DNA of 43,763 nucleotides from an uncultured Burkholderiales bacterium (GTDB lineage Bacteria; Pseudomonadota; Gammaproteobacteria; Burkholderiales; Burkholderiaceae_D), in the NCBI GenBank assembly GCA_937872165.1, contig CALMOR010000193.1:595-44357 (forward strand), in the 5' to 3' direction. Below are positions 1-43,763 of this stretch, in pieces. Every line of letters begins with the position of its first letter. The first letter of the stretch is position 1. Below the pieces are notes generated by a model. The model saw only the letters and a program-made list of their open reading frames with translations, had not been told where the DNA came from and did not search any database. The position numbers and the translations under genes were made by a program.

Positions 1-242
1 CTCGCGTTTGGCGCCTTCCCAACGTTTCGCGAGAAGCTCGATAAGCAAAGCGTTGACGCGAAGCCAAACGCGTCAGCTCACTAAATGTATTCTTGTGTTT
101 TATCACATTAGCGCTAATTGCCAAATCGAATTGATCGGGGAAAGTTTAATGCGCGCAAACACCTTGGCATCTATTGACATATGCCGACCGTCTTGAGAGA
201 CCTATATGAACGATTGCTGCTCATCATTCATACGAGGTTTCA

Positions 243-1033
243 ATGTCCGATACTCCGCGATTTCTAAAAACCTACTCCGACGATTGGGAGGATCCCCTGC
301 CCATCGCTCTTCCCGAACCCGACGAGCCCAAGGGCCATGCGTTGGCCCTGGGTGGAGCTCTCGCGGACCGGTCGGCTCCCGCGGCGGCTGGGATTAGCGA
401 CGACGCGCGAGCGCCGCTCGCGGCGCTTGGGCCCCCGGCCGGTGGCTTGCGTTGGCCAAGCGGCTGAAAAGGCTATCCGAAGCGCGCGTCCGCTATGCCT
501 TGCGGGACGGCAAAGGGGGGAATGCCCGCATGCTTGGATCGGCCCGAAAGGAGGGCTCCAAATGGCTGCTGTCGCTGGACCCCGGGCTTCTCCCCGCGCT
601 GTCTGACGACTTCTCCTTCCCGGTCGACCCCTCCCGCCGCCGCCTGCTCAAAGGCGAGCTGGCGATGTGGATGCACGATTTCCTGGCGACGCATGAAAAG
701 TTCGAGAGCGGTTTCAAGCTGGGCGACTTGGCCAAGCTATGCGGCTTTGAGGGCGAGCGAGGAAAGTTTTCGACGTTCCTGCGCGCCGCGATGGACGACG
801 TCGTGGCGCGGGCCCCGGAGGTGGCCTCCGCCTACGAGTTGGAGCGCGTCAGAAGGAGCAGCCTCTCTTGGAAGCTGCGATTCGAGCCAGGCGCCGAGAA
901 GAGGAAGTTCAGCATGCCCCGGGAGGCGCACGCCGCGCGAGCCGCGCAGGCGCGCGAGGAGTTGCCGGCGAGCCGCCCGGCCGGGGCCGCCGGCCGCGGG
1001 TTTCGCAAGCCTCGCGGCGGAGCGGCCTTGTGA
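243..1033 (+). pseudogene. Replication-initiator-like protein (TrfA/RepA-type C-terminal region); reading frame split between ORFs 243-467 and 452-1033
   Basis: Frame-2 ORF 452-1033 (TTG start) has LLKGELAMWMHDFLATHEKFESGFKLGDLAKLCGFEGERGKFSTFLRAAMDDVV, resembling the winged-helix region of plasmid replication initiators; the upstream part is in another frame, so it may be frameshifted or start at TTG. Confidence 0.4.
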
Positions 1034-1795
1034 GGCCGCATGCCGGGGCTGGGGAAAAAGACCGCGGGCCACACGCATAACCTATTGCGGCCACGGTCGC
1101 GGGCGCCGTGATCCAGCGGCAAGAGGCGCGCGGACCGCGCCCAATGCGGCTGCGGCCGCACTGCCCGCCGCTGGCGGGGGGGCCGCCCCCGCGGCCGTAA
1201 TTGCCCTTCCACGAGCCGGGGCGGGGCGCGAGCCGCCGCCCAACGCCGTTGGCCGGCCGCGGGCCGGCGATCTATGTTTTTGTTTTTGTCTAAGACAACT
1301 ACATAGAGTGGGCCCTGGCGCGGCAACGCGGGCCGGGTTTCGCTCCATCCACGGCCGGGTTTTTGGCGCCTTCGCTCCGCCCGAGACCGGGGATCGCGGC
1401 GCCGCCGGCCGGGGATTAAGGCATCCAAGACCGGGCAATGACTTCGCGCGCGGCAGCGACGACCGGGAAAAGCGGTGCCGTCAATGATGGCGGCTCGGTG
1501 GGGTCGAGGCGATCGCGGCCAGCACCGTCGCCGCGCCAATGCGGACGGCCTAAGCGGCTGCGCGCTAGGCTTGCAGACGAAGCCGGCGCCGGCAGCGCGG
1601 CTTGTGGATTAGACCGCGCGACACGACGAGCGCTGCTCTTTCGACAAAGCGATCGTCGGCGCGCGCCTTTGCAAAAATGACACGGCCGGGGGCGATGTTG
1701 AATATGCGGGCCCATTTCTGGTCAAGAATGGCGCCGGCTTCGGAGCGCGCCAGGACCCTCGCGCCGTCTCGCAAAGCGACAACACTTCGCCATTC

Positions 1796-3679
1796 ATGCC
1801 CACGAGCAATGACGTCACTTCCCCGCCATCGAGCGCTTGGGTGCGCTTTCTGCGGTCTTACGGGCCAACTCCCAACAACACCACGCTGTTTGACGAATAT
1901 GTCAGCGCCGCCCTGGGCAAGGCCAAGGTGCGCCCCATTCTTCTTTCAAGCCCGCTGCTTGACCAACTGAAAGCGCGAGCAGCCTCCGCAAGCGCCGGAT
2001 CCATCTTGATCGCCGGAACCGCGGGCGACGGCAAAACCTACCATTGCCGCAGCCTTTGGACGGAGATGGGCGGCCAGGACAAGGAGTGGGCGGCGGCGAC
2101 GACGTTGAAGGAGCTGCGCGTTGCCGATGGGCGGCTAGCGGTCTTTGTGAAGGACCTTAGCGAGCTGCCCAGCGGCGAGAGCGACCGCGCGCTCGCGATC
2201 TTGGAGCGCTCGGCGCTTGGCGACGACGACGAGGAGTTTGTCGTCATCGCGGCGAACCACGGCCAGATCCTCGATCGGCTCCGCGAGCTGGGAGCGCGGC
2301 AGGGCCGAGCGCATCCTCTGCGCAAGTCCATCCAGGACGCATTCCTGCTGCAATCGCCTCCCCCGGACCGGCTGGCGATTTTTGACCTGAGCCGGACCAC
2401 GAGCCGCGACTCCTTGGAGGAGGTCCTCTCGGCCGTCGCCGGCCATCCGGAATGGGAGAATTGCGCGCGCTGCCCGCTCAAGGATGAGGGGCGAATCTGC
2501 CCAATCTTCGAGAACCGCAAACGGCTGCTGCGCGAAAGCGATGGCGGAAAGCTCCCGCGCAGGCTTGGCGACCTGGTGGAGGTGGCGCGGCTCAACGGAT
2601 GGCATCTGCCCGTGCGCGATCTGCTCGCCCTCACGGCCAACATGATCTTGGGGCACCGCGACGCGAAGGAGGGGCTGATGGCTTGCTCCGACATCGCGCG
2701 GATCCAAGCGAATGGGGCGGAGGAGCGCGGAAGCCTGTATGCGAACATCTTCGGAGCCAATCTGCCTCGGCTTCGCGCGATGGACCGCGCCGTTTTCAGG
2801 GCTCTCTCCTCGTTTGGCATTGGCGAGGAGACCACCAATGTCGCCGATGGCCTGCTCGTCTATGGACGCGACGACGCGAGGCTGAGCCCTGCGTTCGAAA
2901 AGCTGGTCGAGGCGGACACGGTCTACGGGGCCACCGCGGGCTACCTATCGGCGCAGCGGCGCTACCTCGAAGGCGAGGAGGCCGCCAGGACCGAGGACGG
3001 CCCAGCGGAGTTTCTGGCGCGCTTGGCGGGGCAGCGGCGCAGGCTCTTCTTCACCCTGCCGGACGGGGACGTCGAATATCCGCACTGGGACATGACGGCG
3101 TTCAAGTCCGCTGGCGAGTATCTCGCGCTCACCGCGGCGCTGGTCGCCAAAAAGCCCATCAGCGAGGCGACGCGGACTCAGCTCGCGCGAGGACTCAACC
3201 GAGTCATGACCGGGCTCTTGATCGACAACGCCGAGCGGGTGTTCGTCGCCAGCTCGGGAGGCTTCACGCAGTCGCGCGTGAGCGTCCTGTGCGACACCGA
3301 GGCGCCTTCGCGTCGCCAGGATGGCAGGGGCATGCAGGTGAGGATCAACAGCCAGAGCGGCAAAGCCATGCTCGACATGGCGCTCGCCCCCGGAGCCGGC
3401 AACTCGGTCACCTTCGACCTAACTCCGATTCGCTTCGAGTTCCTGAGCCGCGTCGCCGAGGGCTCGCTTCCCGGCAGCTTCTCCAACGAATGCTTGGAGG
3501 ACTTGCTCGCATTCAAGGCGAAGCTATTGCGGCGGGCGGAAATTTTGAAAAAGGCGAGGCTTGCCAGCGGCGATGACGAGGGCGACGCGGACGATGGCGC
3601 CTTGACGCTCAACTTCATCGAGATAGAGCAAAGCGGGCACGGCTTCTCGCGGCCGGTGACGGTGAGGGCCGCCGCATGA
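1796..3679 (+). CDS. sspF: DptF/SspF-like AAA ATPase of a phosphorothioation-dependent restriction module
   Basis: 627 aa; Walker A GTAGDGKT; first gene of an F-G-H operon upstream of a 507-aa protein and a large FtsK/HerA-like protein. Confidence 0.75.
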   Translation: MPTSNDVTSPPSSAWVRFLRSYGPTPNNTTLFDEYVSAALGKAKVRPILLSSPLLDQLKARAASASAGSILIAGTAGDGKTYHCRSLWTEMGGQDKEWAAATTLKELRVADGRLAVFVKDLSELPSGESDRALAILERSALGDDDEEFVVIAANHGQILDRLRELGARQGRAHPLRKSIQDAFLLQSPPPDRLAIFDLSRTTSRDSLEEVLSAVAGHPEWENCARCPLKDEGRICPIFENRKRLLRESDGGKLPRRLGDLVEVARLNGWHLPVRDLLALTANMILGHRDAKEGLMACSDIARIQANGAEERGSLYANIFGANLPRLRAMDRAVFRALSSFGIGEETTNVADGLLVYGRDDARLSPAFEKLVEADTVYGATAGYLSAQRRYLEGEEAARTEDGPAEFLARLAGQRRRLFFTLPDGDVEYPHWDMTAFKSAGEYLALTAALVAKKPISEATRTQLARGLNRVMTGLLIDNAERVFVASSGGFTQSRVSVLCDTEAPSRRQDGRGMQVRINSQSGKAMLDMALAPGAGNSVTFDLTPIRFEFLSRVAEGSLPGSFSNECLEDLLAFKAKLLRRAEILKKARLASGDDEGDADDGALTLNFIEIEQSGHGFSRPVTVRAAA

Positions 3680-5199
3680 GGCAACGCATCGACGCGGTCG
3701 ACTTCGCGGTGGACGAGCACATCTGGGGCCATCGCCTCTACGACGAGCAGCTCCCGCATCTGACGTTCCTCGAATTCCTCGGCGTGCTCGGATCCAATGC
3801 GGACGCTCCCTTGTCCGCTCCGACAAGCGGAACGGTCCGCTACCGCCCTCAACGGCAGTTCCGGCTGCGAGGGCTCTTGTTCAACAACCCCTACGTCGAG
3901 TCGGTGCGCGATCGGCGCATTCCGGATGAGGAGAAGTGGGCGGAGTGGGGCGAGCGGTTCAAGCAGGACGCCACCAAAAACGATGACGAGGACATGGCTT
4001 ATCTGCGCGATGTCTTCGTCGAGTTCGACGACTTCGCGAAGGCCATCGAGCTGCTGCGCTCATCGGCCTTCGAGGCGCGAAGCAACAAGCGTTGGAGCTC
4101 CAAGTTCGTCTTCCCGTTTGGGCCCGATGCCCTCTACGAGGACCTGCGCATCGACAGCTCGGGGGGCGCGTCCAACGACCGGCGGTTTTTCGCGCGGACC
4201 GGCGAGTTGCTCTACTTGATGCTCAGCCGCTCCGCCAGGGGCCAAGAGCTCGGGCGCCTGCTCGTGCAACGGCTGTTCGATCGCTCGTCGACAATGAATC
4301 GGCTGGTCCGCACGCTCCAAGGTGAGCCGCAGGCCGCCGATGGCGCGCGCGATGTCGGATATTTGCCCTACGCCACGCACCCCCGCTTCGACCGCCTTTG
4401 CGAGGATTGGCTCGCGATCCTGCGAAGGGACATGCCGATCTACGATGCTTTGGAGCACCTGATCGCCTCGGCCGGGCTCAATCTGCTGTTGTATTTTTTG
4501 GAGTGCGCCAAGGCGCAGGCCCGGGACGCCGAGCCCGTCGAGATCATCTGCGAAATCGTGCGCGAGAGAACCAAGGTCCGGGCGCTCTCAGGCGACTCCT
4601 ACCAAGCCAACCAGGCAGCCTCGATCCGCGCCGTGCGCGCCGCTGTAGAGGGCATCAAGTTGACTGACGAGTGGCAAGCCGCCCTGGCCTCGGAATATCC
4701 AGGGGCCGCCTGCGCGGGCGTGCTGCGCGACAACTTCCAGTGGCCCTCGGCCGAGGCGACCGACGACGCGGACTATTCGCAAACGCCGGGCGACGAGCTT
4801 GTGAAAAAGCTGGGCGATTTGGCCGAGTCCCGCCACGAGCAGCATTTCGGCAAGATCCACTCGGCATGGTCGCGCTCGATCGGTTTGAGCTCGCGGCGCC
4901 AGGCTCGCCGCACGCGATACGCGCCCAACGACAAGCTGCTCAAGACGCTTGTTGTGGCCATCGTCGACGACCGCATGCAGTTCGATGACTTCTTGGCCGA
5001 GGCGCGCCGCCGCTATGGGCTGGTGATTGGAGACGTGGAGGGAGCGCACCTTGTCAAAGAGAAGCTGGTCGACCAAGAGGCGCTGAGCGAGAACCGCGGA
5101 AATTTGGAGGCGAGGCTGGCGAGCCTGGGCCTGCTGAGGCGTCTGTCGGACTCGTGCTCGTTCGTCGAGAATCCCTTCGGCGCGGAGGCGGCGCAATGA
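3676..5199 (+). CDS. sspG: DptG/SspG-like protein
   Basis: 507 aa; ATGA overlap with the upstream ATPase; position between F-like and H-like genes. Assignment is mostly contextual. Confidence 0.65.
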   Translation: MRQRIDAVDFAVDEHIWGHRLYDEQLPHLTFLEFLGVLGSNADAPLSAPTSGTVRYRPQRQFRLRGLLFNNPYVESVRDRRIPDEEKWAEWGERFKQDATKNDDEDMAYLRDVFVEFDDFAKAIELLRSSAFEARSNKRWSSKFVFPFGPDALYEDLRIDSSGGASNDRRFFARTGELLYLMLSRSARGQELGRLLVQRLFDRSSTMNRLVRTLQGEPQAADGARDVGYLPYATHPRFDRLCEDWLAILRRDMPIYDALEHLIASAGLNLLLYFLECAKAQARDAEPVEIICEIVRERTKVRALSGDSYQANQAASIRAVRAAVEGIKLTDEWQAALASEYPGAACAGVLRDNFQWPSAEATDDADYSQTPGDELVKKLGDLAESRHEQHFGKIHSAWSRSIGLSSRRQARRTRYAPNDKLLKTLVVAIVDDRMQFDDFLAEARRRYGLVIGDVEGAHLVKEKLVDQEALSENRGNLEARLASLGLLRRLSDSCSFVENPFGAEAAQ

Positions 5200-8100
5200 T
5201 GCTCACCGATCGGATCATCGGCCGGGTGGGCGCCGACATCCTTGGCCGCCGGCTCGCCGACGGCCGCCAAAGCGATGGGAGCGTCGCGGACTCCGCCGCG
5301 CTCTTCCGCCTCGACAAGCTGTCTTCGAGCCAGATAGCCGCGATCGTCAAGGAAATCCTGGCGAGCCCCGAGCTGCGCGAGAAGATCGACGTTCGCATTC
5401 CAGAGTCCCTGGTGCGCGGCGAGGGGTTGCCCGACGAGGCGTTGACCACGCAGAACGCGGGGGCGGTTCGAAACGCCGGAACGCAGAAAGAGGCTTTGCT
5501 CACGGCCAATGGCAACGAGAGCAACTTGGCCGACACCCTTGGGCACGTGACGGGGCTTGGCGCCAAAGAGTTGCGGGCCGCGCAGGACGCCTGGGTCGAC
5601 GCGGCCTGCCACGTCGGCGGGATCGCGCCCACCCTCGACGACCGGCAGATATTCCAATCGGCGCTCAAAGGCTTGGTTGGCGCTTCGGACCTCTCTCTTA
5701 TCCAACTAGGCGATCTCTGCGCGCTTGTTGGCGAGGCCATCGCCACGCGCGGCTACCCGATTCGAGAGGCGATCGGATTCTCGCTCCCGTGCGTCTCGCT
5801 TCCGCGCGACACGTCGTTTTTCTCGAACGCCAAGACTTACGCGCAAAACGTCGGCCCTTGGCGCAAAGCGTTCGAAAAGTTGTTCGCCAACCGCGCCCCC
5901 CTTCTGCAGCGGCTCCATGCGAACGGACAGCCGCTCGACGCCGACGACATGAAGGCGCGGATGGAGGAGAACGAGGCCTCCATCCCAGAGGCAGCCAGGG
6001 TGGCTCTCGATGCGTTTATCAATGCCCCGCAGGGAGACGACCGGGCGGCCAACGACGTTTCGCTGCTCGAATGGGAGCGCGATGGCGTCCACTTCATATT
6101 CGAGAAGCCCAAGGAGCGGCAGCTAGGCTTGGCCGACTCGACGCTTCGATTCTTCGACCACGATTGCGAGGACAGCGACGTTCTCGATGCCGTTGGGCGG
6201 CAACACCTCGAAGACTTGAAGGCGCGAGAAAAGCGATCGGACATTGGCAACGACGACGACGAGGCGTTTTTCGAGCTGCATCGCCGCTATCTCGAACAGA
6301 GCCCAAAGCTGCACGCCCGCTGGGAGAAGGCGGTCTTCGGAAAGCCGCTGGAGTGCCACGATTTTCTCGATGGCTTCGCCAACGTCGCCCAGCGGCTGAT
6401 CGCGTCCAACGGACCCGCCGCCGGCGAGCGATTCCTGCGCTTCACCGTGGCGAAGGGCCGAACTGAATGGCGCGAGCGCTTCAACCATGACGTCGGCGCC
6501 TACTTCTCCGCGATGTATCGAGGCGTGAAGGAGCTGATGGGGTCGAAGGTCGATTGGCGCGTCGAGCGCATGCGCACGAGCAACCTTCCAGACCCGCTGT
6601 TCCAGTATCGAGAGTTCTTCGCGGCTGAGAGGAAGATCCGCGGAGACAAGTTGAGGCCGGTCATCTCCCTTGCCCGCAACTCGATACAAATAAAGTTCGA
6701 CGTGTCGCTGGTCGAGCGCGTAGGCGACGAAGAGAGGATGTTGGAGAAGACTCAGCTCCTGTGGGGCTACCGGCCCGAGTCCATCGGCCTCTCGCTCGTC
6801 GAGGACATGGAGCGCCTGATCGAAAAGGGCGCGGTGGGCTGCACCGAGGTTCCGCGCCGCGTGGTCAGCAAGAAGGGCGGCGTCCAAAGCGTGTCGCTTC
6901 TGGACACCTCGACTCTCGAGGCGACTTTCTCGCGAGACGCCGGCTCGCTAGTCCCGCCCCCGAGCAAGATGAAAAGTCAGCGCGCGGAGATAAAGCGGCG
7001 CATAGATGAGCTGCGGGACGAGGGCCGGCTATCCAAGGAGCAGCGCGACGAGATTCGGACTGCCTGGGACGCCTTCGAGGCGGACTACATCCAAGGCATG
7101 TCGGACTTCGCGCGGACGGGCCTGCACGGCGAGGCGGTGTCCCGCCAAGCTGAATCATTCGCGGCCCTGCTGAGGGCGCTCGCCATCCATGCGCGCGGCG
7201 ATGTGTGCAGGTCGCGTCTGGTGGCCGAGGTCCTTACGATCGGCACGGTTCGCGTCGAGGGCGACCAAGCGTCCTTGATCATCCCACCTTGGCATCCGGA
7301 GCGCATGAAGGCGCTGTCGGTGAAGACGCGGCGAGTCGCCGCCCTCGTCACGCACATGCTTGGCGGAGAAAACGTCCTGTTTGGAGACCGCGGAATCTTC
7401 TTTCGCGAGTTCGCCGAGGAGCTAGCGCATCCGTTCTATCCGGAGGTCGCGGCGATGCAGCGATCCGGCGTCCCGGCCCTCGTGGCCGAAAGCAGCACCG
7501 TCAACGGATACAGCCTCTTCGAGCGCCCCGTGGGCGGCAACGACGACGCCCTGACGGACGTCGATCCGGCCTCCGCGGCCAAGCAGGTCCGCGAGCTTGT
7601 GGAGCGGTTTGTGGGACTGCAGCCGCATGAGGCGAACAACCTCAGCGTCTTGCTCTACAACGCGGATGCCGCGGAACTGCCTCTCGCGGTCGTGCGCGAG
7701 TTGGCCGGCTTGCAGACGGAGTTCGACTTCCAATGCAACGTGTCCGTGCGGCACCGCGATCCCGGCAAGCTTCGCCGGGTCTACGCCGAGCTCGTGACCA
7801 AAGGCGGCGACGACCCCGACATGGCGGTGGTGAGCGAGACCTCGTCGAATTTCATAGCCAAGCTCCGCATCGCGGTCGCGGCGTCCTCATCGACACCGCT
7901 GCGCTCCCACAATGGCTTCCGCCACTTCGACATCGCGTTTCTGCATGACGTCGTCTCGCGCACGGCGAGCGTCGAATGGATTGCGGTCGATTGGACCAAC
8001 GGCAGGCCGAGCTTGGAGCACGCCCCCTCGCGCTGGTCCTACCGAAGCGTCACCGGCGAAAACGAGCTGAAATCGACGACCTTCTTGACGTGTCCGCGCC

Positions 8101-10643
8101 AAACCGACTCGGGTTGGGCGTATGTCGCCGCCGTGGCCGCGGTCGTGCGCCAGACCGACGCCGCGGCTGATTCGCGAGTCCTTCCGTCAAGGCGCATATC
8201 GCTCCAAAACGAGGGGCTCAAAGCGACCATGGAGGACGCGCACGCGGTGGCCGAATGGGTCGCTACGTATGACGAGCTGCTGGACAAGAGGCAGCTTCAA
8301 GCCAACGGCGTGACCATCGTCCGATATCGGCGAGGGTCGACCAACGGTCGCAATATGATCGTGAGCTCGACCTCCGAGCTGCGCCTGCTTGGAGTCCTCA
8401 TTCGGCGGCGGCTCGACGAGCTCGGGCTCGCATTGGAAGCGCGGCAGCTCGACGAAGTCGCCTCGCGAGCCAAGAGCGACGCGCTTTCAATCTCAGGGGA
8501 CATCGTCCTGAGGGCGGCCAAGAGGGGCGTCTCGGCCGGCGAGATGCTTGGACTCGTCATGAGCCGCTACACGATCGAGCGCGAATTCCAATCGATCTGC
8601 GGAAGCGATTCCAAACAGTCTTTCAGCGTCTTCTTTCTTCTGGACGACTACGCGAGCTGGCTGGCGCAAAAGGAAAGCCGGATCGCCGACATTCTTGGCC
8701 TTTGCGTTGAGGAGAGAGACGACGGCATCCGTCTCCACATCGCCGTCGTCGAGTCGAAATATGTCCTGGCCGACGGCGCCGCCGAAGCGCGGCGCTCGTC
8801 CAAAGCGCAGCTTGTCGCGACCCTGTCGACTTTCCGAGCCGCGCTGTTCGGCGCGCCAGGGCGCCTCGATCGGGATGTATGGCTCGCGCGGCTCGCCGAT
8901 CTGCTTCTAGATGCCGACATACCGCCGGGCCGCTCTGGCCTCTTGGAGAGGGCTCGCGCTCATCTCAGGGATGGGGAGGCCAGCATCTCGCTGCGAGGCT
9001 ACTCGCAAGTGTTCATCCACTCGGCGGATGCCGCGGCCAGCCGCTCGGCATCTGAGCAAGTTCTCGTCGACGATACCGACAATGTCCAGGCCTGGCAGGA
9101 GGTCTACGACCGGCCAGAGCTCAGAGAGCTGGTCGAGGCCTATGCGCGCAAAGCGGATCCGGCCGGAGTCCGCTCCAAGCTTGGCCACAGCCAGCCGTGG
9201 CTTAGCGCGACGCCGCTGCCACCGGCAGCCCGCGTCGCCTGGACGTCCATGGTCGAGCGACTTGCGCCTGTTCCCCACGCCGACTCGCCGGCTGCCAGTC
9301 CTGTCGCCGCGGTGGGCTCGCAAGCAGACGAGGCAACGCGGACTGAAAGGCCAGATCAGGCACCAATATCCCCGTTGGTCGAGGCGCCGGTCGCGCCCCC
9401 GGCGCCAATGCCCCCAACGGCTGCCCCTCCGGCAGGCCAGAGCGCGCCCATGGACTCGTCGTTCGCCGCGTTGATCGCTTCGCGTGCGACGGCGGCGACG
9501 GGCGCAGTCGACGAGAGAGAGGCGTGGGCGGAGGATTCGTCCAAGAAGCTCAAAGCCGCGCTGAATAGCTACGGACTGCAGGCCGCGATACTCGGGACGC
9601 GACTGACGCCCAACGGATGCTTGGTGAGGTTGGCAGGCTCGGATCGCCTCCGGGTCGAGGACATCGAGGCGAAGCGCACTCAGCTGTTGACGACCCACGC
9701 CATCAGCTTGGTGACGGTGCAGCCAAAGCCGGGCGAGATCGTGGTCACCATCGCAAGCCCGAAACGACAGTCCGTCTCGCTATGGGACCTTTGGGCCCGC
9801 AGAAGCCTCAATCGGAACGCCGCCGGGATCAACACGTCCTTTGTGCTCGGCCTGCAAGAGATCAGCGGATCGTTGCTTTACTTGAATCTGGGCGCCGAGT
9901 TCGGCGGGCTTGCGTCGCACGAGCCTCATTCGCTTGTGGCTGGGGCGACTGGCAGCGGCAAGTCCGTGCTGATTCAGGCGATCCTTCTTGACATCGCTGC
10001 GACCAACCCGCCAAGCCTAGCGAAGATTGTCTTGATCGACCCGAAGATGGGCGTCGACTACTCCGCATTGGAAGACTTGCCCCACATGCGGGAGCCGATC
10101 GTCACGACGAAGGAGCGGGCGACTCTGCTGCTAGCCGAGCTTGTCGAGGAGATGGAATCCCGGTATCGCTTGTTCGCCGCCGCCCGGGCCCGCGACCTCA
10201 CGACCTTCAACGCAAAGGCGTCCCCCGAGGATCGCCGGCCGATGCTCTTCCTTATCCATGACGAGTTCGCGGACTGGATGCTCGACGACGGCTACAAGGG
10301 CGCTGTGAGCGCGACGGTGCAGCGACTGGGCGTCAAGGCGCGAGCCGCGGGCATTCATTTGATCTTCGCTGCGCAGCGGCCCGACAAAGATGTCATGCCA
10401 ATGCAGCTGCGCGAGAACCTTGGCAATCGCCTCATTCTCAAGGTCACGAGCGAAGCAACCTCGAAGATTGCCTTGGACCGGTCGGGCGCCGAGCTGCTGC
10501 TTGGAAAAGGACACCTCGCGGCGAAGCTCAACGGCGAGCAGGGCTTGGTCTTTGCTCAAGCGCCCTTTCTATCTGATCAAGATATAGAGGCAGCCGTTCG
10601 GGCCATTCAAGACGATTCTTTAGCGATACCGCACCTGTCATGA
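5196..10643 (+). CDS. sspH: DptH/SspH-like protein with C-terminal FtsK/HerA-type motor
   Basis: About 1815 aa from ATG 5196 (overlaps sspG stop). C-terminal Walker A GATGSGKS, Walker B-like MLFLIHDEF, FAAQRPDKDVMP. Large N-terminal region and Pro/Ala linker precede the motor. Confidence 0.78.
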   Translation: MMLTDRIIGRVGADILGRRLADGRQSDGSVADSAALFRLDKLSSSQIAAIVKEILASPELREKIDVRIPESLVRGEGLPDEALTTQNAGAVRNAGTQKEALLTANGNESNLADTLGHVTGLGAKELRAAQDAWVDAACHVGGIAPTLDDRQIFQSALKGLVGASDLSLIQLGDLCALVGEAIATRGYPIREAIGFSLPCVSLPRDTSFFSNAKTYAQNVGPWRKAFEKLFANRAPLLQRLHANGQPLDADDMKARMEENEASIPEAARVALDAFINAPQGDDRAANDVSLLEWERDGVHFIFEKPKERQLGLADSTLRFFDHDCEDSDVLDAVGRQHLEDLKAREKRSDIGNDDDEAFFELHRRYLEQSPKLHARWEKAVFGKPLECHDFLDGFANVAQRLIASNGPAAGERFLRFTVAKGRTEWRERFNHDVGAYFSAMYRGVKELMGSKVDWRVERMRTSNLPDPLFQYREFFAAERKIRGDKLRPVISLARNSIQIKFDVSLVERVGDEERMLEKTQLLWGYRPESIGLSLVEDMERLIEKGAVGCTEVPRRVVSKKGGVQSVSLLDTSTLEATFSRDAGSLVPPPSKMKSQRAEIKRRIDELRDEGRLSKEQRDEIRTAWDAFEADYIQGMSDFARTGLHGEAVSRQAESFAALLRALAIHARGDVCRSRLVAEVLTIGTVRVEGDQASLIIPPWHPERMKALSVKTRRVAALVTHMLGGENVLFGDRGIFFREFAEELAHPFYPEVAAMQRSGVPALVAESSTVNGYSLFERPVGGNDDALTDVDPASAAKQVRELVERFVGLQPHEANNLSVLLYNADAAELPLAVVRELAGLQTEFDFQCNVSVRHRDPGKLRRVYAELVTKGGDDPDMAVVSETSSNFIAKLRIAVAASSSTPLRSHNGFRHFDIAFLHDVVSRTASVEWIAVDWTNGRPSLEHAPSRWSYRSVTGENELKSTTFLTCPRQTDSGWAYVAAVAAVVRQTDAAADSRVLPSRRISLQNEGLKATMEDAHAVAEWVATYDELLDKRQLQANGVTIVRYRRGSTNGRNMIVSSTSELRLLGVLIRRRLDELGLALEARQLDEVASRAKSDALSISGDIVLRAAKRGVSAGEMLGLVMSRYTIEREFQSICGSDSKQSFSVFFLLDDYASWLAQKESRIADILGLCVEERDDGIRLHIAVVESKYVLADGAAEARRSSKAQLVATLSTFRAALFGAPGRLDRDVWLARLADLLLDADIPPGRSGLLERARAHLRDGEASISLRGYSQVFIHSADAAASRSASEQVLVDDTDNVQAWQEVYDRPELRELVEAYARKADPAGVRSKLGHSQPWLSATPLPPAARVAWTSMVERLAPVPHADSPAASPVAAVGSQADEATRTERPDQAPISPLVEAPVAPPAPMPPTAAPPAGQSAPMDSSFAALIASRATAATGAVDEREAWAEDSSKKLKAALNSYGLQAAILGTRLTPNGCLVRLAGSDRLRVEDIEAKRTQLLTTHAISLVTVQPKPGEIVVTIASPKRQSVSLWDLWARRSLNRNAAGINTSFVLGLQEISGSLLYLNLGAEFGGLASHEPHSLVAGATGSGKSVLIQAILLDIAATNPPSLAKIVLIDPKMGVDYSALEDLPHMREPIVTTKERATLLLAELVEEMESRYRLFAAARARDLTTFNAKASPEDRRPMLFLIHDEFADWMLDDGYKGAVSATVQRLGVKARAAGIHLIFAAQRPDKDVMPMQLRENLGNRLILKVTSEATSKIALDRSGAELLLGKGHLAAKLNGEQGLVFAQAPFLSDQDIEAAVRAIQDDSLAIPHLS

Positions 10644-11137
10644 CCATTTCAAAAACAGTGGCGGAAGCAGTGAAAGATCTAGCTTTCCAAGAATCGCATC
10701 TCGTGCCGGTGATGTTTTATCCGGACACATGGAAGCACGTGGCGGCGCCGCCGCGAAAGTGGGAAAGAGAAGCATTTCCACCAAAGCCGCGCAAGCGAAT
10801 ACCCAAGAAACCTGGGGTCTACATCTTTGTGCTAATGCGCGAGATATTCGGATTTCCACACGGCAACGCCATATTTTATATCGGGAAAGCAACAAGCCTC
10901 TACGAACGCATCGGCGCCTACTTGGCTGACGTTGACCGACACTTGCTGCAAACCAAAAGGCCTCTTGCATGGCGTATGCTAAATCAATGGGACGGCCACC
11001 TGCTATATTTCTATACAACAACTCAAGACACGAAATCGGCAGAATCACTTGAAACTGAACTAATAGAAGCGTTCCGGCCGCCCTTCAATAAAAGGTTTGA
11101 AGCAACGACAAGTCAGTTTGTGAGAGCTTTTCTATGA
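10640..11137 (+). CDS. GIY-YIG domain protein
   Basis: 165 aa; PGVYIFVLM...FYIGKATSLYERIGAYL and downstream SLETELIEAFRPPFNKRF fit the GIY-YIG fold; ATGA overlap with sspH stop; low-GC block. Confidence 0.75.
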   Translation: MTISKTVAEAVKDLAFQESHLVPVMFYPDTWKHVAAPPRKWEREAFPPKPRKRIPKKPGVYIFVLMREIFGFPHGNAIFYIGKATSLYERIGAYLADVDRHLLQTKRPLAWRMLNQWDGHLLYFYTTTQDTKSAESLETELIEAFRPPFNKRFEATTSQFVRAFL

Positions 11138-12339
11138 CAACGAGCAGATTGCTTCCTTCGTTACGAGGAATCGTGGGCGATTGGAGCTATTACGTCACAA
11201 CATTGACGTTTCGCGACGTGACTGCGTTAATTAAGTCAACAGACGAGATTCACGAACGAATCCGGCTAGCAGACTGGATTCAGAGAGTTGCGATTGACGC
11301 GCACGCAAAAGACATTGCAGCCTATATTACAGAAACTCCGCAACGTTTTCTCGGGTCGCTTGTAGTCGGCGTCTACGGAGGTGCGCCAAACTGGACCTCA
11401 TTGAACGTGCGCGTTCCGGAGGACGAGGGAATTACGCCTGAACAAGTTGAGAATTTAGAGGGACGGATTGGTCTGCTTCATTTTTCCGGAGAGGAAAAAC
11501 TCTTTGCGATTGATGGACAACTTCGGGTAGCCGGGATCAAGCAGGCCGTCAAGCAAGCCGACGGCAGCGATTGCCCGCTGCTTGACGAGACTGTTAGCGC
11601 GATATTTGTAGCGCATGACCCCAAAACCGAAGAAGGAAAGCGCAGGACAAGAAGACTATTTACGACGGTAAATAAAAAAGCAAAGATCGTATCTAAGGCA
11701 GCTCGGATCGCACTCGACGAAGATGACGGATACGCCATTGTGACGCGTCGAATGATCGACGAGCATTGGCTTTTCTCGGATGACAAAAAATACGTTTTAT
11801 ACAGCACGGGTGGATCGCTTCCAGCGCTTGACACAACATCTATCACAAGCGTAGTAGGCCTATATGAGATTATTAAAGATATCACCTTGGTCGACATCGC
11901 CTTTGGCAAGAAGAGGCCAATGGATGCTGATATAGCTGATGCGCTCGCTCAAGCAAAGTCCTACTTTGACACTCTGCTTGAGTCTATTCCAGAATATTCG
12001 TCAACCTTTCTGAAGGAAAAACATAAGCCAGGGTATTACAGGAGCCCCACAAGAAATCACTTGCTTTTCAGGCCAATTGGTCAGCGAACATTTGCGCGCG
12101 CCACGCGTTTGCTCGTAAGCCGAGGGAAGTCAACTTCTGCGGCAGTCGAAGCGCTAAGTAAAGCTCCGCTCTACCTACAAAATGATGTCTGGCATCACAT
12201 TATGTGGGACCCAGTTTCATCGACGATGATCACGAACAAGATCGTAATTGCAGAGGCGCAGCTCCTCCGACTTGCAGGCCAACCGGTTCGCAATAAGTCA
12301 AGTGCGGCAAAGCTAGATCATCTGTTGAAATCCGTCTAG
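11134..12339 (+). CDS. DndB-like / DGQHR-domain protein
   Basis: 401 aa; motif LFAIDGQLRVAGIKQAV (DGQ-R) and overall DndB-like pattern; ATGA overlap with the GIY-YIG gene. Confidence 0.7.
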   Translation: MTTSRLLPSLRGIVGDWSYYVTTLTFRDVTALIKSTDEIHERIRLADWIQRVAIDAHAKDIAAYITETPQRFLGSLVVGVYGGAPNWTSLNVRVPEDEGITPEQVENLEGRIGLLHFSGEEKLFAIDGQLRVAGIKQAVKQADGSDCPLLDETVSAIFVAHDPKTEEGKRRTRRLFTTVNKKAKIVSKAARIALDEDDGYAIVTRRMIDEHWLFSDDKKYVLYSTGGSLPALDTTSITSVVGLYEIIKDITLVDIAFGKKRPMDADIADALAQAKSYFDTLLESIPEYSSTFLKEKHKPGYYRSPTRNHLLFRPIGQRTFARATRLLVSRGKSTSAAVEALSKAPLYLQNDVWHHIMWDPVSSTMITNKIVIAEAQLLRLAGQPVRNKSSAAKLDHLLKSV

Positions 12340-12356
12340 GAGGTCTAGCTATTTGC

Positions 12357-13196
12357 CTACTTATGGCAAACAAGGCAGGCGCCGCCGCCCTCGTCCTCGC
12401 CATAGATCTCGTCGATATCCTCAACGCGATCGACTGGTCTAAGCGGGTTCACCGGGCGCGCGCCCAAGTCGCGTTGCCGTCTCCGCTCATGGTCCGAGAC
12501 GATTTGGATCACACGAGCCGGTTTTTCGAGATCGGTGAGCGGCTCGCCATGCGACCAGGTGAACGGCGAGCCATGGTCCAGGGCGTTCTTTTCGAGTTGC
12601 TTGGCCTCTTCAAACGCTTCCGGATGTCGATCTCGAAGCCTCACCCACTCGATCTTCTGCTGGAAGAAACAGAACGTGCACCCGCTTCGCGAGCGCCAAT
12701 CGTAGTATTTCGGCAGTCCGACGCCCGACGACTCGAGGATGTCCATGACGCCGCGCTTGTCGATGCCCGACTCCCGGAATGGAAGGCGAACGGACAGGTT
12801 CTCGCTCTTCGAGACGTAGCCCTCGCGAAACTCCTCGTCCGAACGGATCGCGACGTAGCTGGTCACCTTCTCGCCAGAAGTGAGCATGGGGCGAATCCAC
12901 TGCTCGAAGGGTTTCAGCTTCAATTGCTTCGTGCACCAGCGCGTCTGCGCCGATGGCAGAAAGTGTCCGTATTCCCGAAGCCAAAAATCGAAATCGCGGC
13001 GCGGGTTGAGCCGCAGGATGGGCTTGCCTAGGAACCCTTCTAGCCGGCCCAGGAACTCATATACCTCGGGCAGCTCTTTGCCGGTGTCGGTGAAGAAATA
13101 CTCGACGTCGAGCTCTGGATGCGCCTGCCGGACGAAGACGGCCAAGGCCGCGCTGTCCTTGCCCCCTGAGATCCCCAGGACGTGCCGATCAGCCAT
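12357..13196 (-). CDS. sspD: DndC/SspD-like PAPS-reductase-family ATP pyrophosphatase
   Basis: Start reset to ATG 13196 (MADRHVLGISGGKDSAALAVFVRQ; SGGKDS PP-loop). Cys motifs CTFCFFQQK and ACLVCHK. Overlaps the sspC stop. Confidence 0.82.
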   Translation of the reverse strand: MADRHVLGISGGKDSAALAVFVRQAHPELDVEYFFTDTGKELPEVYEFLGRLEGFLGKPILRLNPRRDFDFWLREYGHFLPSAQTRWCTKQLKLKPFEQWIRPMLTSGEKVTSYVAIRSDEEFREGYVSKSENLSVRLPFRESGIDKRGVMDILESSGVGLPKYYDWRSRSGCTFCFFQQKIEWVRLRDRHPEAFEEAKQLEKNALDHGSPFTWSHGEPLTDLEKPARVIQIVSDHERRRQRDLGARPVNPLRPVDRVEDIDEIYGEDEGGGACLVCHK

Positions 13197-16100
13197 GCGA
13201 AGCCTCCGTCTGTTCGCGTTCGTCGACGGCGAGGCGCATGCCCGCGCGAGCCAAAATCGCGAGCAGCACGTCGGTGCCAAAGCCCTCGGCTTTGAGGCGC
13301 CCGGCAAGGTCGTCGCCCATTGTGTCCACCGCCGCGCGGTGCCGGTCCGTGATCGAGAATTGGCGTGACACCACGCGCGTCTCGGAGCCCGAGCCGATCA
13401 CCACGGCAAACGCCTCGCTTGTCGGCGTCCGGCCCGTGACCGAGACGAACGCCTCGGCCTGCCGAAAACGCAGAGCAGCTTTGGAAATGTCGAGTAGCGC
13501 GGCATCGATGTCGCGGTCGTTCCAGTCGCGAGGCGGCTTGTTGGCCGCCAAGCTAAGGATGCCCTCAACGCTCTCCCTGCTTCCATCATGCGAGGCCAGC
13601 CTGGTGGCGAACGCGTCCTGCCGCAGGTCGCCCGTCACGCCCGCGACCGCCTCGGCCCTAGCCCTCAATCGGTCGAGCCGGTCGGCCGGAGCATCGAGGG
13701 CATCGAGCATGGCAGCCTCGATTCTATCCAGCAAAGCGCCGTAAGCGCCCGCGAGCTCCTTGATCGGAGCCCGCAGGGCCTCGACGTATGAGGAGCCGGA
13801 AGCGCTCTCCAACAGCGCGGCCAAATCGACGAACAGGACTTTGTGCGGATCGCTAGCTTTGAGCAGCGTGTCGCGGACGGCCCTGGCCGATGCGCTAAGG
13901 CTCCGAGTGCGCTGGCTCCAAGCCGGCAAGCCAAAGACCAACGCGACAAGGCCGCGAGCGGCCTCAAGCGGATCGCGAGCCTCGGACGACGCTCCGACCT
14001 CTCCAAGAATCTTCGAGATGCCCGCGAGGATGCTCGTCTTGGCGTCGTCGATGTGTATCCAGCGCATCGAGAAGCGCCGCTCGTCTTGGAGATACTCGTC
14101 GATGTCGGCGTCCGTCACCCTCGGTATGAAGATGCCCTCTTTGTAGACGGCAACGTTCGCTTTGTGCGCGAGCAGAAACGCCGCGAGAATGACCGGCGCG
14201 ATACCGTCGCGGACTCCGAATGGAGGGGCCGCCCAAAGCGCGTGGATATCCGCGAGCCCCACTCGCCTTCCCGAGTCGGTGAACATGGCTCGCGTGGCCT
14301 CCCACAGTTTTGCGAACGACAAGGCCTCGGACTCGTCAGGAGCGGCGAAGCCCCACCGCCCCTCTGCGCCAGCCCGATGCAGGCCGGTCGCTTTGAGCAG
14401 CGTCTCGTATAGCCCGCGCTCCGCGGGGAACCCCTCGATTCCGAGATGCGCCTCGCCCTCGTTGGCGACCATCCTATGCAGCAGATCGCGCCGAGCCTTC
14501 ACGCTATTGCTCGACGGGCGATCCCTGTTGACAAGCTCGCTCCATACCTCGGGAGCCGATCCGTAGGTTTGATCGGCCAAGGTCGACGCCAGCGGCGCGA
14601 GCCTCGCGCCCGACTCGACTTCGTCACCGCCCCCAACGAACCACTGCGCGTTGGCCACTCCCAACCTCAGCTGCTCTTCCAAATTAGCCCGGACCGAAGA
14701 CAGGCGGGCTTGGACTTCGCGCCTTGCGACGGCATCGCCGCCAAGCTCATGGCGCGACTGCACATGCTGCAAGGCCAGCAGATCCGCGCCAAGGGATTCG
14801 ATCTTGGCGTGGTTGCGAGGCACGGCCACCGCGACCGGCCAAGGCTGCGCGCGAGCGGACTGTTGGCACATGCGCCGAGCCGCATTGTCGCCCACGCCTC
14901 TGGCGGGCAACGCCATTAGAAAGAGGCCGAATTCTCCCTTTCGCGGCTTGAAAGCCGAGGCCAGCCGATGCGCGTCTTCGAGGCGGCAAAGAGCCATCTC
15001 CATCCATCGCATGGTCCCCGTCTCGTGATAGTGGCGCTTCGCGACCACGGGGTGCAGATTCGCCAGATTCGAAAGGAGGTCGAAGTCGACGCCGGGAAGC
15101 GTCGCGAGAGATTGCCCGACCGCGAGTTCGATGTTGAAGTCGCTACCCTCGAAGACTGACCAAGCTCCGATGTGCTTTTTGAAAAGCGCCACGCGCCACG
15201 CTGAGAGCTGTTCGAGCGCTCGCTTGATTTTTTCTCGCGACTCGCCAAAGAAAACGGCGCCGAGCACATCTGAATCGGCCGCCAAGCCCGACCCGTTGCG
15301 GAACAAATCGATGACCGCGATGCTCTTGATCAGCGCGACGTGCAGCGGGTCCGCCGTCCTCGCCTCAGTCCGCTCGACGGCCTCCGCCGCCTGCGCCCAC
15401 CGATGGCCATCGGGGGACGCGAGGATCGCCGGCTCCAAGTTCGAGCGAAGGTAGCCCCAGTAGTCGTGCGGGCGATACCAACTCGCGTCGGAGAGCCCCG
15501 TCTCATCGAGAAAGGCGCGAAACCCATGCGGCTCGACGGACGCGAGGAAGCCAAAGACGCTGCGCTCGTTTTGCCCGAACTGCCGCTTCGAGATGGGGCC
15601 GAGCAGCGCGGCCATGGCCGGGTGAAACGGCCAGCAGGCCGCTAAGCTTCTCGCGAAAGATTCGCCGACGGCGGGTCGTCGAGTTCTGATGGATGACGCG
15701 ATGAGATTAGCCGCCTGCGCAGCGATGCGAGGCATCCGATCGGCCTCGATGGCCCGTCCGAGCAGCTCGACGACCTCGTCGCTCGCCGCGACCAGTGGAA
15801 TGTCCGAGTAGCGGCCCTGCACCTTTGCCCAGTCGTCCCGCGTGTCGATTCCGAGCCGAGCGGCGTATTGGCTAAACGATTGGTGGAGGACGCCGACGAC
15901 GATGATCTTCGCCGGACTTCGCGCGGCGGCCTCGGCGAGCTCTTGGAAGAAGTAGACATCCTCGCCAAGGCCAAGAGCGGAGGCTTCGAGGAACTTTCCC
16001 ATCTCGTCGATGGCGATGAGTATTCCATCGTGGCTTCCGGCGGCGGCAGCGCGAAGCAGCTCCGAAACAAGCGCCGCGGCCGAGACCTTGCGCGAGCTAT

Positions 16101-16530
16101 CGCGCAGGCGACCGAAAAGTCGAAGGCTGTCCGCCAATTCGTTGACCACGCTGCCTCGTTTGCCAACGATGGGCAGGACCATCCACCCGCGCCGCACGGG
16201 AAAAGCTTCGTCGAAGGCTGGCAGATCGTCGAGGCGCAGCAGGGACCGAGCTTTCGAGCGCAGGGCTTCATCGGGAGCCAAGGCGCTGGCAAGCGCGACG
16301 ACTAGCGACGATTTGCCGCCGCCAAACGGCCCCGTCCAAGTGAAAGCTCGCTGGTTGTTGTCGATCAGCTGCTTCGACATGCCGTCGAGGACCGCTCGAG
16401 CGGTTGCGTGGCAAATGTAGCCGGCGAGAGCCTCCGGGCGCCCAAGGTCGGCGTCGATGCGGATCGAACGCTGATAGTGCCGAGAGACGCTTACGACGTC
16501 TGACAGCTTCGCGTCGATGGCCTTAGCCAT
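13189..16530 (-). CDS. sspC: SspC-like large ATPase
   Basis: 1113 aa; Walker A GPFGGGKSS; between DUF4007 and PAPS-reductase genes with short overlaps on both sides. Confidence 0.75.
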   Translation of the reverse strand: MAKAIDAKLSDVVSVSRHYQRSIRIDADLGRPEALAGYICHATARAVLDGMSKQLIDNNQRAFTWTGPFGGGKSSLVVALASALAPDEALRSKARSLLRLDDLPAFDEAFPVRRGWMVLPIVGKRGSVVNELADSLRLFGRLRDSSRKVSAAALVSELLRAAAAGSHDGILIAIDEMGKFLEASALGLGEDVYFFQELAEAAARSPAKIIVVGVLHQSFSQYAARLGIDTRDDWAKVQGRYSDIPLVAASDEVVELLGRAIEADRMPRIAAQAANLIASSIRTRRPAVGESFARSLAACWPFHPAMAALLGPISKRQFGQNERSVFGFLASVEPHGFRAFLDETGLSDASWYRPHDYWGYLRSNLEPAILASPDGHRWAQAAEAVERTEARTADPLHVALIKSIAVIDLFRNGSGLAADSDVLGAVFFGESREKIKRALEQLSAWRVALFKKHIGAWSVFEGSDFNIELAVGQSLATLPGVDFDLLSNLANLHPVVAKRHYHETGTMRWMEMALCRLEDAHRLASAFKPRKGEFGLFLMALPARGVGDNAARRMCQQSARAQPWPVAVAVPRNHAKIESLGADLLALQHVQSRHELGGDAVARREVQARLSSVRANLEEQLRLGVANAQWFVGGGDEVESGARLAPLASTLADQTYGSAPEVWSELVNRDRPSSNSVKARRDLLHRMVANEGEAHLGIEGFPAERGLYETLLKATGLHRAGAEGRWGFAAPDESEALSFAKLWEATRAMFTDSGRRVGLADIHALWAAPPFGVRDGIAPVILAAFLLAHKANVAVYKEGIFIPRVTDADIDEYLQDERRFSMRWIHIDDAKTSILAGISKILGEVGASSEARDPLEAARGLVALVFGLPAWSQRTRSLSASARAVRDTLLKASDPHKVLFVDLAALLESASGSSYVEALRAPIKELAGAYGALLDRIEAAMLDALDAPADRLDRLRARAEAVAGVTGDLRQDAFATRLASHDGSRESVEGILSLAANKPPRDWNDRDIDAALLDISKAALRFRQAEAFVSVTGRTPTSEAFAVVIGSGSETRVVSRQFSITDRHRAAVDTMGDDLAGRLKAEGFGTDVLLAILARAGMRLAVDEREQTEASHG

Positions 16531-17446
16531 AAGCCCTCTCGATCATCCTCGCGCCGAGCTTGCGCGCGTCGATCTGCTGTCGATGCACTTGCCGAAGTCC
16601 GGCGGTGTCCGTCCAAGACAGCGCTCCGCTCGTCAGGCTTTCCAAGGCGAGCAGCCGCTCCGCTATCGACTCCTCGTCAAGCTTGAAGACGCGTCCCGGA
16701 GATCCTTCGGCATAGGCTAAATTTTCGAACGCGAGCGAGCTGAGGCCGGCCGCTGATCGGTCCCAATAATCGAGGAGCGCGTATGCGAACAGTCCATCAT
16801 GCAGCGTGGGCTTCGGTCCGCGCCGAAAAGCAAATTGTCCCTTGTGCTCCTCGTAGAGCAGGCCAAGCTCGCCGAGCAAGGGCTCGGCGTAATCCTCCGG
16901 CGAGCCTCCGGCCGCGCGCGGCGCGTAGCTGCGAAGGCAGGTCTCCAAATCGCGCGACAGGGTGGAGGCGGACAGCTTGCGCTTCGCGTCGAGCGAGCTT
17001 GCGAAGGCGGCTAGCGCAGGTTCCAACTCATCTCGGGAGAACGTGGACGCCGTCACATGGTTGAACAGCCAATACCACGTGGTCGCCCGATTGCCCTTGC
17101 CGGCAAGCTGCCAGTGCGCGTGCCAAGCGGTAGAAGGGTTCTCTGAATACGGATCGAGACCGCCGTCGCGCAGAACTTTTTGCGCGGTGTCGGTGACCGC
17201 GTAAGCGTCTTCCGACTCTTCGCGCAGCACATCGCATGCGAGCGCCCAATGGCGTATCGACGCCACCATATTCTTGCCCACGCCGAACTTCGCGATGGCA
17301 TCTTCACTGGAAAACGTAGCCTTCGACACCTTGCCAGCGTCCGAGCTATCGAACGCCTTCTTCAACCACATCTGCCGAAGCGGAAATGTCTCGTGCCCGG
17401 AAAAATGAGCCGGGAGTCCGGTCGGAGGCGCCGCGGTCGAAGTCAT
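16523..17446 (-). CDS. sspB: DUF4007 protein, SspB-like
   Basis: 307 aa; typical DUF4007 start PAHFSGHETFPLRQMWLKKAFD and FGVGKNMVASIRHW; first gene of the minus-strand operon. Confidence 0.82.
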   Translation of the reverse strand: MTSTAAPPTGLPAHFSGHETFPLRQMWLKKAFDSSDAGKVSKATFSSEDAIAKFGVGKNMVASIRHWALACDVLREESEDAYAVTDTAQKVLRDGGLDPYSENPSTAWHAHWQLAGKGNRATTWYWLFNHVTASTFSRDELEPALAAFASSLDAKRKLSASTLSRDLETCLRSYAPRAAGGSPEDYAEPLLGELGLLYEEHKGQFAFRRGPKPTLHDGLFAYALLDYWDRSAAGLSSLAFENLAYAEGSPGRVFKLDEESIAERLLALESLTSGALSWTDTAGLRQVHRQQIDARKLGARMIERAYG

Positions 17447-17465
17447 AAATGGGTTGGCTTGCGTT

Positions 17466-17490
17466 CGAACTGGTGACTTTCACCAGTTCG
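17466..17490. promoter_or_regulatory. Perfect inverted repeat, candidate operator of the sspBCD-like operon
   Basis: CGAACTGGTGA-CTT-TCACCAGTTCG: 11-bp perfect arms, 3-nt spacer, ending ~20 bp upstream of the sspB ATG (17446). Confidence 0.5.
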
Positions 17491-18049
17491 GCCGCAAGGT
17501 TACTCGATTGCGAGCCGGCGAGCATCATTCTGTCGCGCGCCGCATTGATGTGTTGTGCAAACGTCTGCACACCGAGTTGAGAGCCGCGTCCGACGTGCAT
17601 ACGCCTGCAATTTCCATGAGCGCAGACTCGCCGCGGCGAATTGAACGCTAGTGCGGACCGCAGCCAGCGATCCCGCAGGTCGCGAATATGGTGAACGGTT
17701 GTTCACCTATAAGTCAATTTTCCTCGGAACGAGACGCGTGGAGCGGCGACAGCGCGCCAGTCCCGCTCGCCACCGGCCCCGTGGACGTGGCGAACAGAAG
17801 CTCGATGTGCTCAATGACGGCGCGCTCTCCGTTAGGCTGAGCGGCGTCGAACTATCGTTGACGGCCTGCGTGGCAGCGCCGGGCCGCCGTGCCTGAAGCG
17901 CCGGCGCGCGTCTCTTTTAACCATTGTTGCCCGACACGAAGCACATCTGCGGGTGCCGCGATCGGCACGGATGGCGGCTCGAAGCCCTAACAAGGTACCG
18001 GCCGCGTGCAAGGGCAGCCTCCTTGCGGCTAACGTGTCTCAGTCGCCCG

Positions 18050-18711
18050 CTAGTCGAGGATGCGGCTTTCCCGCTTCGTCGCCGCATGGACTTGGTTGCC
18101 CTCTCCGGTCCTGCCAAGCCATACGATCAGCACAACAAAGGCCACCGACAGGATCGCGAAGATCGCGTATTTATTCGAGATGGTCGTATCCGGCGACAGG
18201 CTTCTTAGCCAACCGATCGGCCATGCCGCGTGGAGCGCGAGCAACACCCATACCGCCAGGATGAACACGTTGACGAGCTGATTGATCCGGGAGACCGACA
18301 TCTTGGCCGGCCCCGTCAAAACTCTCTTGATGAGATTCTCGCCTTGGGGACGCAGCACCGTCTTGTAGAGGGGCCGGTCACTTTGTCCTCCAACATATCG
18401 ACGTGCGCCTCCCAGTTCGCCTGCCATTGCTTGCTGCCCTTGTCCACCATGAACCAAGCGAATGTGAGCACGCATCCGATGCACGCGAGGATGAACGCTA
18501 GGAAGTCGCGCTCAACGATGGCCGTGCCGGAAGAGAGGATGGCGAAATAGCCTGCGAAGGTTGCGGTGATCAGGCCCCAAAAATACGTCGCTCTCTTCCA
18601 ATAAAGCTCGATTTCAAATTGTCGGTTGTCGCGAGCGTGGTCCAAGGCCGCGACATACTTGGGCACGTCGTTTTGACCCGTCGCGGAAAAATCCTGTTCG
18701 GGCTCCGCCAT
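18050..18711 (-). pseudogene. RipA-family-like membrane protein, interrupted by a 1-nt frameshift
   Basis: From Met 18711: MAEPEQDFSATGQNDVPKYVAALDHARDNRQFEIELYWKRATYFWGLITATFAGYF...DKVTGP, then continues in another frame as LYKTVLRPQGENLIKRVL...FAILSVAFVVLIVWLGRTGEGNQ; frame change at G-run 18370-18373. Confidence 0.5.
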
Positions 18712-19518
18712 GCCCGCCTTGTAGGCCTCGGCCTCGAAGATCGCCTTGATATCGCTGTCGGTGAAGGGCTTGTAAGACTCGGCCTTCGCCAGCCGCTCGG
18801 ACTTGGTCTGCATGAACAGGCCCGAGACGGGGCTAACCGGCGAGGCGTTGTAGAGGCCGTGGGCCAGCGCGTATTTGAAAAGGTCCGAAATCGACAGCAG
18901 CTTGTTGTCGATCGTCTTGGCCTTCTGCCCCGCCGCCAGGCACGCCGACTTGTAGCCGACCATGACGGCCTTGGTGATCGAGTCGATCTCCACGTCCTTC
19001 GCGATGCGACGCTGGAAATCCTTGTAGTGCAGCTCCTTCATGTAGACGGTGCGCGCGCCGTTCTTCTGCCTGCGCTCGGCGAGCCACTTCTCCGCGACCG
19101 ACGAGAGCATCTCGGATTTGAGCGTGGCCGAAGGCGGCGCCTCGGCTGCCGCGCGCCGCGGCGGGTCCTTCGGCAGGCCCCATGGGCCGATCTTCTCGAT
19201 CGCCTCCAATAGCCGACGATGGTCTGCTTCTCCGTCGGCTTTTAGGATGCCGCGCGAGAGGTCGATCTCATAGCGCCTGATCGCGCCGAGGTCGAGGTTC
19301 AAGTCTTCGAGCTTAGGGTTCTTCGAGCCCATCGGCCACGCGCCTCGCGATGCGCGGGCTGATGCCACCGCGTCGTTGATCTTGGCGGCAATCATATGAG
19401 CCGCGAGCGGATCCTTGGTGCCCAAGCTGACGCGTTGGTCGCGCTCGCCTGAGCGAAGCCGATAGCACCAAACGCCGCAGCGATTGCGGTATAGCCGAGC
19501 TACTTTGAGGTAGGGCAT
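18712..19518 (-). pseudogene. Tyrosine recombinase/integrase, N-terminal and core-binding part only; catalytic domain missing
   Basis: Starts at ATG 19518 (MPYLKVARLYRNRCGVWCYRLRSGERDQRVSLGTKD) next to the tRNA; reaches KPFTDSDIKAIFEAEAYKAG and then runs in frame into the RipA-like start; no R..HxxR..Y catalytic region follows. Confidence 0.7.
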
Positions 19519-19552
19519 GGGTGGCGCACCAGGTGGCGCACCGCCGGAAATG

Positions 19553-19588
19553 AAAAACGCCGCAAATCGTTGAACTTGCGGCGTTTTT
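19553..19588. terminator. Bidirectional intrinsic terminator
   Basis: AAAAACGCCGCAA - 10 nt - TTGCGGCGTTTTT, perfect 13-bp stem with T/A-rich ends. Confidence 0.75.
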
Positions 19589-19596
19589 ACGAAGGG

Positions 19597-19670
19597 TTGC
19601 GGGGACAGGATTTGAACCTGTGACCTTCGGGTTATGAGCCCGACGAGCTGCCAGACTGCTCCACCCCGCG
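19597..19670 (-). tRNA. tRNA-fMet (initiator, CAT anticodon)
   Basis: Reverse complement CGCGGGGTGGAGCAGTCTGGCAGCTCGTCGGGCTCATAACCCGAAGGTCACAGGTTCAAATCCTGTCCCCGCAA closely matches known bacterial initiator tRNAs. Confidence 0.95.
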
Positions 19671-19753
19671 GCCGGATTGTATGCGATGTCGGGGGCTTCG
19701 CCAAATCGGCTGTCGCCGCAGGTCCCTTCGAAGCCTTGCGGTATATTCGCCCG

Positions 19754-20338
19754 ATGAATCCGGCGCTGAATTTCTGTTCGGTCTGTGCGCATGCGATCGC
19801 GTTGCGCGTCCCGCCCGGGGACAACCGGCCCCGCGCCTGCTGCGACCATTGCGGCGCCATCCACTACATCAATCCGAAGCTCGTCGTCGGCACGGTGACG
19901 ACCTGGAACGATCAGGTGCTGCTGTGCCGCCGTGCGATCGAGCCGCGGCGCAACTACTGGACCCTGCCTGCGGGCTTCCTAGAGGCCGGTGAGGGCACCG
20001 GCGCCGGTGCCCTCCGCGAGACCGACGAGGAAGCCGGTGCCCGCATCGCGCTCGGTCCGCTCTTCACGATGTTCGACGTGCTGCACGTCGATCAGGTCCA
20101 TCTGTTCTATCGCGCGCAACTGCTCGACCTCGCGTTCGCGCCCGGCGAGGAGAGCCTCGAGGTGCGTCTCTTCGACGAGGCCGACGTACCGTGGGACGAG
20201 CTCGCGTTCCGCACCGTGTCGCTGACGCTGCGCCACTTCTTCGAGGACCGCTCGCGCGGTACGTTCGAACTGCACTCCGGCGTGATCGAATGGTCGTCGC
20301 GCACCGCGGCCATCGCGGCCGCCGTCACGGCCCTTTGA
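19754..20338 (+). CDS. NUDIX hydrolase with N-terminal zinc-ribbon-like CxxC...CxxC
   Basis: ATG 19754 MNPALNFCSVCAHAIA...; Nudix box GFLEAGEGTGAGALRETDEEAG. Confidence 0.85.
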   Translation: MNPALNFCSVCAHAIALRVPPGDNRPRACCDHCGAIHYINPKLVVGTVTTWNDQVLLCRRAIEPRRNYWTLPAGFLEAGEGTGAGALRETDEEAGARIALGPLFTMFDVLHVDQVHLFYRAQLLDLAFAPGEESLEVRLFDEADVPWDELAFRTVSLTLRHFFEDRSRGTFELHSGVIEWSSRTAAIAAAVTAL

Positions 20339-21087
20339 TCCGCCGGCTCGTCGACGGCGCGGCCTTCCCGCCCATCTCGGCCGCACTGCGCGATCCTCCG
20401 GGACTTCTCGCCGTCGGCGGCGACCTGACGTCGGATCGGCTGGTCGACGCCTACCGCCACGGCATCTTCCCGTGGTTCAACGAAGGTGATCCGGTGCTCT
20501 GGTGGAGCACCGACCCGCGCATGGTCCTCTTCGTCGACGAGTTCCGCGTCTCGCATTCGTTGCGAAAGAAGCTCGCGCGATCGGTCGCCGACGACGGCCT
20601 CGTCATCCGCTGCGACCATGCCTTCGAACGCGTCATCGCCGCCTGCGCCGCGCCGCGCGATCCGGGCGGCGGCACGTGGATCGTCGACGAGATGATCGAC
20701 GCCTATCTCGAACTCCATCGCGTCGGCATCGCACATTCGGTCGAGACCTGGATCGACGGGGAACTCGCCGGTGGTCTCTACGGGATCGCCATCGGCCGCA
20801 TGTTCTACGGCGAGTCCATGTTCACGCGGGTCACCGACGCGTCGAAGATCGCCCTCGCCCATCTCGTCGCGTTCTCGCGGGATCACGAAATGCCGATGCT
20901 AGACTGCCAGCAGCAGACCCGGCACCTCGCTTCGATGGGCGCCCGCGCGATCCCGCGCGACGACTTCGCCGCACGGATCGCCGGTCTGGTCGACCAACCC
21001 TCGATCGACACATGGCCCGAACGGCTGGTCTGGCAACCGTCCTTCCGTTCGACCGCACCGCTCGACCACGACGGCAACGCTGCATGA
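20335..21087 (+). CDS. aat: Leucyl/phenylalanyl-tRNA--protein transferase
   Basis: [55 protein letters not shown]; probable TTG start overlapping the NUDIX stop. Confidence 0.95.
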
Positions 21088-21827
21088 CGCAACTGAAAGA
21101 CCTGCCGTTCGCGACGCTGCAGTTCTACGCGACGGCCACCTATCCGTGCAGCTACCTGCCGCTGCGGCAGGCGCGCTCCCAGGTTGCGACGCCGGGCCAT
21201 CTGATCAACGCCGACGTCTACGGCGAGCTCGTTCGTTCGGGGTTCCGGCGCTCGGGCCTGTTCACGTACCGGCCGCATTGCGACGGCTGCCGCGCCTGCA
21301 TCCCGGTGCGCGTCTGCGTCGAGCGCTTCGTGCCCAATCGCAGCCAGCGTCGGGCCACCCGCAAGCACGCGGACCTCTCGGCCCGCATCTGCGCGCTCGC
21401 CTTCGACCCCGAGCACTACGCGCTCTATCGCGACTACCAGACGACGCGGCACGCGGGCGGCGGCATGGACCACGACAGCCGCGACCAGTACAGCCAGTTC
21501 CTCCTGCAGAGCAAGGTCAACACGCGCCTCGTCGAGTTCCGCGATCCGGAAGGCGTGCTGCGCATGGTCAGCATCATCGACGTGCTCGACGACGGCCTGT
21601 CGTCGGTCTACACGTTCTACGACACCGGCGTCGACCACGCGAGCTTCGGGACCTTCAACGTGCTCTGGCAGATCGCCCAGGCGCGTGCGCTCGACCTGCC
21701 GTACATCTACCTCGGCTACTGGATCAGCGGCAGCGCGAGCATGGCGTACAAGGCCAACTTCAAGCCGATCGAGGCCCTGCGTGCCGGCCGCTGGCATCAC
21801 CTGTCCGATCTCGAAGCCGGTCGCTGA
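21084..21827 (+). CDS. bpt: Aspartate/glutamate leucyltransferase
   Basis: [30 protein letters not shown]...[30 protein letters not shown] overlap with aat. Confidence 0.95.
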
Positions 21828-21833
21828 ACGACG

Positions 21834-22877
21834 GTGGCGCTCGACCGGCTGTATCCCCTCGCCCGCGGGGCCCTGTTTGCGCTCGATGCCGAGACCGCGC
21901 ATCACGTCACGCTCGAGAACCTGCGGCGCGCGTCGGGCTTCGGCCTCGACCGCCTGCTCGCTCCGGTCGTGCCGGACGATCCGTCGGAGGTCATGGGCCT
22001 GCGCTTTCGCAACCCCGTCGGGCTCGCGGCCGGCATGGACAAGAACGGCGCGTACATCGATGCGCTCGCGACCTTCGGCTTCGGCTTCATCGAGGTCGGC
22101 ACCGTGACGCCGCGTGCGCAGCCGGGCAACGCGCGGCCGCGGATGTTCCGCATCCGCGAAGCCGACGCGCTGATCAATCGCATGGGCTTCAACAACGCCG
22201 GCCTCGAGGCGTTCCTCGCGAACGTGCGGCGCTCCCGCTTCCGGTCGCGCGGCGGCATCCTCGGGCTCAACATCGGCAAGAACGCCGACACGCCGATCGA
22301 GCGCGCCACCGACGACTATCTGGCCGGCCTCGACGGCGTCTATCCGCATGCCGACTACGTGACGATCAACGTCTCGTCGCCGAACACGACGCAGCTGCGC
22401 GAGCTCCAGGGCGCGGATCGACTCGACCCACTGATGGCCGCGCTGAAGCGGCGTCAGGCCGAGCTCGCGGACCGGCACGGTCGCTACGTGCCGCTGGCCG
22501 TCAAGATCGCACCGGACCTCGACCTCGCGCAGATCGGGATCGTGGCCGATGCGCTGCTCGCCCACGCCATCGACGGCGTCATAGCGACCAACACGACGAC
22601 GTCGCGCGACGGCGTCGCGGGCCTGCGGAACGCGGACGAGGTCGGCGGCCTCTCGGGAGCGCCGCTCGCCACCGCGTCGAACCGCGTCGTCGCCGCCCTT
22701 GGTCGACGGCTGGAAGGACGCATCCCGGTCATCGGCGTCGGCGGCATCATGCGCGGCGCGGACGCACGCGCGAAGCGCGAAGCCGGCGCCCGGCTGGTCC
22801 AGCTCTATTCCGGCCTGATCTACCGCGGCCCTTCGCTCGTCGCGGAGTGCGCGAGGGCCCTGCGAGGTTCCCCTTGA
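21834..22877 (+). CDS. pyrD: Dihydroorotate dehydrogenase (quinone)
   Basis: 347 aa; [38 protein letters not shown]. Confidence 0.95.
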
Positions 22878-23647
22878 ACATCGACGACACGCACGCGGCG
22901 AGGACACCGACCGTCCAGGTCATCGAACGCATGATGTCGCTCGTCGACGTGCTCGCGAAGGAGCGCGACCCGGTCAGCCTGAAGCAGCTCGCGACGACGA
23001 CCGGGCTGCACTCGTCGACCGCGCATCGCATCCTCAACGACATGGTCCTCGCGCGCTTCGTCGATCGCGTCGAGCCGGGTCGCTATCAGCTGGGCATGCG
23101 GCTGCTTGAGCTCGGCAACATCGTCAAGTCGCGGCTGTCGGTGCGCGACGCGGCGCTCGACCCGATGCGCGCGCTCCACAAGAGCACCGGTCAGACCGTC
23201 AACCTGTCGGTCCGTCAGGGCGACGAGATCGTCTACGTCGAGCGGGCCTACAACGAGTTCTCCGGCGTGCAGGTGGTCCGCGCCATCGGCGGCCGCGCAC
23301 CGTTGCATCTGACGTCGGTGGGCAAGCTCTTCCTGTCGGTCGACGAGCCGCGACAGGTGCGCAGCTACGCGATGCGCACGGGCCTTTCGGGCCACACGCC
23401 GAACAGCATCACCGAACTCGCACGACTCGAGCGCGAGCTCTCGCTGGTCCGCGCGCACGGCTACTCGCGCGACGACGAGGAACTCGAGACGGGCGTGCGC
23501 TGCATCGCCGCGGCGATCCGCGACGACAGCGGCAAGCTCGTCGCCGGACTGTCGCTGACAGCGCCGGCCGATCGCCTCGACGAAGCGTGGGTGCGCGACC
23601 TGCGCGCGACGGCCGCTTCGATCTCGGCGGCGATCGGCGCGCGCTGA
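22874..23647 (+). CDS. IclR-family transcriptional regulator
   Basis: TTG 22874; [44 protein letters not shown] plus IclR effector domain. Confidence 0.88.
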
Positions 23648-23657
23648 TCGCGCGGCC

Positions 23658-23840
23658 TCAGGCGTCGCGGCTCGCGGGGGTCCGGGGCGTCTTGCGATGG
23701 GCGGCGAGGCTCACTGTCGCGAGCGCGATGAAGACCATCGTGACGCTCGCGGACTCCGGGATCGACGACGTATAGGCCGCACTCGCGGTAGCGGCGGCCG
23801 ACAGCAGCGCGACGGCCGCGATCAGGTTACGGAAGGACAT
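23658..23840 (-). CDS. Small secreted protein with PEP-CTERM-like tail
   Basis: 60 aa MSFRNLIAAVALLSAAATASAAYTSSIPESASVTMVFIALATVSLAAHRKTPRTPASRDA: signal peptide, PES, hydrophobic stretch, basic end. Confidence 0.5.
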   Translation of the reverse strand: MSFRNLIAAVALLSAAATASAAYTSSIPESASVTMVFIALATVSLAAHRKTPRTPASRDA

Positions 23841-24039
23841 GGGACGCTCGATGGAGAAGGTTCGACTCCTTCCTTCATCGCAATAGGCGTGCCGCCTCCG
23901 GCCGCCCGGTAACCCTCCGATAACCGCCGTCGATGCCGAGCCGCGCTGCCGAATTCCGACCGGGGCGACGCGATCGGGTCCGCAAGTGCCGAAGCGCGCC
24001 GACCGACGCGGCTTCGAAGCGCACCGGCGACGACGAGGA

Positions 24040-24651
24040 TCAGGCCTTCGGCGCGGTCTCGCGGAACGAAGCGCGTTCGGCCAGCTTGTCGACGAGGCGG
24101 GCCAGGTTCGCGTACTCGTCGCGCCACTCGATGTCGGCGAAGCGGAAGGCCAGCCAGTCGAGCGAGCATCCGACCGCGATGTCGGCGAGAGAGTAGTGAT
24201 TTCCGTTGCACCAGCCGCTCTCGCCGAGACCGGTCGACATCGCGCGAAGCGATGCATCGACCTTGCCGCGCTGGCGCGAGAGCCATTGCTCGCTCGGCGT
24301 GCTGTCGGGGCGCTGCGTGGTCTCGATGCGCATCAGCAGCGCGGCATCGGCGAGGCCGTCGGCGAGCGCTTCCCAGCATTTGACCTCGGCCCGCTCGCGA
24401 CCGCTCGTCGGGATCAGCTTGCCGACCGGACTCATCGCGTCGAGATACTCGACGATCACGCGCGAATCGAACACCGCGCCCCCGTCCTCCATGATCAGGC
24501 AGGGCACCTTGCCGAGCGGATTCGATTCCCCGATCGTCGTGTCGGCGGACCACACGTCCTCGAGGGCGAACTGGTAATCCAGTTTCTTCTCGGCCATGAC
24601 GATGCGCACCTTGCGCACGTACGGGCTGGTGATCGAGCCGATCAACTTCAT
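24040..24651 (-). CDS. Glutathione S-transferase family protein
   Basis: MKLIGSITSPYVRKVRIVMAEKKLDYQF...NPLGKVPCLIMEDGGAVFDSRVIVEYLD. Confidence 0.92.
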   Translation of the reverse strand: MKLIGSITSPYVRKVRIVMAEKKLDYQFALEDVWSADTTIGESNPLGKVPCLIMEDGGAVFDSRVIVEYLDAMSPVGKLIPTSGRERAEVKCWEALADGLADAALLMRIETTQRPDSTPSEQWLSRQRGKVDASLRAMSTGLGESGWCNGNHYSLADIAVGCSLDWLAFRFADIEWRDEYANLARLVDKLAERASFRETAPKA

Positions 24652-24762
24652 CTTTGGGGGGACGGGTCCAGCGATTGGGGCGGCGCAGTATAGCACCGGC
24701 CCCACGGCCGCCGATGCCCGCAGCGCCTTGCTGCGAGCGGCTTTCCGGGGACACGATGCTAG

Positions 24763-26250
<1,488 letters not shown>

Positions 26251-26282
26251 CGATCCGCACGCGCCGCGGACGCGCAAAAAAA

Positions 26283-26305
26283 ACGCGAAGGGTTCGCCTT
26301 CGCGT
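26283..26305. terminator. Hairpin terminator after purB
   Basis: ACGCGAAGG-GTTCG-CCTTCGCGT flanked by A-runs. Confidence 0.65.
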
Positions 26306-26539
26306 CAAAAAGCGGCGGCCTGAGCCGCCCCTCCTCCTCCTTGGTGCCGATCCGGGTCGGTGCGCGAACGGTCGAAAACCGCGCACGACGCAGCGATGGT
26401 ACGACCGGCGATTGTGGACGTCCATGGCTTTGACATCGGTAGATGCACTGATAGAGCGCGGCTGCACCACGAGCGAGGAGTCGTTTACGGCCCATCGGTG
26501 ATGGAACTTCCGCAGCCGGGCGACACTCCATCGCTCCAC

Positions 26540-26700
26540 TCCAGAGGGGAGTCGCTTTTCGCTGCGGGGTCGTCAGCACGATGTGCAACCGACATCCGGT
26601 CCCGCAGGCAGCGTCGTCGTCCGGTCCTGCGCCGGGCGGGCGTCGCGGCAAGCAAGACCTTTGCGGGCTCTTCCGTCTTCGTGACGGAAGGTCCGGCAAC
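26540..26700 (+). ncRNA. Probable yybP-ykoY (manganese) riboswitch upstream of terC
   Basis: GGGGAGT (26546-26552), TCGTCAGCACG (26570-26580), GCAAGACCTTTGC (26652-26664), then hairpin TTCCGTC-TTCGT-GACGGAA; followed by a TerC/Alx-family gene, a classical yybP-ykoY target. Confidence 0.65.
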
Positions 26701-26768
26701 GAGGCGACGCTTGCGAGCATCCCCGCGTCGCGCCCCTCGGCCTCGTGCCGACCTTCGGGAGCGCATGC

Positions 26769-27722
26769 ATGATCACCATCGGTACCCCCTGGCTGTGGAC
26801 CGGCTTCGCCGTCTTCGTCGTCGCGGCCCTCGTCGTCGACTTCGTCGTGCTGAAGAAGGAAGGCGCGCATCGCGTCGGCATCCGCGAAGCCGCGGTCTGG
26901 TCGGCCGTCTGGGTCGTCTTGTCGCTCGCGTTCGCGGCCGTGCTCTGGTGGTGGCTGGCGCGCACCGTCGGACGCGAGGCCGCCGACGCGAGGACGATCG
27001 AATTCCTCACCGGCTACCTGATCGAGAAGGCGCTCGCGATCGACAACGTGTTCGTCTTCCTGACGATCTTCGCGTACTTCTCGCTGCCGTCGGAATTCCG
27101 CAAGCGCGCGCTGATGATCGGTATCGTGGCGGCCATCGTGCTGAGGGCCGCGATGATCTTCGGCGGCGCCATCCTGATCGAGCGCTTCGACTGGATCCTG
27201 TACGTGTTCGGCGCCCTGCTGGTCCTGACCGGCATCAAGATGTGGCGCTCGGTCGGACAGGCGTCGTCGCTCGACGACAACGCGGCGCTGAAGCTGATGC
27301 GACGCGTGACCAAGGTCTCGCCCGGGCACGACGGGGAACGCTTCTTCACCAGCCGGGGCGGCGTGCGCATGGTCACGCCGCTGCTGCTCGTCGTCGTCCT
27401 GATCGGCGTGACCGACGTCGTCTTCGCGGTCGACTCGATCCCGGCGATCTTCGCGATCACCACCGACCCGTTCGTCGTGTTGACGTCGAACGTCTTCGCG
27501 GTGCTGGGCCTTCGGGCGATGTTCTTCCTGCTCGCCGACATGGCCGACCGCTTCCATCTGCTGCCCTACGGCCTCGCGGTGATCCTGGTCTTCGTCGGCG
27601 CGAAGATGCTGACCGCCGGCGTCTTCCACATCGCGCCGCTGATGTCGCTCGCGGTGATCCTGGCGATCCTCGCGACGACGATCTTCGTCAGCATGCGCCT
27701 GCGACCCGCGGCGGCGAGCTAG
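26769..27722 (+). CDS. TerC/Alx family integral membrane protein
   Basis: MITIGTPWLWTGFAVFVVAALVVDFVVLKK...EKALAIDNVFVFLTIF...FAVDSIPAIFAITTDPFVVLTSNVFAVLGLRAMFF. Confidence 0.93.
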   Translation: MITIGTPWLWTGFAVFVVAALVVDFVVLKKEGAHRVGIREAAVWSAVWVVLSLAFAAVLWWWLARTVGREAADARTIEFLTGYLIEKALAIDNVFVFLTIFAYFSLPSEFRKRALMIGIVAAIVLRAAMIFGGAILIERFDWILYVFGALLVLTGIKMWRSVGQASSLDDNAALKLMRRVTKVSPGHDGERFFTSRGGVRMVTPLLLVVVLIGVTDVVFAVDSIPAIFAITTDPFVVLTSNVFAVLGLRAMFFLLADMADRFHLLPYGLAVILVFVGAKMLTAGVFHIAPLMSLAVILAILATTIFVSMRLRPAAAS

Positions 27723-28084
27723 TCCGAAGCGCGCAACGCGTAGCCGGCGACCGCGTCGATGACCGCGTCGTCCTCGCCGGCGGCTTCGGCAACCACGATG
27801 TCGATCGCCGGCAACCGTGCACGCAACGCGTCGACGATCCGCGGCAGGTCGCGGCGCAGGTGCGAGCCCTGTCCGAAGAACACGGGAACGATCGAGACCC
27901 GTGTGCAGCCGTCGGCCCTCATCGCGTCCACCGCGCGATCGAGGTCGGGCTCCATCAGTTCGAGGAAGGCGAGCGCGACCGGACCGTCGTGCGTACGCGC
28001 GACCCTTTCCCGCACGCGCTCGAACGGCTCCGCCCACCGCAGGTCGCGCGCTCCGTGCCCGAAGAGGATCAGGCCGCGCTTCAT
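27719..28084 (-). CDS. CbiX/SirB-like chelatase family protein
   Basis: MKRGLILFGHGARDLRWAEPFERVRERV...VSIVPVFFGQGSHLRRDLP; overlaps lptG stop. Confidence 0.85.
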   Translation of the reverse strand: MKRGLILFGHGARDLRWAEPFERVRERVARTHDGPVALAFLELMEPDLDRAVDAMRADGCTRVSIVPVFFGQGSHLRRDLPRIVDALRARLPAIDIVVAEAAGEDDAVIDAVAGYALRASD

Positions 28085-29214
28085 CGCCGCTCGACCCAGC
28101 GCAGCGCGCCCATCGCGGCGGCGAGCACGACGATGCTCGGCATCGCCGCCGAGAGGATCGGCGGCCAGGTGTTCAGGAGGCCGACGTGCGAGAAGAGGTT
28201 GTTGAGCAGGTAGAAGCCGATGCCGAGCATGATGCCGGCGAAGATCTTGAAGCTGATGCCGCCCGACCGGAAGTGCAGGTAGGCGAACGGCAGCGCGAGC
28301 GCCATCATCACCAGCACCGCGAACGGATAGATGATCTTCTTCCAGAAGGCGATCTGATAACGCTCCGAGGTCTGCTTGTTCTCTTCGAGATGGCGGATGT
28401 AGGTGTCTAGGTTGCGGGCCGCCATGCGTTCGGGCGTGACGGTCAGCACGGCCAGCAGCTGCGGGTTGATGTCCGACTGCCACAGCCGCTCGTCCCGGCG
28501 CGTGACCTCGACCTTGTCCGGCGCGTCGCTGCCCCCGAGATTGATGAAGCGCGTCTCGGTGACCTTCGACAGGCGCCACGCATGCGGCGCGACGAAGGTG
28601 CCTCTCTCGGCGAACGAGATGTCCTGCAGGCGGAGCGCGGTATCGAACTCGTAGACCTTGATGTTCTTCAACGTGCTGTCGCCGCCCACCGTGCCGATGT
28701 TGACGAAGCGCACCACCGGCCGCCCCCGGTCGTCGCGCGTGTTGTCCTTGACCCAGAGGCCGCTGCGAAAGCCGCGCGCGATCGGACTCGAACTCTGCTT
28801 CAGGCTCAGTTTCTGCGTCAGCGTCTCGACGTTCGGCGTCACGACCTCGCCGAGCAGGAACGTGAACACGACCAGCAGCAGCCCCGGCACCATCACGAGC
28901 CGGACCGCGCCGCCGGTCGACAGGCCGGCGACGCGCAGGATGGTGAACTCCGAGTGCGACGCGAGCTGCGCGAGCGCGTAGATGGTCCCGATCAGCGCCG
29001 CGATCGGCAGCAGCTCGTAGGCGCGGGCCGGTACCTGCAGCAGCACGAACAAGGCGGCCTGCTCGATGCGGTAGCCGTTCTTGCCGACGTCGTTGACCTC
29101 GTTGATGAAGTCGAAGGACGTGTACAGCACCAGCAGCGCCGTCAGCACCAACGCGACCGCGAGCAGGATCTCTCGAGCGAGATAGCGCTGGACGATGCCG
29201 ATGCGAAGCTTCAT
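28081..29214 (-). CDS. lptG: LPS export ABC transporter permease LptG
   Basis: 377 aa; YLAREILLAVALVLTALLVLYTSFDFINEVND...; tandem with lptF. Confidence 0.92.
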   Translation of the reverse strand: MKLRIGIVQRYLAREILLAVALVLTALLVLYTSFDFINEVNDVGKNGYRIEQAALFVLLQVPARAYELLPIAALIGTIYALAQLASHSEFTILRVAGLSTGGAVRLVMVPGLLLVVFTFLLGEVVTPNVETLTQKLSLKQSSSPIARGFRSGLWVKDNTRDDRGRPVVRFVNIGTVGGDSTLKNIKVYEFDTALRLQDISFAERGTFVAPHAWRLSKVTETRFINLGGSDAPDKVEVTRRDERLWQSDINPQLLAVLTVTPERMAARNLDTYIRHLEENKQTSERYQIAFWKKIIYPFAVLVMMALALPFAYLHFRSGGISFKIFAGIMLGIGFYLLNNLFSHVGLLNTWPPILSAAMPSIVVLAAAMGALRWVERR

Positions 29215-29247
29215 GGACGATCGAGGCGGTCGCCGGAGACGATCGCT

Positions 29248-30366
29248 CTAGTTGGCCGCGATCAGGCGGCGTGACTGCGCGGCCCGCAAGCGCCCCCGCA
29301 ACGACTGCGGCACCCTGTTGCGCCAGCCGAGCATCGCGATGCCGAGCGCGATGACGATGCCGTGCACCAGCCACCACGAGATCGCGAAGTCGATGCGACC
29401 GCGACTGGTCCAGCTCTGGATGATGTTCATCGCGTTGTTGTAGACGAAGTACACGAGCAACGCGACGATCAGGTTGGCCGACCGGCCCGCCCGGGCGTTG
29501 ACGAACGACAGCGGCACCGCGAGCACCGCGAGCGCGATCACCGACAGCGCGAGACCGATGCGCCACACGAGTTCGCCTTTGGCGCGCGCCGAACCGTCGG
29601 CGATCAGCGCCGGCGTGCTGCGGATCTTGGCCGAGTCGTCGTTCGAGAAGTCCGGCGACTTGTTCTCGATGCGAACGCCGTAGCGCTCGAACTCCATGAC
29701 CCGGTAGTCCGGCTTGCCCGGCGTGCCCTCGTAGCGCCGACCGTTGTTCATCACGAGGAACTCGTCGCCGTTGGGCTCGCGCTCGACGACTCCGGTCTTC
29801 GAGACGATGACGCTGACCTTGCCGTCGCGGATGGTGTTGACGAGCACGTTCTGCACCGACGACGTCGACGGGTCGAAGCCTTCGACGAAGAACACCTTCG
29901 AGCCGTCGGACGACTCGCGGAACTGGCCCGGCGCGACGCGCGCGACCTCGGTGCGCTGCTCGAAGCGCGCCTTGAATTCGCTTGCCTGCAGGTTGGCCCA
30001 CGGCGCGACGAAGAGGCTCGTGAGACCGACGATGACGGCGACCGGGACGACGAACTTCATGACCGGTCGCAACCAGCGCGTGAGGCCGAGCCCCGACGAC
30101 TGCCACACCACCATTTCAGAGTCGCGATAGCTGCGCGTCATCGTCAGCAGGATGGTGACGAAGACGGTGAGCTGCATCAGCACCGGCAGGTTGTTCAACG
30201 ACGCGAAGAGGATCAGCGCGAGCACCGCACCGTTGTCGACCTGACCCGCGGCGGCCTGGCCGAGCACGCGGACGAGCCCGATCGTCAGCACGATGGTGAG
30301 CAACGCGATGAAGATCGCACTCGCCGTGTTGACGAGTTCTCGCACGAGCGAGCGTTCGAAAATCAT
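29248..30366 (-). CDS. lptF: LPS export ABC transporter permease LptF
   Basis: ATG 30366 MIFERSLVRELVNTASAIFIALLTIVLTIGLVRVLGQAA. Confidence 0.93.
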   Translation of the reverse strand: MIFERSLVRELVNTASAIFIALLTIVLTIGLVRVLGQAAAGQVDNGAVLALILFASLNNLPVLMQLTVFVTILLTMTRSYRDSEMVVWQSSGLGLTRWLRPVMKFVVPVAVIVGLTSLFVAPWANLQASEFKARFEQRTEVARVAPGQFRESSDGSKVFFVEGFDPSTSSVQNVLVNTIRDGKVSVIVSKTGVVEREPNGDEFLVMNNGRRYEGTPGKPDYRVMEFERYGVRIENKSPDFSNDDSAKIRSTPALIADGSARAKGELVWRIGLALSVIALAVLAVPLSFVNARAGRSANLIVALLVYFVYNNAMNIIQSWTSRGRIDFAISWWLVHGIVIALGIAMLGWRNRVPQSLRGRLRAAQSRRLIAAN

Positions 30367-30521
30367 GAAGGGGTCGGGCGCCGGCGGAGAACATCGACGG
30401 GCGATGTCCGGTACACGATGCTGATGGAAACGGGGATCACCCGAACGCGTCTTTGACGGATGAGGTCGGCACCGAGATAATCGCGGGTTCCGCGGCACCG
30501 TACAACCAGAGGAATCAGCGC

Positions 30522-32003
30522 ATGGAATTTAGCACGAAAGCCGGTACGCCGGACCGCATCAAGAGCGGCTGCGTCGTCGTCGGCGTCTATGCCGATCGCA
30601 AGCTGACGCCGGCTGCGAGCCTGGTCGACGTGGCCTCCAACGGTGCCATCGCCGCGGCGGGGCGGCGCGGCGATCTGCCCAGCAAGCGCGGTGGCGTGCT
30701 GATGATGAGCGGCGTCACGGGCATCGCGGCGGAGCGTGTGCTGATCGTGGGTCTCGGCAAGCAGGAAGAGCTGAAGGCGAAGGGAGTGGCGGAAGCGGTG
30801 CGTGCGGCCGTCAAGGCGCTGGGCGCCTCCGGCGCGAGCAGCGCGCTCTTCACGCTGGCCGACGTGTCGCTGCCCGATCTCTCGACCGTCGACGTCGTCC
30901 GCGTCGTCGTGCTGGCCGCGCGCGAGGCGGTCTTCCGCAGCGACGAGCTGAAGAGCCAGAAGGACGAGGACGGCACGCTGGCGCGCATCGTGTTCCCGGT
31001 CGAGAAGGCGCAGGCGTCGTCGATCGCCGGCGCCATCGCGTCGGGCGTCGCGCTCGCCAACGGCTGCGACCTGACGAAGCGTCTCGGCAACCTTCCGCCC
31101 AACATCTGCACGCCGTCCTATCTCGCGTCGACCGCCAAGCAGATCGCCAAGGAATGGGACCTGAAGGTCGAGGTCCTCGAGCGGAAGCAGATGGAGCAGC
31201 TCAGGATGGGCTCGTTCCTGGCCGTCTCGCAGTCGTCGGCAGAGCCGCCGAAGCTGATCGTGTTGAGCTACAGCGGCGGCAAGGCGAAGGACGCGCCGGT
31301 CGTGCTCGTCGGCAAGGGCATCACGTTCGACACCGGCGGCATCTCGCTCAAGCCCGGCGACGCGATGGACGAGATGAAGTACGACATGTGCGGTGCCGGC
31401 TCGGTGCTCGGCACGCTGCGCGCGGTGGCCGAGCTCGGACTGAAGATCAACGTGGTCGGCATCGTGCCGACCTGCGAGAACATGCCGGGCGGCGATGCGA
31501 CACGACCCGGCGACATCGTCACCAGCATGTCGGGTCAGACCATCGAGGTCCTCAACACCGATGCCGAGGGTCGCCTCATCCTGTGCGACGCGCTGACCTA
31601 TGCGGAGCGCTTCAAGCCCGCGGCGGTGATCGACATCGCGACCCTCACCGGCGCTTGCGTGATCGCGCTCGGCCACGTCAACTCCGGCCTCTTCTCGACC
31701 GACGACGAGCTCGCCGGCGAACTGCTGGCCGCGTCGAAGACGTCGGGCGACGCGGCCTGGCGCATGCCGGTCGAGGACGACTACCAGGAACAGTTGAAGT
31801 CGAACTTCGCGGACATGGCCAACATCGGCGGCCGGCCCGGCGGCAGCATCACGGCCGCCTGCTTCCTTTCCCGCTACACGAAGAACTATCGATGGGCGCA
31901 TCTGGACATCGCCGGCACCGCCTGGAAGAGCGGCGTCGCCAAAGGAGCCACCGGTCGTCCGGTCCCTCTGCTGACGGCGTTCCTCGAGGCCCGCGCGCAA
32001 TAG
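30522..32003 (+). CDS. pepA: Leucyl aminopeptidase
   Basis: [35 protein letters not shown] and [16 protein letters not shown] signatures. Confidence 0.97.
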
Positions 32004-32090
32004 GGTCCTCGTCTTCGGTACGTCCCGGCCGGGGCGTGCGGTACCCTTCACGCATTCCGCCCGCAACCTCCGGCCCGCTCGCCGCTCGCA

Positions 32091-32534
32091 ATGACGCAGA
32101 TCGACTTCCACGTCAATGCACCCGCCAAGCTCGCGCACGCGTGCCGGCTCGCACGGAAGGGATATGGCGCCGGCACGCGGATGGTGTTCTACGCCGCCGA
32201 CGCGGTGGTGGCCGAGCTCGATCGCCTGCTGTGGACCTTCTCGGCGCTCGACTTCATTCCGCATTGCCACGTCCGCAGCCGCCTCGCACCGGTCACGCCG
32301 ATCCTGCTCGCGGGACCGGCCGACGCCGAGGCTTGCCTGCAGTACGAGATGCTCGTCAACCTGGATCGCGAGCAGCCCGACTTCTTCAGTCGCTTCGAAC
32401 GCATGATCGAGGTGGTGGGGTCCGAAGCCGCTGACCTCGAGGCCGGCCGCGCGCGCTGGAAGTTCTATCGCGACCGTGGCTATCCGCTGAAGCGGCACGA
32501 CCTGGCGGCGCCTTCCGACCTGGCCGGATCGTGA
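32091..32534 (+). CDS. holC: DNA polymerase III chi subunit
   Basis: 147 aa; VFYAADAVVAELDRLLWTFSALDFIPHC...PILLAG; next to pepA as in many proteobacteria. Confidence 0.9.
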   Translation: MTQIDFHVNAPAKLAHACRLARKGYGAGTRMVFYAADAVVAELDRLLWTFSALDFIPHCHVRSRLAPVTPILLAGPADAEACLQYEMLVNLDREQPDFFSRFERMIEVVGSEAADLEAGRARWKFYRDRGYPLKRHDLAAPSDLAGS

Positions 32535-34513
32535 TCGACGACGACGACCTGCCGGTCCTGACGCACGTCCTGCGCACCGGCAAGGGCAGCACGCCGCGCT
32601 TCATCCCCCCGCTCGTGATCGAGCCGCTCGTGGCCGGGCCGATGCCGCCGATCGGAGAAGAGCCGGTCTCGCCGAGCGACTCGTTGATCATCGGCAACGC
32701 GCCGCGGACCGGCCGAGACGTCGAGGCTCTCGGCTTGACCGGCGAAGGGCCGATGACGCCGGCTGCCGATCCGGCGATCGACCGCGAAGACCGCGGCCGG
32801 ACGAGGGCCGCATTCGAGGGCAGGATGGGCGCCCCCATCGTCGACCGTGTCGTCGCCGGCGTCGCACGCGACGAGTCGGCCGAGGCGAGGATCCATGGCC
32901 CGGTCGAGACCGCGACCGTCGGCTCGTCGACCGCTGCGCACGAAGCCCCCATCGAAGCCCGGACGCCTGCGCCGTTCGAGAGATCGATGGCGGGCAGCGG
33001 CGGACGTGGGGCCGTTGCCGATGCTGGCAGCTCTCCCGGCGCTGGTCCCTCTGCCGATGTCGGTAGCTCGTCCGATGCCGGCCCCTCTTCCGATGTGGGC
33101 AGCTCTGCTGCGGCGGTCGTTGCTGCCGATGGCGGTGCCGCTGCTGCCGATGCCGATGCCGATGCCGATGCCAGTGTCTCTGCACATGATGGTGCCTCTG
33201 CCATGGGCGATAGCGAGGGCGATCGCTATGCCGGTGCTGGCGCCCCTGCCGAAAGCGCGACCGAGGGGCGTGCCTGGTTCGGGGCCGCGCCAGATGCCGC
33301 GGCCGTGGTCCACGCCGGGACTGGCGGCGAAGCCAACGCCGGTATAGGGGGCGGCACCGGTAATGAAGCCGATGCCGGTATCGATGCCGATGCCCGCGTC
33401 CGTCCCCCTGCGGGCTCGGATGCCGCCGCCGATACCGCGTTGCGGGCCGAGGGTCCTCCCGAGGGCGGACTCGATACCGATGCCACTACCGGTGTCCTTC
33501 TCGAAGCCGACGCCACGTCGTCCGAAGGCGGTGCGAACGGTTCGTCCGCAGGGACGCTCATCGGTTCGTCTGCAGGAACGGTCGATAGCTCGCACGCGAA
33601 GCCCGGCGATCGCCTGTTCGCGGAAACGCGGGTCCCGACCGACGAGAGATCGCATGAAGTGCCGGGCGAAGCCTCGTCCCAGCCGGGCGAGCTTCGCGCA
33701 CCCTTCGAGTCCTTTCCAACCCCAGAGTCCTTCGCACCCCTCGAGTCCTTCGCACCCGAGTCGTTCGAACCCCCCGAGTCGTTCGAGCCCTCCGAGTCCT
33801 TCGCACCCATCGAATCCTTCACGGCCGCTGAATCTTCCCGGCCCTTCGAGCCCTTCGAACCCTTGTCGGAACCATCGAGGGAACCAGCGCGCGAGGCAGG
33901 ACCCGGGAGTCCCGCCGCCCCCCTCGTGGCCGACGGCACCGATCCCTTCGTCACCGAAGCCCGACGCTCGTCGCACGTCGTAGTCGACTCCATCGACGCC
34001 GCGCCCCTCGTCGTCGCGCCGGTCATCGAGGCCCATGCCGCCGCGGACACGCAACACCTGCCCGCTCGACGAACGAATGCCAACGACGGAGCCGACGCGG
34101 TCCGCCGTCCACACGACCACGATCTCGAAAACCCTCCTTCGGAAGCCTTCATCGATGCGATCGACGAACCGGAGGTGGTCGCCACGACCACGCTCGACGA
34201 CGCCGTAGACCACGGCTCGATGGACATCGTCTTCGCCCCGCCGGTGGTGTTCGAAAGGACGGCCGACGAGACCGCGGCGCTCGAGCGTCGCGTGCGCGAG
34301 TCGGTCTTCGAGGACCTGATGGACCGCATCGATACGGAGCTCGATGCCCGCATCGCCCATGCGATGCGGTCCGAGATCGAGACGGCGCTGGCGCAGTTGC
34401 AGTCGAACCTGCGGATGCAGCTGACCGAGGCCTTGCGCGACGTCGTCGGACGCGCGGTGAAGGAAGAGATCGCACGGCTCGACGGGACACCGACCGGACG
34501 GCACGTGCCGTAG
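32531..34513 (+). CDS. DUF2486-like low-complexity protein downstream of holC
   Basis: GTGA overlap with holC; N-term MIDDDDLPVLTHVLRTGKG, C-term EDLMDRIDTELDARIAHAMRSEIETALAQLQSNLRMQLTEALRDVVGRAVKEEI; long acidic/repetitive middle. Confidence 0.65.
   Translation: MIDDDDLPVLTHVLRTGKGSTPRFIPPLVIEPLVAGPMPPIGEEPVSPSDSLIIGNAPRTGRDVEALGLTGEGPMTPAADPAIDREDRGRTRAAFEGRMGAPIVDRVVAGVARDESAEARIHGPVETATVGSSTAAHEAPIEARTPAPFERSMAGSGGRGAVADAGSSPGAGPSADVGSSSDAGPSSDVGSSAAAVVAADGGAAAADADADADASVSAHDGASAMGDSEGDRYAGAGAPAESATEGRAWFGAAPDAAAVVHAGTGGEANAGIGGGTGNEADAGIDADARVRPPAGSDAAADTALRAEGPPEGGLDTDATTGVLLEADATSSEGGANGSSAGTLIGSSAGTVDSSHAKPGDRLFAETRVPTDERSHEVPGEASSQPGELRAPFESFPTPESFAPLESFAPESFEPPESFEPSESFAPIESFTAAESSRPFEPFEPLSEPSREPAREAGPGSPAAPLVADGTDPFVTEARRSSHVVVDSIDAAPLVVAPVIEAHAAADTQHLPARRTNANDGADAVRRPHDHDLENPPSEAFIDAIDEPEVVATTTLDDAVDHGSMDIVFAPPVVFERTADETAALERRVRESVFEDLMDRIDTELDARIAHAMRSEIETALAQLQSNLRMQLTEALRDVVGRAVKEEIARLDGTPTGRHVP
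33147..33173 (+). repeat. GCCGAT hexanucleotide tandem repeat (~4.5 copies)
   Basis: GCCGATGCCGATGCCGATGCCGATGCC. Confidence 0.9.
33718..33830 (+). repeat. Degenerate coding repeat encoding (F/E/A-P)-x-E-S-F units
   Basis: TPESFAPLESFAPESFEPPESFEPSESFAPIESF; DNA repeats of GAGTCCTTCGCACCC. Confidence 0.8.
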
Positions 34514-34644
34514 CACCGCGCCCGTCGGGTACGTGCCGACGGCAGTGCGCGCGACACCCGCATCCGGTGCTGCCCGCAGCTCCCGTCGCGCTGTACGATG
34601 CGGACCGGCCCTTGCCCTCGCACCGGCTCGTCGCCGGGGACTCC

Positions 34645-36192
34645 ATGCCGCGCCTGCTTCGCTTCTCGCTCGTCTCGTTCCGCGATCTGATGACGACCTA
34701 CGCGCCGGTCGTCGTGGTCGTGACGGCGCTGCTGTGGTTCGCCTACGAGGCGATCGATCCGACGCCGCCCGATCACGTGGTCATCGCGACGGGGCTCGAA
34801 GGCAGCGCCTATCAGGACTTCGCCGAGAAATACAGCGAGACCCTGGCGCGCCATCACATCCGCACGGACATCCGTCCGTCGGCCGGCTCGATGCAGAACC
34901 TCAACCGCCTCAACACCGCCAAGTCCGACGCGGACGTGGCGTTCGTGCAGAGCGGCACCACCAACGACGAAGCCGCCGACCGCCGTGGCCTGGTATCGCT
35001 CGGCAGTCTCTTCGTCGAGCCGGTCTGGATCTTCTACCGCGAGGGCGCGCTTGCGAAGGTGAAGCCGGTCGCGCCAGTCGAGGTCTCGTCCCGCGTGCCG
35101 GTCGCGACGGCGCGCGCGAAGGTGAAAGCCGATGCGGACATGCCGACTCCGGTCACCGCGATCACGCAGCTCGGCGAACTGCGCGGCCTGTCGCTCAACG
35201 TGGGACCGCAGGGCAGCGGCGGCCCGCGCCTCGCGCGCCAGCTGCTGGAGGCCAACCGCGTCGACAAGGACGAGATGACGTTGAGCAACCTCGAGGACAC
35301 GCCCGCCGTGATGAAGCTGCTCGACGGGTCGCTGGACGCATTGATGTTCGTCACGGCGCCCGAGGCGCCGCTGGTGCAGATGCTGCTGCAGACGCCGGGC
35401 ATCCGGCTCTTCAACTTCGATCAGGCCGAAGCCTATTCGCGCCGCTTTCCGTTCCTGAAGCACGTGGTGCTTCCGCGCGGCATCGTCGCGCTCGAGAAGG
35501 ACCTGCCGCACGAGGACGTCCACCTCATCGCTCCCACCGCGACGCTGGTGGCCCGCAGCGACACCCATCCGGCCATCATCGAGCTGTTGATGCAGGCGAC
35601 CGCCGAGGTCCATGGCGGACCCGGCTGGTTTCGTCGCGCCGGGGAGTTTCCCAACGATCAGTACACCGAGGTTCCGGTCTCGCCGGTCGCCGAGCGCTAC
35701 TACAAGAACGGCACGCCGTTCCTGCAGCGCTACCTGCCCTTCTGGCTCGCCAACCTGATCGAGCGCATGGGCGTCATCATCGTGCCGATCCTCGCGTTGC
35801 TGATCCCGCTGTCGCGCGTCCTGCCGCCGCTCTACACGTGGCGCGTGCGCTCGCGCGTCTATCGCTGGTACGGTCAGTTGCGAGCAGTCGAGAGCGACGT
35901 CGACGCGATCCATTCGTCGTCCGATGCACCCACGCCCGCCAAGCCCGGCGACGCGATGACGAAGGGATCGCGTCGTGCGAAGCAGCTCGCGCGACTGGCC
36001 GACATCGAAGCGAAGGTCAATCATCTGGTGGTTCCGTTGTCGTACGCCGACGAGCTCTACACGTTGAAGCTGCACATCGATCGGGTCAGGGCGAAGCTGC
36101 TGGGCGACGGAACCTATCGCGGCATCGGCAACGCGCCCGCGGCCACGAGCAGCGAAGCGGCCACGAGCAGCGAGCCGGCGCCCGCGCTCTGA
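34645..36192 (+). CDS. TAXI-family TRAP-type solute-binding protein with membrane segments
   Basis: HVVIATGLEGSAYQDFAEKYSETLARHHI...LNTAKSDADVAFVQSGTTN; C-terminal TM near PFWLANLIERMGVIIVPILALLIPLSRVLPPLYTW. Confidence 0.85.
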   Translation: MPRLLRFSLVSFRDLMTTYAPVVVVVTALLWFAYEAIDPTPPDHVVIATGLEGSAYQDFAEKYSETLARHHIRTDIRPSAGSMQNLNRLNTAKSDADVAFVQSGTTNDEAADRRGLVSLGSLFVEPVWIFYREGALAKVKPVAPVEVSSRVPVATARAKVKADADMPTPVTAITQLGELRGLSLNVGPQGSGGPRLARQLLEANRVDKDEMTLSNLEDTPAVMKLLDGSLDALMFVTAPEAPLVQMLLQTPGIRLFNFDQAEAYSRRFPFLKHVVLPRGIVALEKDLPHEDVHLIAPTATLVARSDTHPAIIELLMQATAEVHGGPGWFRRAGEFPNDQYTEVPVSPVAERYYKNGTPFLQRYLPFWLANLIERMGVIIVPILALLIPLSRVLPPLYTWRVRSRVYRWYGQLRAVESDVDAIHSSSDAPTPAKPGDAMTKGSRRAKQLARLADIEAKVNHLVVPLSYADELYTLKLHIDRVRAKLLGDGTYRGIGNAPAATSSEAATSSEPAPAL

Positions 36193-36370
36193 CGCTTCGC
36201 AGTCTGCGAGCAAAGCCGCGTCGACGCCATCCGCCGATCGGCTCCGTCGAACGAAGGTAGCGACCGCGACGAACGTCTTCTATATTCCGGCGATGACCCG
36301 CCTCGTCGCCTGCGCCGCAATGACCGCCCCGCCCTCCATCGCCACCACGACCGACGTTCGACGATCCCCG

Positions 36371-36932
36371 ATGACCGAAGCGCGGCCGCCGGTCCGCTGC
36401 GGCTGGGCCAATCCATCCAATGCGCTCTACCTGCGCTATCACGACGAGGAGTGGGGCGTGCCGTGCACCGACGAGACCCGGCTCTTCGAGATGCTGAACC
36501 TCGAGGGCGCGCAGGCCCGGCCTGTCGTGGTCGACCATCCTCGCCAAGCGCGAGGGCTACCGCGCGGCATTCGACGGCTGGGACGCCGTGAAGATCGCGC
36601 GCTACGGGGATGCCGACGTCGCGCGACTGATGAACGATGCGAGCATCGTGCGCAACCGATTGAAGATCCTCTCGGCGATCGACAACGCCCGGGCGGTGGC
36701 GCCGTTGATCGACGAGTTCGGCGGCCTCGGACCCTATCTCTGGAGCTGGGTGGGTGGCGAGCCGATCGTGCGACGCCGGTCCGACCGGTCGCCGATCCCC
36801 GCGCGTACCGAGCTATCGGACGCGCTGTCGAAGGACCTGATCGCGCGGGGCTTCAAGTTCGTCGGGTCGACGATCGTGTACGCGTATATGCAGGCGGTGG
36901 GGCTGGCGGATGATCACGCGGATGAGCGTTAG
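36371..36932 (+). pseudogene. tag: DNA-3-methyladenine glycosylase I, frameshifted
   Basis: VRCGWANPSNALYLRYHDEEWGVPCTDETRLFEMLNLEGAQA | (+1 C) | GLSWSTILAKREGYRAAFDGWDAVKIARY...; frame restored by removing one C in 36515-36518. Confidence 0.85.
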
Positions 36933-37101
36933 AGACGGGAGACTTTGGCTAAAAGAGTTGTTGATGCATCAGCCAATTAAAAAAAGCGCACCGCGCGGGC
37001 GCGCCTCAACGTTACGCAAAACAACTTACAAAACTTTGTATTTTCTAAATTACTTACTCTGAGGTATCGGGGGAGCAGATGCCAAGACAGCAGTCATGGC
37101 T

Positions 37102-37650
37102 TTATCCTCGGCTGTTGGACCTTAAGCGATCAAGTAACTTATTGATTGTCGAAAGCTCGTTATTCAGCAACTGTTGCCGAGCCTTGGACAAGTGCAACGG
37201 AGCACCGATATAAAGCGTGAGCGCATAGTTCGGCGCCGCCGCCATGGCAGATTTGGCTGCAGCATCGATCTTTGCCGCACCCGTCACTATATTGCCCTTT
37301 GCGTCGAACCCTGCCTTCTCGATTGCGGCGACCAGCGCGTCCGTTTCCTTTTTAAATAATGGCGTTCCATCGACGGGGACTTTCAGCTGCGCTTTGGAGC
37401 CGTGCAACGAGTCTGTCGATACAGCAGGCATGAGACGCATCGTAATGCGGCGATTGCCTGCGCCATCATGAGGCGCCGAAGCCGCCTCGGCGACGAATCC
37501 CGCCGGATCGATTTGGCCCCAATTAGGCTGTATGCAAGCGCGATTCAATGGTGGAGAGCACAACCCGGCGGCCTCCTGCCCATGAACAGGAGCACAGGAC
37601 AACAACGCGGCCCACAGAAAGAAGACCAGAGAGCTTTTTTTCATTTGCAT
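37102..37650 (-). CDS. Small exported protein of unknown function
   Basis: 182 aa with signal sequence MKKSSLVFFLWAALLSCAPVHGQ; starts 4 bp after the regulator stop. Confidence 0.65.
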   Translation of the reverse strand: MQMKKSSLVFFLWAALLSCAPVHGQEAAGLCSPPLNRACIQPNWGQIDPAGFVAEAASAPHDGAGNRRITMRLMPAVSTDSLHGSKAQLKVPVDGTPLFKKETDALVAAIEKAGFDAKGNIVTGAAKIDAAAKSAMAAAPNYALTLYIGAPLHLSKARQQLLNNELSTINKLLDRLRSNSRG

Positions 37651-37653
37651 TCC

Positions 37654-40600
37654 CTAGAGTTGAATTGACTTCTTCAGTCGTTCGGTATCCACCGAAGGTT
37701 GGGTACCAATCAGTACAGAAAGCATCTGTCGACACTGGCGGTAAATCCGCATAGCTTCCGTCGGATTGCCCGCGTCGATGTGGATCTGCATCAACAGACG
37801 ATAGAGAGTTTCGGAAAGTGGGTCGCGCGCGAGCGCAGCCTCGATCAAAAAGATGGCTTGGACCGCATCGCCAGTTCCTTCCCAATAAGCGATCAGCGTA
37901 CGGGTCGCTCTGAGAAAGGCTGCACGATGACGCTCGCGGACTGCTTCACGCCAAGCGGTAGGCTCCTCCTGCTCGAGAGGCAACGCCTCGAAGAGACGGA
38001 GAAGCTCGTCGCCCAGCTCGACGACCTGCAGCTTGCGGTAGCGACCGGATGCAACGGACTCCGCCTCCGCGACGGCCTTCGTGAAATCGTGCAGGTCCGA
38101 CGAAACGCGATGTTCGTCAAGGGATACCTTGCCCTCCTTGACGATCACGAGCGAGTCGTCACCTAGCAGCTTCCGTAGACGCGAGACGGTCACCTCGAGA
38201 CTCTTTCGTGCAGCGCCTTCTTCCGCATCGGGCCACAGTGCCGAAGCGGTGGTGGTCGAATCGGCGACGAGGTCTCGGGTACAGACCAGATACTTGAGCA
38301 GCTCTAGCGGCTTCTGCTGCGCCTTGCCACTGAACAAGAGGGGTTCTGTATCTCGCAATATTCGAAACGCTCTCAAGACCTCGACCCGTATCGGCCACGG
38401 CCAGCTCTTCGGAGCGTTTCGTGGGGCCGGCAGATTGCGGGATTTGATCGAACGCACAACGAAGTCGTTTTCCTGGTTGGCTCGGAGAGCCTCGGCGGCC
38501 ACATGCGACGCCACTTGCGGCAAAAGATTGAGGTAAGCCAGGACGTTCAGTTTTCGAGCCGTCCCGATATGCGTGGCCAACATCTGCTCGGCACGCGGAC
38601 GATCTTCGTTCCACAGCGCATGCGATTGCAGGAGCCCGTCGGTCAATTCGATATGCGGCACATCCGCAGCGGCACAGGTCTCGATGACCCTTCTTGCGAG
38701 CGCGGCACTTTCCTTGGCCTTGTCCGCTCCATACAGGACCTGAATCCGATCCTTTTCGAGGATGGCCTTGGCTGACTGAGGAAATCCGGCGTCAAAGACC
38801 AACTGCTCCGCCTTGTCGACAAGGGCCAGAGCAGCCATTGCCCGACCTGCCAGCATTTCGTGGCGTGCTCTCAGATGAACGATCCATCCTCGCTGTCGTC
38901 CCACCCGGTCTTGATCGATACCTTCGAGCGTCAGCAGCAGTTCGTGCCCCTGCTTCAACTCGCCTCGACCTAACGCCAGCCGCACGAGACCGATCAAAGC
39001 ACCGATGCGAGGCTGAACCAGTGCATTTTCGTCAGCAAGGACGAGGGCCTCTTCGAAGCAGCGACGCGCCTGGTCCGATGCGTGCAGACGCGTGAAGCTG
39101 TGCCCGTTCTCGATGTTCCATGCCGCTCGGACATGCGGTGCCGAACGCCTATACGAAGCGAGGCCTTCGATACGCACGACGGCAATTTCCAGTTCCTGAA
39201 TTCGACTCGCTCGTCGCATCGCGGTGACCAGCAACGATCCGGCCAGGATGGTCTCGTTGGCCGAGAGAATCTCGTTCGACACGTCGAGCATCAATAGGTC
39301 CTGCAATGTACTTTCGACTCCCTCAGCACGTCCGCCGATCAACATGTCGTAGACGACTTCGCCGGCCACACGGATCGCCCGACTCTCCGGGTCGCCCAAG
39401 CAACGGAGGTCGGGGCGTGTGAAGACCTTGAATCGATCCGCCCACACTGCGATCTCGCCGACGTTCTCGATCGTGGCGAAAACGATGAACAAGGCGAGCC
39501 CGATCGACTGCGCCATGCCGGCCTCGTCGTGTGACGCCTCGAATCCAGCGAACGCTTCTTCGCAGGCGCGTAATGCCCCTGCGCTGTCATTGCCGATCAA
39601 GGCACGCGCCTGCCACACCGCGATCGCGGGCACCGAACGATCGACGTGCGCGTGAGCCGTCTGCACCAGTCCTAGCAGATGCGAGTCCCGGAGGGCGAGA
39701 CTGCCATGGGTTCGAACGAGCACATCGAGGCTCGTCGGGCCCAACGTGGAAGCCAGCTGCCATGCGAGGTCGAGCCGATCGACATCGAGCAGATGCGCAA
39801 CGAGCCTCTCACCCATGGCTTCGTTCGGTCCGGCGATCGCAGATGGTTCGCGCAACGCATTGCGAAACAGGTCGTGAAGACGCCAGCATCCTTTCGAGAT
39901 GCGCGTGACGTTGCCCAATGGCGGTTCGCTGGCGACGGTCTTTTGCTCGGATACGAGCCTTTCAACGAAGAGTCCACGCTCGGACAAGGCTTGCAACCGC
40001 CCGCACGCCGGCGCCCATTCCGGTGCGACGTCGGCAAGATCGATGGGCACCTGGGAAATTTCCGCCATCAACCGCAACCGCACCAACTCATCCTTCGACA
40101 CGCCCCCCAGCACCTGCCCGCCGATCAGCAACGCCAGCGGCGTGCGCACCGCCTCGAGCGGATCGCCCGATCCGTCGTCCGTCCCGCCTGATGCGCCGAA
40201 CTGCATCGCCAGCATCAGACCCGCGGCCCAGCCGTCGGTCGCGGCGACCAACGCTTCGAGCCTGCGGGTGTCGGCTCCGATGCGGCCGGCCAATGCGCTC
40301 GCCTCGTCGCGATCGAACGCCAGCAGCCGGTGGCCGACGATCCACAGCCGCGAGCCCGCGAGCTGCGGCGCGAAGTGCGCGTCGGGCATGAGTTGCGACG
40401 CGAAGCAGAGCTTGCGTCGACCTTCGAAGGCGTCCACCGCGTAGGCCAGCAGCGGCGTGGTCGGACCGGCCAGGTGATGCACGTCGTCGAGGACGATCGC
40501 GTGCGCGACGGCGAGCTCTTCGTCGAGCCGTGCGAAATAACCTTCGGCGAACGCGCCGGGGTCCTCGCGATGTTCGGGCGAGAACGCGGGCAGCGGTCCG

Positions 40601-40929
40601 CGGCAATGGGTCGCCGCGAGCGCGGTGATCGCCGCGAACAATGCCGCCGGGTCGCGATGCCGCTCATCGACGGTCAGCCAGATCGAAGGACAACGATCGT
40701 GCTGCAGCCACGAGCGCAGCAGCAACGTCTTGCCGGCGCCGGTCGGTCCGTGCAGCCACACCGCGCCCGGCAGTCGCGCATCGATCAGCGCATGCAGCCG
40801 CTCGCGCTCCAGGACCATGCCGCCCGAGGCGGACGACGCGGCGGTTGCGGGCGTAGCGGCGTGCGCGGCCGTCTTCGGGAGACCGGCCGGGTTCGACTTG
40901 CTGGAGACCATCCGCGCATTTAAAGGCAC
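37654..40929 (-). CDS. MalT-like ATPase - TPR - wHTH - BTAD transcriptional regulator
   Basis: 1091 aa; Walker A GPTGAGKT, AIVLDDVHHL; C-terminal winged helix (LLKYLVCTRDLVADSTTTASALWPDAEEGAARKSLEVTVSRLRKLLGD) and BTAD (LFEALPLEQEEPTAWREAVRERHRAAFLRATRTLIAYWE...EAMRIYRQCRQMLSVLIGTQPSVDTERLKKSI). Confidence 0.85.
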   Translation of the reverse strand: MPLNARMVSSKSNPAGLPKTAAHAATPATAASSASGGMVLERERLHALIDARLPGAVWLHGPTGAGKTLLLRSWLQHDRCPSIWLTVDERHRDPAALFAAITALAATHCRGPLPAFSPEHREDPGAFAEGYFARLDEELAVAHAIVLDDVHHLAGPTTPLLAYAVDAFEGRRKLCFASQLMPDAHFAPQLAGSRLWIVGHRLLAFDRDEASALAGRIGADTRRLEALVAATDGWAAGLMLAMQFGASGGTDDGSGDPLEAVRTPLALLIGGQVLGGVSKDELVRLRLMAEISQVPIDLADVAPEWAPACGRLQALSERGLFVERLVSEQKTVASEPPLGNVTRISKGCWRLHDLFRNALREPSAIAGPNEAMGERLVAHLLDVDRLDLAWQLASTLGPTSLDVLVRTHGSLALRDSHLLGLVQTAHAHVDRSVPAIAVWQARALIGNDSAGALRACEEAFAGFEASHDEAGMAQSIGLALFIVFATIENVGEIAVWADRFKVFTRPDLRCLGDPESRAIRVAGEVVYDMLIGGRAEGVESTLQDLLMLDVSNEILSANETILAGSLLVTAMRRASRIQELEIAVVRIEGLASYRRSAPHVRAAWNIENGHSFTRLHASDQARRCFEEALVLADENALVQPRIGALIGLVRLALGRGELKQGHELLLTLEGIDQDRVGRQRGWIVHLRARHEMLAGRAMAALALVDKAEQLVFDAGFPQSAKAILEKDRIQVLYGADKAKESAALARRVIETCAAADVPHIELTDGLLQSHALWNEDRPRAEQMLATHIGTARKLNVLAYLNLLPQVASHVAAEALRANQENDFVVRSIKSRNLPAPRNAPKSWPWPIRVEVLRAFRILRDTEPLLFSGKAQQKPLELLKYLVCTRDLVADSTTTASALWPDAEEGAARKSLEVTVSRLRKLLGDDSLVIVKEGKVSLDEHRVSSDLHDFTKAVAEAESVASGRYRKLQVVELGDELLRLFEALPLEQEEPTAWREAVRERHRAAFLRATRTLIAYWEGTGDAVQAIFLIEAALARDPLSETLYRLLMQIHIDAGNPTEAMRIYRQCRQMLSVLIGTQPSVDTERLKKSIQL

Positions 40930-41107
40930 CGTCGGTCATCCCGCAATAGAAAGGTCCGTCGGTCGAGTCGCGCGGCGATGCATGAACATTCATGCAACCG
41001 TCAGGACGCGAGCGCGATGGAACGAAGCGATCGCCGTCCCGATGCAGCGGAGTGACGCTCCGCGCGGGACGCGCTCCCTTCATCGAACGTCGCACGACGC
41101 GCGATGC

Positions 41108-41443
41108 TCATCGCGTCGCGACGTCCGTGCGTCGGGCCTCGGGTTCGATCGACAAGCGTCCGTCGATCGGCAGCGGGGCCCGGTGTCCGGCCTGCGAACG
41201 ATCGCCGGCCCGCGCGCGGGCGGCGTCGGCGTGGGACGTCTCGGCCGCGTCCATGCCGGCCACGATGATCGACACCATCGCCAGCGCCGTCACGATGACG
41301 AGGATCGCCATCTCGACGGCGACGAAGGTTCCGGTCGGTTCGCCGCCGGCGGTGGCGATGCGCAGGCCGGCCGGCTGCCGGACGGAGTGCTTCGACTCGT
41401 CGCGGTCGACGGTGGCGGGGTTGGAAGGACGAGCGAGGGTCAT
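41108..41443 (-). CDS. Small single-TM protein, hypothetical
   Basis: From ATG 41443: MTLARPSNPATVDRDESKHSVRQPAG...GTFVAVEMAILVIVTALAMVSIIVAGMDAAETSHAD. Confidence 0.45.
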   Translation of the reverse strand: MTLARPSNPATVDRDESKHSVRQPAGLRIATAGGEPTGTFVAVEMAILVIVTALAMVSIIVAGMDAAETSHADAARARAGDRSQAGHRAPLPIDGRLSIEPEARRTDVATR

Positions 41444-41655
41444 GGAGGGCTCCGGGATGCGGGGGCTGGTTTCGCCGACCGCCGAAGCATCCGCCCGACC
41501 CACCTACGGATCACCCACGAATCGTGTGTCGCCTTCTCACCGGTGTGCGATTTCGTTGCGACCGCGTGGCGCTTCGCCGATCCGTCGACGCCCGGTCCGT
41601 CCGATGCTGATGCAGCGGCATCCGTGCTCGTTCCTTCCATCCGTGGGTCATCCGT

Positions 41656-41904
41656 ATGGATCGGCCGCCCACACTCGGTGCCAGCGATGACGAGCCGTCG
41701 TCGACACCGGAAGAGAACATGGATCACCGCCTGGACCACGAGACCGAAGACCCGCGAGACGAGCCGTACGACGCGGCCCGGCGACGCTTCGAAGCCGAAG
41801 CCGTCACCGCCATCCTGCGCAGGCTGACCGCCGCGCGCGCCGAACCGACGCCGGGTTGCAGGGCCGACGGCTCGGGTCGCCTCGAGTCGATCGCCCGCTC
41901 GTGA
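41656..41904 (+). CDS. Small charged hypothetical protein
   Basis: 82 aa MDRPPTLGASDDEPSSTPEENMDHRLDHETEDPRDEPYDAARRRFEAEAVTAILRRLTAARAE; no known family. Confidence 0.3.
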   Translation: MDRPPTLGASDDEPSSTPEENMDHRLDHETEDPRDEPYDAARRRFEAEAVTAILRRLTAARAEPTPGCRADGSGRLESIARS

Positions 41905-42085
41905 GCGAGCCGGTTTCCCGCCGGAGAACGAACATGTGGTTCTGATCCCCGTCCGCTCGCGCATCGCGGACCGGTCGCCGAGGATCCGCGAAGACCTCCC
42001 GGTCCTCGACCGGATTCGTGGGCGAGCCGGCCCGATACCCGCGGAACGAACACGTCCTCGCGCTCCCGCGACTCGCGGAAGCCGC

Positions 42086-43285
42086 TCAGTCGCCGAGGAA
42101 TTCCGAGAAGACCTTCAGGTCCTCGACGTGATCCGAGACGACCTTGACGATCACGACGATGGGGACGCTGAGCAGCACGCCCCAGACGCCCCAGATCCAG
42201 CCGAACAACAGCAGGCCGACGAACACCGAGACCGTGTTCATCCGGGCGATGCGGCCGGCCATCCAGGTCGTCAGCACGACGCCGACCAGCGCGGCGATCA
42301 CGAGCGACAGGCCGGCGACGAGGGCGGCCATGCCGAGCGAGCCGAACTGCATCAGCGCGGCGACGCCGGTGGCGACCGCGACGATCACCGGCCCGAAGTA
42401 CGGCACCACGTGCAGCACGCCCGCGACGACGCTCCACGTGCCGGCGTTGTCGAGGCCGACGATGCGGAAGGCCGCCCACGTGAGTACGCCGAGCACGACG
42501 TTCGACACCAGCAGCATCGCCATGAAGCGCTGGATCGACAGGTTGATCTGGTCGAACATCTGCACGGTGATCTTCTTCTCGGTCAGCGTGCGTCCCGCGA
42601 CCTTGACGAACTTGCGCTTGAACTTGTCGCCCGACAGCAGGATGAAGTACGCGAGCAGGCAGACCATCAACAGTTGTCCCCCGACGGCGAGGACGCTCCG
42701 GCCGCCGCTCAGGAAGACATCGGTCACGCGCAGTCCCGGCTGGACCATCAGCACGGTCGGGCCGCCGCGCGGCGCGCCGCCGGTCGCCGCGTCGGTGGCC
42801 TTCTGCAGCGCGTCGGCCGCGCGTCGCACGTTGTCGAGCCCGAGGCCCTGCCCCGCATCGAAGACGTCGAAGGCCCGCGACGCCTTCTTCGCGACCTCGG
42901 GCACCTGGTCGATGATGGCCTGCGCCTGGAAGCGCAGCGCGTAGACGCTCATCACGCCGGCGCCCACCAGCACCAGCAGGATCAACGCCGCGCCGAGCCA
43001 TCGCGGCACGTGCCAGCGATCGAGGAACGAGACCGCGGGGTCGAGCGCATAGGCGAGCAGCACGGCCATCACCACCGGGATCACGAAGTTGGCCGCGGCC
43101 TGCAATGCGAACAGCGTCGCGAGGACGGCGATGGTGATCAGCGCCGCGCTGCGCGGATCGACCCGCTGCAACGGCGATGCGGCGTTGCTGCGCAGGACCA
43201 CCGGCCTCTGCCCGCTCTCGGGATCGAGCGCCTCGTCGGCGCGGACTTCGGACCGCGGGATCGCGTCGGGCAGCGGCAGGCTCAT
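42086..43285 (-). CDS. AI-2E family transporter (PerM-like)
   Basis: 399 aa polytopic protein; ITIAVLATLFALQAAANFVIPVVMAVLLAYALDPAVSFLDRWHVPRWLGAALILLVLVG and typical C-terminal domain. Confidence 0.9.
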   Translation of the reverse strand: MSLPLPDAIPRSEVRADEALDPESGQRPVVLRSNAASPLQRVDPRSAALITIAVLATLFALQAAANFVIPVVMAVLLAYALDPAVSFLDRWHVPRWLGAALILLVLVGAGVMSVYALRFQAQAIIDQVPEVAKKASRAFDVFDAGQGLGLDNVRRAADALQKATDAATGGAPRGGPTVLMVQPGLRVTDVFLSGGRSVLAVGGQLLMVCLLAYFILLSGDKFKRKFVKVAGRTLTEKKITVQMFDQINLSIQRFMAMLLVSNVVLGVLTWAAFRIVGLDNAGTWSVVAGVLHVVPYFGPVIVAVATGVAALMQFGSLGMAALVAGLSLVIAALVGVVLTTWMAGRIARMNTVSVFVGLLLFGWIWGVWGVLLSVPIVVIVKVVSDHVEDLKVFSEFLGD

Positions 43286-43763
43286 GCGGCGACCCTCACG
43301 AGGTTGGCGCGCAACGCGTCGTCGAGCGTCGCCGCGCTTTCGCGTAGATGCGCGCGGCTCGCGGCCGACAGGCGATCGGACGCCAGCGCGCGCTGGATCG
43401 AGGCCTTCAGCGCGATCGCGTTGTCGCGTTGCAGGCTGCGCTGGTCGGCCAGCGTCGCGTTGCCCGAGTGCAGCAGCACGTTGACGATCCGCTTCAGGTG
43501 CTCGCGCTGCAGGTTGCGGCGCATCGGCGCGATGTCGCGGCCGCTGCCGAGTTCGCTCCAGATCGCCTTCTGCAACGAGCCGTAGAGCTGCGCCAGCGTC
43601 AGCAGGTCGCGCGGATGCGAGCTGACGTTCTCCGCGTCGCCGATCCGCTTCGCGACCGGGTCGGACATCAGGTGATCGAGCGCCGTCGTCTGGATCGCGA
43701 GCACGCGGCCGGGCAGGTAGAACGCGCTCTTGTTGTTGCCGTTCGGCGCGTCGCGGTCGAGGA
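43282..43763 (-). CDS. C-terminal part of a DUF5117-like zinc-dependent metalloprotease, truncated by window edge
   Basis: LLTLAQLYGSLQKAIWSELGSGRDIAPMRRNLQREHLKRIVNVLLH; reading frame stays open to the window end; overlaps AI-2E start. Confidence 0.55.
   Translation of the reverse strand, partial: LDRDAPNGNNKSAFYLPGRVLAIQTTALDHLMSDPVAKRIGDAENVSSHPRDLLTLAQLYGSLQKAIWSELGSGRDIAPMRRNLQREHLKRIVNVLLHSGNATLADQRSLQRDNAIALKASIQRALASDRLSAASRAHLRESAATLDDALRANLVRVAA

What the first reader, a model, noticed from the sequence alone, without database searches (positions are those of the whole stretch)
10640..12339. GIY-YIG + DndB/DGQHR gene pair coupled to the end of an SspFGH-like operon: candidate new component of a PT defence system
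Seen: two genes follow sspH with ATGA overlaps at 10640 and 11134, so the operon is F-G-H-GIY-DndB. The block is strikingly lower in GC than its neighbours (23/60 G+C at 11641-11700 versus 43/60 at 3001-3060), suggesting a separately acquired cassette placed in translational register. Known: GIY-YIG folds are nucleases, and DndB is a regulator in Dnd systems. SspBCD-SspFGH as I know it consists of those subunits only. Inference: the pair may add a dedicated nuclease (effector or nick processing) plus a PT or DNA sensor/regulator.
Basis: partly seen in the sequence, partly recalled or inferred. Interest (0 to 1): 0.85.

Follow-up and report, generated by a model that had tools for sequence, protein, structure and literature searches.

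The report
GIY-YIG–DGQHR add-on of phosphorothioate defence
Two overlapping genes at the end of a bacterial DNA-sulfur anti-phage defence operon encode an apparently intact DNA-cutting enzyme and a DndB-like partner; the same pair turns up beside DNA-sulfur defence genes in very different bacteria, so it is probably an overlooked exchangeable add-on weapon of these systems, but nobody has tested it.

Summary
The window holds SspF-G-H (+) followed by a GIY-YIG gene (10640-11137) and a DGQHR/DndB-like gene (11134-12339), joined by ATGA overlaps, convergent with SspD-C-B. The pair is a sharp low-GC island (GC3 0.50 against 0.80-0.84 in SspFGH). All GIY-YIG catalytic residues are present and invariant in 13 of 13 relatives. 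The pair was found, almost always overlapping by 1 or 4 bases, at phosphorothioate (PT) loci of Pseudomonadota, Nitrospirota, Riflebacteria and Bacteroidota, with SspBCD or with Dnd/Pbe cores. Pair-type DGQHR proteins are a separate subfamily: canonical DndB coexists in the same Dnd loci. Close relatives of the window locus (SspD up to 86% identical) carry SspE or a GHKL-ATPase gene pair at that position, and more distant ones nothing, so the sspH-sspD gap is an exchangeable slot. Only a minority of SspFGH or SspBCD loci carry the pair, and it nearly always sits beside another restriction-type module. Best reading: an accessory two-subunit, PT-gated nuclease, a split analogue of SspE/DndI (ParB-like DGQxR NTPase plus nuclease). 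PT sensing, NTPase activity and nicking are inferred, not shown. New variant of a known kind.

The parts
1796..3679 (+). SspF
   Evidence: PADLOC SspF E 7e-234
3676..5199 (+). SspG
   Evidence: PADLOC SspG E 4e-217
5193..10643 (+). SspH with C-terminal FtsK/SpoIIIE motor
   Evidence: PADLOC SspH E 0; PF01580 E 1e-35
10640..11137 (+). GIY-YIG nuclease subunit, 165 aa; G59-x-Y61, Y80-x-G82, R90, E138, N150 present
   Evidence: PF01541 E 8e-7; residues G59, Y61, Y80, G82, R90, E138 invariant in 13/13 relatives; top structure match R.Eco29KI
11134..12339 (+). Pair-type DGQHR (DndB-like) protein, 401 aa; DGQLR at residues 127-131
   Evidence: PF14072 E 2e-24, TIGR03187 above cut-off; profile-profile match to canonical DndB 99.5%
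12357..13202 (-). SspD, PAPS-reductase-like sulfur transferase
   Evidence: PADLOC SspD E 5e-137
13189..16530 (-). SspC ATPase
   Evidence: PADLOC SspC E 0
16523..17446 (-). SspB (DUF4007), the nickase of PT modification
   Evidence: PF13182 E 2e-90; PADLOC SspB E 4e-116
10640..12356 (.). Variable cargo slot between sspH and the convergent sspD
   Evidence: Relatives carry SspE, a HATPase gene pair, other genes or nothing here

Best explanation
The pair is an accessory, horizontally exchanged restriction module of phosphorothioate (PT) defence systems. The two proteins are made from overlapping genes and probably form one complex: the GIY-YIG subunit cuts or nicks DNA, and the DGQHR subunit (ParB/sulfiredoxin-like NTPase family) binds NTP and DNA and gates the nuclease according to PT marks, so that PT-marked self DNA is spared and unmarked phage DNA is damaged. 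It works as a split counterpart of the single-chain SspE and DndI proteins (DUF262 with DGQQR motif plus HNH nuclease), which likewise accompany FGH systems. Shown: gene coupling, intact catalytic residues, linkage to PT loci, exchange in the slot. Inferred: complex formation, NTPase activity, PT gating, nicking, anti-phage effect.
For: Linkage: a DGQHR-profile search not conditioned on PT genes, in about 785 proteobacterial genomes, gave six loci at 130 bits or more. Five lie at PT loci (window, L066, L067 with SspBCD; L049 with DndBCDE; L068 with DndC); the sixth (L069) is a contig end with a cysteine desulfurase and a DUF262-HNH gene. Further PT-linked copies: L003 and L004 (one operon, D-GIY-DGQHR-F-G-H; L004 also B-C upstream), L007, L008, L009, L087, L002 next to a PbeC/DndD end. 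Coupling: overlap of 1 or 4 bases in 10 of 12 loci. Catalytic residues invariant in 13/13. Slot: SspE in L006 and L047, a HATPase pair in L005, L045, L046, nothing in L010, L090, L077, although SspD is 68-86% identical to the window's in the close relatives. Profile gap between pair-type (at least 264 bits) and canonical DndB (at most 64). Precedent: DndI is co-transcribed with dndFGH, has a DGQQR-dependent PT-stimulated ATPase and nicks DNA (PMC11662687); SspE likewise (PMC13251355). Both papers place DUF262 in the ParB-like superfamily; PMC11662687 names DndB and sulfiredoxin as members.
Against: No biochemical or phage data. The pair nearly always sits beside another restriction-type module (FGH; helicase-HATPase-PLD; PbeA-type helicase; DndI-type DUF262-HNH), so it may assist or regulate rather than restrict. 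Profile comparison of DGQHR with SspE/DUF262 found only the DGQ motif (3% probability). The fold match to sulfiredoxin is weak (E 1, probability 0.54) and the GIY model is low-confidence (pLDDT 57). No PT-binding element was identified. L055, a viral contig, has a truncated GIY plus DGQHR with no PT gene in the 18 kb held.
Confidence: 0.5

Rival explanations
1. Back-up suicide effector: the GIY-YIG enzyme is held inactive by the DGQHR protein and released when the PT system is attacked or fails, degrading cell DNA, much like a toxin-antitoxin pair.
For: Gene order nuclease then DGQHR with overlap; the pair sits beside other restriction modules; PMC10853773 proposes this role for stand-alone URI (GIY-YIG) genes at the edges of Dnd loci.
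Against: In five SspBCD loci (L003, L004, L007, L066, L067) the pair lies directly after sspD inside the operon rather than apart at the edge on the other strand; the slot it occupies in the window holds the PT-sensing effector SspE in two relatives.
Confidence: 0.22
2. Modification helper or regulator: the DGQHR protein controls PT level as DndB does, and the GIY-YIG enzyme makes or processes nicks used for sulfur insertion or for SspFGH action.
For: [quoted passage not shown] in five loci the pair follows sspD directly.
Against: Canonical DndB is already present in the Dnd loci that carry the pair (L009, L049, L071, L087); the pair is absent from most SspBCD loci, so modification does not need it; SspB is the known nickase of the Ssp system (PMC8092258). 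The DndB operator TACG-N10-CGTA is not enriched in the window (12 one-mismatch hits, 7.5 +/- 2.6 expected) and no hit lies within 2 kb of the pair.
Confidence: 0.15
3. Unrelated defence-island passenger that merely landed next to SspFGH.
For: GC contrast and exchange in the slot; one copy in a viral contig without PT genes in the 18 kb held (L055).
Against: The same pair lies at PT loci across at least four phyla and with two kinds of PT core; identity of DGQHR and SspD among the seven Ssp loci is correlated (rho 0.69; 66 of 5040 permutations as high).
Confidence: 0.08

Closest known systems
SspE (SspABCD-SspE)
   Same: PT-associated; ParB-like NTPase domain with a DGQxR motif joined to a nuclease; occupies the same sspH-sspD slot in two close relatives (L006, L047); compatible with SspFGH.
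   Different: Single chain with DUF262 and HNH; here two proteins with a DndB-type DGQHR domain and a GIY-YIG nuclease. No detectable profile similarity beyond the motif.
DndI (IscS-DndBCDE-DndI)
   Same: Add-on effector encoded with an FGH restriction operon; DGQQR NTPase plus nickase.
   Different: DUF262-HNH single chain in Dnd systems; in L087 and L049 a DndI-like gene and the GIY-DGQHR pair are present together.
DndB / DGQHR family
   Same: PF14072 and TIGR03187 membership; profile-profile E 2e-23 with canonical DndB.
   Different: Far below the DndB equivalog cut-off (44.8 against 328 bits); paralogous subfamily with its own signatures (GDWxYY, SGEEKLFAIDGQHR, RTRRLFTTLN, ALDED) and with a GIY partner in every pair-type locus that could be read.
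URI/GIY-YIG genes near Dnd loci (PMC10853773)
   Same: GIY-YIG genes at PT loci were noted there.
   Different: No DGQHR partner, no Ssp loci and no operonic pairing appear in the passages read.

Membership tests
SspBCD-SspFGH system | SspB, C, D, F, G, H all present | tested here: met
   PADLOC matches for all six
SspBCD-SspFGH system | Cysteine desulfurase (SspA or IscS) | not tested
   None seen next to the window locus; the genome was not searched
GIY-YIG nuclease | Profile match above the curated cut-off | tested here: met
   29.7 against 22.6 bits; the relatives tested fall below the cut-off
GIY-YIG nuclease | GIY, YIG, catalytic Arg and metal-binding Glu | tested here: met
   G59, Y61, Y80, G82, R90, E138 invariant in 13/13
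GIY-YIG nuclease | Nuclease activity | not testable with these tools
   Needs purified protein
DGQHR domain family | TIGR03187 / PF14072 above cut-off | tested here: met
   75.8 against 58.9 and 86.7 against 29.1 bits
DndB (equivalog TIGR03233) | Score above the equivalog cut-off | tested here: not met
   44.8 against 328 bits; coexists with canonical DndB in L009, L049, L071, L087
DGQHR_dnd_1 (TIGR04172) | Score above cut-off | tested here: not met
   18.5 against 450 bits
SspE | DUF262 plus HNH protein matching an SspE model | tested here: not met
   No PDLC02790 match in the window's genome
PT-sensing effector (SspE/DndI type) | PT-stimulated NTPase | not testable with these tools
   Arg of the DGQxR motif (R131) is retained; activity unknown
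ParB/sulfiredoxin fold | Structural match | tested here: inconclusive
   Best plausible match sulfiredoxin-ATP 3cyi, probability 0.54, E 1

The most novel reading that the evidence does not exclude
GIY-YIG plus pair-type DGQHR is a hitherto undescribed two-subunit PT-gated restriction module that plugs into Ssp, Dnd and Pbe systems alike, and is one of the additional SspBCD restriction partners predicted to explain why 83.9% of sspBCD loci lack SspE and SspFGH.
Probability: 0.35. Interest if true: 0.75.

Novelty: new variant of a known kind. Interest (0 to 1): 0.6.

Why it matters
The discoverers of SspFGH left open whether the 83.9% of sspBCD clusters without SspE or SspFGH have other restriction partners (PMC8092258). 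This pair is a concrete candidate that makes the question testable. The GIY partners tested in related loci all fall below Pfam's cut-off, and the annotated ones are called hypothetical, so the module is easily overlooked. It would show that the ParB-like DGQxR switch can be coupled to a nuclease other than HNH, and in trans. The exchangeable slot between sspH and sspD also gives a way to find further PT effectors.

Tried and rejected
(1) I first took the pair to be the only restriction candidate in L007, L066 and L067, since SspF and SspE are absent there. Scanning the neighbours showed a helicase-HATPase-PLD cassette in L007 and L066 and a PbeA-type helicase with a PbeC-like ATPase in L067, so I dropped that claim. 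(2) Using SspH as marker failed: its FtsK motor matches housekeeping FtsK in nearly every genome; SspF and SspB were used instead. (3) Sequence homology of DGQHR to SspE/DUF262 was tested and not found beyond the motif. (4) A DndB operator near the pair was looked for and not found. (6) E. coli complete genomes have no close copy of the Salmonella pair. (7) The other copy of the tRNA-Met 3' end, to define the island, was not found in the window or in contig bases 1-20000. (8) The solved-structure sequence search gave no DndB relative.
Full report
Observation. SspF, SspG and SspH (PADLOC) run on the + strand from 1796 to 10643; a GIY-YIG gene (10640-11137) and a DGQHR/DndB-like gene (11134-12339) follow, each start codon overlapping the previous stop as ATGA. 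SspD, SspC and SspB converge on them from 17446 to 12357. The GC figures are exact. Over 1.7 kb the pair is the lowest-GC stretch of the window, with edges inside the last ~25 codons of sspH and directly after the DGQHR stop. GC3 is 0.49-0.50 against 0.80-0.84 for sspFGH. In L066 the pair has a GC3 (0.70-0.72) close to its neighbours (0.71-0.74), so low GC3 is not built into these genes; recent arrival in the window's lineage is the natural inference.

Are the proteins what they look like? The GIY protein passes the Pfam cut-off, its profile finds UvrC GIY-YIG domains in the PDB, weakly (best E-values 0.02-0.06), and its low-confidence model has R.Eco29KI as best match with I-TevI and T4 EndoII further down. 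G59, Y61, Y80, G82, R90 and E138 are invariant in 13 of 13 relatives. By textbook knowledge of I-TevI and UvrC these are the catalytic positions. The DGQHR protein passes PF14072 and TIGR03187 but is far below the DndB equivalog. Its profile is clearly related to canonical DndB. In the window the motif is DGQLR; the arginine that is essential in SspE (R133) and DndI (R87) is kept. Its model gives only a weak sulfiredoxin match, in line with published placement of DndB, DUF262 and sulfiredoxin in one ParB-like superfamily (PMC11662687).

Where else is the pair? A scan of species genomes with the DGQHR protein gave three loci, all with a GIY gene directly upstream: L004 (Riflebacteria) is one operon B-C-D-GIY-DGQHR-F-G-H, L003 (Nitrospira) the same from D onward at a contig end, and L002 (Ekhidna) follows the end of a PbeC/DndD-type gene. 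A second Ekhidna copy (L095) follows a fragment weakly similar to MAD8/DndH. Plasmids add L007 (SspA-B-C-D-GIY-DGQHR without FGH), L008 (GIY-DGQHR-F-G-H convergent with D-C-B) and L009 (next to DndBCDEA). Genome surveys add L049, L066, L067 and more divergent pairs L068, L069 and L071. A Salmonella integrative element (L087) has GIY-DGQHR-DUF262/HNH facing dndBCDE, with no DndFGH in the 33 kb shown. In 10 of 12 loci the two genes overlap by 1 or 4 bases. Canonical DndB loci L051-L054 have no GIY gene and score at most 64 bits with the pair profile, against at least 264 for pair-type proteins. Divergent variants lie between (about 90-160 bits).

How common is it? Drawing evenly from 386 alphaproteobacterial genomes and 369 genomes of the window's own class gave 18 genomes with SspB. 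In their loci the pair is in 3 (one being the window), SspFGH in 5, SspE in 1, a HATPase gene pair in 1, and a cassette matching helicase, HATPase and PLD genes in about 4 (profile-tested in L076; L072, L074 and L082 judged by size and order); L066 has it as well as the pair. Of 28 plasmid records with most of SspH, three near-identical Rhizobium records carry the pair. It is therefore a minority accessory, not a standard SspFGH subunit.

The slot. In convergent F-G-H/D-C-B loci the gap between sspH and sspD holds SspE (L006, L047), a GHKL-ATPase gene plus a ~650 aa partner (L005, L045, L046), a 481 aa gene (L089), a deoxyribosyltransferase-like gene (L079), small genes (L091) or 5-24 bases only (L010, L077, L090, L008). 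The window's SspD is 86% identical to that of L005, whose slot holds the HATPase pair, while the window's DGQHR is at most 45% identical to any copy found. Cargo is thus exchanged while the core is kept. Across the seven Ssp loci carrying the pair, DGQHR and SspD identities are nevertheless correlated (rho 0.69, 66 of 5040 permutations as high), which suggests some long-term co-inheritance.

How it probably works. Two single-chain PT effectors are known that join a ParB-like DGQQR NTPase to an HNH nickase: SspE, where PT recognition and GTP hydrolysis license the nuclease (PMC13251355), and DndI, where PT-stimulated ATPase releases the enzyme from self DNA (PMC11662687). DndI is co-transcribed with dndFGH, and SspE is compatible with SspFGH (PMC8092258). 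The GIY-DGQHR pair has the same two kinds of ingredient in two coupled genes, is found at the same kinds of loci and in one case sits in the very slot that holds SspE in relatives. I therefore commit to a two-subunit PT-gated nuclease that adds to the main restriction module. The steps not shown are complex formation, NTP hydrolysis, PT recognition, cleavage and phage protection. The main weakness is that the pair nearly always has another restriction-type module beside it, which leaves room for a back-up suicide role (proposed for URI genes at Dnd loci in PMC10853773) or a helper role.

Novelty. No paper found in the searched library describes this pair (preprints and most subscription journals are not held). 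GIY-YIG genes near Dnd loci were mentioned in general terms, and DGQHR proteins near PT genes have NCBI equivalog families, whose cut-offs this one does not meet. PADLOC has no model that matches the GIY subunit. I rate it a new variant of a known kind: a PT restriction add-on built from different parts. The open question it touches is explicit in the literature: 83.9% of sspBCD clusters lack both known restriction partners.

Noticed in passing
L076:9154-13509, L066:10379-14799, L007:11477-15901; by size and order also L072, L074, L082: A recurring three-gene cassette (PbeA-like DEAD helicase, MzaB-like HATPase, DrmC-like PLD nuclease) next to SspBCD, about as frequent as SspFGH in the SspB census; another candidate SspBCD restriction partner.
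   Followed up: partly
L005:15477-19855, L045:10561-14909, L046:12752-17100, L078:10108-14382: A GHKL/HATPase protein (~790 aa) with a ~650 aa partner of unknown family in the sspH-sspD slot or right after sspD; no dedicated PADLOC model matches.
   Followed up: partly
L089:13456-14904; L079:9322-10410: Other single-gene cargo in the sspH-sspD gap: a 481 aa protein without any family match and a nucleoside-deoxyribosyltransferase-like protein.
   Followed up: no
window 18316-19860 (-) and tRNA-Met 19595-19670 (-): An ORF downstream of tRNA-Met whose N-terminal part reads like a tyrosine recombinase (by eye) and whose C-terminal part matches the 8xMP membrane family: possibly an integrase remnant fused to another gene, marking an island edge at the tRNA.
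   Followed up: partly
L068:6401-10946; L069:5745-10417; L071:6632-8793; L070:10967-12739: Divergent GIY-DGQHR variants (short ~107-109 aa GIY, or 564-590 aa DGQHR) at DndC/DUF262-HNH or Dnd-CxC loci; no GIY detected in L070.
   Followed up: partly
L055:9705-14022 (viral contig): A GIY-DGQHR pair with a truncated GIY in a phage-like contig behind a DNA methylase-like gene, followed by 102 and 813 aa genes without family; no PT genes in the 18 kb held.
   Followed up: partly
L087:15312-24225 (Salmonella Infantis SARB27, filed among phage records): An ICE-borne Dnd locus carrying GIY-DGQHR plus a DndI-like DUF262-HNH gene opposite dndBCDE, with no DndFGH in the stretch shown; an enterobacterial homologue of the pair.
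   Followed up: partly
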